From IMG/VR virus record IMGVR_UViG_3300017758_000012, positions 1-53,324 of that record: a stretch of DNA of 53,324 nucleotides, one strand, 5' to 3'. A model generated the notes under the pieces. The model searched no databases and was not told the origin of the DNA. It saw only the letters and a program-made list of their open reading frames with translations. Source of the stretch: a virus. Shown one piece after another: positions 1 through 53,324 of the stretch. Within the stretch, counting starts at the first letter, position 1. Each line of letters opens with the position of its first letter. The position numbers and the translations under genes were made by a program.

Positions 1-123
1 AAAAACTGTTTTATAATCTATTGATTTTTTTAGTTTTAGATATTTGTCTAGAATTGGATTTTTAAAATCTTCTTCAAATAACTTACCTTCAGCTAAATAT
101 TTTTTTAAATCGAAATTATCCAT
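1..123 (-). CDS. Partial protein with N-terminal LAEG cassette
   Basis: Only the first 41 codons are visible; the gene runs off the left edge of the window. It starts MDNFDLKKYLAEGKLFEED, nearly identical to the starts of the next two genes at 136-477 and 489-1232, while the residues after the cassette differ. The conserved part ends in L-A-E-G, which matches the (L/I)-x-E|(A/G) site type cut by T4-family prohead proteases, so the cassette may be a capsid-targeting sequence removed in the prohead. That role is inferred. The rest of the protein and its function are unknown. Confidence 0.75.
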   Translation of the reverse strand, partial: MDNFDLKKYLAEGKLFEEDFKNPILDKYLKLKKSIDYKTVF

Positions 124-135
124 ATTATTTTATTT

Positions 136-477
136 TTAAAAGTAAAATTCTCTATTTCTATCTAACCAAAATTCAAATTTCTTATTACTTGAGATATGTT
201 CTAAACCATCAGCTTCATAGAAATCTGTAATTAATTCACCTACATCATACTTTGATAACTCTGCACCATAATACTTATTAATTTTTTCTATGTTAGGACT
301 TAAAAAATCCATAGCAAATTCTTCTAAAAAATCTTCATCATTACCATAATCATCATAAAATCTATCATATGAATCTTTAAATTCATCTTGATCAACAGTA
401 AGATAATCAATAAATTTTATTTCTTCTTTTAATAGTTTACCTTCAGCTAAATATTTTTTTAAATTAAAATTATCCAT
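136..477 (-). CDS. Small acidic protein with N-terminal LAEG cassette
   Basis: A 113-residue acidic protein starting MDNFNLKKYLAEGKLLKEE. The first 15 residues are shared with the neighbours on both sides, and the rest (rich in D, E, F and Y) is not. This pattern, a constant N-terminus on different bodies, resembles T4 internal head proteins, which carry a short N-terminal targeting peptide cleaved after Glu. The body has no domain I recognise. It is the second of three consecutive cassette genes, separated by about 10-15 nt. A role as an internal head protein is inference from the cassette only. Confidence 0.8.
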   Translation of the reverse strand: MDNFNLKKYLAEGKLLKEEIKFIDYLTVDQDEFKDSYDRFYDDYGNDEDFLEEFAMDFLSPNIEKINKYYGAELSKYDVGELITDFYEADGLEHISSNKKFEFWLDRNREFYF

Positions 478-488
478 TTATTTTTATT

Positions 489-1232
489 TTATCTAAATTC
501 ATATTTTACCCGTCCTGATGTAAAAGCATCCCCATATCTTAAGGTCCCTATATATTTGACCTTATCATCATCATCTAGATTTAAACTCTGAAGCTTCCGT
601 TGTTGTTCAGGTGTTAATTCACTATCATAATCAACTGCTGCAAGCTTTTGATCATCAGTTATATCCCTCCATTTCTTACCAAACACTTTCATTGCTATTC
701 TATTATATTCATCAGGATCAGTATAATTAGGGATACGAGGTACAAAATCTAAATCAGTAAAATCTTCAACATGACTAACATTCCCACCTACTATTTTTCC
801 TTTTTCAATTACTATTTGAGTATCTGATCTAAAACCTCTAGATGAATCATCAGCTCTTAATTTTATTTCCCCAAACATTTCAGCCACTGATTCATTACTA
901 TCTTTTAATTCACCATAATACTCTTCATCAACTTTATCTACAAATTCTTCTTTAGTGTTAGCAGCTATAAAATCGAGTTCTTTATTATCGGCAAAAACAA
1001 ATAAATAAGGTGAATTAGGTAATTTTGTTAAATTTTGTTCATTTTTTATCCAATTTAAAGCTTTTGATTTGTTACCATCATAATCATCATCAGCTATTTC
1101 ACCAACGTAAGTATTAAATTCCTTTTGGGTCCAAACACTAAGATCTTTTTTATCAGAAGAAGCATAAACATATCCCGTGTTTTCAAATAATCTACCTTCA
1201 GCTAAATATTTTTTTAAATCGAAATTATCCAT
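489..1232 (-). CDS. Protein with N-terminal LAEG cassette, unknown body
   Basis: A 247-residue acidic protein starting MDNFDLKKYLAEGRLFENT. The cassette is shared with the genes at 1-123 and 136-477; the body (about residues 20-247) is unrelated to theirs and not recognised. It is soluble-looking, rich in Asp and Glu, with no membrane segment. A TPEQQRKLQSL stretch near residue 210 looks helical. The gene lies 12 nt downstream of the gene at 1245-1706. A capsid-delivered protein is the simplest reading of the N-terminus, but the activity is unknown. Confidence 0.8.
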   Translation of the reverse strand: MDNFDLKKYLAEGRLFENTGYVYASSDKKDLSVWTQKEFNTYVGEIADDDYDGNKSKALNWIKNEQNLTKLPNSPYLFVFADNKELDFIAANTKEEFVDKVDEEYYGELKDSNESVAEMFGEIKLRADDSSRGFRSDTQIVIEKGKIVGGNVSHVEDFTDLDFVPRIPNYTDPDEYNRIAMKVFGKKWRDITDDQKLAAVDYDSELTPEQQRKLQSLNLDDDDKVKYIGTLRYGDAFTSGRVKYEFR

Positions 1233-1244
1233 TTTAGTTTATTT

Positions 1245-1706
1245 TTATACTTCTACGTCTGTTGTATCATCAATATCTACATCAACATTATCTTCAACGT
1301 CAACATCTACTTCTTCATTTTCTCCTGCTTCAGCTCCATCACCTGGTGCTCCATATCTTAAAATTCTAGCTATATGTTGAACACAATTTTCTTCTTCTGG
1401 TAAGTTAAGTAAATAATATTTTTTACCTTCTACTTGTGCAACCCAACTTCTTTGCATCCAAATAAGATAAAAGTTTTCATCATTTCTTAAATTAATTCTA
1501 AATGTAGTAGGGCGAGGTGCAACCCAATCAATTGATGCTAAAAATGAATCAAACTCATGAGTTAATAAATCTACAATAACTGCTTTTAATTCAGGAAATT
1601 TAGTTAATTCATCATACTCAACAGCAGCTGCTTCAGCTTCTTTTGTATTTGAATACACTTGTTTTACAAGTAATCTTATTCTTTCTTTAAAATCAGCTTT
1701 ATTCAT
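1245..1706 (-). CDS. Conserved-looking phage protein with Asp/Val-rich acidic tail
   Basis: A 153-residue protein. Residues 1-120 look like a compact fold (mixed helix and strand, with FRINLRNDENFYLIWMQRSW in the middle). The last 30 residues alternate Asp/Glu with Val/Ile (EEVDVDVEDNVDVDIDD). A very similar acidic strip occurs in the protein at 3279-3983, suggesting a shared linker or interaction element. It starts 5 nt after the stop of the frameshifted upstream frame at 1711. The function is not recognised; position among putative head-cargo genes suggests a virion or assembly role. Confidence 0.75.
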   Translation of the reverse strand: MNKADFKERIRLLVKQVYSNTKEAEAAAVEYDELTKFPELKAVIVDLLTHEFDSFLASIDWVAPRPTTFRINLRNDENFYLIWMQRSWVAQVEGKKYYLLNLPEEENCVQHIARILRYGAPGDGAEAGENEEVDVDVEDNVDVDIDDTTDVEV

Positions 1707-1710
1707 ATCT

Positions 1711-3086
1711 TTATGCTATAAGATCATTCATAGTTGATTGTATAGTACTTGGAGCGTCATTTAAGTTACCTACAAATCCTGGTTTTCTAATTGATACTAA
1801 TGTTATATCTCCATCACTATCTACTGTATATGATCCTCCATAATAAGCTTGATCATTTACATCTATATCAAAAGAACCTTCTTCTAATCCTCTTGATACC
1901 TTTATATCATCTTCTGGTTGTTCTAGTTTGATTGCTGCTACGACTTTTCTTGCAGCTTTTTCAGTGTCTTCTATTGTTGCGGGACCACTTGCTTCTTTAA
2001 GCTTTTTTTTTTACCTACTCCAAATTCTTTCTTAAAATAGCCTTTAGGTAAACCTTCATCTAATTTTCTATTTGGGTCTAATGCTTTTAATGCTTTTAAT
2101 CTATCATTATCATCAAGAATTCCTGCATCAATTAATTTAGTAACATGCCATAAATTTATATCAGCAGTTCCCATTTTTGATAAATCAGATAATTTTTTAG
2201 TACTAATACTTTTGTTAACTTTTGATGCAACATTTTTTAATGCACCTTCTATACCTTTAAGACTATCAGAAGGTGATGTTGCTTCTTCTAAACTTTCACC
2301 AAATGCTGCTCTAATTGAACCACATACTCTAGCGGCTCCCTTTTTACCGTATTTACTTTCATTGTCATCAAGACATTTATCAAATGGATATGATTTCTCA
2401 TTTATAGATCTCATTTGCTTAATAGTTTCTTTAATGTCTTTTAATTTAGCTAATTTTTTTAAAAAAGAAGTTTTAGTTTTAGGTGCCATTTTTTTAATCA
2501 TATCTATGACCCTTTTATCTTTATCTTCTTTTTCTTCTTCTTTTAAGGCATTACCAATTCCTACTTTTCTTCTCTTAATATTATCATCTGATGAGGTATC
2601 TATTTTATTACCCTTTCTATCATATCCACCTACTTCATTAATATCATAATCTTTCATTATAGCACCTAAATATAATCTAGCATCATCAGTAGACATTGCT
2701 CTAATTATTGCATCAACAACAGCTTCAGCACCCATCATTGCTACCATTCTGTCAGCCATTGCAAAAACTTCATCATCTAAAGTTTCTTTCATCATTGATT
2801 TTTCAATTGCTTTACCTCTAGTTTTTTCATAGTCGGATAATTTACCATCTTTGTTTAAATCTGCTTTTTTTGGGTTGGTCAGTGCATCTTTTATTAATTC
2901 ACTAAGTCTATTATCTTTCATAGATTCGGATTGTTTTTTTGCCATATTAGTTGCTCGTCCATACATTACAGCTTCAGCATCTTTACCATATTTGTCAACA
3001 AGAGAACGTTTGTTCTTCTTCATTTTCATTATGATTTCTTCCCTTTTATCGAGTTCTGCTTTAGTAAGCTTTTTTTCGTTGAGCAT
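1711..3086 (-). CDS. EF-hand-containing phage protein, -1 frameshift at an A10 run
   Basis: The first frame runs from 3086 to a stop at 1971 (371 residues). At 2003-2012 the coding strand has ten A residues (GGT AAA AAA AAA AGC). Shifting to the -1 frame there opens a further stretch of about 95 codons to a TAA at 1711 that has no start codon of its own and reads like normal coding sequence. The shifted product would be about 455 residues. The protein is lysine-rich and has an EF-hand-like calcium loop (DLNKDGKLSDYE, near residue 80) and a Cys-containing segment (FDKCLDDNESKYGKKGAARVC). Several L/I-x-E motifs recur along it. Either a sequencing indel in the homopolymer, or slippage/programmed frameshifting, explains the break. 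Neighbours suggest a virion-associated role. Confidence 0.7.
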
Positions 3087-3091
3087 TTTAT

Positions 3092-3259
3092 TTATTTTTT
3101 ATCTTCAGCTACAGATGCTTTTCTATATTCTGAAATAAGTTTTTTTATGTTACCTAGTGCTTTTCTTGCACGGCCGTGAGCTGCTTTAGAAGTTCCAGCA
3201 TGTTCTGCTTTGAATGATTCATAAAGCACTTCAATTTTATCAAAAATTTCTTGTGTCAT
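3092..3259 (-). CDS. Small Hc1/histone H1-like DNA-binding protein
   Basis: A 55-residue basic protein starting MTQEIFDKIEVLYESFKAEH. Its centre reads TSKAAHGRARKALGNIKKLI and continues into SEYRKAS. This is the layout of the short Hc1-type histone-like proteins widespread in Bacteroidota: an N-terminal helix, then a K-A-A-x-x-R-A-R-K-A motif, then a second helix ending in (E/D)-(F/Y)-R-K-x-S. The family is thought to bind and compact DNA. It sits between two putative virion-associated genes, 5 nt upstream of the start at 3086 and 19 nt after the stop at 3279. It could compact phage DNA or act on the host nucleoid. The family call is from motif memory, not a search. Confidence 0.72.
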   Translation of the reverse strand: MTQEIFDKIEVLYESFKAEHAGTSKAAHGRARKALGNIKKLISEYRKASVAEDKK

Positions 3260-3278
3260 TACTTTTATTTTATTATTA

Positions 3279-3983
3279 TTAATTTGCTTTTACTACGTGT
3301 GCTCTAGTATAATATGTGATAGTATTTCCTATTTGATCTAATAGTTTTTCATCACCCATTTTTTCTGCTCTTTCTTGAGCTTTAGTTAAAAGACCTAATA
3401 TAGCTGATACATCAGATGATTCTCCAGGTACTGTAGATTTAACTTCAATATCTGATTCTGAAGATTCGTCATCAATATCAATATCTTTTTCAACATCAAT
3501 ATTAATATCTTCATTATCTTCGACATCTACTTCTTCAGCTTCATCTATATCATCCATTTCTTCTTCAACAGTAGATTTACCTACTTTATGAGGTTGTGGG
3601 TTAACAGGACCCCCATCAGCATCCATATTATATGAAGGTGAATTTTGTCTTCTAAATGAAACAGCATCTGCTTCATCTAAATCATCTTTCATTTCAGCTA
3701 AAATTCTTTCTTTAATTTGAGCTTTAAATTCTTTAACTGTAATTTTTGAAGATTTTTTTTCTCCTTCTTTAACGACATCTTTTTTAAAGTCTTTTTTTAG
3801 CTTAGCTAATTTCTTTTCATTATCTTCAATGTCTTTTTTAAGATCTTTTATATGGTCTCTATCATCACGGATAGCACCTTCCATACGTTTTTGTTCTTCC
3901 TCATTGCCTTTTTTACTGTCTTGTTTTTCAGTTAAAAGTGGGTTGTTTTTTAAGTAATTTCTGTAGTTAAATTCGTTTGCCAT
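3279..3983 (-). CDS. Acidic coiled-coil protein, possible scaffold or head-associated
   Basis: A 234-residue protein starting MANEFNYRNYLKNNPLLTEK, a diverged version of the N-terminal cassette seen at 1-1232 (F-x-x-x-x-Y-L then L-L-T-E). Residues about 25-75 are lysine/glutamate-rich and predicted coiled coil. Residues about 145-185 are an Asp/Val/Ile strip (EEVDVEDNEDINIDVEKDID) like the tail of the protein at 1245-1706. The last 45 residues form an ordinary helical domain. Charge and coiled coil recall prohead core or scaffold proteins, but identity is not established. An ATATTTATAA element lies 16 nt upstream of the start. Confidence 0.75.
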   Translation of the reverse strand: MANEFNYRNYLKNNPLLTEKQDSKKGNEEEQKRMEGAIRDDRDHIKDLKKDIEDNEKKLAKLKKDFKKDVVKEGEKKSSKITVKEFKAQIKERILAEMKDDLDEADAVSFRRQNSPSYNMDADGGPVNPQPHKVGKSTVEEEMDDIDEAEEVDVEDNEDINIDVEKDIDIDDESSESDIEVKSTVPGESSDVSAILGLLTKAQERAEKMGDEKLLDQIGNTITYYTRAHVVKAN

Positions 3984-3999
3984 TTTAGTGTTTATTTTG

Positions 4000-4009
4000 T
4001 TATAAATAT
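4000..4009 (-). promoter_or_regulatory. Putative late promoter element ATATTTATAA
   Basis: On the coding strand this reads ATATTTATAA, 16 nt upstream of the start at 3983. The same 10-mer or a one-base variant occurs upstream of seven other late-region genes and of the tmRNA. It is the reverse complement of the T4 late -10 sequence TATAAATA plus flanks, so identity as a gp55-type promoter is only inferred. Confidence 0.5.
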
Positions 4010-4030
4010 ATAAAAATTTATTATTATTAA

Positions 4031-5062
4031 TTATTTTTTAAGTGAGTTAAATATTTTTCCTTTTAATTCCATTAGATCTGGACCTGCTGGTTTATTTCTT
4101 GATTTTCCATCTGGTGTATAACCACAAGATCCTTCCTTTATATCATCCATCATTCTTTGTTTTAAAGCAGCCATAATAGCAAATATAGCATCTTGCTCTG
4201 AGTAGTCATATCTTTTAGCCATTGCTTTAATAAAACCATTTACCTTTCTAGATACTTCTGGATTGAGTGCTTCATTTAATGATTCATTCATATCATACTG
4301 GTTAATTTGTTTTTTAACTCTGTATAATTTATCTTCTAATTTATTTAGCATACTACCATATCTATTAGCTATTTCTCCTCCTTCTGGCTCTGCTTCTTGC
4401 TCCATGTCTCTGTATAATTGAGCAATTCTGTCTTCTAAATCTTTTTGTTCATCTCTTAAATACATAACATCTTCAAAATCTAATCCACCTCTAGATGGTT
4501 CTGGTTGTTTATCTTTTGCTATTTTTGCTGCTCTTGCTTTTACTAAAGCAGGATCATTAACATCTATTTCTTTTAAATTACCGGGTAAACCAAAATCTCC
4601 AAATTCATCACCTTTTATGTCTATAAAATCATCTGATACTACAAATAATTTTACTTTACCATTCTCTAAATCTGTAACTTCAATATCTTCTACATCATAT
4701 TTATTTTGAAGCATAGTGGCTATGTTGTTCATTATTAGTAGAGCTCTTTCTGAACTTAATCTTCTAATTTGACCTGTCATTGTTTCTTGACCAAGTGCCA
4801 TAGTAGCACCTCCAGAACCAATATCATAATCTATAAATACATTTAAGAAATTAGGATTATTTTTATCTTTTTTAGCTCTAGGTGAAGATACTCTTCTATA
4901 ATCTTCAATGCTTTTTTCATTTAAATAAGGTTGTTCACCATCTCCATCATATGCTGTAAAAGTAGAACTGCGCATAGCATCAGTTTCTTTTTGAGAATTA
5001 CTTTTAAATTCTCTAATGTATTGCTCTCTAAAATATTTAGTTAATGAAAAATCTTTTGCCAT
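4031..5062 (-). CDS. Virion-associated or internal head-like protein, unknown function
   Basis: A 343-residue protein starting [20 protein letters not shown], another diverged cassette (F-x-L-x-K-Y-F, ending R-E-F). Residues about 90-155 look like an alpha/beta domain ([20 protein letters not shown], then a strand-rich part). Residues about 200-255 are coiled coil. A linker [15 protein letters not shown] near residue 260 contains L-N-E-A, a possible prohead-protease site, and is followed by a small helical C-terminal domain ending near a single Cys ([15 protein letters not shown]). No known family is recognised. It has its own ATATTTATAA element, 18 nt upstream. Confidence 0.75.
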
Positions 5063-5080
5063 AATAATATATTACTTTTG

Positions 5081-5090
5081 TTATAAATAT
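5081..5090 (-). promoter_or_regulatory. Putative late promoter element ATATTTATAA
   Basis: Coding-strand ATATTTATAA, 18 nt before the start at 5062. The flanks (TATATATTTATAAC) match those of the element at 4000-4009, which supports a shared signal rather than chance AT-richness. Confidence 0.5.
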
Positions 5091-5117
5091 ATAAAAAATA
5101 TATAAAATATGCGAGAA

Positions 5118-5693
5118 TTATTTTTTTAAGTTTTCTAAGTACTTTATAGTTTTTTCTAATTCTTTTATAACTCTTTTTTCATCATAACCCCCAACCCATT
5201 TTTCAACATCTCCTTGTTCTGTTATATAAGATTTATTAGATGTAGTTAATTGATCTTCAACAAAGTCCTTAAAATCTTTAATAAAAATGTCTAAATCTGA
5301 ATTATGTATATTTTTTTCGTACACTTCCCAAGCTCCTGCTCTTTTTAAATCTGTAGCAAATTTTAAAAAACAATCATAACATTTTTTATGAAATTTATAA
5401 TAACCAGAATCAAATTTATGTTTCATTTGTTTTTTACAATTAGGACAAAATAAAGGAATTTTTATTGATTTTTTTATTTCATCATATTTAGTAATATTTT
5501 GTTTGATACCTTCTTTAATGGTCCATTTTCGACCATTTTCTTCCCAAATATCACCTTCTTTATAAAATGTATCTTTTTTAGTATAACCTATTCCTTCAGT
5601 AGTTCTGTTCCCACTTTTTCCTTGTATTAAATTTCGGGCACGTTGAACATCCTTTTTTGAAAATTCTTTTCTTAAAACATTGTCTTGACTCAT
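5118..5693 (-). CDS. Zinc-ribbon phage protein
   Basis: A 191-residue basic protein. Four cysteines at residues 83, 86, 105 and 108 (CPNC and CYDC) form a typical zinc ribbon. The N-terminal 70 residues include a short beta segment (GDIWEENGRKWTIKEG). The C-terminal 40 residues are helical (EKRVIKELEKTIKYLENLKK). The start overlaps the stop of the upstream 836-residue gene by 4 nt (ATGA), indicating translational coupling. A nucleic-acid-binding or folding role is possible; the function is unknown. Confidence 0.75.
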   Translation of the reverse strand: MSQDNVLRKEFSKKDVQRARNLIQGKSGNRTTEGIGYTKKDTFYKEGDIWEENGRKWTIKEGIKQNITKYDEIKKSIKIPLFCPNCKKQMKHKFDSGYYKFHKKCYDCFLKFATDLKRAGAWEVYEKNIHNSDLDIFIKDFKDFVEDQLTTSNKSYITEQGDVEKWVGGYDEKRVIKELEKTIKYLENLKK

Positions 5694-8200
5694 AAGCCTA
5701 ATTCTTTTAATTTATTTATTGTTGAAGCTGTGTCAGTATGTAATACACCAATTCCACCAGCTTTTATCCATTGATCTATATTTGACTCTCTATCATCAAT
5801 TAATATACTATTAGGATCTGCATAGTTTTGTTTATTAGCAGCTCTAGCTAATATTAGTTTAGTTGAAGGTAAATTTCTTTGTCTCCAAATTCTTTTTCCC
5901 ATTTTCGAATGATCAGCTCTTGAGGGAGATGATAATAAAGTTGGATTATAAGACTTAATATAATCCCATAATTGTTTACCATCAGACATCCAATCCATTC
6001 CTACCCAAAATCTTACTCCTGTACCATCAACTAATTCCCAAAATTTATCTTTACCAAACTTTTGTTCATATTCCGTTGGAGGTATTCCATTTGAAAATCT
6101 TTTAAACCTTTTATTAAAATCAACTAATACTCCATCCATATCTGAGTATATTGTGTATTCTTTGTTTATATTTTCTTTAATATTTTTCTTTTTGTTTTTT
6201 AAACGTTGAGTTTTTCTTTTAGATGCTTCTTTACGTTGTTTAATATAATCAAATGCAGATTTAAGTTTCTTTTTTTTCTTAGGATCCTTAGTTCTACCTA
6301 ATGCTGCTCTAACTCTTTGATGTATTAAATTAATAATTTGAGATTGTCTAGCGTGTGATTTATTTTTAAAAGAAGATTTATTTAAAGTATCAACTACATC
6401 TTGTCTTGTTGAAAATTTTATTCCTACAGTATCCTTTGGATTTTCATCTGTGTATAATCTACGACTTGATCCTTTAGGTTTTTTACCTGTTCCTTTTTTA
6501 GGATCAGCTTCATTTAATGGTTTACCTATTTCATAAGGTATACCTTTTTCTTTTAAAGCATTTTCATATTCTTCATTTGATTCAGGTAATACTACTTTAA
6601 TTATATATTTAGATAAATTTGTAACATTTGTATCAATTACCTCTTCCATTTCATCATATTGACTTATCTCTTCATAATCGGGATTATCTGAAGTATCTTT
6701 ATATGGTCTAATTTTATATTTAGTACGTAATTTATCTTTATCAAGAATAAAATAAGGTTGATCTCCTAACCATTCTGTGGCGTATGAATCTAAACTACGA
6801 GTTAAACTTATAGGACCCTTTAACATATCATCATCTAAAACGTCTAATAAGTATTGGGTAAAATGGTATAAAACACCAAATTGTGGACCTTCATTAACAT
6901 TAGTTGTTGTTTTTAATGTTTTAGCTAATTGTAATGCTTTATAATATTTTTGATTTTTATCTCCTAACTGAGCACCTTTTTTATCAGGATCTTTATCCAT
7001 TTTCTTTAAACGAGCAATTTCTTTATTAATTAGGGATAATGGAATTTTTTTATCTTTAGGAATACCTAATCTTTTTCTAACAGTACCTTGTTTCAAACTA
7101 CCTGCTTTTTTTCCTTTAGCAGCCATTTTTTCATAAGTATCTCCTTCTTTTAATTCTTCCTCTAATCCTCGAGCTAATTCAAGAGCATAAGCATTTAAAC
7201 CAAATGGATCTTTATTTTTCTTTTCATTTATACTATCAGTCCAATTTCTAAATGTCATTGTACCTACTAAATTAGCTTCTTGTTCAATTTTATCTAAATT
7301 AACATCTTCAGTAGTATCAGTTGTTTGAACATCACCTAATCTATCTTCTAAAAATTGAGTATGATGAACCATTTCATGGGAAAATGATCTAACTATATCT
7401 TTGGGATGTCTACCTTCTGTATACAAAACTATAGTTTGAGTATTAGGATCATAATAAGCTGTTTTTCCAAAAAAATCTTTTGCATTTTCAGAATCACCAT
7501 CTACAAATTCTACTTTAGGTAAAGGTTCTATATTTCTACCTTTTTCTATCATATAATCCGTTAAATCTTGAATCATTTGTTTATAATCTATATCTTTAGA
7601 ATATGTAGCATTTTCATTTAATACAGGTGAAACTATGTCAAATACCATACTTTTATCTTCTTTTGATAAAATATCTGGTAGAAATGGGGTAAAATATAAT
7701 TTTCCCTTTTTAGCTGCTTCTCTAGCATTTCTACCTCTCATACCTTCATCTTGTGTGGTAACAACCTTTAAATCTAAATTATTATATTTTTCAGGATTTT
7801 TCTTTAATGCTTTTGCTCTATCTATTATATCTTTTTCATCATCATCAGCTCCTTCTCTTTTACCTATTATCCAATAAATAATATCTTGAGGATTATTTTT
7901 AGCAAAGCTATAAATATCACCAATAGGCATTTTTGAAGGTTGTATTTTAACTTTTGGTGGTAAATAATTTTGGTAGATTTCCCAAATTAATATAGCTTCT
8001 GCTTGAGATATACCATTCCTTTCACCACTACCTACTAATATTATTAATTCATCAATTTCAGGATATTGTTTTAAAGCTTCATCTACTACTTCAAAATGTC
8101 CTCCTATAGGAGGTTTAAAACCCCCACCATATAAAGCAACTATTTTATTTTTATTTTCAGGCAATAATCCTTCTAATAATGATTTTGTTAATTTATTCAT
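5690..8200 (-). CDS. Multidomain polyvalent protein: nucleotidyltransferase, metallopeptidase, HAD
   Basis: An 836-residue mosaic. Residues 20-190 are a cytidylyltransferase-like fold (YGGGFKPPIGGH, the HxGH-type motif, H35). Residues 196-330 hold a zinc metallopeptidase motif (H275-E-M-V-H279, with Glu about residue 306-308 as a possible third ligand). Residues 440-545 begin LYHFT and contain ISLTR, possibly an ADP-ribosyltransferase-like fold (weak). Residues 578-665 match my memory of DUF5872, also known in giant viruses (DENPKDTVGIKFST, KSHARQSQIINLIHQR). Residues 680-836 are a HAD phosphatase (D687-x-D689) like 5'(3')-deoxyribonucleotidases. The start MNKLTKSLLEGLL has an L-L-E-G site, and linkers contain LNEN (194-197), VNEG (435-438) and LNEA (562-565). 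This is the architecture of phage polyvalent proteins carried in the capsid; delivery and processing are inferred. Confidence 0.82.
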   Translation of the reverse strand: MNKLTKSLLEGLLPENKNKIVALYGGGFKPPIGGHFEVVDEALKQYPEIDELIILVGSGERNGISQAEAILIWEIYQNYLPPKVKIQPSKMPIGDIYSFAKNNPQDIIYWIIGKREGADDDEKDIIDRAKALKKNPEKYNNLDLKVVTTQDEGMRGRNAREAAKKGKLYFTPFLPDILSKEDKSMVFDIVSPVLNENATYSKDIDYKQMIQDLTDYMIEKGRNIEPLPKVEFVDGDSENAKDFFGKTAYYDPNTQTIVLYTEGRHPKDIVRSFSHEMVHHTQFLEDRLGDVQTTDTTEDVNLDKIEQEANLVGTMTFRNWTDSINEKKNKDPFGLNAYALELARGLEEELKEGDTYEKMAAKGKKAGSLKQGTVRKRLGIPKDKKIPLSLINKEIARLKKMDKDPDKKGAQLGDKNQKYYKALQLAKTLKTTTNVNEGPQFGVLYHFTQYLLDVLDDDMLKGPISLTRSLDSYATEWLGDQPYFILDKDKLRTKYKIRPYKDTSDNPDYEEISQYDEMEEVIDTNVTNLSKYIIKVVLPESNEEYENALKEKGIPYEIGKPLNEADPKKGTGKKPKGSSRRLYTDENPKDTVGIKFSTRQDVVDTLNKSSFKNKSHARQSQIINLIHQRVRAALGRTKDPKKKKKLKSAFDYIKQRKEASKRKTQRLKNKKKNIKENINKEYTIYSDMDGVLVDFNKRFKRFSNGIPPTEYEQKFGKDKFWELVDGTGVRFWVGMDWMSDGKQLWDYIKSYNPTLLSSPSRADHSKMGKRIWRQRNLPSTKLILARAANKQNYADPNSILIDDRESNIDQWIKAGGIGVLHTDTASTINKLKELGL

Positions 8201-8994
8201 GAACGTAAAAATTGTTCTATTCTTGTTTGTGCTTCTTCTTTAGACATAGTATATTCAATTACATCATATATAAAATCATCATCTAACATAGCTTGAATTT
8301 CTTCTTTATCTTTAGCTTTTCTTTCATCAGATTGTTTTTGTTGAGCAGGTGTTTTTGGTTTAGTATTTTTAGGAGAAAATGGTTTAAGATATTTATCTAT
8401 AATTTTATCTATATCTTGCATTCTATTATCTAATGTATTAGCTACAGCAACAAAATTATTACCGAATAAATTAGCATATTTAGGTAGATTATCTGTTACA
8501 CTTTTCCAAGTACGCATTACAATAGCAGGTGCTAGACTTCTATCTTTACCCCCTGATTTTGTATATCTATCTTGATTCTGACTTAATGAACGTTGTAAAT
8601 CAGTATAAACATAAAGCATAAACACATCATATCCTGCTTCTTTTAATTCATTTTTTAGTTTAACAGTATTATTAAATGAAGCCGCTGTACCATCTAATAT
8701 AAATGATTCTTTACCTTCAATAGTATCTTGTATTTCACCCTTAAATTCTTTATTAGCTTGAGCCATTGCTTTAGCTTGCTTACTTCTTTCTTCAGGTGTT
8801 GCATTTTTAAGATCTAAAGTAACATTAGCTTGTTTAAGTTTATTAATAAATGTATTATCTATATTTAATACTTTTAAACCACCTAAGTCTAAACCTTTTA
8901 ATATATATCCTTTACCTGCTCCAGGTGCACCTGCTAATATAATTGCTTTGGGCATTCCAATTGATTCTTTTAAAATTTGAACTAAGCTTATCAT
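8197..8994 (-). CDS. P-loop kinase (zeta-toxin/AAA_33-like)
   Basis: A 265-residue protein with a clear Walker A motif (AGAPGAGKG, residues 21-29) preceded by a hydrophobic strand (KAIIL), and a second strand (DVFMLYVYTD) with downstream arginines (QDRYTKSGGKDRSL) typical of the lid of small-molecule or zeta-toxin-type kinases. The N-terminus MISLVQILKESIG carries an L-K-E-S motif before the kinase core, similar to the putative prohead-cleaved leaders of neighbouring genes. The C-terminal 60 residues are charged and helical. It overlaps the start of the polyvalent protein by 4 nt. The substrate is unknown. Confidence 0.82.
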   Translation of the reverse strand: MISLVQILKESIGMPKAIILAGAPGAGKGYILKGLDLGGLKVLNIDNTFINKLKQANVTLDLKNATPEERSKQAKAMAQANKEFKGEIQDTIEGKESFILDGTAASFNNTVKLKNELKEAGYDVFMLYVYTDLQRSLSQNQDRYTKSGGKDRSLAPAIVMRTWKSVTDNLPKYANLFGNNFVAVANTLDNRMQDIDKIIDKYLKPFSPKNTKPKTPAQQKQSDERKAKDKEEIQAMLDDDFIYDVIEYTMSKEEAQTRIEQFLRS

Positions 8995-9003
8995 TTATTT
9001 TTA

Positions 9004-9013
9004 TTATAAATAT
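9004..9013 (-). promoter_or_regulatory. Putative late promoter element ATATTTATAA
   Basis: Coding-strand ATATTTATAA, 9 nt upstream of the kinase start at 8994 and touching the stop of the nuclease gene upstream. It would start a separate late transcript for the 0-9 kb cargo block. Confidence 0.45.
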
Positions 9014-9798
9014 TATAAATTTCTCTTAGCTGTAGTTTTAAATTCTGTAAATGTAGGAGAGTGTTTAGGAAATTCTAAATCAAATAATTTTTTAACGGTA
9101 TTAAAAATATCTAAATTTTCTTCTTGTGTTCTTTTTGATTCATGCATTTCCCATCCTTTACCTTTTATTTTTTTACCTGTTTTATCTTCTCCCCTAGATT
9201 TTGATTTTAACCATAATACTCCTACTCTATCTACATTTTTACCATAACATTCTTCATAACATTGAGCGTAGATAGCCCCTTGTAAATCATAAGTTATTTG
9301 TAGATTATTTGAGGTTTTAAAATCTATAATCCACATTTCAGTTTTACCATCAATTTCAATTTCACATACTAAATCACAAGTACCTGCTACTTTTATTTTA
9401 TCTGAAAATAAATGTACTTCTGCTTCAACTAATGTTGGATTATACTTTTCCCAAAAATCAACAAATTTTAAAAACATTTGCCAAACATCGGGATTACACA
9501 TAGGTATTCCATCATTTAAAAAATTTAATTCTTTACCATTAAGATAATCTTCAATCATTTCATGTACTTGAGTACCTTCTTCTGCTGCTTTTTTAACAAT
9601 CCAATCAGCACTAAAACCTACTTTTTTTAACCAATCTTGAAAATGTTTACCTTTTGGATAACAACTTAAAACATAAGTTATAGATGGATAGTATTTACCA
9701 TTTCTTCTATAATATCTAGCATCAGGCAAAGTTATTTGTTTAGAATCTTCACTTATTTCTAAAATTCTATTGTAAGATTTTTTTATATTTTTTTTCAT
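9013..9798 (-). CDS. RecB/Cas4-family PD-(D/E)xK nuclease
   Basis: A 261-residue protein with all hallmarks of the RecB-like exonuclease fold in order: G-T-x-x-H-E (H79), G-T-C-D-L-V (D142), I-I-D-F-K-T-S (D159 and K161) and the D-L-Q-G-A-I-Y-A-Q motif (Q173). These residues bind the metal and the DNA backbone in the family. It overlaps the stop of the primase gene by 4 nt, so a replication or recombination role is likely (processing DNA ends or removing primers). It is much shorter than RecB and lacks a helicase, as is normal for phage stand-alone versions. Confidence 0.88.
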   Translation of the reverse strand: MKKNIKKSYNRILEISEDSKQITLPDARYYRRNGKYYPSITYVLSCYPKGKHFQDWLKKVGFSADWIVKKAAEEGTQVHEMIEDYLNGKELNFLNDGIPMCNPDVWQMFLKFVDFWEKYNPTLVEAEVHLFSDKIKVAGTCDLVCEIEIDGKTEMWIIDFKTSNNLQITYDLQGAIYAQCYEECYGKNVDRVGVLWLKSKSRGEDKTGKKIKGKGWEMHESKRTQEENLDIFNTVKKLFDLEFPKHSPTFTEFKTTAKRNL

Positions 9799-10727
9799 AT
9801 TAATTGTAATTTTCTTTCCATTAATTGGTAAGAAGTTAAAGGAAAAGTATTTTGAATCAAATTAGTAAAATGACTAAATCCTATTTCACTGGGGTCTTTC
9901 CCCTTAAGATCAATTAAATAAACTTCTTTTCCTTCATTCATAAATTCTTCTGCAAATTTAATTGTTTGTTTCATAGCATCTGTATCTAATGCTATATATA
10001 TTTTTTCAATAGTAGATGTTACTATTTTTTTCATTAATTCAGATTGTATATTTTTACCCAATAAAGGTATAGCATTACGTTTTATAGCTATAGCATCAAA
10101 CATACCCTCACATATAACTAAAGGTAAAGACCAGTTAATTAAATGTTCATTTGGTATTATATTTCTTGATGCTTCTGGGTTTTTATATTTAGTATATGGG
10201 TCTTTTTCAAATGATCTACCAGTATAATAATTTAGTTGACCATTTTTATCATAAGATGGTATAATTATCATTTTAGCATATCTACCATACTCACAATACC
10301 CTATATTATATTTTTCAATATCCTCAATAGTTATACCTCTATTTTTTAAATAAACCCATGCTTGTTTTCCTATTATATTTTTATTGTTATTTATTATAGG
10401 AATAAATTCTTTTGGTAATTTTAAATCATATTTAATTATTTCGACATCTTTAACTTGATAACCTGTTTTTACTAATGATTTTAACTCAGAGAAATGTTCT
10501 GGTAGTGCCTTTACTTTTTTAAATAAAGTATTTAAATATTTTCCTTTTTCATTACAAACCCAACAATGCCAAGGGTGGTGTCCTTTTTTATTATCAGTAA
10601 AATTAATTTCTAATTTTGGTTTAGAATGGTTACATAAAGGACAATTAAAAGCTCTATTACCTCGAGCAGTCATTTTTCCACTACCTAATACTTTACTTAC
10701 TAAATTTACTAGTAGTTCATTTATCAT
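9795..10727 (-). CDS. DNA primase (DnaG type: zinc finger plus TOPRIM)
   Basis: A 310-residue protein. The N-terminal zinc finger uses C29, C32, H54 or C55, and C58 (FNCPLC and HPWHCWVC). The TOPRIM domain has the conserved Glu in LPLVICEGMFDA (E207, D211) and the D-x-D motif in IYIALDTDAM (D248, D250). It would synthesise RNA primers for lagging-strand replication. The length is short like T4 gp61 relatives. The upstream region has a TTCGTATATTTCC stretch resembling the -7 part of the window's host-like promoters. No helicase domain is fused, so a separate helicase should lie elsewhere in the genome. Confidence 0.92.
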   Translation of the reverse strand: MINELLVNLVSKVLGSGKMTARGNRAFNCPLCNHSKPKLEINFTDNKKGHHPWHCWVCNEKGKYLNTLFKKVKALPEHFSELKSLVKTGYQVKDVEIIKYDLKLPKEFIPIINNNKNIIGKQAWVYLKNRGITIEDIEKYNIGYCEYGRYAKMIIIPSYDKNGQLNYYTGRSFEKDPYTKYKNPEASRNIIPNEHLINWSLPLVICEGMFDAIAIKRNAIPLLGKNIQSELMKKIVTSTIEKIYIALDTDAMKQTIKFAEEFMNEGKEVYLIDLKGKDPSEIGFSHFTNLIQNTFPLTSYQLMERKLQLI

Positions 10728-10745
10728 GTAGGAAATATACGAATA

Positions 10746-11246
10746 TTACTTTATATCTCCAAAGTCACGTGAAAAAAATTTACCTAATATATTATCATTA
10801 ATATGAGCACTATGTTTATTTTCTAATACTTCATTTTTAAATAAATGTTTAGTTTCATAATATGTTAATAGTTTTTTAGAAGGAACAAATTCTAATATAC
10901 GTTTTTCCCAATTTTCACCTGCATTATCCTGCTGTGATAATGCGACTATTTCTTTTTGAGATCCAAAATAATCTTTCCAATCTGATTCTGTTATAGTTTT
11001 TTGCTTTAAAGGGGTGCGTCCTTTAAGACCTTGTTTAGATCTTTCTTCTTTTAAAGCTTGTAAAGCCTTTTTACCTAATTTTTTATTTCTCTCAAAATAT
11101 AAAACCTTTTTACCTATATATCTTGTATCTGTAGGTTTATGTTTAACTTCATATATAAATCCATAAGTTCCTTTAGGCATATCTTTTATTGATGTTATAA
11201 CCCTTCCCTGGTATATCCAGGTAGCGGTTGTTGGCATATTTGTCAT
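10746..11246 (-). CDS. GIY-YIG family endonuclease
   Basis: A 166-residue protein with the GIY-YIG pair GTYGFIYEV (residues 27-35) and RYIGKK (42-47), spaced as in the catalytic domain of this nuclease family. A lysine-rich segment follows (RNKKLGKKALQALKEE, 53-68). No separate DNA-recognition domain such as NUMOD is obvious. Related genes are common in T4-like phages, either as mobile (homing) nucleases or as host-DNA-degrading enzymes; which applies here cannot be told. It sits between structural genes and the primase, an odd position that fits a mobile gene. Confidence 0.75.
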   Translation of the reverse strand: MTNMPTTATWIYQGRVITSIKDMPKGTYGFIYEVKHKPTDTRYIGKKVLYFERNKKLGKKALQALKEERSKQGLKGRTPLKQKTITESDWKDYFGSQKEIVALSQQDNAGENWEKRILEFVPSKKLLTYYETKHLFKNEVLENKHSAHINDNILGKFFSRDFGDIK

Positions 11247-11264
11247 TTAAAGTTATTAATAAGG

Positions 11265-12452
11265 TTAAATTGAGTCAAATGCTACTTGAATCTCTAAGTC
11301 AGAATTCATTGGTACTTTAGTTGGAACTGATAGTTTTCCAATAGCTAATAAATTTTGTTCATTATCATATAACCCTACTGTTGTTATATAAGGACTAAAA
11401 TATGATCCTGTTGCAAAGTCTTTATAAACATTATTAGTTCCTAAAGGAGCATTTACTTGGCTACCTGATAATAATGATGGGTTTAATGAATAACCAAATT
11501 CATTTTCTCTTACAGTACATTTATATTGATGTTCATATAAGGTAACTGATGAAGACCACCCAACAGTAAGATAATCTAATTGATTAACTCCTACACTCGC
11601 AAATCCATTTTGACCTGTTAAAACATCAGCTCCTAATTGTGCAGTATTGTATTGATATGTGCCTTGAATTGCTTCTGATGAACTTAATGGTGATAAAATA
11701 GCCATTCCATGTTCATAAATTATATTACCACACTGTTGATCATATACTTTAGTACCAGTTACAGAATTTACATATTTGAATCTAAGATTACCATTTCCAT
11801 CATCCCAAACGGTAGACGTATCAGTAGCACCTGCATTATTCCAAACTAAACTAAAGCTTTGAGGTTCAATATTATTACCCCATAATTTTGAGGGAATTGA
11901 GATTGCTGTTATAAAATTATTATTAAGAGTACTATTTATATTAATATCTTCTCCTAATAATGCTGCTCTAGTTTGAGTAATAGTACTTGATAAATAATTA
12001 TCGTATTGAGGACTTTTTACAGCTCCAATAGGCATATTATTTGATCCTTCAATACCTAAATTAAGATTGTTATTTTCAGCAAATGTATTATTTTGAGGAC
12101 CAGATAAACCATATAATAAACTTGAAGTAGCAACTAAACTACCTGACATACTTTGGAAGTAGTTAGAATAATAGAGTTGCATTGCACTTGAATAAACAGA
12201 ATTTGTATTTAATTTATTTACCAACCCCGTAAAATTTTGTGATCCTGAATCAGAAGATGCTTGACTTGAAACCCATGTTGTTTGTTGAGAAGTTTCAAAT
12301 ATTAATTTATTAGCTGGAGGTTGGGTGCCAAAATAAACTTCAACCCCAACATTAGATGCCGTCATAGCATTTCCTGTAAAGCTAAATCCTTTATTAGCTG
12401 AAAAGGGAGTTATTACAATGTCTTTTGTTGTAAATTGTTTGTACGCTGACAT
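11265..12452 (-). CDS. Virion structural protein, paralogue of the next gene
   Basis: A 395-residue Ser/Thr/Asn/Gly-rich beta protein without Cys-rich or membrane parts, typical of tail or fibre components. Its last 90 residues (FGYSLNPSLLSGSQ ... ITTVGLYDNEQNLLAIGKLS) align by eye with the end of the 357-residue protein at 12458-13531 (FNYSSNPSFVSGST ... ITTVGLYNDSNELCAVAKLS). The two genes are therefore diverged paralogues lying 5 nt apart. Placement after the giant baseplate/tail gene suggests tail-tip or fibre proteins. The exact T4 counterpart is not identified. Confidence 0.75.
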   Translation of the reverse strand: MSAYKQFTTKDIVITPFSANKGFSFTGNAMTASNVGVEVYFGTQPPANKLIFETSQQTTWVSSQASSDSGSQNFTGLVNKLNTNSVYSSAMQLYYSNYFQSMSGSLVATSSLLYGLSGPQNNTFAENNNLNLGIEGSNNMPIGAVKSPQYDNYLSSTITQTRAALLGEDININSTLNNNFITAISIPSKLWGNNIEPQSFSLVWNNAGATDTSTVWDDGNGNLRFKYVNSVTGTKVYDQQCGNIIYEHGMAILSPLSSSEAIQGTYQYNTAQLGADVLTGQNGFASVGVNQLDYLTVGWSSSVTLYEHQYKCTVRENEFGYSLNPSLLSGSQVNAPLGTNNVYKDFATGSYFSPYITTVGLYDNEQNLLAIGKLSVPTKVPMNSDLEIQVAFDSI

Positions 12453-12457
12453 ACATT

Positions 12458-13531
12458 TTAGTAATCTAATTTAACTCTAACAAGTAGTTCTTTTGTAAAA
12501 TCTTTAGCTAATGGTCTGCTTAATTTTGCTACAGCACATAATTCATTTGAATCATTATATAAACCTACTGTTGTAATGAATGTTTGTGGATTATTTTGCA
12601 TTTGAGGCCATAACAATTGTCCTGTTGAACCTGAAACAAATGATGGATTTGAAGAGTAATTAAAATCTGCATTTTGAGCTCTTACAAAATAAAAATCAGA
12701 TGCTAATGTTTCTTGAGAATTTAATCTAAAAGTATTTCCAGCAAATACACTTTGAGATATAGCCCCATACAGTTTAGACATATTTTCATCATTTTGATTT
12801 GAATTTCTTAATGTACCTAAACTAATACCTCCATCAGTTCCAAAAGGTTGATCGCCATCTAATGCTGCTGCATTTAATAATATTAATCCTACATCTGGTA
12901 AAAATAAACCATATGATCCTGAATCTGGTGTATAACCATTAGCATTTAAACCTGTATAAACTGTTCCTTCTGATCCCGAAACTACTTGGTAAACTCTTCC
13001 AGCATTTCCAAAAACATTACCAGTACTTATATTACTATTATCTGTTAGACTTAATGTTACACCTGCACCTGCTCCAGTACCTCCTGATGATCCTGATAAA
13101 GATAAAGCCATTGTACCTAAAGCTAATGATTCTTTATATCTTGCTCTTTCAAATGATAAAGCATAAAAGTATGATGATGAATAATTTCCAAATATAAAAG
13201 GTTCTGTATCATCTCCTAAAGCTATATTTTGATACTGACCAAATATAGTAGATGAAGGTGATTTACCTAAAACTAAAGTATTATAAAGTAAACTACCACT
13301 ACCTACTTCATCACCATAAGCTATATCAAATTGAACTGCTGCTGTAGTTTCTGTAGATGATGTTTGATAGACATGAATATAATATTGTCCTGAATTAGAT
13401 GAGTTTTGGACTGATGAGGTATAAACCTCAGTTAATCGAGGTTCATTTCCACTCCATAAAGTTCCTGTTGTAGAATCTATACTATTAATTATGTCACCTG
13501 CACCAAATGTTGTAAAAGCTCCGTTAGCCAT
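12458..13531 (-). CDS. Virion structural protein, paralogue of the previous gene
   Basis: A 357-residue Gly/Ser/Asn-rich beta protein. The C-terminal domain (F-x-Y-S-x-N-P-S-x-x-S-G-S ... I-T-T-V-G-L-Y) is shared with the adjacent 395-residue protein; the N-terminal two-thirds differ, including a Gly-rich turn (SLSGSSGGTGAGAGVTLSL, about residues 145-163). A shared C-terminal module with different N-terminal parts suggests two versions of one tail component, for example fibre segments with different attachment or binding ends. Late-gene context supports a virion role. Confidence 0.75.
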   Translation of the reverse strand: MANGAFTTFGAGDIINSIDSTTGTLWSGNEPRLTEVYTSSVQNSSNSGQYYIHVYQTSSTETTAAVQFDIAYGDEVGSGSLLYNTLVLGKSPSSTIFGQYQNIALGDDTEPFIFGNYSSSYFYALSFERARYKESLALGTMALSLSGSSGGTGAGAGVTLSLTDNSNISTGNVFGNAGRVYQVVSGSEGTVYTGLNANGYTPDSGSYGLFLPDVGLILLNAAALDGDQPFGTDGGISLGTLRNSNQNDENMSKLYGAISQSVFAGNTFRLNSQETLASDFYFVRAQNADFNYSSNPSFVSGSTGQLLWPQMQNNPQTFITTVGLYNDSNELCAVAKLSRPLAKDFTKELLVRVKLDY

Positions 13532-13551
13532 GTTTTTTTTGTTTTAAATTT

Positions 13552-14202
13552 TTATTGCATTCCTGCTGATTTTCTTAACTCAAATGGAACCTGTAATCTT
13601 GCTCCTGTATTTCTACCTACAACTGTTAAAGTTGCATATAATGTATCTAAAGAACCAAATATATTAATTGAGGTAGCAGTAAGTGTAAAGTTAGTTCCTG
13701 TTACTGTTTTAGAAACATTAGTACCTAAAGTTGTTTGTTGGTTTAATGCTTCATTTGAATTAGCTCCTCCACCTGTAATATTAGCATAAGTAATATTTGA
13801 CATAGTTACAGTATAACCATCTGCTTCTGACTCTACACCTGAAAATGTTTGGGTTTGTGGTGTAAATGATGGTGCTAAAGTTTCTCCTGTTACTAATTGA
13901 ATAACTGATGGTGCTATAATAGTAGGCATAACTGCAGTTGAACGAGGTAAAGTAACTAATTTATACTTCATTGTTTGTAATTCATTAGGAAATGCCTCTA
14001 ATACAGGCATATTTTCAATTGCCTCCCCATAATAAGCTGATCCTGATGGGTGGTTTGGATTATATAAAGAATAATCTACTTCATCATCTGCTAATGAAAA
14101 TTGTGTTATATTAAAAGCATTACCACCTTGAGCTAATAATTCTCTTCCTTTTTTTGTTAAAATAGCATCTACTGTTACTACTTGATTATTTAAATATCCC
14201 AT
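13552..14202 (-). CDS. Virion structural protein (tail or baseplate)
   Basis: A 216-residue protein starting MGYLNNQVVTVDAILTKKGR, then ELLAQGGNAFNITQFSLADDEVDY. This opening, a strand followed by 'TKKGRELLA', is one I associate with conserved tail proteins of marine myophages. The rest is Thr/Ser/Asn-rich beta structure ending in a strand pair (YATLTVVGRNTGARLQVPFE). It has its own ATATTTATAA element 17 nt upstream and leads a three-gene structural set (this gene and the two paralogues). The specific role is unknown. Confidence 0.72.
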   Translation of the reverse strand: MGYLNNQVVTVDAILTKKGRELLAQGGNAFNITQFSLADDEVDYSLYNPNHPSGSAYYGEAIENMPVLEAFPNELQTMKYKLVTLPRSTAVMPTIIAPSVIQLVTGETLAPSFTPQTQTFSGVESEADGYTVTMSNITYANITGGGANSNEALNQQTTLGTNVSKTVTGTNFTLTATSINIFGSLDTLYATLTVVGRNTGARLQVPFELRKSAGMQ

Positions 14203-14219
14203 TTTTTATTAGTATTTTA

Positions 14220-14229
14220 TTATAAATAT
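14220..14229 (-). promoter_or_regulatory. Putative late promoter element ATATTTATAA
   Basis: Coding-strand ATATTTATAA, 17 nt before the start at 14202, in the 57-nt gap after the 2,632-residue gene. It would give an internal late start for the three structural genes below. Confidence 0.5.
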
Positions 14230-14259
14230 ATGTATTTTTTGTTTCTAATCCAAATTATA

Positions 14260-17200
14260 TTAAGCATTCGAACCTCCTAAATTGTCAGGACTGTCTTGTG
14301 TAAATACATTTTCAGATTTTAATTTATTAATTATTTTTTGAACATTTCTTTGTTGCACTTCAGTTAGATCATTTGGTATTAAATAACCATCACCAGATAA
14401 CGTTAAAGCACCTGCTGATCCTGATGGTTGGTTTGCATTTAATATAACTCTATCATCTGCTTCTACTCTTTTCCTTAAAGTCATAGCATATATTTTTCCT
14501 TCTGGTATTTTATTTTCCAAATCATTTGGGTTAGGAGTTACTACTAGTCTATCAAATAAAAATCCAGGATCTAGAGGGGCGAATGCTGTTTTAGAGGTTT
14601 GGTCCTGGTTTGAAATTAACATAGGTGATAGTGAACATGAATTATATAGTACAGATCCAGTGAAATTAGATGATAGTTCATTAGTCTCTATACTAGAACT
14701 TAAATTTAATATGTAATTAGTAGACATGTTCCAACAAACATCAGCGGGGTTTACATTAGTTACATTAGTTCTATTAAACAATGATGCTGTTATTCCAATT
14801 ATTCCAGTTCCATCTACAACAGAATGAGTATTAAGTGCTGTAAGGGAACCACTAGTATACATATAATCTTCATTTTCATCATAAGATTGAAAGTTAAAGG
14901 TTACATTATTATTAAAAGCTGATCTATATCTTTTCCATAATTCTGTAAAGCTAAAATAACCATCTGATGGAAGAGGTCCTTGTGATGTAACTCTTGTAGG
15001 TGTTATACCAGTATTATATGATTCAACTATAGTAGATTGTATCTCAAACTTAACAGTAGCACTAGCTTTAAAATTTGAATTTGTAGTCCATATATTAGGA
15101 GGCATCATATTATATCCTAAAACTGTAAAATCCTGATCTTGTTTTCCTAAAATACTAGGATTAGCGGGATCTACAAAATATGAATATGAGACCCTTATTT
15201 CATCTCCTACTTCAATATCCAAAATTTGATTATTTGTTACTCTATATTCAGGTAATAATGACCCCGATATATTCCATCTATAATAATTATTTGGGTTTTC
15301 TTTTTCATTTAAATTTAATAAAGGTAAGGAACCATTTCGAGGTGTGGAAAAAGGACCAAAAGACAATAATATATTTCCACTACTTGCTATTATAGGATTT
15401 ATATACATTCCCCTATTACCAGAAGCTCCCATTCTACTAATAGATACACTACTAGTTGTAGTTGATGAACCTAAAGGATATATATCTCCTAAACGTATTA
15501 ATTTATTCCAGGAATTAAACATCATTAATGAAGGTCCATTTATAGAAAAGGTGTTTATTAATGAGGTATTAGTGTTATCATTGAAAACAGAACTAGGTAA
15601 TTGTCCTGGGTTAGGACCTCTTAAATTTAATATACCTTGTGATTTTCCATTTTCATCTAATAAACTCGATGTATATAATAAAATTGGTTGTGGGGATTCA
15701 CTATAAAATTCTTGTGTAGAAGGAGAATAAATAATACTACCTGATGAGTAAACCTTATTAATATTAGAAGCATTAAGTACAGATGATTGAGATATTGTAT
15801 ATGCAGTATTATTAACTCCAAATCCCATATAAGAAGCACTTAAAAGAAGTGATTGAGACGCAGGAGTAATTTCTATATTTGGATTATTAACTGTTACAAG
15901 ATTACTTAAATTGCTAAAATCTTTAGCAACATCATAATCGTACCAAATTGGTAAATTATAATATTGAATAGGTGATATATTATCTAAATTTACTTGATTA
16001 GAATGGTATGCTATAAAATTAATTCCCCCAGCATTAATTTCTCTAGCTCCTACACCTAAATTTGTATAACTAAGTATAGTACCCCCTACATTATTAAAGG
16101 TTTTATTTGATTGGTTGTAAACAATTGTTGCTTCCCTTCCAGGCATAAAAGTAGAAGACATTGCTACTAAATTTTCATTACTACCATTTATTAAAGATGA
16201 AGTGATAATTGGAGATTGTTCATTTAATATTTCTTCAAAAGGAATTTGAATTAATTGATCAATATTAAAAGTAGTAGTACCAAAATATTCTTTACTTTCT
16301 AAAGAGGATTTAAAGTGAGCAATATTAATTGGATTTCTATCAATTACTGCATTTTTACCGTAGGAAGTGTCTCCCGTCCAACTACCAGTTTCACCATTAA
16401 TGTATTGAACTTTATTTTGAGTTAGTAAAAATGGAGGATTTGCTAATCCTGTAATTCCTGTATCTGTAGATCTTCCAATTGCTAAACTTTCAGAAGGTAT
16501 TCCTGTGTAAAAATTATAATCTGCACTTTCTAATAAACATCCTACATATCTTGGATTTATTATTGCTTTTGTAGTATAATTACTATCAGGTACCTCTGAG
16601 TATTCTAATAAATCTTCATCAGTAGCCGTTCCTTCCCATCCTAGTTGTGAAGCTGAAATAGTTAAGGCATAGTCATTTGGAATTCCTTCTTTTAGTTCAA
16701 AACCAGGTGATACAGGGTCAAAATCCTGATCAAATAAAAATGAGTTTTTTCTACTACCACTTACATTATTAAGAAGTGGATTATATGGGGAAGCTTGAAA
16801 TAATTGACTTGCTGTTGGTAATATTGTAAAAGCATCTCTTTTAAAGAAATGTTTAGGTCCTAAAATCTCAGGTGGAGCAGTTATAAGTATATTTGATAAT
16901 GTTCCATAAGTTCCAATAGCAGCAAAAAACATTGCTGTTGTTTGTCCCACAGCTTGAGTCCATGTTCCCGTAAAAGTTCCATTTGTGGTTGATCTAATAC
17001 TTGATCCTACACCATTAGCTGTTCCTCCAGGTGTAGATAAGGAGCTTAATCCTATGTCATAATTTGATCCTCCCTGACCATCATTACCTATACCGGATAT
17101 AGTATATTGAATGCTATATTGTACTCCAGGTATAAGATCTGTAATTGAATTTTGTAAATAAGTTGTTGTAGTTGAAGGTGTATCTACTCCTCCTTGAAAT

Positions 17201-20200
17201 ATAGTAGGAGCTAAGTATTGGGGAGAAGCTCCTGTTGATCTTGAAGCTAAAATTATTCCCGCACCACCACCAGCATTACTAGCAAAATTATTTTCATATG
17301 TAATATTTGTATTTCCAGCAGCTCCTACATTATCAGCTAAAAGTCGAACATATATATCTGAGCCATTAGTAAGTAATTGTGGAGTAATAGATCCATTATG
17401 ACCCCCTGCTGAGTTTACTGCAGTGAAAAAAGAGGAAGCCATAGTTGAATCGGAAGTTCCGGATATACATTGTACTTGTAATAAACCGTTTGTTACTGAA
17501 GCTGCTGTTACTTGAAAATTAACTTGATCTCCCCCAGAATTTGCCCCAGAAAAATTATCATTTACTGCAGGCCAAGCAGTAAGATTTTGATTACCAGGAT
17601 CTGGGTTTGTTACTGTTGCATTCCCCCAAACTCCACCAGCCCAATTAACAGAAGCTTCTATTGTTTTAGTTCCATTTGTTAATGTAATAGTTTCAGTACC
17701 TGTACCAGATGGGTTAGGACCTATTGCTGTTACAGTAGAATAAGCACTTAAAGCATTTGTTGCTGTTGAAAATTTATACTTACCATTAGCAGGTGATGGT
17801 AGTGATGTTTGCATAGAATCATTATATTGTACAGCTACATAGTATCTTGTAACCCCAAAACCATCATTTATTTTTATAGTTTTATTTGAAGTAGTACCAG
17901 AAAAACCATTATTAACAAATAATAATGAATCACTACTAGCTGCTCCAACTTTAGATCCCGAAGGATAAACTAAACTAGCTGTTGCTCTAATAGGTACTGC
18001 AGTTGCTGGACCATTACTTCCAGGTACTGTAGGAAATCTTGTTGTATTATAAGGACCAGGTAATGCTAAATTTAATGAGGGTGGTGTATATGCTAGATTA
18101 GCATCTGGGTTTTTATTATTTCCATCAGCGAATATTCTATAGGGATTATATTGAGAGGGAATAACTTCAAAATTACTGCCACTAAATTCACCATCATAAA
18201 ATTCTTCTTGAGTATTTACTGTAACTGTGTCCCCAGTAAAAGGATCTAAAACATTATATGATTGAGTAAATGCTGTATAAGATGAAGTTGGTGTATTATA
18301 TTTATTAACACTTCCTCCTGCACTTCCTGTTAAGGAATGCATTCCTATACTTGAAGTAATTAGAAGATTTTGTTGCGACATTATACTATTAAATCCGGTT
18401 TGAGTAGTAGCTCCAAAGCTATTAGAGCCGGTTTCAGGCGTCTTAGCTACAGGAGTTTGTGTATGCATACCAATCACTGCATCGGTTTTATTTCGTTCTA
18501 ATAGATGTTGTTTTACGATAATTCCTGTACTTAAACTAGTACGAGCAGGAACATAATTTTTAATTGCCTTAAATAGTGAGGTTTCATAAAATTTTATTAA
18601 TCTATTATAATCATATTCTTTTTCTATTATAGTAGGTAATCCTGTATATCTAGGATCATTAATAGTAATACCTTGATATTTTTTAAAGTAATCATTTGCT
18701 ATACGAGTTAATTCAGGATATCTATCTGAGCTTTCTGATATAAATCTTGGGTCTGCTATTGCATCAGAAACTACTCCATGCCCAAACGTTGCAATTATAT
18801 CATCATTTATTTCATTTTGAAATGAAAATCCAACTTCTAATGAATTTAAATCTTCTGTATAACTAGCACTTTGTTCAAATTCTTGTTGTATACTTCTAAA
18901 AGGTGATAAAACAGTACTATACTCATTTTTATCAATTACTTGAATTTTATTTTTTATTCTATTCCTAATACCAGCTGATGGCTGGTCCATGTAGTTTATT
19001 TGGGTATTAGGTTCTAAGTATGATGATGTTAATGATGTTGTATATGTACCATCACTTCCTGCGTAAACAATAGTATAACCACTTCCAGTATTATAAATAT
19101 TTGAAATAGGTGCAAGTGGGTAAAGAAATGATGAAGTATATAATGTTCCTTTTTTATTAACTAAAGAAGGATGTAATGATCCTAAAGCACTTCCCCCAAA
19201 TGATGGAAAGTTAATTATATCAGGTGTTCCCCCAAATTTAAAAATAGCTACAGCACCTCCATCCTCAACTGCAGCTAAAGAAACCCCTGCAGAACCCGTA
19301 ACATCAGTATATTCTAATTCATTTCCTAATGGTAGTCTAAAAGATAATAAATCATAAGAACTACCTTCTCCAGTATTTGAATCTTCATGACCCTGAATGG
19401 ATTCAGGATTCATTACATAATCATTAAATTGAGATGATGATAATGCTCTTCTATAATATCTAAATTCTTGAAATGATCCTGAAAATGAATCACCTAAACC
19501 TATACCAGCTGTACTACCAACTACAATTGATGTTGGTCCTATTAATTTATTATAGTCAGCAGTTGCAGACATATATCCTCCTAACATAACACCTCTTGCT
19601 GAAGGAAGAGCTCCATCATTAGCAAATCTATTCCAAGCTTCATTAACCCCATCATTTCCAATAGTTGTAAGTGTTGATACTCCTTGAAATCCTATTTGAT
19701 TACCATCATAACCATCATATATATTATTTGCTACTTTTAATTCAAACTGATTATTTGTAGCATTTTGATTTGATGCTGATATGTGAGTTTTTCTTTGCAA
19801 TTGTACAGACCACCAACCATCATTAAAAAATGGTAATGATATAGGAGTTGATTCTCTATACCCACCAGCTAATGATGAAGATATTCTAAAAGATAAACTT
19901 CCATATTGGCTAGTTGTTGGTAAAACAGATCCTGAATATGATCCTGATTGTGATCCTGAGTAATGTAATGTAATACCAAAATCGCTATATGTTCCACTAG
20001 TTGTAGAATTTTTTACTAATAAAGATTGAGAAAAATTTGATGTTGCTGTTATAGGTTCTGCTGCTTTAAATCTAAACTGAATGCAATCAGGAACAGCTAT
20101 ATCAGGAACAGCTGCTGTTTCATAATAATTACCTGTTAAAGGTGCCCATGGGATTCTTATTGATCCACTAGGTGATAATGCTCCTTTTTTATAGTCATAA

Positions 20201-22158
20201 GTAGTTAAAGCATTACTATAACGATTCATCCATAAATCATAATCATTTTTATCATCCTTATTTTTACCCCCAAATTCACTTATACGAAGCATTGTATTAG
20301 GAACTCCCCATATATTAATTAATTGTCTTAATCCAGTAACAGTTCCTTTTCTTTTTACTAAAGAAACCATATTATGAAAAATTCTTTTATAAATTTCTTG
20401 AGCCGTATTATCTAAAGGATAAGGAAAAGAAGGATCTGCTAATGCTATAACATACCCTAAAGTAGATTGTTCTTGATCATAATAATTTATAACTGAACCA
20501 GAAGCTATATCTATGTAACGATCAATATATTCTAAACCTGATCCTGTTGCAGGAAATACTCCTACCCCATTAACATTAAATCCTATAGAATTAAAGTCAT
20601 TACCATATGTTTCAAATCCTAAAGATTCTATTACATCATCAGCCATACCTAAAGGTAAAACTGATCCTGTTAAGCCTGAATTTGTATTTCTAACTTGTTC
20701 GACAGCTTCAGTATAAAGATACATTTCATCAAAAGTTTGACCTGTCATGTTTACAAACTTAACATATTGATCATTACTATTATTATCAGTAATATATGGA
20801 GGAATTAAATAATATAAATAATCTTGATTGTTTTCATCATATCTAGAAGCTGAGTATATTTGGTTTTTTCCTGTATTATAATATAAATTATTTTCATCTG
20901 TACTCCCAAACCAATTTGATACAGCTGAACTTGTTACTGAGTAGTTTTTATAAGGGTATGTTGATGAGTATTTAGGCCATGATTCAGATCCTGTTACATA
21001 ATATAAAAAATATTCATAACTATCAAATTTACTAATAATTTTATTAATATTATTACTAACAGAATTATAACTAGAAGAATAGTTTGGAGTAGTATTTGAT
21101 GCTCCCGTTATGGTTTCAAGATTTGATAATTCTGCTTCATAAGCTTCAATTGAAACCATTTTATCATAAAAATTATTTAATCTTTGTTCGGCAGAAGAAA
21201 ATTTTACAAATTCACTCCAATCTCCCCAATTTTTAGTTAAAAATACACCCTTTTGGTCTTGTAAAGAATTAAATTGATAATAAGATTGAGAACTATTTGT
21301 GTTAACTAAATCTGTTAGTGATTTAAAATTAGTAGAATTATTAACTTTATCTTTAATATCTATATTATAATTAGGACCCTTTAATGAAAGTAAATTATCT
21401 ATAAATTCTAAATTAGGATTAAATTCTACTTCAAAAACCTGAGTTTCTCCTACTTTTGTAATTATTTGAAGTTCTTCTTCTAACTGATATTCTGCAGGGA
21501 GGGGTTGGTATAATTTAATTAAAATAGAAGTTGGGTCTGAAGAGCCCTCAGTTGAAGGTTTTTCTAATTGACTATTTATTCCTATAAAATTTCTGTTCCC
21601 TATAAATGATATATAAAATTCATCAACATTTTGTCTAGCACTTAATTTATTTTGAAAATTATTATAATAAGTTTCTATTTGTTGAGATGTTAAAAAATTA
21701 TTTTGGATTCTTAATTCTGTTCTATCTCCAGAAATATCTTTTATAAAATAGGGATGCTGTTCATAACTTCCATCTTCTTCTATATCTAAAGCTTCAGATC
21801 CTAATTCATAATCTATAAAATTATAAACAGCATAAAACTTACCATTTGAATACCCTTGATTATAAATGTCTTCATTTGGGTGTAATTCAAATTGATTATA
21901 AATTGAAGTAGAAGATGTTGATGTAGAAGTACCTAATTCAGGCAGTAAAAATGATCCATTACCTTTATAGTCTAAATCTGTATATAATATAGTTTTAGTA
22001 TAATCATATATATAAAATTGAGTTTTACTCTCAAACTCAGTAAAAGATCCTGTTAATTCTATTGATGGAACAATAGCATCTAAACTTAATTCAAATCCTT
22101 CTTGAAAAAAGGTTTCGGCATTTAGCTGTGTTAAAGATGAAGAGATTGGTATTGCCAT
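14260..22158 (-). CDS. Giant tail/baseplate protein with LamG-like domain
   Basis: A 2,632-residue protein, the largest in the window. Residues 1-560 are Asn/Ser/Tyr-rich and baseplate-like. Residues about 580-640 contain a segment (EIYKRIFHNMVSLVKRKGT, GLRQLINIWGVPNTMLRI) of a type I know from phage tail/baseplate proteins, probably the anchoring part. Residues about 690-910 form a LamG/concanavalin-like carbohydrate-binding domain (DGWWSVQLQRK, GSFQEFRYYRRALSSSQFND). Later parts include Gly/Thr-rich beta repeats (about 1400-1750) and a long beta-rich C-terminus. A host-surface glycan-binding tail protein is the best reading. No T4 protein of this size exists; it may be a fusion of wedge and fibre functions. 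Confidence 0.8.
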   Translation of the reverse strand: MAIPISSSLTQLNAETFFQEGFELSLDAIVPSIELTGSFTEFESKTQFYIYDYTKTILYTDLDYKGNGSFLLPELGTSTSTSSTSIYNQFELHPNEDIYNQGYSNGKFYAVYNFIDYELGSEALDIEEDGSYEQHPYFIKDISGDRTELRIQNNFLTSQQIETYYNNFQNKLSARQNVDEFYISFIGNRNFIGINSQLEKPSTEGSSDPTSILIKLYQPLPAEYQLEEELQIITKVGETQVFEVEFNPNLEFIDNLLSLKGPNYNIDIKDKVNNSTNFKSLTDLVNTNSSQSYYQFNSLQDQKGVFLTKNWGDWSEFVKFSSAEQRLNNFYDKMVSIEAYEAELSNLETITGASNTTPNYSSSYNSVSNNINKIISKFDSYEYFLYYVTGSESWPKYSSTYPYKNYSVTSSAVSNWFGSTDENNLYYNTGKNQIYSASRYDENNQDYLYYLIPPYITDNNSNDQYVKFVNMTGQTFDEMYLYTEAVEQVRNTNSGLTGSVLPLGMADDVIESLGFETYGNDFNSIGFNVNGVGVFPATGSGLEYIDRYIDIASGSVINYYDQEQSTLGYVIALADPSFPYPLDNTAQEIYKRIFHNMVSLVKRKGTVTGLRQLINIWGVPNTMLRISEFGGKNKDDKNDYDLWMNRYSNALTTYDYKKGALSPSGSIRIPWAPLTGNYYETAAVPDIAVPDCIQFRFKAAEPITATSNFSQSLLVKNSTTSGTYSDFGITLHYSGSQSGSYSGSVLPTTSQYGSLSFRISSSLAGGYRESTPISLPFFNDGWWSVQLQRKTHISASNQNATNNQFELKVANNIYDGYDGNQIGFQGVSTLTTIGNDGVNEAWNRFANDGALPSARGVMLGGYMSATADYNKLIGPTSIVVGSTAGIGLGDSFSGSFQEFRYYRRALSSSQFNDYVMNPESIQGHEDSNTGEGSSYDLLSFRLPLGNELEYTDVTGSAGVSLAAVEDGGAVAIFKFGGTPDIINFPSFGGSALGSLHPSLVNKKGTLYTSSFLYPLAPISNIYNTGSGYTIVYAGSDGTYTTSLTSSYLEPNTQINYMDQPSAGIRNRIKNKIQVIDKNEYSTVLSPFRSIQQEFEQSASYTEDLNSLEVGFSFQNEINDDIIATFGHGVVSDAIADPRFISESSDRYPELTRIANDYFKKYQGITINDPRYTGLPTIIEKEYDYNRLIKFYETSLFKAIKNYVPARTSLSTGIIVKQHLLERNKTDAVIGMHTQTPVAKTPETGSNSFGATTQTGFNSIMSQQNLLITSSIGMHSLTGSAGGSVNKYNTPTSSYTAFTQSYNVLDPFTGDTVTVNTQEEFYDGEFSGSNFEVIPSQYNPYRIFADGNNKNPDANLAYTPPSLNLALPGPYNTTRFPTVPGSNGPATAVPIRATASLVYPSGSKVGAASSDSLLFVNNGFSGTTSNKTIKINDGFGVTRYYVAVQYNDSMQTSLPSPANGKYKFSTATNALSAYSTVTAIGPNPSGTGTETITLTNGTKTIEASVNWAGGVWGNATVTNPDPGNQNLTAWPAVNDNFSGANSGGDQVNFQVTAASVTNGLLQVQCISGTSDSTMASSFFTAVNSAGGHNGSITPQLLTNGSDIYVRLLADNVGAAGNTNITYENNFASNAGGGAGIILASRSTGASPQYLAPTIFQGGVDTPSTTTTYLQNSITDLIPGVQYSIQYTISGIGNDGQGGSNYDIGLSSLSTPGGTANGVGSSIRSTTNGTFTGTWTQAVGQTTAMFFAAIGTYGTLSNILITAPPEILGPKHFFKRDAFTILPTASQLFQASPYNPLLNNVSGSRKNSFLFDQDFDPVSPGFELKEGIPNDYALTISASQLGWEGTATDEDLLEYSEVPDSNYTTKAIINPRYVGCLLESADYNFYTGIPSESLAIGRSTDTGITGLANPPFLLTQNKVQYINGETGSWTGDTSYGKNAVIDRNPINIAHFKSSLESKEYFGTTTFNIDQLIQIPFEEILNEQSPIITSSLINGSNENLVAMSSTFMPGREATIVYNQSNKTFNNVGGTILSYTNLGVGAREINAGGINFIAYHSNQVNLDNISPIQYYNLPIWYDYDVAKDFSNLSNLVTVNNPNIEITPASQSLLLSASYMGFGVNNTAYTISQSSVLNASNINKVYSSGSIIYSPSTQEFYSESPQPILLYTSSLLDENGKSQGILNLRGPNPGQLPSSVFNDNTNTSLINTFSINGPSLMMFNSWNKLIRLGDIYPLGSSTTTSSVSISRMGASGNRGMYINPIIASSGNILLSFGPFSTPRNGSLPLLNLNEKENPNNYYRWNISGSLLPEYRVTNNQILDIEVGDEIRVSYSYFVDPANPSILGKQDQDFTVLGYNMMPPNIWTTNSNFKASATVKFEIQSTIVESYNTGITPTRVTSQGPLPSDGYFSFTELWKRYRSAFNNNVTFNFQSYDENEDYMYTSGSLTALNTHSVVDGTGIIGITASLFNRTNVTNVNPADVCWNMSTNYILNLSSSIETNELSSNFTGSVLYNSCSLSPMLISNQDQTSKTAFAPLDPGFLFDRLVVTPNPNDLENKIPEGKIYAMTLRKRVEADDRVILNANQPSGSAGALTLSGDGYLIPNDLTEVQQRNVQKIINKLKSENVFTQDSPDNLGGSNA

Positions 22159-22169
22159 TTATATTTATT

Positions 22170-22598
22170 TTATCTTATTCTTGAATCATTAGATACTTCT
22201 GGTGTATTATTTAAATTATCTCTACCTGTCCCTGAAAATGTTTGGTCATCAGGATTAATAGCATTATCTAGATTAGTTGCATCTTTAATTAATTGTAAAT
22301 TTTCAGCTCTTAATTCATCAATTTCATCTAATAAAGCTTGTATTTCATCACTAATGGTTGCAAAATCAGCATATTCAGCACTAGTTTTTGCAAGATACTG
22401 ATGAGATTCTATTTCTCCAAGCTTAGGTATAATGTAAAAGAATTTTTCATAAAGATACCAAAAGTCATCTAAATTAGCTAGATCTCTATCAAAAAAAGAA
22501 GGATTTGGAGTATCTATTAACTGAGAAAAACTAGTATCTATAGTTTCATTAAATTTATCTCTATCAAATCTTTGGGCCTTTAATGTTATTTTTTTCAT
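22170..22598 (-). CDS. Small coiled-coil baseplate-associated protein
   Basis: A 142-residue acidic protein. Residues 80-115 are a leucine-rich coiled coil (DEIQALLDEIDELRAENLQL). The N-terminal part has aromatic residues (LDDFWYLYEKFFYIIPKLG). It shares its first base with the stop of the 482-residue gene upstream (TAATG overlap) and is followed 11 nt later by the giant tail gene. Such a small helical gene just before a huge fibre or wedge gene could be an assembly partner; no family is recognised. Confidence 0.72.
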   Translation of the reverse strand: MKKITLKAQRFDRDKFNETIDTSFSQLIDTPNPSFFDRDLANLDDFWYLYEKFFYIIPKLGEIESHQYLAKTSAEYADFATISDEIQALLDEIDELRAENLQLIKDATNLDNAINPDDQTFSGTGRDNLNNTPEVSNDSRIR

Positions 22599-24046
22599 TA
22601 TCCATTTATTACTTTAAACATTATATCTTCATCAAATACCTTAGTAGTACCATTAATTTTAGTTTTTAATAAAACAGTATAATATCTTTCTGGTTCTAAC
22701 CCTCCCATATAGATGTCAAAATAACTTGAAGTTGTATCTGCACTTACTTTAGTGTATTCACTATCAAAATTTATTACATATTCATTAGTTTCTGAATCTT
22801 TTATAGCATATTGAGCTTGTTTTGGTAAATAATAATTAGTTAAATAACCAGAAGCTGTTTGAAATATTTTTTTAGGGTATTGAGGTACTGCTGCTATTCT
22901 AAACCTTTGTACACTTTGTGGATAATAAACTCCATCATTATTATATGAAGATATAAATGCTTCTGGTTGGTATAATGTTTGCATTTGGGATGATGTACCA
23001 TAGAAAAAGTCATCAAATTTTATTTCTAATGTAGGTGGATAAATTGTATTAGTATCTACAGAATAAAATTTAAAAGTTGAGGCTTCTGATTGTGAAGGAA
23101 TTAATTCAACTGATGAGGTTTGTTTTATTATAAACCCCTCATTAGGTATATCTCCACCTAATCCCTCAGATTGACTAAACCAAACATCTACAGCAAAGGT
23201 TACATCTACATCTAAATCTATAGAATCAGCATACGTAAAAGTTTGAGAAGAGGTTATCGCTTTAGCAGTAGAAGATCCAGTATACCATGTTCCTCCTCCA
23301 GTAGTTGTACCTTGATTTTGAGAATAAGATCCTGTAGTTCTAATTGTATTAAATGTTCCATCATTCCAATTAATACCTGTTTTTCTTTCCCCCCAATTAC
23401 ATCCATCTTGTGTAACAGGTGAATCTCCAAATTTTCCTGTTCCCATATCCCAACTTTGAGAAACGGGATAAACCTTTAAGTATGATGTTGAATTTAAGTT
23501 TGTGACTACAGCAGCATAGTTTTTTAAATCAGCTCCCCATTTTCTTTTTTTAAAATCAACACTACTTAAAGTTATTGAACCTGTAGTTTGGGAAACTCTA
23601 CCATTAGTGGAAAAAGATTGGGATAAATTTGTTGTTAATAATATATCACCTGCTTTATAATTTTTACCTCTATTAGTAAGTATAATACTTGATATAGTAT
23701 TTCCAGATATTGTTATATCTCCAAATGCCCCAACTCCTGTTCCTGTAGAACTAGTAAAGGGTACATTTAAATAAGTTCTATCAACTAAATCTGTAGGGTT
23801 TATAGTAATAGGAGATGCTAATGCATTGCCTACTATTAAATAACTTATACGTGATCCTGATATATAACTAGTAAATGCACTGTTTATTTCGTCTTGTGAA
23901 AATTTTATTAAATATCTACTAGTTTGTGCTGAATCATCTAATAAATAAGTTGATGCTTCTAATATCTCATCTAACCCTGTATTCATATTAGTATTTTGGG
24001 TATATAAGGTAGCGTCTTTTTCAGGAAATAATTTATAAATTGCCAT
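22598..24046 (-). CDS. Virion protein with DNRLRE-like beta domain
   Basis: A 482-residue protein. The opening (FPEKDATLYTQNTNMNTGLD, then SRYLIKFS) and the middle part (LKVYPVSQSWDMGTGKFGDS, GCNWGERKTGINWNDGTFN) recall DNRLRE-type beta-sandwich domains of surface proteins, with a later half (TIYPPTLEIKFDD) closing the sandwich. A Gly-containing insertion (about residues 105-150) looks like a separate small beta unit. The C-terminal 120 residues form another beta domain (YYTVLLKTKINGTTKVFDED). It lies in the baseplate cluster and is translationally coupled to its downstream neighbour. The DNRLRE resemblance is from memory and moderate. Confidence 0.7.
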   Translation of the reverse strand: MAIYKLFPEKDATLYTQNTNMNTGLDEILEASTYLLDDSAQTSRYLIKFSQDEINSAFTSYISGSRISYLIVGNALASPITINPTDLVDRTYLNVPFTSSTGTGVGAFGDITISGNTISSIILTNRGKNYKAGDILLTTNLSQSFSTNGRVSQTTGSITLSSVDFKKRKWGADLKNYAAVVTNLNSTSYLKVYPVSQSWDMGTGKFGDSPVTQDGCNWGERKTGINWNDGTFNTIRTTGSYSQNQGTTTGGGTWYTGSSTAKAITSSQTFTYADSIDLDVDVTFAVDVWFSQSEGLGGDIPNEGFIIKQTSSVELIPSQSEASTFKFYSVDTNTIYPPTLEIKFDDFFYGTSSQMQTLYQPEAFISSYNNDGVYYPQSVQRFRIAAVPQYPKKIFQTASGYLTNYYLPKQAQYAIKDSETNEYVINFDSEYTKVSADTTSSYFDIYMGGLEPERYYTVLLKTKINGTTKVFDEDIMFKVING

Positions 24047-24050
24047 TTAA

Positions 24051-24962
24051 TTATATATTAAAGTTTTTCAAATCATTAAGTTTAGGTTTTACATTTTCAG
24101 GAACAATACTTTCATCTATACTATCGGGTATGCCTCCTTCTGCTGGGAGTTGATCTATAGGTGTGCCAACAACTTTTTCAATATCTAAATTTGGATCTGC
24201 TAGTATTTCTAAGTAAGTCCTATCAGGTGTATATTGTTGTAATGTCATTGTTTCCAATGTTCCTCCATCTTCAGAATTTATAGTAGTATCTATAAATTTT
24301 GCTCTTGTAGGATATCTTAAAACTTTATAATCTCCTCCATCTATAAATGAAGATTTTGTTCCATTTGCCTTTGAAGTTCTATTAGGTCCACCTCCTGTTC
24401 CTTGTTTTATTCCTGATTCTGGGTTTTCAACATCTAATGCTGTTACTTTTAATGTATCTGTTAAAGGAGATTCACCGTCTGTAGCCCTTACTATTCCTTC
24501 TTTATTAGTATAAAATGGATTTGAAGGGGTATAAGTTTGTATAAAACCTGATCCATTAGGACCATTATCATTAATAGGACCCCCACTTCCTCCTTGTTTT
24601 ACTCCAGCTGATGTGCTTTCAACATCTAAACCTGATATTTTAGTAGACTGAACTAAATCATTAGTTGAAATATTAGATCTTACTATACCCTCATTATCAG
24701 TAAAATAAGCATTAGTTGAAGTATATCTTTGAACAAAACCAGAATTAGGATCATTAGTTGAACCTCCATCAATTGGTGTTCCATCTAAGGGTTGATTATT
24801 ATTTCCTTTTTCATATTCTGCTTCTAAAGGGGATTGTTTTGGGGGAATTGGTCCTGGATTATTACCTAAATAAGTTCCTGGTGCTGCTACTCCTGTAATA
24901 CCTTGATCTCCTCTAGTTGTTACTTTAAGTGTATCTCTATATCTTTCTAATAAGCTTTTCAT
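24051..24962 (-). CDS. Baseplate-region protein with internal tandem repeat
   Basis: A 303-residue Gly/Pro/Asn-rich protein with low predicted structure. Two copies of a roughly 65-residue unit are visible: SGFVQRYTSTNAYFTDNEGI ... LDVESTSAGVKQGGSGGP and SGFIQTYTPSNPFYTNKEGI ... LDVENPESGIKQGTGGGP (about residues 73-128 and 137-190). A third partial unit covers residues 1-70 (VTTRGDQGITG at its start). The C-terminus is Pro/Glu-rich. It sits between gp6 and the DNRLRE-like protein. A flexible linker or baseplate accessory protein is likely; no family is recognised. Confidence 0.72.
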   Translation of the reverse strand: MKSLLERYRDTLKVTTRGDQGITGVAAPGTYLGNNPGPIPPKQSPLEAEYEKGNNNQPLDGTPIDGGSTNDPNSGFVQRYTSTNAYFTDNEGIVRSNISTNDLVQSTKISGLDVESTSAGVKQGGSGGPINDNGPNGSGFIQTYTPSNPFYTNKEGIVRATDGESPLTDTLKVTALDVENPESGIKQGTGGGPNRTSKANGTKSSFIDGGDYKVLRYPTRAKFIDTTINSEDGGTLETMTLQQYTPDRTYLEILADPNLDIEKVVGTPIDQLPAEGGIPDSIDESIVPENVKPKLNDLKNFNI

Positions 24963-24972
24963 ATTTTTTTAT

Positions 24973-26835
24973 TTATAATGGTACTACTCTTCCTACAATA
25001 TCAGATGTAGGATATTTTAATTCAAAAATCATAGGATCTACTGAAGGATATATAATACCATTATTAGTTGCTGCTGATATATCATATGAATAATCACTAT
25101 ATCCTTTACTTGCTCCTGCTATATTTTTAATAAATACATTAGTTACAGTTTGTACCCCTTCTACTTTATCGATTAATATGCTTAAACTTTTTAATAAAAT
25201 AGGTTGATTTATATTCCAATTATCTATACTAAAATACTCTGTTAAAGAATTTATACAGTTTAAAATTACTTCATTATTATTAAAATTAGGTAATACTATT
25301 ATATCAAATTCACAAGTTATATTAATAATATAAGCATCTTTAATTTTTATAGAATCATTTATCATTCTATATTCAGATAAATAAGTTTTTAAATTTTGTT
25401 TTAAAGTTGAAGAAGCTGTTCTTAATGTTTTATTTGAATTATAAGATAAAACATACATATCTAAAATTGTAGGTAATTCACCTATTCCATATTCTGCTAC
25501 TTTAGTAGGTTGAATAAAAGCTTTTGCTATAGTACCTATATTAGCGGGCATACTTAATGCTCTAATTAAATAATCTTGTTGTGTAACAGTTCTTAGTTGA
25601 TTTTGAAAATTACCTAAAGCATTTTGTCTAATTTCTTCAACTGTATCTGCACCTTGTCCCCCATCTGCTGCTAATATATTATTTGTTGCTAAAGAATTAA
25701 ATATAATATTAGCTAATGGAGTGTTTGTAAGATCTGGGTTTTTAAATACTACTCCTTCATTATTAAAATTAGTTAATGTGCCAGATTCAACATTGGCAGA
25801 TAATCCGCCCCCTGTTAAATATCTTATAGTTAAAGTTGTATTAGCAGGTGCAATACCATAAGTATCAGTAAACATAAAATTTAAAGGAGAATAAGCTGCT
25901 GTTAATTTGTCTTTTGAAAAAGCTAATCCTGTACCCACATTATCAGGGTTTGGAACTAAATCTTCATCATTGTCAGTTACAGTTCCTGCTCCAAAGCCTA
26001 ATTGAAGGGTAGTAGAATTTAAAAATCTTGTTGTAAATCTTCTTTGAACTTGTTTTAAATTTAATAAATTAGGAGCATCATCTTGAATTGCATTTGGATC
26101 TGTATATGAAGCATTTATTTTTGTAGTAAATACAGTATCCTGTGCTAAATTTAATACTTCATGCCATTGGTTTCCATCACTATCAAAACAATCTAAGACA
26201 TTGATAATACTAGAAGCATTTATATTTACTGTTGGGTATTTAGAAGGAGCGTTAAATACACTTTGTATTGAATTAATAGTCCCCGATATTGCTTTTCTCG
26301 TTTTCTTTAGTAAAAATCTTTGGGGTGTATTAGCTGATAAAGAGTAAATAGAAATATCCGTTGGATCTTGAGAGGAAGAAACAGAAAAATCACAAACATC
26401 TTCTGTTATAAAATTAATACTAGCATTTTCATTAGAAGTTAATTGAAAACCACTTGGGATTTTTAAAGCATAATCAAAATCAGGTACAGATGCTCCATTA
26501 ACATCAATTTTATTAGGTAATAATTGATAAATAGCAACATCTACAGTTGCCGCAGTTGTAACTTTAGGTTTAGAACCTAACATATAAGCTAAATCAAATA
26601 AATTTTGTTCTTGTCTAGCATATTGTATAAAAGTTTCTTGTATTTGATTATCTAAATAAAAGGATAAAACATCTCCTACATAAGCAGCCATTTCAATAAA
26701 TAACATTCCTGTTGAATCTGTAGAAAAATCATTATAAGTGTTAGGAAAATATGTTTGCGAATAATTTATAAGAGAATTTCTAAAACTATTAAAATTTCTT
26801 TCAGTATATACTATATTTCTATTTAAATTTGCCAT
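24973..26835 (-). CDS. gp6: Baseplate wedge protein, T4 gp6 / baseplate J-like
   Basis: A 620-residue protein of the gp6/baseplate-J family. Residues about 30-80 carry the family signature (STGMLFIEMAAYVGDVLSFY) followed by the dimerisation helix (FIQYARQEQNLFDLAYMLGS). Residues about 370-460 contain a typical middle segment (VEEIRQNALGNFQNQLRTVT, QQDYLIRALSMP) that frames the conserved J domain. In T4, gp6 forms the ring of the wedge and, with gp7, gp25 and gp53, controls sheath contraction. It follows gp25 directly, as in many contractile systems, with a TAATG overlap. Confidence 0.93.
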   Translation of the reverse strand: MANLNRNIVYTERNFNSFRNSLINYSQTYFPNTYNDFSTDSTGMLFIEMAAYVGDVLSFYLDNQIQETFIQYARQEQNLFDLAYMLGSKPKVTTAATVDVAIYQLLPNKIDVNGASVPDFDYALKIPSGFQLTSNENASINFITEDVCDFSVSSSQDPTDISIYSLSANTPQRFLLKKTRKAISGTINSIQSVFNAPSKYPTVNINASSIINVLDCFDSDGNQWHEVLNLAQDTVFTTKINASYTDPNAIQDDAPNLLNLKQVQRRFTTRFLNSTTLQLGFGAGTVTDNDEDLVPNPDNVGTGLAFSKDKLTAAYSPLNFMFTDTYGIAPANTTLTIRYLTGGGLSANVESGTLTNFNNEGVVFKNPDLTNTPLANIIFNSLATNNILAADGGQGADTVEEIRQNALGNFQNQLRTVTQQDYLIRALSMPANIGTIAKAFIQPTKVAEYGIGELPTILDMYVLSYNSNKTLRTASSTLKQNLKTYLSEYRMINDSIKIKDAYIINITCEFDIIVLPNFNNNEVILNCINSLTEYFSIDNWNINQPILLKSLSILIDKVEGVQTVTNVFIKNIAGASKGYSDYSYDISAATNNGIIYPSVDPMIFELKYPTSDIVGRVVPL

Positions 26836-27242
26836 TATTGTATTGCTATATTTATTTCATCCTCTACTCCTATATTACTAATTATATAATTTATAAATAG
26901 ATTTATTGTATTTGTATCTGGTTGATTATCAAAATTTATATTTTTTATAGTTATCTCTGGAAATTGTAATGTTACGTTATCTTTAATTCTTGTTGTTATA
27001 GCACTATTAGTTCCATCATTAATTCCTTCCCCTATAAAATCCCTTAAATTTGCACCAAAAAGAGGTTGCATAACTCTTTCACCTTTGTTGGTTAATAACC
27101 AATTAACTAAATTAGTTCTTATTACTTCTTTAGTTGTGTAAGTTGGATTAAACACAGCTCTTCCTGATAGGGGTAAACTAAAGCCTAAGGCAGCACTACC
27201 ACTACTAACTGTTGGAAAAACATTACTTACAATTTGAGCCAT
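26835..27242 (-). CDS. gp25: Baseplate wedge protein gp25-like
   Basis: A 135-residue protein of the gp25/GPW family. It has the conserved core YTTKEVIRTNLVNWLLTNKG, then ERVMQPLFGANLRDFIGE, where the E-R-V-M-Q-P-x-F-G motif corresponds to the family 'EPR' region that initiates the tail sheath. The length is normal for the family. It shares single-base stop/start overlaps with both neighbours, so gp6, gp25 and the 117-residue protein upstream are likely co-translated. Confidence 0.95.
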   Translation of the reverse strand: MAQIVSNVFPTVSSGSAALGFSLPLSGRAVFNPTYTTKEVIRTNLVNWLLTNKGERVMQPLFGANLRDFIGEGINDGTNSAITTRIKDNVTLQFPEITIKNINFDNQPDTNTINLFINYIISNIGVEDEINIAIQ

Positions 27243-27595
27243 TATTTACTATTCATTAAATTCATTATTTGGTCCATACCCACATTACCTGCAGGAAGAG
27301 AACCATTAGCCATATCCATTCCTGGATTTGGTCTAAAAGTTTGTGCATCATTACTTGTAAAAGAATTTGCAGTTTCTCCTAAAATATTTTTATAAGCATC
27401 TCTTTTATCTTGAGCTGACATTACTGGAGTAGTTGGAGGAGTTTTTGGTGATGATTGAGTAAAAGATTCTACTATAGGAGTCTGTGATACTACCTTTGGG
27501 GATTTTACTGCCTCTAAGAGTATATCTTTTAATTCTTCTTGTATTACTTCTCTAACAGTTTCTTTAAGTACTTTTTTTAATTCTGTTAACTTCAT
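27242..27595 (-). CDS. Small baseplate-region protein with amphipathic N-terminus
   Basis: A 117-residue protein. The first 30 residues are a strong amphipathic helix (KLTELKKVLKETVREVIQEE), followed by a Pro/Ser/Thr-rich linker and a Met/Gly/Asn-rich tail (NPGMDMANGSLPAGNVGMDQ). It lies 1 nt upstream of gp25 and downstream of a 635-residue hub-region protein, with an ATATTTATAA element 11 nt upstream of its start. No family is recognised. The helix plus unstructured tail suggests an assembly or connector role. Confidence 0.7.
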   Translation of the reverse strand: MKLTELKKVLKETVREVIQEELKDILLEAVKSPKVVSQTPIVESFTQSSPKTPPTTPVMSAQDKRDAYKNILGETANSFTSNDAQTFRPNPGMDMANGSLPAGNVGMDQIMNLMNSK

Positions 27596-27606
27596 TGTTA
27601 GTTTTA

Positions 27607-27616
27607 TTATAAATAT
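27607..27616 (-). promoter_or_regulatory. Putative late promoter element ATATTTATAA
   Basis: Coding-strand ATATTTATAA, 11 nt upstream of the start at 27595, in a 45-nt gap that is otherwise AT-rich. It would start a transcript covering gp25, gp6 and the following wedge genes. Confidence 0.5.
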
Positions 27617-27640
27617 TAATAATTTATGTTTTTATATCAA

Positions 27641-29548
27641 TTATAATCCAGTAGGTATAGGTAAACTATTTCTACCAAATTCAAAATACCACTTATCAGC
27701 TATTGTTAAACCTCTATTTGCATCTTTTAAATCAAAATAAGTACTTGAATTTGGATTACCCCCACTAGGATACCAAAATGGTAATTCAGAAGCTATTTGG
27801 GCGTTTCCATTATACCATACTATCCCTAGCGTATTTAAAAGTTTTAGAAAAACTTTAGTTTTTGCATATGCTTTTCTTTGTTCAAATGTTAAACCATCTT
27901 CAGCAGTATTAAAATCAGGTGGGAGTAAATTATCAGGTCTTAAATTTACAGTTTCAACAATATTAATTTCAGCATCATAAATAGCTTCCAATTCAGCAGA
28001 TGATATTAATTCTGTAGATGTTCCATTTATATAAATTCCATTAATAATAGGTTGATTATAACCTATTCCCTTAGAATTAAAATATTCTTTTAAAGGATCA
28101 TTAAAACTATAAGGTCTATCTGATAAAAATAAATAATTTGCTACTTCAAAAATAGCTTGCATAAGAGGTTTTCTTTTAGCCATTTCTGGTCTTAAACTTA
28201 TAAATTCACTTCCTATAGTATTATCATTAAATAAATTTTCAGCTGTTGCTGCTAATCTTTCTGAATATGGGTATAATTTATTATTTGAATTGTTAGCAAA
28301 ATCTCCGTCATTTTGCCATCTTTTTTCACTTGAATTATAACTTTTTCCTATATTATCTGCGGCATTTAATAAAGATCGAGCTTGTGCTCTTATTTGTGAT
28401 ATAGCCCCATTTAATAGTTCTTCACTTACAGTTTTAGCATAATCTGCTAAAAATAATTTTTTAATAGTAGAATCTAATACTCTATCACCCTGTTGCCATT
28501 CATATCCTTCATTAGCTACAGCTTGTTCTAAAACAGTTCTTGAATTATCAAATGCTTCCTGAACTAATGTAGGATAATAACCTTTATTAGGTCCTTGATC
28601 TTGTGATAATTCCCAAGCTAATTCATATAATTCTTCAGCTTCTTCTCTACTAGCACCATAAATAGACATTAATATAACAATTTGTCCTTCTTTAAATATA
28701 GCTTTTAAAGGATCTTCTGCTGGTTCTGGGGGTGGGAATATTAAATCTTTAGTATCAATTAACCATTTCATCTCATTAACTAAAACTAAATTTGATGAAG
28801 AAAAAGATTCATCTCCTAATAATGTTTCTACAAGTGCATTTTCATTATAAAATTCTCCATCTATAACAGATTCTTTATTTTGTGCTATTATTTGTTTTTT
28901 ATCAAATGAAAAATCTGTAGATAAAAAATTTAATCTTAAATAATAATCTCCATATAATAATCCTGGGGGAGTTGTTAGTATTTCTTCTAATGCTTCGTTA
29001 GTTAATACTCCTACAAAATTTTCAGTTGTTGCCTCTAAATCTTCAGCTGTAATATTAGGGTCTTTTTCTATACAATCATTTAAAACAACATCAAATTCAT
29101 TTAATTTAGTAATTACTTCTCCAACATCTTTTTTAATTATATCTAAAGCTTCAGGAATTGAATCTAAGGATGCTTTTTCTTTATCTATTAAAGTCCCTAA
29201 ATTATCTAAAGCATCAGAAAAATTATTAAATACATTTAAAGGTAAACCTACACCAGGAGGAACAGATGAGGGTGCTGGGATTTGCTTTATTATAGTTTTT
29301 CCAGTATTTAAAGCTTCAGCTGCTATTTCAGAACCTTTTGCTACTTTATTTAAAGTAGCTATTTTTTGTTCTATTTGTTCTAAAGCACCATTAATTTCAT
29401 TTTTTTGAATTATTAATTTTTTTAATTCATCAGTTGTTGGGCAACCTTCTTTAAATTTATCAATTAATACATCTAGGGATTTGTTAAACTGAAATGTTGC
29501 TCTAGTTATACTAGTTACAATTTTTGATATAAAATCTGCTAAAGCCAT
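27641..29548 (-). CDS. Baseplate hub-region structural protein with coiled coil
   Basis: A 635-residue acidic protein. Residues 1-180 are mostly helical and coiled coil (LIIQKNEINGALEQIEQKIA, EKASLDSIPEALDIIKKDVG). The rest is mixed, with a charged helical part around residues 320-390 and a C-terminal domain ending WYFEFGRNSLPIP. It is immediately downstream of the gp5-like spike with a one-base overlap, so it is likely a hub or inner-wedge component. It does not match a T4 protein that I can name. Confidence 0.72.
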   Translation of the reverse strand: MALADFISKIVTSITRATFQFNKSLDVLIDKFKEGCPTTDELKKLIIQKNEINGALEQIEQKIATLNKVAKGSEIAAEALNTGKTIIKQIPAPSSVPPGVGLPLNVFNNFSDALDNLGTLIDKEKASLDSIPEALDIIKKDVGEVITKLNEFDVVLNDCIEKDPNITAEDLEATTENFVGVLTNEALEEILTTPPGLLYGDYYLRLNFLSTDFSFDKKQIIAQNKESVIDGEFYNENALVETLLGDESFSSSNLVLVNEMKWLIDTKDLIFPPPEPAEDPLKAIFKEGQIVILMSIYGASREEAEELYELAWELSQDQGPNKGYYPTLVQEAFDNSRTVLEQAVANEGYEWQQGDRVLDSTIKKLFLADYAKTVSEELLNGAISQIRAQARSLLNAADNIGKSYNSSEKRWQNDGDFANNSNNKLYPYSERLAATAENLFNDNTIGSEFISLRPEMAKRKPLMQAIFEVANYLFLSDRPYSFNDPLKEYFNSKGIGYNQPIINGIYINGTSTELISSAELEAIYDAEINIVETVNLRPDNLLPPDFNTAEDGLTFEQRKAYAKTKVFLKLLNTLGIVWYNGNAQIASELPFWYPSGGNPNSSTYFDLKDANRGLTIADKWYFEFGRNSLPIPTGL

Positions 29549-30792
29549 TATAAAGTTCTTGTTGTTTTTGATTTATAACTTTCAATTGAGGTTAACATAG
29601 TTTGAGCTTGTAATCCTACTTTAGTTGCTGATTGTGCAACTGCTATATTAGGTTGATATGGAACTGGTGTACCAACTGTTCCTAAAGCTGACGTTAATGA
29701 AACAACGTTATTTAATAATTTTTGAAAATCATCTAAAAATTTATCTCCCAATATTAAAGGTTCAGTAGTACTTTCTTCTTTATCTCCTAACATTATTTTA
29801 GTTCCAACTTTAACAACAAAGTTAGATGGAGTATCAAAATTAAAACCTTTTTGAGCTCCAAAAGATATTGTTCTTGCAGAACTAAGTAAAATATGATCAT
29901 TTTTAGAATTAAATAATAAACGACCTGAATTAACAATAACTTGAGAACCATTATATGAGCTAGGGGAGCTAGGAATTTCACCAAAAGCGGGTGTGTAGGA
30001 ACTATAATCAGTACTTGCTGCACCTATAGGTATTTGTTGATTTGATGTTAAATATAATGAAGATTTATCTGTATTTATATTTTCTACTTGTGGGATCCAA
30101 GAATCATCCTGTGTTTGGGTTTGTCCATTTTTTAGAATAATAATAGGTTCTCCATTTACTCCACTATCTGACCAAGGATTAAAAGGTGTTGAATTATTTA
30201 CTGTACTCCCAAATCTTATAGTATTACCCCATCTCCCTTCTATTAAAACATCTCCTTCAAAAGGTTGTAAATTTCTTATTCCTGTTCTTTCTTTAAAAGT
30301 AAAACCAAAATTAATATCTTCTATATTAGTATCAGATGATACTTCTACTCCAGCTTCAGTTTTAGCATAATTTTGACCTTGGGTGGGTTTAGTAGCAAGG
30401 GAATTTGGAGAAGCATTATGATGTATGCTATTCCATATATTAATACTTTGAAAATAATAATATGCTTTGCCAGTAGATGGATTTGTTTGGGTAGTAGCAT
30501 TAGGTAGTGAAATTATATAAACTATTTCATTTACTAAGGGTAAAAATGTTATATTAGAATATAGGGGACTAGCAAAGCTTAAAGTAGATAAAGACTTTCC
30601 TGATGGGTTAGATAGTTCTTCAAATAAAATACCACCTATACTACTATATTCTCCATATTCTTTCCAATTAATAGGATAATCTTTTCCATTTAAAGAAACA
30701 AATTTAACTCTTACAGGTATTATTTCTGGTCCTTTTGAAGATTGTAAATTTAAAGGTTTTAAAGAATTTAACCCCGTAGGTGTTCTAGCCAT
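29548..30792 (-). CDS. Tail spike / baseplate hub protein, gp5-like without lysozyme
   Basis: A 414-residue protein. The N-terminal part has gp5-like features (RVKFVSLNGKDYPINWKEYG, GGILFEELSNP, LPLVNEIVYII). The middle (FEGDVLIEGRWGNTIRFGST) and the C-terminal stretch LLFNSKNDHILLSSARTISF ... FVVKVGTKIMLGDKEEST are the beta-prism repeats of the VgrG/gp5 needle. The T4 gp5 lysozyme domain is absent. The last 70 residues are helical (FLDDFQKLLNNVVSLTSALG). It would pierce the outer membrane during infection. It overlaps the 117-residue gene upstream by 8 nt. Confidence 0.82.
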   Translation of the reverse strand: MARTPTGLNSLKPLNLQSSKGPEIIPVRVKFVSLNGKDYPINWKEYGEYSSIGGILFEELSNPSGKSLSTLSFASPLYSNITFLPLVNEIVYIISLPNATTQTNPSTGKAYYYFQSINIWNSIHHNASPNSLATKPTQGQNYAKTEAGVEVSSDTNIEDINFGFTFKERTGIRNLQPFEGDVLIEGRWGNTIRFGSTVNNSTPFNPWSDSGVNGEPIIILKNGQTQTQDDSWIPQVENINTDKSSLYLTSNQQIPIGAASTDYSSYTPAFGEIPSSPSSYNGSQVIVNSGRLLFNSKNDHILLSSARTISFGAQKGFNFDTPSNFVVKVGTKIMLGDKEESTTEPLILGDKFLDDFQKLLNNVVSLTSALGTVGTPVPYQPNIAVAQSATKVGLQAQTMLTSIESYKSKTTRTL

Positions 30793-31138
30793 TTTTATTT
30801 TCTTTATTAATTCTTTCTAATTTATCCATTTCTGCTAATAATTCAGCTTTTTCTTCTTCTGATATACCAAATTCACCTTCATCATTAGTGTTATTAACTG
30901 CTCTTTGAATTATAGTAGCCATTTTTATTAATTGTTCATCATTTTTTACACCAATTTCTAAATATTCTTTTATTAAAGGTACTATTAAGGTAGCATCACC
31001 TATTTCTTGTATTAAAGGTTTTAACTCACTTATTAAAGATGTAATTTGTTGTTTTTTAGTGGTTTGATTTTCATATATCTCATGTAGAATATCTGAGAAT
31101 TTTTTATTACCAAATACTATTGAATCTAGTTGTCCCAT
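30785..31138 (-). CDS. Small helical protein upstream of the spike gene
   Basis: A 117-residue acidic, almost fully helical protein (SDILHEIYENQTTKKQQITS, EEEKAELLAEMDKLERINKE at the C-terminus). It lies between the late sigma factor and the spike gene, overlaps the spike start by 8 nt and has an ATATTTATAA element 9 nt upstream. It may be a hub assembly factor or chaperone. No specific family is recognised. Confidence 0.72.
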   Translation of the reverse strand: MGQLDSIVFGNKKFSDILHEIYENQTTKKQQITSLISELKPLIQEIGDATLIVPLIKEYLEIGVKNDEQLIKMATIIQRAVNNTNDEGEFGISEEEKAELLAEMDKLERINKENKNG

Positions 31139-31147
31139 AATTTTTGA

Positions 31148-31157
31148 TTATAAATAT
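31148..31157 (-). promoter_or_regulatory. Putative late promoter element ATATTTATAA
   Basis: Coding-strand ATATTTATAA, 9 nt upstream of the start at 31138 and just below the sigma-factor gene. It is placed to drive the whole baseplate block. Confidence 0.5.
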
Positions 31158-31172
31158 AAAAAATTTTAGCTT

Positions 31173-31982
31173 TTAAGATGAAAAATAACCACTTTCTGAA
31201 AATATAATATATTTTTCTTTGAATACTTTGTATAGTTTATTAGCTATTTTAGTTATTTTAGGAGTTTTTACATCGATCATTTCTCTTATATAGATATAAA
31301 GTGCTTTTTTATTAAAAACATCTATAGCATCTCTTTTTCTAAATAATTCTAAAATACAATCAGCTATTTGAGCATCATATTCCTTAGGAAAATAGTCAAA
31401 AATATTTGTAGTCATATGTTTTACATATAAATCAACAAAAATAGATAATCTATCCCCTTCTTTATATCCTTTATTAAATAACTCATCTCCAAAATTATTA
31501 TCTAACTCTACAAATTTTTGTGATGATTGTTCTAATTTAGTATTTAATATAAAAAAGGAATTTTCTCCAATATCCAAATTTTGATGTTTAGATATATCTC
31601 CTATATCAATAGATTCTATTTTTTTCTTATAATTTTTTTGGTTATATACTATTAACCATCTTTTTACAATAGTACCAAAATATGAATAAGCTTTTGCTCC
31701 TTTACTAGGATCAAACAAATGAATTTTATCTAAAAGAAATACCATAATCTCATGTTGTAAATCTTCTAAATTTTCAACCCCATCTGTATAATAAAACTTA
31801 AAAGTGTGTATTATATTTTCAGTTAACTTATAAAAGGGATAATGTATTTCTCTGGAGTATATATTACTTTTAAATAATGAATCTTTACTTGTATTATAAG
31901 CAACAATAGCATCTTCTGTTTCTTGAGTAAAATAATTTCTTTTCTGTCTTTTTTTCTTAGCTTCTCTTATTATATTATCCAT
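31173..31982 (-). CDS. gp55: Late-transcription sigma factor, T4 gp55-like
   Basis: A 269-residue protein with a sigma region 2-like core at residues 45-115: FYKLTENIIHTFKFYYTDGV, then LQHEIMVFLLDKIHLFDPSK and AYSYFGTIVKRWLI, the pattern by which region 2 helices bind the beta' clamp and the -10 element (compare 'F-D-P-x-K-G-x-x-A-Y-x-Y-F-x-x-I-x-x-x' in gp55). The basic N-terminus (KKKRQKR) may be extra. It probably redirects host RNA polymerase to late promoters, which are perhaps the ATATTTATAA sites in this window. It would need sliding-clamp and co-activator partners outside the window. Confidence 0.85.
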   Translation of the reverse strand: MDNIIREAKKKRQKRNYFTQETEDAIVAYNTSKDSLFKSNIYSREIHYPFYKLTENIIHTFKFYYTDGVENLEDLQHEIMVFLLDKIHLFDPSKGAKAYSYFGTIVKRWLIVYNQKNYKKKIESIDIGDISKHQNLDIGENSFFILNTKLEQSSQKFVELDNNFGDELFNKGYKEGDRLSIFVDLYVKHMTTNIFDYFPKEYDAQIADCILELFRKRDAIDVFNKKALYIYIREMIDVKTPKITKIANKLYKVFKEKYIIFSESGYFSS

Positions 31983-31992
31983 GTGTCATAGG

Positions 31993-32271
31993 TTATAAAT
32001 CTTTAATTTTAAATCCATTTAATAAATCCTGTATTGTCATAACTGTTTTAAAGAAAAAACCTATTTCATCATCACTCTTAAATCTCCCCTGAGCGTCTAA
32101 TTTTTTTAATCTTACATCTGATACTTCTATTGCTTTAGAAATCTTATTTAAATATTTCATGTATTCAACTAAAATGTCTTCTTGTTGTTCATTCTTTTGC
32201 ATTAAATTAAAAACTGCAAATCCTAATACTATTACTAATGCTGAAAGAATTGATATTATTATTGTTTCCAT
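31993..32271 (-). CDS. Small single-pass membrane protein
   Basis: A 92-residue protein with one N-terminal membrane segment (residues 3-22, IIISILSALVIVLGFAVFNL) and a soluble charged helical part (LVEYMKYLNKISKAIEVSDV). It lies 10 nt upstream of the sigma-factor gene and 1 nt downstream of the HD-hydrolase stop, so it is co-transcribed with both. The function is not recognised. A role in lysis or the envelope is possible but unsupported. Confidence 0.75.
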   Translation of the reverse strand: METIIISILSALVIVLGFAVFNLMQKNEQQEDILVEYMKYLNKISKAIEVSDVRLKKLDAQGRFKSDDEIGFFFKTVMTIQDLLNGFKIKDL

Positions 32272-32272
32272 A

Positions 32273-33040
32273 TTATAAATTATCTAACATATTTTTTAAT
32301 CCTGGGCTTGATAGATTACCTAAGGCTTTAGATTTAGTTGTTTTATTAGAATTTATTGAGAAATTATTAGTTTTTACAGGTGTGGGATTTTCAAATTTAG
32401 GTAACCACTCTATCTCAAATTCAATTCTAGCTGCCATCATATCTGCTTGATGTAATATAAAAGGTAAAGATGTTCTTGGTTTTTGTTCTGGCATATAACC
32501 TTTTAAATATTTATCATTAGCTGAGTCGTATAATCCATCATGAGTTTGGATAGCTACCATCTCATTAAAAGTATACTTAATATCATGTTGTTGGAGAAGA
32601 AATAATGATCTATCAGGAACTGCAGAAAATGCTAATTTTTTATTAAACATATAATCCTCTCCTAATTTATCTTTTCTCCATTTATCAGTTTGAGGAATAT
32701 ATGCTTCATGGTCTGCATCACCCATTTTACCTAAATCATGATTAATAGCAGAAAATACTAATTCTTCAATTGTAAAAGTATTAATATCTGCTCCTTCTTC
32801 TTTCCATAATTCATATTGTTTAAGAGCACATCTAACTACTCTATTAACATGGTCTATATATCCTCCTGGAAAAGCATTATGATATTCTTTTTTATGTGCT
32901 GCTGGCATTAATATTAAACGTTCTTGGAATTTAGTATAAAACGCTAATAATTGTGTTTGTCTATCACCCTTAATATATTTTTTTATATTAGAATGAAATT
33001 CTTCCCAATTAGACTGTATTTTTTCTGCTGTTAATTTCAT
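32273..33040 (-). CDS. HD-domain metal-dependent phosphohydrolase
   Basis: A 255-residue protein with the HD superfamily residues in order: H64 (YIDHVNRVV), H101-D102 (AINHDLGKMG), H152 (QQHDIKY), H167-D168 (QTHDGL) and D200 (HQADMMA). HD enzymes hydrolyse phosphate esters of nucleotides and related compounds. The C-terminal 45 residues are Asn/Lys/Ser-rich and probably disordered. The start is preceded by AAAGGTTATG, the translation-start pattern found on the accessory/early genes. The substrate is unknown; nucleotide pool or signalling-nucleotide cleavage is plausible. Confidence 0.85.
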   Translation of the reverse strand: MKLTAEKIQSNWEEFHSNIKKYIKGDRQTQLLAFYTKFQERLILMPAAHKKEYHNAFPGGYIDHVNRVVRCALKQYELWKEEGADINTFTIEELVFSAINHDLGKMGDADHEAYIPQTDKWRKDKLGEDYMFNKKLAFSAVPDRSLFLLQQHDIKYTFNEMVAIQTHDGLYDSANDKYLKGYMPEQKPRTSLPFILHQADMMAARIEFEIEWLPKFENPTPVKTNNFSINSNKTTKSKALGNLSSPGLKNMLDNL

Positions 33041-33056
33041 AACCTTTTATTTTTAA

Positions 33057-33239
33057 TTATAGTGTTTCCTCTTCACGTTCAATAAATCTCATTAAATTTG
33101 ATGAAGTGTCTTGTAATCTTTTAATTACATCCCTAAAATCTTTTATATCGGCATTAGGTCTACTTAAAATGAATAATAATGTTTTAAAATCTCCATCTAG
33201 TTTTTCCACCAACCTTATGCATGTGTTTTTATTTCTCAT
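33057..33239 (-). CDS. Small basic hypothetical protein
   Basis: A 60-residue helical protein (MRNKNTCIRLVEKLDGDFKT to REEETL). It is cut by short gaps on both sides: 16 nt before the HD hydrolase and 124 nt after the previous gene. That 124-nt gap (33240-33363) holds only AT-rich sequence with the direct repeat CTTGGAT twice on the coding strand. No family is recognised. Confidence 0.6.
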   Translation of the reverse strand: MRNKNTCIRLVEKLDGDFKTLLFILSRPNADIKDFRDVIKRLQDTSSNLMRFIEREEETL

Positions 33240-33363
33240 AATTGTTTATTTATTATATTCTATATTTAATCTCTTTATTATTTATCCTTTATATTAACAT
33301 ATGTACCTTAATACCTAATATTAATTTATATCCAAGATATATAAAATATTTGAGGAATCCAAG

Positions 33364-33786
33364 TTATTCTGAAAGATAATTTAGAATTTTTTGAAGATGT
33401 GCACATTTTTCATATTCTTCGGTTTCTATAAAAAAATTAATTCCTAATTTTAATGAAGTATCTAAATATTCATCTGCATAAGTGTTTATTCCCTTTTTAT
33501 GATCTTTATTATTTAAATCAATTTTTTTTATATAAGACCATGCTTTATTATATGTAACAAACTCCCCAGCTTCTTTAACATCATTTAAATCTAAATCTTT
33601 ATTAGATTTTTGAAAAAATTTCATTATTTTTTTATTAAAATTTATATGATTTAATATTAATTTTTTATACATCCCAACCCAGTAGATAGGTGTATTTTTA
33701 AAATCAATATGTACTTTACCATTATCAATTCCCTCTAAATCATCATTAGGGCTAAATAAGTGAAAAATATTGTCTAGATTTATCAT
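33364..33786 (-). CDS. Hypothetical protein with UVR-like C-terminal motif
   Basis: A 140-residue protein. The last 20 residues (ETEEYEKCAHLQKILNYLSE) resemble the UVR motif of UvrB/ClpA-type proteins (E-x-Y-E-x-C/A-A-x-L-x-x-x-I), a helical hairpin used in protein contacts. The protein at 47910-48197 ends with a similar element (EGEEYEKCSELVKLKNKL). The body is Lys/Asn-rich and not recognised. It is the first gene after the tmRNA, with a variant late element (ATATTTATAC) only 3 nt upstream of the annotated start. Confidence 0.68.
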   Translation of the reverse strand: MINLDNIFHLFSPNDDLEGIDNGKVHIDFKNTPIYWVGMYKKLILNHINFNKKIMKFFQKSNKDLDLNDVKEAGEFVTYNKAWSYIKKIDLNNKDHKKGINTYADEYLDTSLKLGINFFIETEEYEKCAHLQKILNYLSE

Positions 33787-33789
33787 ATA

Positions 33790-33799
33790 GTATAAATAT
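33790..33799 (-). promoter_or_regulatory. Variant of the late element, ATATTTATAC
   Basis: Coding-strand ATATTTATAC, 3 nt upstream of the start at 33786, so any transcript starting here would be leaderless or begin inside the gene. It is the weakest member of the set and may be chance. Confidence 0.3.
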
Positions 33800-33840
33800 A
33801 ATACTAATATATAAAAAATCCAAATTACCCCTAAAGGGAT

Positions 33841-34068
33841 CCACCACCACCGGGCTTATACGACTTGCCCTGTTAAATGCCGTTTAGCTAGGGTACCTCT
33901 TAGGCAGCCATTGCTAGTTCAACTTGTTCGCCAGTTATGCGTATGATCTTCATTATATCCTTACTTTATGTCAAATACCTGTACATCCCCGTATTTTATT
34001 GTTTATATTTAGTGGAGATGGTGGGAATCGAACCCACGTCCAAAAAAGCAGCTAATATAACTATAAAC
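33841..34068 (-). ncRNA. ssrA: Circularly permuted tmRNA (two-piece SsrA)
   Basis: On the minus strand the tRNA-like 3' part comes first: TTATATTAGC, then a T arm with stem GTGGG/CCCAC and 7-nt loop TTCGATT, then CATCTCC and discriminator A (34013). After a 22-nt spacer (34012-33991) comes the normal 5' end, GGGGATG (from 33990), whose 7 bases pair with CATCTCC to make the acceptor stem. It is followed by a D-arm-like GGTATTTGACA. ATATAA after it pairs with TTATAT of the acceptor piece (helix P2). The reading frame GGC GAA CAA ... GCC TAA (33932-33900) encodes the tag GEQVELAMAA. GC-rich hairpin/pseudoknot sequence follows, then CCCTTTAGGG and T6. The CCA is not encoded. It would rescue stalled ribosomes and tag nascent proteins. 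The exact ends are uncertain. Confidence 0.92.
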
Positions 34069-34074
34069 GATCAA

Positions 34075-34084
34075 ATATAAATAT
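34075..34084 (-). promoter_or_regulatory. Late-type element upstream of the tmRNA
   Basis: Coding-strand ATATTTATAT, about 15 nt upstream of the TTATATTAGC that begins the acceptor piece, and touching the stop codon of the 66-residue gene. It may be the tmRNA promoter, linking the RNA to late expression. One base differs from the consensus. Confidence 0.4.
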
Positions 34085-34284
34085 TATACATTCCAATCCT
34101 CCTCAGCAATTTGCAATGCTAAAAGGGGAGACATACTTCCATCTGATTTAGACATAGTTACTAAAGCATAATACATAACTTCAGTTAATTTTTGTTGTTT
34201 ATTTACTCTATCTAATATTTGAGATATTTCTATTATCTCATCACTCCCTACTTTATCTAAAAACTCTTCTTGAAATTTATCCAT
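34084..34284 (-). CDS. Small acidic hypothetical protein
   Basis: A 66-residue, mainly helical acidic protein (MDKFQEEFLDKVGSDEIIEI to ALQIAEEDWNV). It follows the oxygenase-like gene by 9 nt and its stop codon lies next to the tmRNA promoter element. No family is recognised. Confidence 0.65.
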   Translation of the reverse strand: MDKFQEEFLDKVGSDEIIEISQILDRVNKQQKLTEVMYYALVTMSKSDGSMSPLLALQIAEEDWNV

Positions 34285-34293
34285 TTTATTTAT

Positions 34294-34962
34294 TTATTTA
34301 TTAAAATCTGCATCAAAGAAAAACATTTGCCATAATCTACCTGTTTCTATACTATGACCAAAGTACCCCATTGAACTGTGAATAGATTGCCCATCAAAAA
34401 TTACCATCCTATTATAAACATTTCCAAATGTATCAACATCCTCATATAAGGTTCCATCTACAAAAGTTTCCTGTTGGGGAAAATAATCAAATATGTTGTC
34501 ACTTTGAGATGTGTGATATATTTTAGATTTTTTATTTGCAACAACTTTAGTACCTGTTTCAAATGGTGCATTTGGTGTAAGAAATATCATAGCAGCCCAT
34601 TGTTGAGAATCTGCATGGTAAACTAAAGGTGGAACATTTCCACTACAAAATCCACTTTGGAATACCCCACAAATAGAATAAACATCAGCCCAATTAGTAA
34701 TATTACAACCCATTGTTTCTTCAATTTTTTCTTTAACTCCATCAAATATAAATTGTTTTCTAGTTCTCCAACCAACTCCTCCATGACCCTTATCCCAATA
34801 CATTTGTTCTAATGCATATTGTCTAACAGCATCGGGATCTTTATAAAAATCATCAATTACCCATGCTCTTTTTTTCATTTTTTTATTTACCTTAAATTTA
34901 TTAGTTGTAATTATCCCCCAATCGGAATTATTATCTGAGTCTTTAAATTTAATTTTTGTCAT
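34294..34962 (-). CDS. 2OG-Fe(II) oxygenase-like protein (DUF6445-like)
   Basis: A 222-residue protein with a plausible double-stranded beta-helix metal site: H116-x-D118 (VYHADSQQWAAMIFLTP) and H195 (FDGQSIHSSMGYFG), with R209 (GRLWQMFFFD) as a 2-oxoglutarate ligand. The layout matches a common phage/marine family (remembered as DUF6445) related to prolyl and phytanoyl hydroxylases. It sits at the end of a small glycan gene cluster (34.3-37.4 kb), so it could modify a sugar, a protein or a nucleotide. The substrate is unknown. Confidence 0.75.
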   Translation of the reverse strand: MTKIKFKDSDNNSDWGIITTNKFKVNKKMKKRAWVIDDFYKDPDAVRQYALEQMYWDKGHGGVGWRTRKQFIFDGVKEKIEETMGCNITNWADVYSICGVFQSGFCSGNVPPLVYHADSQQWAAMIFLTPNAPFETGTKVVANKKSKIYHTSQSDNIFDYFPQQETFVDGTLYEDVDTFGNVYNRMVIFDGQSIHSSMGYFGHSIETGRLWQMFFFDADFNK

Positions 34963-34992
34963 TTTTGTTTTTTATTAAATTAATATATTTTT

Positions 34993-35790
34993 TTAAAATC
35001 CTAAATATTTATTTCTTATATAATCTAAATCCCATGAAGTATAAGAATTAAAATATTCTTTATTATTAAAGGGATATTTACAAGGAGATAATTCCCCCCA
35101 ATTTTTTCCCCATTTTTTAGTTAAATACTCATAATTTTTTTTATCAACCCTATCTAATTTTTCTTTTATTTGAGGTTCTTCCTTAGATGTCTGTTGACCA
35201 TTTTTTTCATAATTAATACAATCAGCTATTTCTTTTCCGTGTAAATAAGTATTATCTAATCCTCTACAAACTTTTGGGTCTAAATTTAAAATTCTCATTA
35301 TATAATCTGTATCTTCTCCATAAGCAGGATATAAATTTTCATCAAATAACCCTACAATTCTCACCCCCATTTCAGTTATAGCAAATAAATCATATGTACC
35401 TACATTATTTACACCAGCTCTAGGATGAATCATACTTATCTCCTTATCTTGAGCCATATCTGAAAATTCTTTTAACAAACCCGGTGAAAAAGCAACATCA
35501 TGGTTAGAAATTATCCAATAGGGCTCCATTAAAAATGATTTTATAATTAAATTCCAAGCTGCTGGGACTCCTAAATTGGTAGGTAAATGTGTAATGTGTA
35601 TATTTTTAATAAATTTGTTAGCTATATTTTTTAACTTATCTAATTCTTCATTAATTTCTCCCCTTCCGTTATTATTAATTATAAATAAATTATCTACAGG
35701 ATAATCAATTGATAACATTAACCTTTTTACCCAATGAACTCCATTTACTATTGGAACTCCAATAACAGGTATACTTTTCTTATCTTCCAT
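34993..35790 (-). CDS. Glycosyltransferase family 2-like
   Basis: A 265-residue GT-A-type glycosyltransferase. A Rossmann-like start (VIGVPIVNGVHWVKRLMLSI, VDNLFIINNNGRG) is followed by THLPTNLGVPAAWNLIIKS, a GT2 'N-x-G' motif, then WIISNHDVAFSPG, where H-D-V is at the metal-binding DxD position. GEDTDYIMR matches the later 'E-D' acceptor-side motif. It lies 5 nt downstream of a TPR-like gene, and probably acts with it and the beta-propeller protein. Donor and acceptor are unknown. Confidence 0.82.
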   Translation of the reverse strand: MEDKKSIPVIGVPIVNGVHWVKRLMLSIDYPVDNLFIINNNGRGEINEELDKLKNIANKFIKNIHITHLPTNLGVPAAWNLIIKSFLMEPYWIISNHDVAFSPGLLKEFSDMAQDKEISMIHPRAGVNNVGTYDLFAITEMGVRIVGLFDENLYPAYGEDTDYIMRILNLDPKVCRGLDNTYLHGKEIADCINYEKNGQQTSKEEPQIKEKLDRVDKKNYEYLTKKWGKNWGELSPCKYPFNNKEYFNSYTSWDLDYIRNKYLGF

Positions 35791-35795
35791 TTCTT

Positions 35796-36413
35796 TTATT
35801 TTTTAACTAAATGTGAAATCCCCACATTTTCAATGGTTTCTTTTATTAATGTTTTATACCTTTCATTTAAATTATTATTGGGATTATTTGCTAATTCTAA
35901 AAATAACTCCTTACTTTCTTGTGTTTTTCCTATATACCACCCTGCAATAGCCTTATAATATAAAAATGCAAAATACCCATCATACCTATTATAATACTCA
36001 AAATCTTTATTACTTAATATATTAGAAATTCCTATACAAGCATATGAATACATGGTTAAATATTTTTCTTCTGAAGAAGGAATTCTATCCCCACAAAATT
36101 CTAACCATAAACACATAGCATTATAAGCTTCAGGTCTATGTGGAGAATGTGATATTGCTTGAAGTATTTGTCCTCTTTCAAATACAGGTCTACCCCCTAC
36201 TTTAGCCATACAATCCCAAGAACATAATAAACTTTCGTAAACTAAATCATCATTTTTAGACAATTCAGCACTTCTTAAATAATAAGATATAGCTGAAGCA
36301 TATTGTTCTATATCAAAATAACTATTTGCTAATTCAAAATTACATCTATCTTTTCTAGGATTAAGGATATATTTATTTAATTTATTTTCTAATTTATAAT
36401 TTCTCATATTCAA
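35796..36413 (-). CDS. TPR-like protein in glycan cluster
   Basis: A 205-residue helical protein with repeat-like segments (FELANSYFDIEQYASAISYY, LRSAELSKNDDLVYESLLCS, YYKAIAGWYIGKTQESKELF) of the tetratricopeptide type. Similar TPR pieces often follow GT2 domains in glycosyltransferases, so it may be a partner or a split module of the neighbouring glycosyltransferase. It overlaps the stop of the 343-residue gene by 20 nt; a start at Met3 (36407) would reduce that to 14 nt. Confidence 0.7.
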   Translation of the reverse strand: MNMRNYKLENKLNKYILNPRKDRCNFELANSYFDIEQYASAISYYLRSAELSKNDDLVYESLLCSWDCMAKVGGRPVFERGQILQAISHSPHRPEAYNAMCLWLEFCGDRIPSSEEKYLTMYSYACIGISNILSNKDFEYYNRYDGYFAFLYYKAIAGWYIGKTQESKELFLELANNPNNNLNERYKTLIKETIENVGISHLVKK

Positions 36414-37425
36414 TTTTTTCTAATATTATTTTAGGCATTTTAAGTACATACGCAGCATTATCTTGAAAGCCAAAGGTAATTAATAAATCATCCCCAACTT
36501 CAGCTAACCCGCAATTAAATTCTATCATAGCATCCATAAATTTAAATTGTTTAGATATTTTAACTATATTCCAATCTTTATCATAAAAAACAAATCTATG
36601 ATAATAATGAGCATCTTTTTCATTTCCAACAGGATGCCATGGAAAAAAACATTCATGAGTAATACATAATCTATATTCCCCAAATGGTATTACTTGTGAC
36701 CCTCCTCTTAAATCACAACCTGATAATTTTTTAGCAATTTTTTCACTAGGATCTTTTTTTACAATTACTTCACAATTTTTATTTTTACAATCAACTTTAA
36801 CTAATTCTATGGGATCAGCATGTCTAATAAAATGATAGGGCATATCTAAAACAGGCATCCAATTTTTTTCAAGATATCCATCCTTTTCAGGAACTTCTAT
36901 TCTATCTCTTGTAACTTCAACAAATCCTTCATTACCTAATATAACTTCACACATTTCCATTCTTCCCGTTCCAATTTCATCAATATCTCTTCTTACACCA
37001 CAAGTGTATAATTTATTATTCCATCTAAATATTCTTACATCTTCTTGTCCTATAAAATCCCAAAGTGGAGGTTTATCATATTTAGTAGTATCAATTTTAC
37101 TTGATCTACTTATATTTAAATCATCGTCTAAATGACATAAATAATTAGTTGTTTCTAAAAATGCAAATTCTTCAGGATTCATGTATTGCATACACCCCCA
37201 CATTCCCCAATATTTTTGGTTAAATTCAACATGGTGCATAACATATCCTACATGCCTTATATTAACTAATAATCCTTCATTTTCATCATTATAAATAGTA
37301 GCATTACATAGTCCCGTTCCTCCTGTAAATTTACTTGGAATTATTAAAGGTTTTATACTACCCCCATGTTCTAAGGACAGTTTAACTAAATTATTTTCTT
37401 CTGGATATAAATTTTCCCAACTCAT
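36394..37425 (-). CDS. Beta-propeller protein, GH130/glycosidase-like
   Basis: A 343-residue protein made of repeated beta blades with the pattern of five-bladed GH43/GH130/GH32 propellers: GLCNATIYNDENEGLLVNIR, FIGQEDVRIFRWNNKLYTCG, and LRGGSQVIPFGEYRLCITHE in the last third. The acidic residues in D-V-R and the H-E in THECFF could line an active site, but I cannot assign the catalytic Asp. Clustered with a GT2 and a TPR protein, it probably acts on or binds a glycan, either as a phosphorylase/hydrolase or as a non-enzymatic domain. Confidence 0.6.
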   Translation of the reverse strand: MSWENLYPEENNLVKLSLEHGGSIKPLIIPSKFTGGTGLCNATIYNDENEGLLVNIRHVGYVMHHVEFNQKYWGMWGCMQYMNPEEFAFLETTNYLCHLDDDLNISRSSKIDTTKYDKPPLWDFIGQEDVRIFRWNNKLYTCGVRRDIDEIGTGRMEMCEVILGNEGFVEVTRDRIEVPEKDGYLEKNWMPVLDMPYHFIRHADPIELVKVDCKNKNCEVIVKKDPSEKIAKKLSGCDLRGGSQVIPFGEYRLCITHECFFPWHPVGNEKDAHYYHRFVFYDKDWNIVKISKQFKFMDAMIEFNCGLAEVGDDLLITFGFQDNAAYVLKMPKIILEKIEYEKL

Positions 37426-37487
37426 ATATTTGTTTTTTTATTTATTTTGCATTACTATGTGACATTCATATTATATATATTATACAA

Positions 37488-37522
37488 CGCATAAAAACCG
37501 CAAAAAAACGCGGTTATATGCG
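37488..37522 (-). terminator. Hairpin terminator after the DUF932 gene
   Basis: On the coding strand the sequence forms AACCGC-GTTTTTTT-GCGGTT followed by TTTA, inside a longer imperfect stem (GCGCATATAACCGC with GCGGTTTTTATGCG). It lies 15 nt downstream of the stop of the gene at 37537 and well upstream of the next start. This fits an intrinsic terminator isolating the DUF932 unit from the glycan cluster. Confidence 0.65.
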
Positions 37523-37536
37523 CATGTATTAATTTA

Positions 37537-38355
37537 TTAACAAGCAAATTCTAAAGCTTTTGCAAACATGTTTCTATTTAAATCAATATCTTGTTTGAAA
37601 TTCTTAATTATACGAGCTTGTCTTTGTTTTCCTGATTTAGTATTGTAATAAAAATTACCATTAATAATATTTTCTTGTACTCTATTAAATACTTCCCATA
37701 ATCCATTACCTCTATCTTCATTACGTTGAGATTCTAACACATCTTTAACTGCAACATCATTAAATGTATTATCTGTTCCTTTAACTCTAATATCAAGTAA
37801 TGATTTTGCTAATTCTAATACTTGCTCTCCTTCTAATTCAATAGATTTCATTTTATTCATAGATTCAACTGTTAATGGTAATTTTTCCACCATTTCTTTA
37901 ATCATTGATTGTAGATCCTCAAATGTGTAACCCATATGACGCATTTTTACATCTTCAAATTCTGTATCTGCAATAACTAAACCATTTTCACAAATCATTC
38001 TAAATAATCCTGCTGTAAATGTAAAAGCATTTTTACCATCATGAGAGTTTGTTAATAATATTTGTGGGAAAACAGTATCTCCATCTTCTCCATTAATAAC
38101 AATATCATTATTTCTAAATACTAGTAAGTGTTTTTGGAATCCTTTTGTTGATTTAGTTCTAGCTTTAACTTCTTTTGCATCAACAACTCCCCAACCTAAT
38201 TCTTCCATATCATTAATAACTTCTTCTGTTGGAATATGAGTATATTTATCTGATACCTCATTTGAAGGATTCATTGTAAATACTGAAGGAGCTACTTTAC
38301 TAATTTCTTCCTTACTCATAAATTTTGCTGATTGTAAATTTTCTATATTGATCAT
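37537..38355 (-). CDS. DUF932 phage/plasmid-like protein
   Basis: A 272-residue protein of the DUF932 (TIGR03299-type) family. The diagnostic middle is NSHDGKNAFTFTAGLFRMIC, then ENGLVIADTEFEDVKMRHMG, followed by a conserved helical segment (MIKEMVEKLP). Members are common in phages and plasmids and their function is not established. It has its own host-like promoter (38408-38438) and a terminator (37488-37522), so it forms a single-gene unit. The start is preceded by AAAAGTTATG, as in other accessory genes. Confidence 0.85.
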   Translation of the reverse strand: MINIENLQSAKFMSKEEISKVAPSVFTMNPSNEVSDKYTHIPTEEVINDMEELGWGVVDAKEVKARTKSTKGFQKHLLVFRNNDIVINGEDGDTVFPQILLTNSHDGKNAFTFTAGLFRMICENGLVIADTEFEDVKMRHMGYTFEDLQSMIKEMVEKLPLTVESMNKMKSIELEGEQVLELAKSLLDIRVKGTDNTFNDVAVKDVLESQRNEDRGNGLWEVFNRVQENIINGNFYYNTKSGKQRQARIIKNFKQDIDLNRNMFAKALEFAC

Positions 38356-38407
38356 AACTTTTATTTTTTTTAATTAGTTTTTATTCGTTTTGCATCTATT
38401 TATACCG

Positions 38408-38438
38408 TAAATATACGAAAGCTCTCTCGGGTATCCAA
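38408..38438 (-). promoter_or_regulatory. Bacteroidota-type promoter with conserved spacer (DUF932 gene)
   Basis: The coding strand has TTG (38438-38436), 20 nt, then TATATTTA (38415-38408), matching the Bacteroidota TTG / TAnnTTTG promoter. The spacer GATACCCGAGAGAGCTTTCG is nearly the same as in the promoters at 38751 and 52555. The half-sites GGAAGCT and AGCTTTC around the -33 box form an imperfect dyad, suggesting an operator. Confidence 0.7.
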
Positions 38439-38450
38439 GCTTCCTGCGCA

Positions 38451-38702
38451 TTACTTTATTATTATCATTGATTTAGGAACTACAAATGTTTGACCATCAA
38501 AATTAACCTTACATTTTTTATTATTAACTTTAATAATTTCACCAATCATTCCCATAACTTTTTTATGATCAACACCAACTTTCATTCCTACTCTAAATCC
38601 TGGTTGTTTTAATTGAATCATTTGTTCAACTAAACCTTTAAATTCATTTAATTCTTGTAATGATAATTTGTGTAAACCTTCTGTTGTTTTTGTAAAATTC
38701 AT
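38451..38702 (-). CDS. Small KOW/SH3-like protein
   Basis: An 83-residue protein from the start at 38702 (MNFTKTTEGLHKLSLQ). That start is preceded by AATAAAGGTTATG, the pattern used by several accessory genes; an in-frame ATG at 38738 lacks it. Residues about 37-83 read GFRVGMKVGVDHKKVMGMIG, then EIIKVNNKKCKVNFDGQTF, a KOW/SH3-like beta barrel as found in ribosomal or RNA-binding proteins. The N-terminal part is helical. It may bind nucleic acid. Confidence 0.75.
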   Translation of the reverse strand: MNFTKTTEGLHKLSLQELNEFKGLVEQMIQLKQPGFRVGMKVGVDHKKVMGMIGEIIKVNNKKCKVNFDGQTFVVPKSMIIIK

Positions 38703-38750
38703 AACCTTTATTTTTATTAGTATGTGTGCGTTTTGCACTCATTTATGACA

Positions 38751-38781
38751 TAAATATACGAAAGGTCTCTTGGGGAGCCAA
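38751..38781 (-). promoter_or_regulatory. Bacteroidota-type promoter with conserved spacer (KOW gene)
   Basis: Coding-strand TTG (38781-38779), 20 nt (GCTCCCCAAGAGACCTTTCG), TATATTTA (38758-38751). The spacer length is the same, and the GAGA and CCTTTCG blocks match those of the other two promoters. It lies about 50 nt upstream of the start at 38702. Confidence 0.7.
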
Positions 38782-38799
38782 ATATTTTCGCGGGAGTCT

Positions 38800-39360
38800 T
38801 TAATTATTTTCTCTTATTTTCACCGTAATATCATGGGGTGCAAATTCATTACCACCAAAATAGGGGTATAAGTAATATCTTTTAATTAACCCCCAATTCC
38901 CCTCAGGTCTCCTTCTAACCATCGTAGTATCACCCTCTACAGTAATAATATAATAAAAAGTTTTAATATCTATTGTAGCATTATAAGGTATGTTTGGTTC
39001 TATAGTTCTTATAGTAGCTGAACTATGGCTACCATCCTCATGTCTTAACCAACATAATTCTATTTCACCATTAATATATCTCCAACCTAATCTTATTGAA
39101 TATTTTTGATGTGTAACACCAAAATCGCTAAAGCCATAAATCTTATTTACATCATGTTGGTTCTCTGGTATTTCAGTAGTGTAAATTGCAGACTCATCTA
39201 ACATAAAGTCAAAGTTTATTCTTGAGTTTGTAGGGTGGTTAAAATATCTACCAGAACTATGTGTACCTTCAAGTATTACATAAGTTCTAAAACCAAAATC
39301 ATCAGTATCTTTTTTACATGAAAATAATATTAAACATAGTGTTAATACTAATCTAATCAT
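38800..39360 (-). CDS. Predicted outer-membrane or surface lipoprotein
   Basis: A 186-residue protein with a lipoprotein signal peptide: MIRLVLTLCLILFSC, with the lipobox L-F-S-C and the lipidated Cys at residue 15, followed by KKDTDDF. The C-K-K-D-T-D-D start resembles the lysine/acidic export signal that takes lipoproteins to the cell surface in some Bacteroidota, though it is not an exact match. The mature part is a beta-rich domain (TYVILEGTHSSGRYF, YYIITVEGDTTMVRRR). A surface lipoprotein made by a phage could block superinfection or change adsorption; this is inference. Confidence 0.8.
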   Translation of the reverse strand: MIRLVLTLCLILFSCKKDTDDFGFRTYVILEGTHSSGRYFNHPTNSRINFDFMLDESAIYTTEIPENQHDVNKIYGFSDFGVTHQKYSIRLGWRYINGEIELCWLRHEDGSHSSATIRTIEPNIPYNATIDIKTFYYIITVEGDTTMVRRRPEGNWGLIKRYYLYPYFGGNEFAPHDITVKIRENN

Positions 39361-39365
39361 TTATT

Positions 39366-39794
39366 TTAGGCATCATTTGATTCAATAACTAAAGAAATAC
39401 CCCCAGTTCCACTAACATTCAAAGTATTAGGTGGAATAACATTTAGAGGGGCTAATTGGAATGATGAAGTTACTGAGGAAATAACTACACTATTTATATA
39501 ATTTGAAGATACATACCCATTTAAATTAATTCCAGAACTAGTTATTAAAGAACCCGATAAAGATCCAGTAAATCCAAAACTTCCACTACCAAAACTACCA
39601 CTAAAACTACCACTAAAATTTCCATTACTATTTGGTTGTACCCCTATATTAAAATATGCAGAACCATTAGAAGCATTTGGGTGATATATAGTAAATAAAT
39701 AAGGACTTTGAGGTGAATTATTTTGTAATTGTGAACCTATTAAACTTCCGGGTCCATTTAGTTGTGTGGAAGAAAAGTTAAGAGTAAGTGGCAT
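39366..39794 (-). CDS. Gly/Ser-rich structural protein
   Basis: A 142-residue protein rich in Ser, Asn and Gly. Residues about 52-85 repeat G-S-F/L-x-G-S (GSFSGSFGSGSFGFTGSLSG). No membrane segment or signal peptide is present. Composition and the late element 12 nt upstream suggest a minor virion component such as a fibre or decoration protein. It lies 5 nt upstream of the lipoprotein gene, so the two may share a late transcript. Confidence 0.68.
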   Translation of the reverse strand: MPLTLNFSSTQLNGPGSLIGSQLQNNSPQSPYLFTIYHPNASNGSAYFNIGVQPNSNGNFSGSFSGSFGSGSFGFTGSLSGSLITSSGINLNGYVSSNYINSVVISSVTSSFQLAPLNVIPPNTLNVSGTGGISLVIESNDA

Positions 39795-39806
39795 AATGTA
39801 ATTTTA

Positions 39807-39816
39807 TTATAAATAT
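39807..39816 (-). promoter_or_regulatory. Putative late promoter element ATATTTATAA
   Basis: Coding-strand ATATTTATAA, 12 nt upstream of the start at 39794, just inside the edge of the gene-poor region. It is the first late-type element met when reading down from the accessory region. Confidence 0.5.
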
Positions 39817-39905
39817 TATCAAATTCATAAAGCCGTCTAAGATTTCTTCTTCCTAACATACCCACATACCTAGATACGTATATACTCCCCACCATTGAAA
39901 AATTT

Positions 39906-39946
39906 ATTAAAAAAAATAATTTGGGGGTATGGAATTTTCCAAACCC
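39906..39946 (-). terminator. Intrinsic terminator at the edge of the gene-poor region
   Basis: On the minus strand GGGTTTGGAA-AA-TTCCATACCC forms a 10-bp stem with one mismatch, followed 8 nt later by T8. It lies 22 nt beyond the stop of the small membrane ORF at 39969, so it would end transcripts coming through the gene-poor region before the late gene at 39794. Confidence 0.6.
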
Positions 39947-39968
39947 TTACCCATATGGGAAGTAGTAA

Positions 39969-40061
39969 TTAAAAGTGTAGCGCTAGAGAAAAAACCACCA
40001 CCATGAGTATAATATAAATGGCTGGTGCGATGTCAATTTTCTCTTTCATATTATTATTCAT
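39969..40061 (-). CDS. Possible 30-residue membrane peptide
   Basis: A 30-codon frame, MNNNMKEKIDIAPAIYIILM then VVVFSLALHF, with a charged start and one membrane segment (about residues 12-29). An in-frame upstream ATG at 40067 adds two residues. There is no ribosome-binding site. Support is the clear hydrophobic segment, the position upstream of a terminator, and two similar tiny membrane genes nearby (40985-41134 and 41366-41536). It could also be chance. Confidence 0.45.
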   Translation of the reverse strand: MNNNMKEKIDIAPAIYIILMVVVFSLALHF

Positions 40062-40177
40062 GGTCATATATAGATTAAGCTGGAATATTAAATGGTAAAG
40101 TAATTGTACTAGGGTGTTACTTGTATATGACTTAATGATGACGAAATTGGTTTACAAAAGTTTTCCAAGGAGGTGAT

Positions 40178-40282
40178 ATGATTATTGTTATTCCAGCGTG
40201 GGAGAAGAATGTTACGGTGAAGATTAATACCAACCACCGGTACCTTATATCAATATATACTCATCCGGTGACACTCTTATAA
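40178..40282 (+). CDS. Possible 34-residue plus-strand ORF with perfect Shine-Dalgarno
   Basis: ATG at 40178 is preceded, 2 nt away, by AAGGAGGTGAT, an 11-base exact complement of the bacterial 16S rRNA 3' end. The frame encodes MIIVIPAWEKNVTVKINTNH then RYLISIYTHPVTLL. Nothing else in the window is coded on the plus strand, and almost no other gene here uses a Shine-Dalgarno. The peptide has no family I know. Alternatively the sequence is part of a structured RNA or sequesters the anti-SD. Confidence 0.35.
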   Translation: MIIVIPAWEKNVTVKINTNHRYLISIYTHPVTLL

Positions 40283-40537
40283 AATCATCACTAAATTGAA
40301 TGTAGGGTTGGTCAATGATATAAGTATATACAATCGATGGGTTATCTACGTGTACGATCTCTTAAGTGGTCCACATCCTTTCTATCGCGTATCCACGCCA
40401 TATGGACATCCGCGCACGGTGGGTATTATTATATAGTACGGCGGCGGTACGCCCGCCAATGGTAGGTATGTAGTAGATATAGCGATAATAGTTGTATCGA
40501 ATCCAGTTACGCGTACGGTGAAGATATTATATAATAA

Positions 40538-40608
40538 GGTACCCCCAACCTTGGTATAAGGTGCTACCGCATTAACTAATAAGTATAAAATATGTAATAA
40601 GGGGGTAC
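40538..40608. repeat. Long-range inverted repeat with inner hairpin
   Basis: GTACCCCC at 40539-40546 is the exact inverse of GGGGGTAC at 40601-40608, with AATAAG/CTTATT-type extensions. Inside, ACCTT-GGTAT-AAGGT forms a second hairpin (40548-40562). In RNA or single-stranded DNA this would fold into an arm of about 70 nt. Confidence 0.55.
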
Positions 40609-40984
40609 GGTCAACTTACCCACCGTAGTATTATTCCCCACGGCTGGTATTATTACCACAACCGTTCACCCATAAATGTACGACCCCTCCCCCACATATC
40701 CACGCCCTCCCACACATACCTTGCGGTTCACAACCATTCACAATTAATTATTTATGAAAATTCGTGAACAGGGTTGGTTCACAAGTATATATTTGGTAAC
40801 TATAGTAGAGTTTGGATGCGCATCAAATGGGGGTTAACACCACCTCGCTTCTATGTCATATAACCCCATTATTCATTGTCACATGCAATTGATATTTATC
40901 ATCTACTTGTCATAATTGGTAGGTGCTTGTCCTACTTATGGATTTAGAAATGGAGCCCACGCAACACTCCACGTAGTTACCCGT

Positions 40985-41134
40985 TTATTCCAGTCTATTA
41001 CCCAATGAATTTCCATCTCTATCTACGTCATCGCTTAAATAAACTCCATAGATAATACACCCACACCCAATAATTGTCCAGTTCAAAATCAATGCACTTA
41101 TCCCAAGTAACATCCACATTAACCATTTATTCAT
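40985..41134 (-). CDS. Small membrane protein, 49 residues
   Basis: The frame starts MNKWLMWMLLGISALILNWT and continues IIGCGCIIYGVYLSDDVDRD to a TAA at 40985. It has one long hydrophobic stretch (residues 4-32) and a soluble acidic tail. The start lies 10 nt after the stop of the zinc-finger gene at 41145, as expected for an operon member. No ribosome-binding site is obvious, as usual here. The function is unknown. Confidence 0.6.
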   Translation of the reverse strand: MNKWLMWMLLGISALILNWTIIGCGCIIYGVYLSDDVDRDGNSLGNRLE

Positions 41135-41144
41135 ATCATTATCA

Positions 41145-41369
41145 TTATTTAATTTTATCAATTATCCACTCGGGGAAGGTCCACTTCTTAGCGATGCGAT
41201 GTACCTTTATTCCCCAATGCTCAAGTGAAAGTATTTTAGTTAAACACGGCTCACATATGATATTTTTACCTGATCCCTCTTTCTTCACCGTAATCTCTAT
41301 CCACGCTGAATTTACTTCATCACACACATTACATCTCCTCTTCCACTTGACTTCCCTTATTCGTTTCAT
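41145..41369 (-). CDS. Small zinc-finger protein
   Basis: A 74-residue basic protein with two CxxC pairs (C13/C16 in RRCNVCDE and C39/C42 in IICEPCLT), making a treble-clef or ribbon-like zinc site. The C-terminal half is Trp/Lys-rich and helical (KKWTFPEWIIDKIK). It overlaps the stop of the 56-residue gene upstream by 4 nt (ATGA), so the two are coupled. A DNA- or RNA-binding regulator is possible; no family is recognised. Confidence 0.75.
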   Translation of the reverse strand: MKRIREVKWKRRCNVCDEVNSAWIEITVKKEGSGKNIICEPCLTKILSLEHWGIKVHRIAKKWTFPEWIIDKIK

Positions 41370-41536
41370 ACTTCTTGATCATTCCACCAATCATCTTCAC
41401 TATCAAATTCATCTTTATAGAATTCTTCCAATCGATCTTGCTTACGCTCATCTGCTATACCCTCCATATAATTAACGAAAAATCCTGCACCAATAACTAG
41501 CGCAATCACACCAATACCTGCTAAAACTTCTATCAT
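41366..41536 (-). CDS. Small single-pass membrane protein, 56 residues
   Basis: The frame reads MIEVLAGIGVIALVIGAGFF then VNYMEGIADERKQDRLEEFY, ending in an acidic tail (DEFDSEDDWWNDQEV). Residues 4-22 are one membrane segment. The start has AATAGGTTATG just upstream, close to the AAAGGTTATG start signal of other accessory genes, and the stop overlaps the next start (ATGA). Upstream is a promoter-like TACGTATATAC. The function is unknown. Confidence 0.75.
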   Translation of the reverse strand: MIEVLAGIGVIALVIGAGFFVNYMEGIADERKQDRLEEFYKDEFDSEDDWWNDQEV

Positions 41537-41609
41537 AACCTATTTATTTTAATTAATAACTGTATATACGTAGTAAATCAATGCAATATGTAGAGAAGAG
41601 CTTGAAGCT

Positions 41610-42479
41610 TTATTTTTCTCTTATTATTGCTTTTAATTTTCTTTCCTCTGCTTTTAATCTTACTTGCTCTTTTTTTACTTTTTTTAATCTCATTTGAGCT
41701 ATAAACTTTTTAGGTATAAATAATACATCCCAATTTTTATCTATATTTCCCTTACCTAATATTTTGTAAGTATAACCTAAGTCTAACAATGATTTATATT
41801 TATTTTCTAAATTTAATTTTGATATTGGCTCCTTTTTACTATAATCATCCATACATTCCATAACAATTATAGGTTTGAATTTTTTTATTGTGTTTAATCC
41901 TCCTTTTATTACTTTTTCTTCATATCCTTCTACATCTATTTTTAAATAATCTAGTCTATCTAAAGTTAAAACATCAAGATTAATTAAATCTATTTTAGTT
42001 TCAATACTATTAGTTGATCCATTTTCAGCAGAACTTAAAACTTCATTAGTAACCATACCTCCTTCTAATATAGTTGCTCCAGAATTATTATTCCCAATCC
42101 AACCTATTTTTGTTGACTCAATCTTATCTCCTACACCTACTTGTTTTGATATAACATTTTTACATTCATTTAATGATATGTTCTTATTTAATAAATCAAA
42201 AGATTCTTTTGTAGGTTCAAAAGCATAAACAGTTTTAGCTAATTTACTAAATACCATAGTAAGTGTACCAATATGAGCCCCTATCTCTACTACTACAGAA
42301 TCAGAATTAATATATTTTGAAGCTAAATAGTGTTGATACTCTTCCCATCTATATCCCTTTCTTATACAATCTGATATTATACAATTTTTATAAAGTTGGA
42401 ATTTAATAGTGTGTTCTTTAAAATAATTTCTTACATCCCAAACTTTTTCATCTACTATAAATGTATTATTTTTTCCCAT
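41610..42479 (-). CDS. FkbM-family SAM-dependent methyltransferase
   Basis: A 289-residue protein with the FkbM fold: SAM-binding loop VVVEIGAHIGTLTMVF (residues 62-77), the acidic end of the second strand (VYAFEPTKESFDLL), and the family motif DYLKIDVEGYEEKVIKGG, followed by KPIIVMEC. Members O-methylate sugars or small molecules. The lysine-rich last 35 residues (LKKVKKEQVRLKAEERKLKA) are a helical extension. It sits at the end of a glycan-modification block and may methylate a glycan made by its neighbours. Confidence 0.88.
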   Translation of the reverse strand: MGKNNTFIVDEKVWDVRNYFKEHTIKFQLYKNCIISDCIRKGYRWEEYQHYLASKYINSDSVVVEIGAHIGTLTMVFSKLAKTVYAFEPTKESFDLLNKNISLNECKNVISKQVGVGDKIESTKIGWIGNNNSGATILEGGMVTNEVLSSAENGSTNSIETKIDLINLDVLTLDRLDYLKIDVEGYEEKVIKGGLNTIKKFKPIIVMECMDDYSKKEPISKLNLENKYKSLLDLGYTYKILGKGNIDKNWDVLFIPKKFIAQMRLKKVKKEQVRLKAEERKLKAIIREK

Positions 42480-42601
42480 TACTTTAATCTTAATTGTTTA
42501 TTAAATACATATCTTTCAATTGGACTTAACCCTTCATACCAATTTGGGAAATCACCACCTTTAATATTCATATATTCGTCCCAAATTCTTTTATACACCA
42601 T
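42479..42601 (-). CDS. Small hypothetical protein, 40 residues
   Basis: The frame reads MVYKRIWDEYMNIKGGDFPN then WYEGLSPIERYVFNKQLRLK. It overlaps the stop of the 64-residue gene by 11 nt, and its stop overlaps the methyltransferase start. Its basic, aromatic-rich composition and the fit between two genes support it as real. No family is recognised. Confidence 0.6.
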   Translation of the reverse strand: MVYKRIWDEYMNIKGGDFPNWYEGLSPIERYVFNKQLRLK

Positions 42602-42785
42602 AACTTTCATTTGGTCCATTCATATCATATGATATTTTATTCTTTACTTTTATAATAGCTTTATCCATTCTATCTGCTACTTCCATATGTGGATGTTTTT
42701 TAGCTAATTTTTGGGATTCTTTCATAACTTTATCATATATTCCTAACTCACGTGCTTCATATAATATGTCTTCTACATTTGCCAT
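42591..42785 (-). CDS. Small helical hypothetical protein
   Basis: A 64-residue helical protein (MANVEDILYEARELGIYDKV then MKESQKLAKKHPHMEVADRM). It follows the glycosyltransferase-like gene by 3 nt. No domain is recognised; it looks like a small regulator or adaptor. Confidence 0.65.
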   Translation of the reverse strand: MANVEDILYEARELGIYDKVMKESQKLAKKHPHMEVADRMDKAIIKVKNKISYDMNGPNESYGV

Positions 42786-42788
42786 AAT

Positions 42789-43712
42789 TTATAAATTTAA
42801 TTGTATTTTCTTTCTATATTCTAAATAATCCCACTCACTGAACATTGTATTGGGATTATAATCTTTTTGTCCTTTATACCATTCTTTGTTGGGTTTTGTC
42901 CTTAAATAATCTTCTAATTGTCCATGGATTGCATTATCAATATAATCAGGTTCTGCTCTAAACCAATCTGCACAAAATTCTCTATAACCATCATCTGTTT
43001 GTCTACCACTAAAAAATGGTCCTACACCATAACATTCCTCAAACCATAAAGCTTTATAATTATTTAAGTAAAACAATATATTAAGTATTGATTGGTCATG
43101 GCGATGTTCTATAAAACCATCTAATTGTTTATTATTACCTAAATCATCATTAGTAAATAAATAATTGTTTTTAGTTATTAACTCTAACCACAATTTAATA
43201 ATATCTATACTTTCTTTACATTTACGAATAGCTATCATTCCACTTTCACTATGTGATGAATTTAAAAACTTTTTATTGTTTTCTAAATTAAATTCTTTAA
43301 GGAGTGATAATTTTACAAACTTTTGTTGTGTATAACCACCACCACCATCTCCTTCTGCATTACCTTCACCATTTATTAAAATAGGTTGTTTATGTAATTT
43401 GTGTAAATATTCATTTAATTTATCTTTTCTATGTGGTAATATTCTTGATCCTGCATCTGTATAAAACAAATAATCCCCATTATCCATATACATTAGTTGG
43501 TTTAATAAAATATAAGGTTTCCATATCCAATAACCAAACCCTCTTGGATTATTATTAATAAAATCTTTATGTTTATCTATAAAATCTTTTATTTTAGAAG
43601 GTGTAGATGCTATTACATCATCAAACCATCCTGTTTCTTTAGCTTCGCTGCAAATTCTATCTAGTTGATTTTTAAATATCCCGTTACCAAAACTAATAAA
43701 ATATTTTTTCAT
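42789..43712 (-). CDS. Glycosyltransferase-like protein (GT-A fold)
   Basis: A 307-residue protein with the layout of a family found in capsule and phage glycan loci: RGFGYWIWKPYILLNQLMYM (residues 57-76), LFYTDAGSRILP with D-A-G at the metal/nucleotide-sugar site, SESGMIAIRKC, and DGFIEHRHDQSILNILFY, which contains a conserved H-D-Q-S. No signal peptide or membrane part is present. It probably transfers a sugar in the cytoplasm, working with the FkbM and GT17 proteins nearby. Confidence 0.75.
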   Translation of the reverse strand: MKKYFISFGNGIFKNQLDRICSEAKETGWFDDVIASTPSKIKDFIDKHKDFINNNPRGFGYWIWKPYILLNQLMYMDNGDYLFYTDAGSRILPHRKDKLNEYLHKLHKQPILINGEGNAEGDGGGGYTQQKFVKLSLLKEFNLENNKKFLNSSHSESGMIAIRKCKESIDIIKLWLELITKNNYLFTNDDLGNNKQLDGFIEHRHDQSILNILFYLNNYKALWFEECYGVGPFFSGRQTDDGYREFCADWFRAEPDYIDNAIHGQLEDYLRTKPNKEWYKGQKDYNPNTMFSEWDYLEYRKKIQLNL

Positions 43713-43933
43713 TATAATAACCCTTTATCTTTACATTCATTTAAAAAATCATTTGGATACATTTGTATTCTACCTGTATAACTTGGATTATTTATTTTTT
43801 TATTTTGTATAGTAACCTTACATTTAGCTGCTTCATATGCTATTCTTTGTCCTAATTCACCACCAGCAGCATGACCTAAATAATCATATAATGATAAATA
43901 ATCTCCTGTGTATGATTTAATTTTACTTTTCAT
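43712..43933 (-). CDS. Small basic hypothetical protein
   Basis: A 73-residue basic protein with YLGHAAGGELGQRIAYEAAK (residues 18-37) and a Cys at 38. It overlaps the next gene's start by 1 nt and the preceding gene's stop by 11 nt. No family is recognised. Confidence 0.62.
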   Translation of the reverse strand: MKSKIKSYTGDYLSLYDYLGHAAGGELGQRIAYEAAKCKVTIQNKKINNPSYTGRIQMYPNDFLNECKDKGLL

Positions 43934-44156
43934 AACTTACATATATTAATTCCTTACCATATTTATGTTTTTTACTACGATCTTTACCTTTAGCAATAGT
44001 ATAGTTTTCTCTTAAACGTACTAATTCTAATTCCACTTGGTTACGTGAAGGAATATTTCTAACTGATATAGTGTTTCTAATACCTTTTGTAGTTTTTGTT
44101 TTTTCATCTACAATTTTTGGTGCTTTTTCAATATGTGCTGTTAATCTAAAACCCAT
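43923..44156 (-). CDS. Small basic hypothetical protein
   Basis: A 77-residue lysine/arginine-rich protein (MGFRLTAHIEKAPKIVDEKT, later RSKKHKYGKELIYVSYEK). Its stop overlaps the next gene's start by 11 nt. It could bind nucleic acid on charge alone; the function is unknown. Confidence 0.62.
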   Translation of the reverse strand: MGFRLTAHIEKAPKIVDEKTKTTKGIRNTISVRNIPSRNQVELELVRLRENYTIAKGKDRSKKHKYGKELIYVSYEK

Positions 44157-44158
44157 GT

Positions 44159-44671
44159 TTATTTTTTATTTATATATAATTTATTATTTCTAATATACAT
44201 TTTACCTACTGGAATTTCAGTTAATTCTCTACCTAGTAAATCATATATTTTATTATTATTAATTTTATTTAATATTAATTCATTTATTAATGTTGTACCT
44301 CCCATATTAAATAATACATAAGTACTATCAGTATAATCAAATATTAATGAATCACAGTGACTACATACTACCATTTGATTAGGAGTATAAACATAAGCAT
44401 CATAACAAAATTTAACTGTGTCAGTCATATTTATTTGAGGAAAAGAATATGGATTATTACCTTGTGGTGTATAACATGCTACTGAATTACACGCTGAAAA
44501 TAGCCATTCAATTGAATCTACCATATTTATAATTCCACTTGCTTCTCCATATACTGTTAAAGGTAAACCTTGTATTACAGTATACGACAATGAGTCACAT
44601 AAATTTGATTGTGCTTGTGTTTGTGTTTGTAGTCCAAGCGAAACTAATAATACTAATAATATTTTTTTCAT
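44159..44671 (-). CDS. Secreted protein with T9SS-type C-terminal signal
   Basis: A 170-residue protein with a signal peptide (MKKILLVLLVSLGLQTQTQA, cleavage near AQA|QS) and a C-terminal domain ending KIYDLLGRELTEIPVGKMYI then RNNKLYINKK. The Y-D-L-L-G-R-x-x-x-x-I-P-x-G-x-x-Y-I ... K-K layout is that of type A sorting signals of the Bacteroidota type IX secretion system (TIGR04183-like). The mature part has paired cysteines (CNSVAC, CYDA, CSHC) and beta structure resembling T9SS surface adhesins. The phage would use the host T9SS to place it on or outside the cell. The host-derived gene is probably a moron. Confidence 0.82.
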   Translation of the reverse strand: MKKILLVLLVSLGLQTQTQAQSNLCDSLSYTVIQGLPLTVYGEASGIINMVDSIEWLFSACNSVACYTPQGNNPYSFPQINMTDTVKFCYDAYVYTPNQMVVCSHCDSLIFDYTDSTYVLFNMGGTTLINELILNKINNNKIYDLLGRELTEIPVGKMYIRNNKLYINKK

Positions 44672-44703
44672 TTTATGTATTTGTTTACTTTAATATACGA
44701 AAT

Positions 44704-45117
44704 TTATTTATCTTTACCAACCTTACTTATTTTTTCTTTCACATCATCATGCCACATTTCCATCTCATCAATATTATAATCAACAGTATTATCATCATCA
44801 ACTACTATTTTTAACATACCATAAGAATCTCCCCCTTTAGAAGTAAGTTGTCTATATTTTTGATATATAATTTCATCTTTTTCATGACATTTATTACATA
44901 CAACTCCTCTACCAACTGTATTAGTTGCTTGATCATATAATGATACTTCTTCTAATAATTTTTGATCAATTTTTCCATCAACATTGTCATACCAAAATTG
45001 GCCATATTCTTTATCCCACTCTTTAATTAATTTTTCATAACCCTCATTTAAAGGAGACATTGCTGTATAATGTTCTTCATTTTTTGTGTTTTTGCCACAC
45101 CAATCACATTTATTCAT
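44704..45117 (-). CDS. Zinc-finger hypothetical protein
   Basis: A 137-residue acidic protein with a split zinc site: C4/C7 (CDWCGK) and C74/C77 (CNKCHE). The second pair is followed by a helix (KDEIIYQKYRQL) and a C-terminal acidic strip (VVDDDNTVDYNIDEMEMWHD). It resembles phage proteins of unknown function with HNH-like zinc layouts, but lacks a recognisable catalytic His-Asn. No family is assigned. Confidence 0.68.
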   Translation of the reverse strand: MNKCDWCGKNTKNEEHYTAMSPLNEGYEKLIKEWDKEYGQFWYDNVDGKIDQKLLEEVSLYDQATNTVGRGVVCNKCHEKDEIIYQKYRQLTSKGGDSYGMLKIVVDDDNTVDYNIDEMEMWHDDVKEKISKVGKDK

Positions 45118-45127
45118 AATATTTAAT

Positions 45128-45388
45128 TTAATCTAATAATATTTTATATGCCTCAAGATTATGTTTTCTAAACCAATCTAAGCCATGCTTAAATCGTTTA
45201 ATACCATCCTCAGGTATATTACCAGGCATCATTTCAAACACTAACTGACTACCAACTATAAAATCATACATCGATAGCTCCTCAGCTGTTAATTCAAATT
45301 CCTCACCTGAAAACGGATTTCTAACTACATCACCCTTATCATACACTGTTCCATCAAACCAATCTGGTAGTTTATTTATAGATCCCAT
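45128..45388 (-). CDS. Small conserved-looking phage protein
   Basis: An 86-residue protein starting MGSINKLPDWFDGTVYDKGD, then VVRNPFSGEEFELTAEELSM. The opening (a Trp, then a GD turn and strand, then a helix 'LTAEELSMYDF') is a type I recall from marine phages but cannot name. It overlaps the small 24-codon frame upstream. The function is unknown. Confidence 0.68.
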   Translation of the reverse strand: MGSINKLPDWFDGTVYDKGDVVRNPFSGEEFELTAEELSMYDFIVGSQLVFEMMPGNIPEDGIKRFKHGLDWFRKHNLEAYKILLD

Positions 45389-45450
45389 ACGCTGTGTTTT
45401 CTTTTACGTCTATGATATTCATACCATATACTTTTAATTAGTTTTATCAT
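45376..45450 (-). CDS. Possible 24-residue basic peptide
   Basis: The frame reads MIKLIKSIWYEYHRRKRKHS then VWDL. Its ATG overlaps the stop of the methyltransferase gene (TGATAA / ATGATAA), the coupling style used throughout, and its stop lies inside the start of the next gene. It is short and could be chance, but the Lys/Arg-rich composition and the overlap argue for translation. Confidence 0.4.
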   Translation of the reverse strand: MIKLIKSIWYEYHRRKRKHSVWDL

Positions 45451-46163
45451 TTGTTAAATAAATATTTCATTACGGGTAAAGATTCTTCAAATGTGTTTCT
45501 AGTAATTGAAGAATTTATTTCATTTATATATTTTAAATTAACCCACCAATCTTCAAAAGGTGAACCATATTCTTTTGATATATTCCCAGCTATTAAAACA
45601 TACCCCTTAGACTCTAAAAACTTTCTGGATTTTATTCTCCATTCAGGTTCTGCATAAGCATCATGTTCATAAGTTATAACTTTAAAATCAACTGTATCAA
45701 ATGGTAATCTCTCTAAACATTCATAAGTACCTCCTGGTGGGTCTATATCAACTTGTAGATAATCTATTATAGTATTATTTAAAATATTTTTCCAATCACA
45801 AGTTATAGCATTAGTTAATAATAAAGGTTGATCTCTATCTTTATGCCACTTTTCGTCCCAATATTTTTTAAACCCACTTTTTGAAAAGCTCTGATTATCA
45901 CAAGTTATAACTACACTATCATCCCAATCATCATATCCATAATCTATAGATAAACCATTCCACCCAAATTCCTTTTCTAGTAAATATGTATTATTTCCAC
46001 TTACAGGACCAGCAGCTCCAATTTCTAAATATGTTCCCTCTTTTTTTCCATCTAAACATTGTAATACAAAAATATCTTGAAATACTTCTGAATAGTTTGT
46101 TTTAATTTTATTACTACCTTTAAAGGGAACTAATAAATCTTTTAAATCGTGTCTTAATAACAT
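45447..46163 (-). CDS. SAM-dependent methyltransferase (FkbM-like)
   Basis: A 238-residue protein. YSEVFQDIFVLQCLDGKKEG is followed by the SAM loop YLEIGAAGPVSGNNTYLLEK, an acidic second motif (GLSIDYGYDDWDDS), and DYLQVDIDPPGGTYECLERL with the D-x-D that replaces the FkbM 'DVEG'. The Phe/Trp-rich C-terminus is typical. It lies between a GT17-type glycosyltransferase and a small basic frame, so methylation of a sugar or lipid precursor is likely. Confidence 0.8.
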   Translation of the reverse strand: MLLRHDLKDLLVPFKGSNKIKTNYSEVFQDIFVLQCLDGKKEGTYLEIGAAGPVSGNNTYLLEKEFGWNGLSIDYGYDDWDDSVVITCDNQSFSKSGFKKYWDEKWHKDRDQPLLLTNAITCDWKNILNNTIIDYLQVDIDPPGGTYECLERLPFDTVDFKVITYEHDAYAEPEWRIKSRKFLESKGYVLIAGNISKEYGSPFEDWWVNLKYINEINSSITRNTFEESLPVMKYLFNK

Positions 46164-46171
46164 AATATATT

Positions 46172-47035
46172 TTAATTATTTAATAAATATTTTTTAATAT
46201 GAGATAAATTACCAACATTATCAATTATTTTAAAGAGTTCTGTGTAGTCAAACTCTATTAAAGAAAATCTTTCTCTCCCTAAAAGATCTGATGATGATAA
46301 TTTAGGGTTGAAATTAATTATTTGTTCTTTTGTATCATTACTTCTTAGTTTTTTTATAACTTCTGGGAATTCTAAATGCCAAGAATGTGAATTTAATTTA
46401 TGTAATCTTTCTTTAGAATTACCCATCCATGATAAATGCCATCCTAATTTTATATCTTCAAACCAAAATATTTTATAAGGGAAAGAATCAATATGACCCC
46501 CAATTCCACATTCGGGTCTTACTTTTGATGGGTTATGTAATTTCCAAAATGATCCTTTTGCTATAAAGGGTACTCTACAGAAATCAGGATTAATACCATC
46601 TATAGATAAAACATAATTAACTTGATATTGCAAATTATAAGTATTATTAAGTAATAAAGTATCAGGATTAGCATTTACAAAATCAATATGTTTTTGAAGA
46701 TATTGAGGATGATATAATTCATCAATATCTGCTATAATAAGTATATCATCTTCATTGCAATGTTCTGTTAAAAAACTTCTACATTTATTTTCAATAGCAT
46801 TAGGATTATTTTCATTATCTATAGACTTTAAATCAACTTCAACTAATTTAATTTTAGGATCATCTTCAAACCCAAGATCTTTTAAATATTCTTTACATAC
46901 CATAGGTTTTGGATCTCCTCTAAAGGTACGATTACCCTCAACTATAGTAAATCTATCAACATAATTATATAAAACTTTTAATCTTAATTCTAAAAGTTCT
47001 AATTCACCATTAAATAGAAAACTGTCTATAACCAT
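46172..47035 (-). CDS. Glycosyltransferase family 17-like
   Basis: A 287-residue protein that fits the GT17 family (beta-1,4-N-acetylglucosaminyltransferase type). IDSFLFNGELELLELRLKVL is the conserved start. VDRFTIVEGNRTFRGDPKPM contains the family E-G-N-R-T. IADIDELYHPQYLQKHI has the D-I-D catalytic/metal motif, and IKLGWHLSWMGN the later His-Trp site. The family name is from memory of the motif. It would add a GlcNAc-like sugar to a surface or virion glycan. Confidence 0.82.
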   Translation of the reverse strand: MVIDSFLFNGELELLELRLKVLYNYVDRFTIVEGNRTFRGDPKPMVCKEYLKDLGFEDDPKIKLVEVDLKSIDNENNPNAIENKCRSFLTEHCNEDDILIIADIDELYHPQYLQKHIDFVNANPDTLLLNNTYNLQYQVNYVLSIDGINPDFCRVPFIAKGSFWKLHNPSKVRPECGIGGHIDSFPYKIFWFEDIKLGWHLSWMGNSKERLHKLNSHSWHLEFPEVIKKLRSNDTKEQIINFNPKLSSSDLLGRERFSLIEFDYTELFKIIDNVGNLSHIKKYLLNN

Positions 47036-47049
47036 TTTATTTATAACTA

Positions 47050-47427
47050 TTACTCTCCTCTATTTACATAACTATACCACCAAACAGCAACTATTGATAA
47101 CACAACAATAGATCCAAATACAAATAATAAAAACCAAGGACTATTATAATCGATTAAAAATGTTGGTGCCACCATAGCTACTAACCATGCTAAAAATATC
47201 CAACCAGTATTAGTTTCTAACTTTTTTTCAACTTTAACAGTTAATTCTTTATTAATTAATCTATTTAAAGCTGTCTGCATGTCTCTCCCATATACAGGTT
47301 GTTTATGAATAGTACCATCTTTTTCACCTATTGTAACTAAGTATTTATAATAACCTTTGTAAGTTTTACTTTCACCTAATAATTTACAAAATAAAGCTCT
47401 ACGTTTATCGTACTTTTTACTAGCCAT
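47050..47427 (-). CDS. Two-helix membrane protein
   Basis: A 125-residue protein. Residues about 1-70 are soluble and basic (ALFCKLLGESKTYKGYYKYL). Two membrane segments follow (about 77-93, FLAWLVAMVAPTFLI, and 97-118, FLLFVFGSIVVLSIVAVWWY). It overlaps the 73-residue gene upstream by 8 nt. No family is recognised. A small envelope-associated phage protein is plausible, possibly for superinfection immunity or lysis control. Confidence 0.72.
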   Translation of the reverse strand: MASKKYDKRRALFCKLLGESKTYKGYYKYLVTIGEKDGTIHKQPVYGRDMQTALNRLINKELTVKVEKKLETNTGWIFLAWLVAMVAPTFLIDYNSPWFLLFVFGSIVVLSIVAVWWYSYVNRGE

Positions 47428-47641
47428 TTTGAGTATCTTTAATTATATTATCCATTCCTTCAATTGTAACCCCTTCAGGAAATACTGATTTAAATACTTC
47501 TCTACCTGCTTGTCTATATCTTTTTAGAATAAAATTTACTTTTTTTCTTCTAATAACATATTCTTCATATGTTTCATTTTCACCCCTAGCAGGATTCATA
47601 TTTAAATTCGAAAATAAGGGTTTTGTGTTTGTATTAGTCAT
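47420..47641 (-). CDS. Small basic hypothetical protein
   Basis: A 73-residue basic protein (MTNTNTKPLFSNLNMNPARG, then YEEYVIRRKKVNFILKRYRQ, then a Gly turn and an acidic tail). It overlaps the membrane-protein start by 8 nt. No family is recognised. Confidence 0.62.
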   Translation of the reverse strand: MTNTNTKPLFSNLNMNPARGENETYEEYVIRRKKVNFILKRYRQAGREVFKSVFPEGVTIEGMDNIIKDTQNG

Positions 47642-47647
47642 AAGTTT

Positions 47648-47908
47648 TTAATTTATTAATTCTCTATTATGTATATCACCTGGTTTTCTTTTCCAAATTT
47701 CACCTGTACTTGGGTTTCTTTCAAAAATCCATCCTTCATTAACTAAATAATTAGCTACTGTATCCATAGTTATATCATTATCTTTAACTTCTAAATTATT
47801 TTCTTTAATGTTTAATTTAATTATATCATCCATCTTAACATAAACATAACCTTCGATAATTTGTTTAGAACAATTATCCCAAATGCAATTTGTTATCTTT
47901 TTATCCAT
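47648..47908 (-). CDS. Small acidic hypothetical protein
   Basis: An 86-residue protein with Cys9 and Cys14 (CIWDNCSKQ), an acidic strand-turn part (YVYVKMDDIIKLNIKENNLE), and a C-terminal part resembling a short winged-helix (VANYLVNEGWIFERNPSTGE). The function is unknown. Confidence 0.62.
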   Translation of the reverse strand: MDKKITNCIWDNCSKQIIEGYVYVKMDDIIKLNIKENNLEVKDNDITMDTVANYLVNEGWIFERNPSTGEIWKRKPGDIHNRELIN

Positions 47909-47909
47909 T

Positions 47910-48197
47910 TTATAATTTATTTTTTAGCTTTACTAATTCACTACATTTTTCATATTCTTCTCCTTCAGTATAATATTCAATCATCCCCTCTAAAATTTCT
48001 CTCTTTTTTTCATTTGACAATGATTTTTCAGATGGGTCAACTAATAGGGGTATATCAATATCTTGTTCAAATAATTCTTCTATTGTAATTTTTCCCATTA
48101 ATATACTAAAAGTATTTTCATTAGCCAACCTAACTAATTCTTCGTTTGTGATTTCATTTTTTTCATAGTTGTTAAAAAAGTTATTAAAATTTTCCAT
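47910..48197 (-). CDS. Small protein with UVR-like C-terminal motif
   Basis: A 95-residue acidic protein. The C-terminus (EGEEYEKCSELVKLKNKL) closely matches the end of the 140-residue protein at 33364-33786 (ETEEYEKCAHLQKILNYLSE). The shared E-E-Y-E-K-C-x-x-L motif resembles the UVR motif and may be a docking element used by both. The body is helical (LARLANENTFSILM-type region). An ATATTTATAA-like string lies upstream but inside the previous coding sequence. Confidence 0.68.
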   Translation of the reverse strand: MENFNNFFNNYEKNEITNEELVRLANENTFSILMGKITIEELFEQDIDIPLLVDPSEKSLSNEKKREILEGMIEYYTEGEEYEKCSELVKLKNKL

Positions 48198-48203
48198 AAT
48201 TTG

Positions 48204-48881
48204 TTATTTTTTAGTTATAAATATTCTATCTTCTCTATCTATTTTTTTTATATAGGGATTAAGAACCCTCCTTTTATGTTTAGTTTTATCAAAGTAAGCT
48301 CCAAATATTCTTTCATACATTTCTGTTTCTATTTTATTGGTTGGGGGATTAATTAAAAATTTAAATAATTTACTTAAATCAGATCTTGTTATTAACAAAG
48401 TATTATGTTGGCATAAAATAAAATCTTCATTTACCATATCATCAAAATTTATATTTTGTTTAAACATTTTATGATTTAATAAATCTTGAGATGAAAAACC
48501 TCTTCCCATAAGTTTAAATCCTCCAGAATGGAATATAGTATAAGGAGAATTATCTTCTATCAAATCAATATCAAATGGTTTTTCAAAAATAATTGTATCT
48601 TGTAAGCAAAAGTAAAAATCATAATATGGAAAATTATCATGAGCATATTTATAAGCTCCCCATTCATAATTTTTGTTTTTGTTAAATATTATTTCTACAT
48701 CAGGAAATTTACTTTTTATTATATCATAAGTTGTTAATATATTACTATCATTATCTACACATACTATTGCAATACGAAAATGATTAATATTTATAACTTT
48801 ACTATATACACTTTGAATACTATCTAATAAAGATGAAGGAGGATTATAACAAGAATATACTACTAATACAGATCTATCCAT
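48204..48881 (-). CDS. Glycosyltransferase family 2-like
   Basis: A 225-residue protein: SVLVVYSCYNPPSSLLDSIQ is a GT2-type first strand, AIVCVDNDSN a second strand-turn, VEIIFNKNKNYEWGAYKYAH the 'N-x-x-x-x-G' motif of the family, and FYFCLQDTIIFEKP the region where the DxD would be, here D-T. Catalytic identity is weaker than for the GT2 at 34993. It overlaps the SIS-HAD gene upstream by 8 nt. It probably belongs to the same surface-glycan pathway. Confidence 0.65.
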   Translation of the reverse strand: MDRSVLVVYSCYNPPSSLLDSIQSVYSKVININHFRIAIVCVDNDSNILTTYDIIKSKFPDVEIIFNKNKNYEWGAYKYAHDNFPYYDFYFCLQDTIIFEKPFDIDLIEDNSPYTIFHSGGFKLMGRGFSSQDLLNHKMFKQNINFDDMVNEDFILCQHNTLLITRSDLSKLFKFLINPPTNKIETEMYERIFGAYFDKTKHKRRVLNPYIKKIDREDRIFITKK

Positions 48882-49854
48882 TATCTAATATATTTAATTT
48901 ATTTAAATCCCTAAAACATGATTCCCAATTGTTAAATCTAATATTTTTATCATCAATATAAGCAACTGCTCTTGGTTTTTCAGCTGTAACCTTAGAAATA
49001 TATTTTGAAAAGTTATGTTTATCTAACCATTCCCAAACTAATTCCGTTCCTGTTTTACCATTTACTAATCCTCTATCTGATTTTGCTTTAGCTGTATAAC
49101 ATATTAATGTATATTTATCCGATAGTTTTTTAAGTGCTTCCTTAGTTCCTTCAATAGGTTCATCATATATAGTACCATCAAAAAATCCTTTACTATTTTT
49201 ATGAATAACACCATCAAAATCAATACCTAAATTTATTTGTTCATCTGGGTAAGAATGTTTACGAATACCTTTTTGCCAATTTAATCCCTTTAAATCTTCA
49301 GGATTATTTTGACCTATTGGAGGACATTCATTACCAGAGCCATGGGTTAATTGATATTGTAATAATAAACTTAAACATTCAGCTGTATGGTAATAATCTA
49401 CTCCTAATATCACTTGGGTTAATCCTTTTATTTTATTTGAAATGGGTTTAGCTGTTAGTAAGCAGGTTTCCATACCATTATCAGAAGCCCATTGTAATGC
49501 TTTTATTACATCTTTAGATGTACCTGAAGAAGAAATACCATATACTAATGATCTTTTCATTTGATCTTTAGTTCTAGTAGAGGTTCTCTGTTGTAACCAT
49601 GCTACCATCCATTGTGTAAAATCTGTATCATTTATTAAAGAGGTTGCTACAACACAACTACCGGGACATATAGCATTTTTAGTACCATTTGATAATCTTG
49701 TCATATCAACTGCTGTGTGATCAGCAATACCCATATTACCTCCATGTCCTAATACATAAATATCATTACATTTATTATATTTATTTTGCAATTCTTCCCA
49801 TTCAGAAGTATTTACTATTTTAGTAAACCTATGTCCTATATTTTCAATATTCAT
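48874..49854 (-). CDS. SIS domain fused to HAD phosphatase (sugar isomerase-phosphatase)
   Basis: A 326-residue fusion. Residues about 1-190 are a SIS (phosphosugar isomerase-type) domain like GmhA/DiaA: YVLGHGGNMGIADHTAVDMT (residues 33-52) and YGISSSGTSKDVIKA (105-119), with H156-T-A-E159 at the substrate site. Residues about 205-326 are a HAD phosphatase (GIDFDGVIHKNS, D212 and D214; D301-D302 in YIDDKN). In bacteria, GmhA and GmhB do these two steps in heptose synthesis, as separate proteins. Here one protein could make a dephosphorylated sugar intermediate. The exact sugar is unknown. It lies 10 nt downstream of the CMP-sugar synthetase, suggesting one pathway. Confidence 0.82.
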   Translation of the reverse strand: MNIENIGHRFTKIVNTSEWEELQNKYNKCNDIYVLGHGGNMGIADHTAVDMTRLSNGTKNAICPGSCVVATSLINDTDFTQWMVAWLQQRTSTRTKDQMKRSLVYGISSSGTSKDVIKALQWASDNGMETCLLTAKPISNKIKGLTQVILGVDYYHTAECLSLLLQYQLTHGSGNECPPIGQNNPEDLKGLNWQKGIRKHSYPDEQINLGIDFDGVIHKNSKGFFDGTIYDEPIEGTKEALKKLSDKYTLICYTAKAKSDRGLVNGKTGTELVWEWLDKHNFSKYISKVTAEKPRAVAYIDDKNIRFNNWESCFRDLNKLNILDNG

Positions 49855-49864
49855 CTTTAATTTT

Positions 49865-50527
49865 TTAACTTATTATACAATGTTCAGCTATTAATTTAGC
49901 CATAGTAAAATCAAATTCAGTATCAATATCAGTACCTTCTATTTCATCTACCACATAAATCTGGGGGGATTCTCCTATTCTAGATTTTGTTTTATTAAAT
50001 CCTTCTTTACTAATACCATATAAACTTGTTGTTTCTTTTATTATTGGTTTAGCATCTTGACTTCGTGGGAGTAATTTTGGATTATAATTTACAGGTTTTC
50101 CATTAAACCAATACCAAGTATAATCTTCAATAACTGTAAATACAGAATCCCCTAAAGAATTTGTTTTCATAATATTTACACAATCCTTTAAAGTATTAGA
50201 TGTTAAAAATGGAGATGTAACAAAAACCTGAAAATAAACATCATAATTAGGTTTAATATCAACCCAATGTTCTAGTAGATCATTACCATTAGCACTATCT
50301 TTTAATAATTTTGGGTCTCTATCTATTATATTAATATTTTTTTCTATGCAATAATTTTTTACATCTTCTGAATCTGTATCTACAAATACATCATCAAAAA
50401 TTTTTGAATTGATTACTGTATCTAAAGCATATCTGTATAAAGGTATGCCCCTAAGTAAACGAAGGTTTTTATTAGGTACTCTACTACTATTATTTTTTAT
50501 AGGTATAAAACAAGCTATTTTAGTCAT
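49865..50527 (-). CDS. CMP-sugar (acylneuraminate-type) cytidylyltransferase
   Basis: A 220-residue enzyme of the NeuA/KdsB-like family. The opening CFIPIKNNSSRVPNKNLRLL matches the nucleotide-binding loop (I-P-A-R-x-x-S-x-R-x-P-x-K-N). Then FDDVFVDTDSEDVKNYCIEK contains the conserved D-T-D, and FVTSPFLTSNTLKDCVNIMK the L-T-S-P-like motif. It would activate a nonulosonic acid, KDO-like sugar or similar with CTP. Together with the SIS-HAD protein it implies phage-directed synthesis of a CMP-activated sugar. Confidence 0.84.
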   Translation of the reverse strand: MTKIACFIPIKNNSSRVPNKNLRLLRGIPLYRYALDTVINSKIFDDVFVDTDSEDVKNYCIEKNINIIDRDPKLLKDSANGNDLLEHWVDIKPNYDVYFQVFVTSPFLTSNTLKDCVNIMKTNSLGDSVFTVIEDYTWYWFNGKPVNYNPKLLPRSQDAKPIIKETTSLYGISKEGFNKTKSRIGESPQIYVVDEIEGTDIDTEFDFTMAKLIAEHCIIS

Positions 50528-50741
50528 CTTTATCTTTTATTATTTCTGCTTCTTGTATAGTTTGACAAAAAAAGAATTTATCATCACTTTGTAAAACATG
50601 ATCATAATCCATATAATCTCTATATCCTGCTACCCAATCCATTCTTATTTGATTATTTTCTACAAACCTATGTTTAGACATTTCCCGCTTAACAATATAA
50701 CCTTTATCACCAACATATTTTATATAATCTATTCCTATCAT
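50520..50741 (-). CDS. Small hypothetical protein
   Basis: A 73-residue protein starting MIGIDYIKYVGDKGYIVKRE. I choose the ATG at 50741, not the one at 50777, because there it overlaps the stop of the membrane gene upstream (TGA inside ATGATAGG), the usual coupling in this genome. The rest (RMDWVAGYRDYMDYDHVLQS, DDKFFFCQTIQEAEIIKDKD) has many aromatic residues and no known domain. It overlaps the cytidylyltransferase start by 8 nt. Confidence 0.62.
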   Translation of the reverse strand: MIGIDYIKYVGDKGYIVKREMSKHRFVENNQIRMDWVAGYRDYMDYDHVLQSDDKFFFCQTIQEAEIIKDKDD

Positions 50742-51085
50742 TTCCAAAAAACTTGAATTGATATTAATACTAAACATAACCCTAAACTAACCATTGTTTT
50801 TAAGGATATACCTTCATTAAAATAATGACTTACTCCAATAGCATATATTATCATACCTACACCAAACCCAATAAACCTAGCAGGCCATAGTAAATCACCA
50901 AATCCACTAACAGTATATTTAGTTCCCCAAATATAAGCAAATGATAATATTCCACCAAATAAAGCAACTGCCCATTCATATTTTTGAAATGATTTCCAAA
51001 TAAATTGACCATTTAATTGGTAAAAAGTTAATATGTGGGCTATTAAAAACCAAAAACAACCTAAAAATAAATCGTAATATTTCAT
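50738..51085 (-). CDS. Multi-pass membrane protein
   Basis: A 115-residue protein with four predicted membrane segments (about residues 5-23, 39-56, 65-82 and 95-112; LFLGCFWFLIAHILTFYQL, WAVALFGGILSFAYIWGTKY, FIGFGVGMIIYAIGVSHYF, SLGLCLVLISIQVFWK). Length and four-helix layout resemble small multidrug-resistance-type transporters, but I see no diagnostic Glu in the first helix, so this is only an architectural analogy. It may form a channel or carry a lipid-linked sugar. Confidence 0.68.
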   Translation of the reverse strand: MKYYDLFLGCFWFLIAHILTFYQLNGQFIWKSFQKYEWAVALFGGILSFAYIWGTKYTVSGFGDLLWPARFIGFGVGMIIYAIGVSHYFNEGISLKTMVSLGLCLVLISIQVFWK

Positions 51086-51086
51086 A

Positions 51087-51233
51087 TTAAAATTTTCTCC
51101 ATGTTAATCTTACAAAACCTAAATAAAGATTTAATTCAGCCCAATCTTCTTCAGCTACATCATTCTTACTATAATAAGATAATCCCATTAAAAAACTATC
51201 TCCTTGTGTTACTACTTGAAAGTCATCGTACAT
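51087..51233 (-). CDS. Small hypothetical protein, 48 residues
   Basis: The frame reads MYDDFQVVTQGDSFLMGLSY then YSKNDVAEEDWAELNLYLGF, ending VRLTWRKF. It overlaps neither neighbour but fills exactly the gap between the genes at 50738-51085 and 51235-51675. A beta-rich, aromatic composition makes a small folded protein plausible. No family is recognised. Confidence 0.6.
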   Translation of the reverse strand: MYDDFQVVTQGDSFLMGLSYYSKNDVAEEDWAELNLYLGFVRLTWRKF

Positions 51234-51234
51234 A

Positions 51235-51675
51235 TTATTCTATTTCTATTAAATTAATATTATTAAATTCTGGTTCTTCAGTTTCTCTTAATTCTTCATC
51301 TGTTGGTTCATAATCATCTAATTCATCAAACTCATCATCCCATTTAGCTTCTTCTAACTCTACTTTTCTATCAATTTCATCCTGAGTTGCTTTATCAATT
51401 TTCCAAGCTATTGGAGCTAATAAACCTGCATTTTCAACTACAGACCATAATCTTTCTTTCCATAAATTCATTTTAACACCATCAATTACACAATAATAAC
51501 CTTTATGTGTTGTAATTTCACCTAATCTATCTAAAAACGATCTAGTTAAAATATCTAATTTACCTCCAATTTCGAAATTTTTACCATAATCTTCACAACC
51601 ATTAGTGTTTGCTTCGAACATTTCTTTTATTTCAACCCACTCATTTGTAAGTACTAATCTTTTTGCTTTAACCAT
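51235..51675 (-). CDS. Acidic hypothetical phage protein
   Basis: A 146-residue protein with a basic start (MVKAKRLVLTNEWVEIKEMF), a middle with strands (YCVIDGVKMNLWKERLWSVV) and a strongly acidic tail (ELEEAKWDDEFDELDDYEPT). The start has AAATAAAGGTTATG, the translation signal of accessory genes. No domain is recognised. Confidence 0.7.
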   Translation of the reverse strand: MVKAKRLVLTNEWVEIKEMFEANTNGCEDYGKNFEIGGKLDILTRSFLDRLGEITTHKGYYCVIDGVKMNLWKERLWSVVENAGLLAPIAWKIDKATQDEIDRKVELEEAKWDDEFDELDDYEPTDEELRETEEPEFNNINLIEIE

Positions 51676-51697
51676 AACCTTTATTTTTTTTTATTTA

Positions 51698-52120
51698 TTA
51701 ATTACTTTGCCACATCATTTTTACTTCTGACCAATTTCCTCCAGATAATTTGTCAGCGATTGTCTTTCCTTCCCATCTATTATCTCTTTGAGAAATATCT
51801 CTTAAATTCTCAATTCTATCATTAGTACAATCATTATTAATATGATCAACTACTCCATTGGCATCATTACCATTTAACATTTTCCAAATTAATCTACTTC
51901 TATAATATAAATTATAATTAATTTTTACTTGACTTCTACCACCTAATCCAGTGTTACCTGCTTCAACTCCTTCAAAATCTGTCCCTCTAGATACTCTATC
52001 TCTGTAATTTTTATGATATAATTTACCGTCTTCATAAGTAAACCTTTCATTTAATTGTTCTTGAGTATATGGGATTTTATTTGCATATACATTTCTATAA
52101 CTTGATTTAAATTTTTCCAT
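51698..52120 (-). CDS. HNH endonuclease
   Basis: A 140-residue protein with the HNH core VVDHINNDCTNDRIENLRDI (D92-H93, N105), preceded by a region that binds DNA in similar phage proteins (YYRSRLIWKMLNGNDANG). The final R-D-N-R-W and the overall length are like free-standing, probably homing, HNH nucleases. The N-terminal FTYEDGKLYHKNYRDRVSRG is a known start of this kind. It may be mobile; its target is unknown. Confidence 0.85.
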   Translation of the reverse strand: MEKFKSSYRNVYANKIPYTQEQLNERFTYEDGKLYHKNYRDRVSRGTDFEGVEAGNTGLGGRSQVKINYNLYYRSRLIWKMLNGNDANGVVDHINNDCTNDRIENLRDISQRDNRWEGKTIADKLSGGNWSEVKMMWQSN

Positions 52121-52135
52121 TTTTTTTTTATTTTA

Positions 52136-52324
52136 TTATTTATTAATTCTGATAAATTCACCTTCATATGATACCATTCTCCCTAACATAGGATGAACAA
52201 TACTACTTCCATCGTTAACATTTTCTCTTTGTTTCTTTTTTAATGAATTTAATTTTATTAAATCAATAAATAATGTTTCATTAATTACTTTACTATTTTT
52301 TGTATTTACTCTAATTTTTGACAT
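52136..52324 (-). CDS. Small basic hypothetical protein
   Basis: A 62-residue basic protein (MSKIRVNTKNSKVINETLFI, then KLNSLKKKQRENVNDGSSIV, then a short beta tail). The start has AAAGGTTATG upstream, the accessory-gene translation signal. The function is unknown. Confidence 0.65.
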   Translation of the reverse strand: MSKIRVNTKNSKVINETLFIDLIKLNSLKKKQRENVNDGSSIVHPMLGRMVSYEGEFIRINK

Positions 52325-52343
52325 AACCTTTATTTTTTAATTA

Positions 52344-52502
52344 TTATTCGCTTTCATATTGCATTGCTAAATCTAAATCTGCACTACATTCTATTACTAT
52401 AGAATCATCTGCTTCTTTATCTACTCTTTCAGATATTTGTCTATCTATTTCTTTTAATCTAGCAATTTCATCTTGTAATTCTTTTAATCTTTTTTCACTC
52501 AT
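52344..52502 (-). CDS. Small coiled-coil protein, 52 residues
   Basis: The frame reads MSEKRLKELQDEIARLKEID then RQISERVDKEADDSIVIECS, ending ADLDLAMQYESE. Residues 1-30 form a heptad-patterned coiled coil and the tail is acidic. It is preceded by AAAAGTTATG and by the strong promoter at 52555-52585, which argues for a real gene. Possibly an adaptor or inhibitor. Confidence 0.7.
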   Translation of the reverse strand: MSEKRLKELQDEIARLKEIDRQISERVDKEADDSIVIECSADLDLAMQYESE

Positions 52503-52554
52503 AACTTTTATTTAATTTTAATTTATACTTGGCTTTACGCCCTTATTTACTCCG

Positions 52555-52585
52555 TAAATATACGAAAGGGATCTCAGGTATCCAA
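52555..52585 (-). promoter_or_regulatory. Bacteroidota-type promoter with conserved spacer and dyad
   Basis: Coding-strand TTG (52585-52583), 20 nt (GATACCTGAGATCCCTTTCG), TATATTTA (52562-52555). The flanking CGAAAGGGG and CCCTTTCG form an inverted repeat around the -33 box, an operator-like dyad. It precedes the 52-residue gene at 52502. Confidence 0.72.
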
Positions 52586-52602
52586 CCCCTTTCGCAATTA
52601 CC

Positions 52603-53313
52603 TTATGATTGTTTGTTAAAATGATTTAATAAATCCATACCTTTTAATGCATCAACAGTAGCATCAAATTTTTTAAACATATATTCTTCATCTTGTCTAA
52701 ATCCTAATTTAAACTCAACCCAACTACCACTTTCAAATGAAACTAAAACTGTTGAGAATGAACGATTACCAGCATATCCAGATCCTGTTTGCACCGTAGC
52801 GTTTGGGTATAATTTTGAATACTTATCAAGAGTATATTCTAACATATTATTTTTCTTAACATAATTATCATATCTCCATTGTTGATCTTCGTTATGTTCA
52901 TTTAATTTAACTAATAATGTAGATGGTTTATAAGCTCTATATTGTGGAGTTATTCTAGAACACTCTAATTTATCACCTGCTTTACTAACAGATGAGTTAT
53001 CAGCTGTTAACTTACCAGCATAAAATCTTTTATGTTTTAAATAAACACCACCACTTATAGTATTAAATGTTACTTCAGTTTTAAAATGATTATCACCATA
53101 CCCAAATAATCTTTCAGATGTTTCTTTATCAACTGCATAAGTACATGAAAAATTTTCACCTTGTTTAAATCCAGCTTCTTTAAGCATTTCTACCGTTTTC
53201 TTCATGCTTTCTATTCTATCTGTTACATAGTGTTGTTGTCTTTCTACAAATCTATTAACTTCATTTTGTTGTTCATCATTTAATACTTGGAATAATTCTA
53301 ATTGCTCTAACAT
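52603..53313 (-). CDS. Accessory phage protein, unknown function
   Basis: A 236-residue protein with a helical start (EQLELFQVLNDEQQNEVNRF), a second helical part (MKKTVEMLKEAGF) and a beta-rich second half (TTVQTGSGYAGNRSFSTVLV-like, then SWVEFKLGFRQDEEYMFKKF). Alternating charged and aromatic residues suggest a cytoplasmic folded protein. It starts with AAAGGTTATG and so belongs with the host-like-promoter genes. No family is recognised. Confidence 0.7.
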   Translation of the reverse strand: MLEQLELFQVLNDEQQNEVNRFVERQQHYVTDRIESMKKTVEMLKEAGFKQGENFSCTYAVDKETSERLFGYGDNHFKTEVTFNTISGGVYLKHKRFYAGKLTADNSSVSKAGDKLECSRITPQYRAYKPSTLLVKLNEHNEDQQWRYDNYVKKNNMLEYTLDKYSKLYPNATVQTGSGYAGNRSFSTVLVSFESGSWVEFKLGFRQDEEYMFKKFDATVDALKGMDLLNHFNKQS

Positions 53314-53324
53314 AACCTTTATTT

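Follow-up and report, generated by a model that had tools for sequence, protein, structure and literature searches.

The window analysed here, a 53,324-nucleotide stretch of a viral record (IMGVR_UViG_3300017758_000012), comes from a marine T4-like phage. Two of its genes, for a P-loop kinase of 265 residues and a mosaic protein of 836 residues, raise the question of whether enzymes encoded at this locus are delivered from the capsid, and in what form. A preliminary description proposed capsid delivery, and the comparisons reported below (leader conservation, gp23 sites, gp21 in relatives and a cyanophage homologue in virions) support this proposal. Because predicted cleavage sites separate all of its domains, the 836-residue protein looks like a protease-cut polyprotein and not like one multidomain injected protein. 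We consider it probable (roughly 0.78) that it is a capsid-targeted polyprotein from which a prohead protease frees separate injected enzymes.

Predicted enzyme identities of the modules and of the kinase

Both open reading frames are present (Table 1); the kinase is encoded just upstream of the 836-residue protein, and the two overlap by 4 nt (8197-8200). The mosaic protein is divided into six modules, A to F. The fold matches of module A in the PDB (8aih, 5deo and 5o0a) are NadD/PPAT folds, which confirms the nucleotidyltransferase of the preliminary description, and an hhalign comparison with the S-SM1 virion protein GC190 gives an E value of 9e-7. The NadD/NMNAT motifs (H/T)xGH and SxTxxR read TxGH or HxGH and SGTxxR in relatives, and IGGH and RGRNAR in the clade of the window, a degeneration that points to a weak or altered activity of module A there. 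Module B contains the sequence HEMVHH, with E308 as a possible third ligand. The HExxH...E arrangement is invariant among relatives and, together with Pfam matches that are weak and all below threshold (DUF6782/M91), supports the metallopeptidase previously placed at H275/E276; a PDB sequence search returned nothing for this peptidase.

In a structure search with the confident model of module D, the nearest PDB entries are DarT1 and DarT2, with a probability of 0.97-0.98 but an E value of 0.02-0.03; these and a Chromobacterium effector co-crystallised with ubiquitin are the only meaningful PDB matches (E 0.02-0.2). A DarT-type ADP-ribosyltransferase is expected to conserve H, S/T and E, and the invariant motifs of module D are YHxT, SLTRS and EMEE. 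Additionally, the module D of a relative matches Tox-ART-HYD1 weakly (E 9e-4), and a PDB sequence search gave nothing convincing for this module. The fold and profile matches favour the ADP-ribosyltransferase-like part that had been suggested as a possibility. Neither Pfam nor NCBIfam yielded DUF5872; the region once described as DUF5872-like is module E, and the strongly conserved, unnamed modules C and E are found instead. Module C occurs in differing contexts among its 7 relatives. Module F matches phrog_2643 with an E value of 1e-24 and has the DxDG motif (as DMDGV, with D687 and D689), which confirms the HAD phosphatase. PADLOC returned no hits.

The kinase scores 58.7 bits against its Pfam family (cut-off 22.3) and contains a Walker A motif; judged by its sequence, it is a zeta toxin/AAA_33-type kinase, and a PDB sequence search gave no match for it. 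Because it matches this family instead, a NadR-like pairing of the kinase with module A (NMNAT plus P-loop kinase, in NAD salvage) is a speculation.

Table 1. Features of the locus in the window (a slash marks a predicted cleavage position; residue numbers are those of the 836-aa protein)
Feature	Position	Strand	Basis or remarks
Neighbour with leader MDNFNLKKYLAE/GKLLKE/	136..477	-	ORF; leader type fused to kinase in other phages
Neighbour with leader MDNFDLKKYLAE/G	489..1232	-	ORF
371-aa neighbour, many internal sites (SINE/K, SLEE/A, KLDE/G)	1971..3086	-	Sites are recombination points in its family too
Acidic 234-aa neighbour with leader MANEFNYRNYLKNNPLLTE/K	3279..3983	-	ORF
343-aa neighbour, 18-residue leader, internal sites SLNE/A, DIKE/G	4031..5062	-	
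Gene of 836-aa putative polyprotein	5690..8200	-	ORF; relatives with permuted modules
Module F, residues 677-836, predicted HAD 5'(3')-deoxyribonucleotidase (D687, D689)	5693..6172	-	phrog_2643; HAD folds; standalone genes with leaders
Predicted cut site KKNIKE/NINKEY (E676)	6173..6181	-	Module breakpoint; pLDDT<50 segment 671-680
Module E, residues 565-676, conserved basic domain	6173..6508	-	66-88% identity to window copy across 16 relatives; neighbouring modules shuffled
Predicted cut site GKPLNE/ADPKKG (E564)	6509..6517	-	Module breakpoint; pLDDT<50 segment 560-595
Module D, residues 438-564, DarT-like putative ADP-ribosyltransferase	6509..6889	-	AlphaFold pLDDT 87; PDB folds; Tox-ART-HYD1; standalone genes with leaders
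Predicted cut site TTNVNE/GPQFGV (E437)	6890..6898	-	Module breakpoint; pLDDT<50 segment 429-481
Module C, residues 353-437, conserved, no named family	6890..7144	-	82-100% identity to window copy in 7 relatives
Predicted cut site EELKE/GDTYEK (E352)	7145..7153	-	Module breakpoint; pLDDT<50 segment 334-371
Module B, residues 197-352, putative HExxH metallopeptidase (H275, E276, H279; E308)	7145..7612	-	Residues invariant across relatives; weak DUF6782/M91 matches
Predicted cut site TDSINE/KKNKDP (E326), end of peptidase fold	7223..7231	-	pLDDT<50 segment 326-331
Predicted cut site SPVLNE/NATYSK (E196)	7613..7621	-	Module breakpoint; pLDDT<50 segment 193-203
Module A, residues 11-196, NadD/NMNAT-like nucleotidyltransferase	7613..8170	-	PDB folds; hhalign to S-SM1 GC190
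N-terminal leader MNKLTKSLLE/, putative propeptide for capsid targeting, with a predicted cut after E10	8171..8200	-	Variants MNQLTKFLVDGILNE/ and others
Zeta-toxin/AAA_33-type P-loop kinase gene	8197..8994	-	PF06414; Walker A GAPGAGKG; leader MISLVQILKE/S

Module order and the motif at the junctions

An [LIV]xE motif is present at every module junction of the 836-residue protein (E196, E352, E437, E564 and E676) and at E326, a position at which other modules are inserted in relatives. The preliminary description named only sites near the N-termini and missed the motif at the junctions. AlphaFold places all of the predicted sites in segments of pLDDT<50 between or ahead of domains, the model being built from few sequences for site 437 and module D. 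[LIV]xE also occurs within folded domains (for example, E41, E74 and E285), and exposure must therefore decide cutting.

The module order, ABCDEF in the window, is permuted in relatives (ABEC+F, AECBF, ACBE, AECBD and ADBF). The breakpoints between modules fall on [LIV]xE in 130 of 206 cases, compared with a mean of 40 and a maximum of 58 in 1000 circular shifts, and a largely separate set recruited through the kinase yields 156 of 224 (null mean 44, maximum 70). An unbiased scan of >600 residue patterns reveals [LIV].E as the top pattern at module breakpoints, where the [LIV].D control shows no enrichment; approximately one third of the breakpoints have no [LIV]xE nearby. The value of tail proteins as a negative control is weakened because the motif also occurs at a single conserved junction in one of the tail families. 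Plain counts over nine window proteins give 53 [LIV]xE against 41 expected (z 2.1), an excess matched by the [LIV]xD control (z 2.6), and [LIV]NE alone stands out (9 against 2.5 expected). Such bulk counts are uninformative, and it is the breakpoints, leaders and homologues that carry the case. An initial large alignment (A4) put module fragments in the wrong places and was left out.

These junction data bear on whether the leader serves for packaging and is removed in a single trimming step, as in T4 Alt and the internal proteins, while the rest remains one multidomain injected protein with linker motifs that are merely flexible seams. We regard this as unlikely. It would suit the strong leader evidence given below and the loss of only short terminal peptides from T4 internal proteins (PMC9958956), but the linkers share the P3/P1 signature of the leaders and of the gp23 sites, and this signature is the top pattern at the seams. 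All internal copies examined of modules C, D and E have a site on the left, and those of D have one on the right as well. Moreover, T4 Alt, an ADP-ribosyltransferase, is itself cut by gp21 at both ends (ITE-6 and LTE-619), and hence also on the C-terminal side (PMC5694885).

Leaders, head genes and the prohead protease in relatives

The kinase begins with MISLVQILKE/SIGMPKAIILAGAPGAGKG and the 836-residue protein with MNKLTKSLLE/GLLPEN, in agreement with the LVQILKES and SLLEGLL starts and the near-terminal sites described earlier; the neighbouring LAEG genes are also real (MDNFNLKKYLAE/G and MDNFDLKKYLAE/G). Among related phages, [LIV]xE is kept in 64 of 64 distinct kinase leaders, although the leaders differ, and lies exactly 4 residues ahead of the kinase core in 63 of them. 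Unrelated kinase leaders are exchanged between phages (MISLVQLLKE/A, MNDFDFKKYLAE/GRLLKE/A and MPKDFNVHEWNKKRYLGE/A). One N-terminal [LIV]xE alone is unremarkable: among the remaining ORFs at these loci that are 150 aa or longer, 45% have one in residues 5-22. Standalone HAD genes carry leaders such as ..LVDLLE/AYP, which end where the module begins, and the leaders of standalone ART genes end at the module start as well. The leader type of the 836-residue protein is present in the window and in close relatives and is missing in some distant relatives; many distant polyproteins begin straight at module A, which indicates that the leader cannot be the sole targeting signal. A cultured relative, Flavobacterium phage immuto (NC_055915), encodes gp087, gp088 and neighbours that bear leaders.

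The window, as a 53-kb fragment, is without the gp21 or gp23 region. The gp21 protease (PF03420) is present in 8 of the records of 14 relatives, including all four >160 kb. The closest relative has gp21 and the gp22 scaffold approximately 15-20 kb downstream, and in relative G002 a stretch of 25 kb carries the kinase, the polyprotein, TerL, gp20, gp21, gp22 and gp23, all on one strand. The gp23 propeptides carry the motif at four conserved positions (LLE/, GLLE/G, [IVL]LE/NQAKQ and [IL]V.E/) in the 10 records that could be read in frame, and gp22 of relatives also carries [LIV]xE sites. At the sequence level, the site type of the kinase and of the putative polyprotein thus matches known protease substrate sites, those of gp23, in related phages.

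The distribution of the sites makes it quite unlikely that the protein stays whole or that its embedded HExxH metallopeptidase, and not the prohead protease, does the processing. Such a module is present with an intact HExxH...E, and embedded peptidases have been proposed to release the domains of polyvalent proteins (Iyer et al. 2017, PMC5512222), but sites also occur in proteins without module B (the kinase and the standalone HAD and ART genes), in relatives such as L031, where module B was not found, and in gp22 and gp23, which gp21 cuts in T4. That the products are unpackaged, ordinary late intracellular fusion enzymes whose seam motif arose by recombination between similar linkers would suit the leaderless polyproteins and the metabolic type of the modules, also used inside cells, but is very improbable given a shared element whose 3 residues (P2 and P1' vary) are too few for homologous recombination, the site kept in every kinase leader, the location among late head genes, and the cyanophage homologue in virions (PMC3037559, PMC9602691).

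Proposed processing and known systems

For the polyprotein reading, we infer the following course in the window phage. The 836-residue chain would be made late, alongside the head proteins, and its N-terminal leader would aid its entry into the prohead core. A T4 gp21-type prohead protease would cut after the E of [LIV]-x-E in the leader and in each inter-domain linker, and the mature head would then hold a separate nucleotidyltransferase, metallopeptidase, module C, DarT-like ADP-ribosyltransferase, module E and HAD nucleotidase; the kinase, a protein of one domain, would be packaged likewise. Injected together with the DNA, the enzymes would be active in the host as infection begins, with NAD/nucleotide metabolism and host macromolecules as likely targets.

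It also appears fairly likely that tailed phages encode injected effectors as true polyproteins. In this strategy, prohead-protease sites flank each of a series of exchangeable enzyme cassettes within one late gene, the capsid protease releases the cassettes once they are packaged, and in-frame recombination at the seams allows injected enzymes to be swapped, added or reordered, among them copper-binding plastocyanin-like domains, peptidases and ADP-ribosyltransferases. The literature covered, with subscription journals mostly outside it, yielded no account of a prohead protease cutting a polyprotein into separate enzymes. If the strategy is real, the proteins that a large group of marine T4-like phages inject could be recognised from sequence alone by a simple rule, a leader plus [LIV]xE seams, "hypothetical" mosaic genes would be explained as cassette strings, and what T4-like phages inject would become a list of testable enzymes. 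T4 internal proteins are known to inhibit host restriction (PMC12373910), and the cassettes are therefore candidate counter-defence factors.

The locus resembles T4 IPI-III and Alt in its N-terminal leaders ending in hydrophobic-x-E, in genes with or near late head genes, and in a prohead protease of the same family, here in relatives. Whereas T4 internal proteins are single and end-trimmed, up to six modules that recombine between phages are present per chain here, each junction bearing a predicted site. The earlier assignment as a polyvalent protein (Iyer et al. 2017, PMC5512222) holds in part: the protein is a multidomain mosaic with a putative ADP-ribosyltransferase and metallopeptidase, predicted to be injected with DNA, and its six modules fall within the 2-15 diverse domains, including effector-type enzymes, of that class, but no named polyvalent domain (DarA-N, ArdC-N, DdrB-ParB etc.) has a Pfam match at E<=1 in it. 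Additionally, release is predicted here via the capsid protease, unlike the release by an embedded peptidase that is proposed for polyvalent proteins. In phiKZ-like giant phages, for which the ejection proteins of SPN3US were compared, the prohead protease similarly matures many head proteins after x-x-E, with multiple propeptide cuts; these cleavages remove propeptides, and excerpts of PMC5694885 and PMC10052503 describe no separation of several enzyme domains.

Among cyanophages, the S-SM1 cytidylyltransferase T4-GC190 was detected in purified virions (PMC3037559), and NMNAT-like proteins have been reported in S-SCSM1 (PMC9602691) and others; the authors of a cyanophage proteomics study caution about co-purification (PMC10665884). 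T4-GC190 shares the homologous nucleotidyltransferase module and has the leader MKKFSAFLNE/A, and such leaders are present in 7 of the 7 cyanophage homologues read. T4-GC190, however, is a single enzyme domain with C-terminal segments, whereas the chain encoded here has six modules.

Domain organization of the 836-residue protein

The viral contig of 53,324 bases derives from a T4-like myovirus, and immuto, a Flavobacterium phage, is the closest isolate known to carry a locus of this type. The coordinates, start sequences and catalytic residues that the preliminary description had assigned to the kinase and the 836-residue protein are all correct on re-reading.

Coordinates of the two genes and of other features in the window and related loci (| marks a predicted cut)
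Feature	Position	Strand	Remarks
P-loop kinase, 265 aa	8197-8994	-	Zeta_toxin PF06414, 58.7 bits
Mosaic protein, 836 aa	5690-8200	-	4-nt overlap with kinase gene
Nucleotidyltransferase motifs of mosaic protein, window clade	7668-8170	-	PPIGGH (IGGH in place of T/HxGH); MRGRNAR (RGRNAR in place of SGTxxR)
Exonuclease	9013-9798	-	Upstream of kinase; possible leader SYNRILE|ISE|D
PHROGs label NAD synthetase	10746-11246	-	Pfam match: SegE-type GIY-YIG endonuclease, E 1.5e-20
117-aa protein, baseplate cluster	27242-27595	-	Start MKLTELKKVLKETVREVIQEELKDILLE; repeated LxE; counterpart in immuto
Permuted tmRNA gene	33900-34072	-	Rfam RF04321, 67.5 bits (cutoff 47); ARAGORN tag GEQVELAMAA
Genes in the non-structural part	34993-50527	-	Glycosyltransferases (PF00535, PF04724); CMP-sugar cytidylyltransferase (PF02348)
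Further candidate polyprotein of G002, 624 aa	L191:552-2426		MCKCGCNSCETKSTALVLKE|S...; ~20 predicted sites; upstream of terminase gene
Related polyproteins	L005:6001-9216; L013:4080-6896		Plastocyanin/azurin-like copper-binding module (PF00127) between predicted cut sites
Related polyproteins	L009:6001-9378; L031:1368-4808; L107:3275-6457		Last cassette: DUF6267 module with ligase-like KWDGAPA motif

AlphaFold modelling of the 836-residue protein (input alignment of 31 sequences) reveals three well-ordered units at about 20-192, 205-325 and 682-836, with low-confidence stretches between them. In Foldseek comparisons against the PDB, the first unit (module A) resembles NadD and phosphopantetheine adenylyltransferases and the last (module F) resembles HAD phosphatases; in the second (module B), HExxH...E is invariant. 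Both nucleotidyltransferase motifs of module A are kept in other relatives, and because parts of them are lost in the window's clade, the activity there is uncertain and may be altered or absent. Module D, refolded alone with an alignment of 20 sequences (pLDDT 87), matches the ADP-ribosyltransferases DarT1/DarT2 with a probability of 0.97-0.98, yet with an E of only 0.02-0.03, and one relative matches Tox-ART-HYD1 (E 9e-4). Two modules without a name, C at 353-437 and E at 565-676, show high conservation. Elsewhere in the window, the NAD synthetase label is probably wrong, because Pfam gives an endonuclease for the same gene.

Predicted cleavage sites in leaders and at seams

In related phages, the kinase carries 64 distinct N-terminal leaders, and all 64 contain [LIV]xE, with a predicted cut after the E. 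The invariant E occupies P1, and P3 is restricted to L, I or V, with P2 and P1' variable; in 63 of the 64 the cut would lie exactly four residues ahead of a conserved PKA. The same kinase bears unrelated, exchanged leaders, including the MNDFDFKKYLAE|G type found on the window's neighbouring genes. Leaders also stop precisely at the module start in standalone HAD genes (..LVDLLE|AYP or ..LLNE|GYP) and standalone ART genes (MIKLIDLLNE|A or ..NLIIE|GPQFG); polyproteins of many distant relatives have no leader and start with module A. In immuto, N-terminal sites of the leader type cluster in the head-gene region, about 102-129 kb. The possible leader of the exonuclease, together with the start of its immuto counterpart (MIQKGQNVLSE|H), suggests that this nuclease may be packaged too.

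A scan of IMG/VR gave 76 loci with relatives, in which the modules are permuted, missing, encoded as separate genes or fused to foreign modules, among them DUF6267, DUF6934 and a copper domain resembling plastocyanin (PF00127, E 1.5e-14). GC71 of cyanophage S-SM1, whose gene adjoins that of the virion cytidylyltransferase, looks similar to the DUF6267 module. The seams of the 836-residue protein lie at about 196, 352, 437, 564 and 676, and each carries an [LIV]-x-E tripeptide; the next residue is usually G, N, A, K or D.

Breakpoints were defined, blind to the motif, as local-alignment ends where both proteins run on. Of all residue patterns compared (more than 600), [LIV].E shows the strongest enrichment at breakpoints. 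The motif lies within 6 residues of 130 of 206 breakpoints, against a mean of 40 and a maximum of 58 in 1000 circular shifts that preserve breakpoint spacing within proteins. A second set, recruited via the kinase gene from contigs partly overlapping the first, gives 156 of 224 (null mean 44, maximum 70). The control [LIV].D is not enriched at breakpoints, and [LIV].K is enriched only slightly, in the second set. Roughly one breakpoint in three lacks a site. Motif counts taken in bulk across the window proteins are weak, and a single conserved junction confounds the control with tail proteins. All predicted sites of the 836-residue protein fall within segments of pLDDT<50 in the 31-sequence run, although the low values around module D, poorly modelled in that run, are no evidence.

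The prohead protease and virion homologues

The prohead protease gp21 and the capsid protein gp23 are absent from the 53,324-base window. Eight of 14 related records contain gp21 (PF03420), and none of the four records above 160 kb lacks it. The relatives' gp23 keeps four propeptide sites of the [LIV]xE form; cleavage at the last would leave the presumed N-terminus of the mature protein. In G002, the closest relative with a head region, the genes for the kinase and the polyprotein share one strand with further genes that bear leaders and with those for TerL, gp20, gp21, scaffold and gp23, all within 25 kb, and the scaffold has many [LIV]xE-type sites. T4 gp21 is known to cleave after E in [LIV]xE-like motifs, and it cuts the internal ADP-ribosyltransferase Alt at ITE-6 and LTE-619 (PMC5694885).

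Module A is homologous to the cyanophage core protein GC190 (hhalign E 9e-7), which was found in purified S-SM1 virions (PMC3037559), and NMNAT-like or cytidylyltransferase proteins were found in S-SCSM1 and S-CREM2 virions (PMC9602691, PMC10665884); the authors of these proteomic studies warn of co-purification (PMC3037559, PMC9602691, PMC10665884). All seven cyanophage homologues of module A examined have a leader, e.g. MKKFSAFLNE|A, VKSFGQFLTE|A and MRFLDFIKE|A.

Proposed mechanism and relation to known systems

We propose that the polyprotein and kinase would be expressed late and that the 836-residue protein would be taken up into the prohead core, where the prohead protease would cleave it at the leader and linkers. 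The freed enzymes would stay with the packaged DNA and be injected; speculating from the domain types, they would be likely to control NAD/nucleotide pools early in infection and to modify host molecules.

No description of enzyme polyproteins cut by a prohead protease was found in the literature searched. The 836-residue protein resembles polyvalent proteins (PMC5512222) as a mosaic that includes predicted ART and peptidase domains, although Pfam shows no named polyvalent domain in it and it differs in how its domains would be released. Its proposed working would combine that of the T4 internal proteins with that of a viral polyprotein; judged from sequence, it shares with the T4 internal proteins the leader and the type of substrate site.

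Follow-up and report, generated by a model that had tools for sequence, protein, structure and literature searches.

The window analysed here, a stretch of 53,324 nucleotides of viral DNA (IMG/VR record IMGVR_UViG_3300017758_000012), carries T4-like baseplate genes and Bacteroidetes features, and its closest named relative, as judged by a baseplate protein, is the Flavobacterium phage immuto (45% identity). A permuted, two-piece tmRNA is found on the minus strand at 33809-34104 (Rfam RF04321, 67.5 bits; ARAGORN tag GEQVELAMAA), and a secreted-looking protein of 170 amino acids (44159-44671, minus strand) has a C-terminal motif resembling the type IX secretion sorting domain, which by its sequence points to a Bacteroidetes host. 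In the related contig G001 (about 164 kb) nearly all genes lie on one strand, and the two contig ends are near-identical (126 of 130 bases).

A GC-richer noncoding island

Positions 40062-40984 have a GC content of 0.398, compared with 0.283 for the whole window; only 5 of 1049 sliding windows of 923 nt are as GC-rich, and the maximum, beginning at 40201, falls in the same place. The GC skew is about zero inside the island and clearly negative to either side. The initial annotation, which had described a GC-richer, gene-poor and repeat-filled island, was thus right about composition, and also about coding content once the left edge is corrected for a small open reading frame (ORF) that overlaps it (Table 1); the island is otherwise noncoding. 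This ORF, whose sequence includes PAIYIILMVVVFSLAL, has clear counterparts in two relatives (L083 and L139) and is probably a real micro-gene. Among relatives, open frames run through the 242-nt 3' block of the island in 4 of 39 x 6 cases, and the GC content of this block exceeds that of its own locus in all 39.

With respect to repeats the earlier description holds in part. Exact direct repeats of 9 nt are in mild excess in the island (13 versus 4.5 in dinucleotide shuffles, p = 0.015), whereas inverted repeats do not differ significantly from such shuffles (p = 0.06-0.48, depending on length). The meaningful repeats are degenerate and become clear only when relatives are pooled. It had also been considered that relatives might lack the island, or that it might be a recombination scar or a misassembly; relatives do carry it, and contig L002 is 99.9% identical across the whole region.

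Conserved blocks and phased direct repeats

Using the DUF932 gene as query we collected 80 loci. A conserved core was present in 18 of the 20 loci with at least 2.5 kb of upstream sequence, always on the strand of DUF932 and, in core-bearing loci, 0.4-6.5 kb before it. The element occurs in a single copy per genome, and in three contigs of about 164 kb each (G001-G003) it sits at differing, unrelated positions. Fifty distinct 3' cores could be aligned, and a pattern scan for the AT-rich end recovered 45 viral stretches; the element is a feature of many marine T4-like phages of Bacteroidetes. A DNA similarity search against named phages gave no match, nor did a profile search for the element in immuto and Microcystis phage Mel-JY01. 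One scan of bacterial genomes yielded two weak partial matches, in Metabacillus and in a Flavobacteriales metagenome-assembled genome (MAG), whose matching contig may be a phage.

Table 1. Features in and around the island (coordinates of the window)
Feature	Position	Strand	Basis or remark
DUF932 gene	37537-38355	-	Constant neighbour downstream of the element (18/20 loci); Pfam PF06067, E 2e-34
Inverted repeat followed by T-run (terminator-like or AT-rich tract)	39909-39946	-	Upstream of a 142-aa gene; from sequence
32-aa hydrophobic ORF	39969-40067	-	Overlaps left end of island; hydrophobic sequence recurs in relatives
Second conserved (3') block	~40308-40556	-	Last 110 nt conserved best
3' core, ~110 nt, best-conserved part	40316-40428	-	50 cores aligned; profile match in window at 40318-40426
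Nearly invariant AT-rich end ATCGATTGTATATACTTATAT	40318-40338	-	Pattern found in 45 viral stretches
Degenerate TAC-rich array, 11-bp period, pooled consensus ATACTTACTTA	40427-40556	-	Precedes 3' core
Degenerate promoter-like GTCGTACATTTA	40673-40684	-	2 mismatches to phage promoter motif TTCGTATATTTA; motif comparison
Two inverted copies TTCACAA (40727-40733, 40737-40743), 10-nt spacing	40727-40743	+	From sequence
Two direct TTCRYRA (TTCACGA 40762-40768, TTCATAA 40752-40758), 10-nt spacing	40752-40768	-
5' conserved block, ~140 nt, TTAACC..CCAACC....TATATACTTGTGAAC	40746-40885	-	nhmmer profile matches upstream of core in 28 relatives
58-aa ORF	40985-41161	-	Abuts right end of island

Two conserved blocks make up the element, both of which terminate in TATATAC and which in relatives are separated by 287-1904 nt. 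In many relatives early genes or promoter motifs are inserted between them, among these a 166-aa protein (phrog_3754; 5617-6117 of L130) that the G001 group has at this place. L111 has a RecA-fold ATPase there. The latter resembles a DnaB/RecA-fold ATPase encoded at 8-808 of L130, which corresponds to 60008-60808 of G001 (PHROG 19, E 3e-13 in G001), where it lies 5 kb upstream; a role of this ATPase as helicase loader or initiator is possible. An exact copy of the phage promoter motif TTCGTATATTTA is found between the blocks in many relatives, and copies with up to two mismatches in 21 of 28. Three relatives (L013, L069, L014) lack both promoter and ORF and have kept both blocks and the core, and the same is seen in the window, where inter-block promoter and genes are missing. 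Judging from these loci, the promoter-like motif is not an obligatory part of the element. The motif itself is repeated in intergenic regions of G001, often with TTTGG upstream, and resembles Bacteroidetes -33/-7 promoters; TTCGTATA occurs in 23 of 71 G001 intergenic stretches, with 25 copies genome-wide. We also considered TATATAC as a general promoter and rejected it, TATATACTTATAT occurring exactly once in the window. T-rich tracts lie 3' of the core in several relatives too, and in L026, L081 and L061 a terminator-like stem with a T-run follows the core within about 40 nt.

Short direct repeats accompany both blocks. Copies of TTCAYAA follow the 5' block at a spacing of 10 nt (at -29/-19/-9 in L139 and L083 and at -21/-11/-1 in L023), and the pooled autocorrelation of 28 relatives peaks at lags 10 and 20. 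In the array preceding the 3' core, the information at period 11 was 0.139, versus 0.035 in shuffled sequences, when 31 relatives were pooled, a figure that, like all pooled repeat figures given here, overstates independence as the relatives share ancestry; the other periods tested (7, 9, 10, 12 and 13) did not exceed 0.05. Distances between TAC triplets peak at 4, 7, 11, 15, 18, 22, 26, 29 and 33 nt, and the apparent TAC period of 3.67 nt was discarded, since each 11-bp unit holds two or three TACs. Pooled relatives show short direct repeats at helical spacing (10 nt and 11 bp), which are weak in the window alone, where the lag-11 z is just 2.3; lag-11 tests of single sequences were mixed (mean z 1.4), and the array was outside the top repeat sites of both the window and G001 in a repeat-site scan.

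Because its sequence is conserved and single-copy, its strand and neighbourhood are constant, and its direct repeats are helically spaced, the island is, on the evidence of sequence comparison, a real conserved cis-acting DNA element and not a scar. Of the functions suggested initially (origin, packaging or transcription-control site, or long structured RNA), a cis-acting DNA site was upheld and the structured RNA was not; among the DNA options an origin appears best supported, a preference resting on anatomy and comparison.

A putative replication origin and rival explanations

On balance we consider the element to be probably, by a modest degree, a cis-acting, protein-nucleated replication origin, present once in the genome of a T4-like phage of Bacteroidetes. 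A phage-encoded protein would assemble on the phased repeats and distort or open the AT-rich end, at which the T4-type helicase and primase could then be loaded; promoter and early genes found between the blocks in many relatives would be insertions and not part of the core device. This reading is favoured by noncoding blocks with repeats of about one helical turn ending in AT-rich sequence, in genomes whose genes run nearly all in one direction. It is further favoured by the constant strand and neighbourhood of a single conserved copy, by the retention of blocks and core in relatives that lack promoter and ORF, and by the iterons of immuto and of T4 oriE (see below). Strand bias lends weak support. 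In marine contigs covering both sides of the element (least clearly in G007), the GC skew at four-fold sites is positive just upstream of it and, beginning about 5 kb past it, negative, and in a 164-kb genome with the element at 66 kb the largest skew discontinuity lies at 65-72 kb (with 12- and 20-kb flanks), the order of skew along this genome being nonrandom (p = 0.007). However, the sign of the switch is opposite to that usual at a bidirectional origin, the switch coincides with a change toward late genes, so that gene class is a confounding factor, and in immuto the skew jump is found 7 kb away.

Also against an origin stand the weak 11-bp array in the window, the absence of shared sequence in the corresponding gap of immuto (see below), and the searches for known initiator families. 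In six genomes no Rep_3 initiator exceeded the cut-off and DnaA gave one match, below cut-off; a search for ParB likewise yielded nothing over cut-off. No neighbour other than DUF932 proved constant, and the DUF932 protein is a possible partner of the element; its comparison with solved structures revealed no convincing relative. Since origin activity and initiator are predictions, we treat the element as a candidate member of the iteron-origin family; alternatively, it might be a protein-assembly site of another kind.

The main rival, which we regard as unlikely but worth serious attention, is an operator or enhancer array at which a phage regulator would bind the phased repeats and switch transcription from early to late genes. 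The element does lie between early or accessory genes and late structural genes, TATATAC ends both blocks, and TTCGTATATTTA, so often present between them, is enriched before G001 genes. On the other hand, blocks are kept where this promoter is missing (L013, L069, L014), the terminator-like stems of L026, L081 and L061 follow the core within about 40 nt, and the uniqueness of TATATACTTATAT in the window speaks against a general promoter. A packaging (pac) or recombination site would agree with a single, repeat-bearing copy, but is improbable: in G001 some 48 kb separate the element from the presumed terminase gene, whereas a pac site would be looked for close to the terminase genes, its positions in G001, G002 and G003 are unrelated, and none of six genomes contains an integrase.

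Slightly more improbable still is a long structured noncoding RNA transcribed from the minus strand and comparable to GOLLD, ROOL or OLE, although length, GC-richness, the strand shared with the genes and terminator-like tails in some relatives would suit such an RNA. As the initial annotation had noted for standard RNA families, Rfam searches at gathering threshold found no family for the element, and at E <= 10 there were two snoRNA matches, attributable to chance. Folding energies compared with shuffles on both strands of 22 relatives gave mean z values near zero (-0.18 and +0.19 for the core, -0.37 and -0.10 for the 5' block), and RNAalifold predicted almost no structure for the 5' block. 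Measured against a null of 60 alignments simulated on the tree, which covers the 3' core and 5' block and depends on the alignment, no covarying pair of the core reached E <= 1, and no pair of the 5' block combined E <= 1 with at least 80% canonical pairing. Neither a covariance-model match to the large structured phage RNAs nor a covarying conserved structure was thus found, and genes can separate the two blocks; on folding, RNAalifold, covariation and Rfam together we rejected a structured RNA. Least probable of all is a centromere-like partition site such as parC of the plasmid system ParMRC, in which a promoter is likewise flanked by two sets of short direct repeats. Neither ParB, ParM nor ParR was found (the ParM/StbA search being uninformative, as it was silent in every control genome as well), and no need for partition is expected in T4-type phages that lack an integrase.

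Comparison with known systems

Considered as an origin, the element can be compared with three systems. The origin of the Vibrio cholerae satellite PLE is a noncoding iteron region required for replication (PMC7145576), and in this it is similar to the element. Its iterons are semi-palindromic, about 30 bp long and bound by a RepA_N initiator (PMC8263062), whereas no such initiator was identified for the element.

Flavobacterium phage immuto (NC_055915), isolated on Flavobacterium sp. LMO8, shares with the element-bearing phages the genome layout, a nearby DUF932 gene and a noncoding, GC-richer gap with short phased repeats. This gap (66275-66930, 2.3 kb past DUF932; GC 0.38 versus 0.33 around it) contains ACCCGT at 12-nt spacing, with 13 of the 18 copies in the 160-kb genome, in two arrays flanking about 300 nt. 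It differs from the element in its 12-bp ACCCGT units, as opposed to TAC-rich 11-bp and TTCAYAA 10-bp units, in lacking detectable sequence similarity and in its location on the opposite side of DUF932. Because the profiles miss this gap and its position relative to DUF932 is reversed, we regard the likeness as an analogy of neighbourhood and design that does not imply homology. The NC_055915 record carries no origin annotation for the gap, and neither immuto nor any origin is mentioned in a study of Flavobacterium phages from the Baltic (PMC7077304).

T4 itself has 12-nt iterons at oriE, whose role is described as ill defined and which occur also in syntenic regions of close T4 relatives, and compositional shifts are found near several T4 origins (PMC3016281). 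Our repeat scan recovered the oriE iterons as a control. The element resembles oriE in its evenly spaced direct repeats, and its phages have a T4-like replication gene set. The T4 repeats, however, lie in coding sequence of the gene 5/oriE region beside repEA/repEB, whereas the element is noncoding, has two additional conserved blocks and combines 10- and 11-bp registers. It is a rather unlikely extension that this marine T4-like clade might use one dedicated origin, in contrast to the several transcription-primed origins of T4, and fire it with an initiator not described before, for which the DUF932 protein would be a possible candidate; the element would also provide a lead to the function of DUF932. 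As a noncoding, single-copy element conserved in sequence across a broad group of marine phages, it makes the question of protein-nucleated origins in T4-like phages, together with the isolate immuto, open to practical study.
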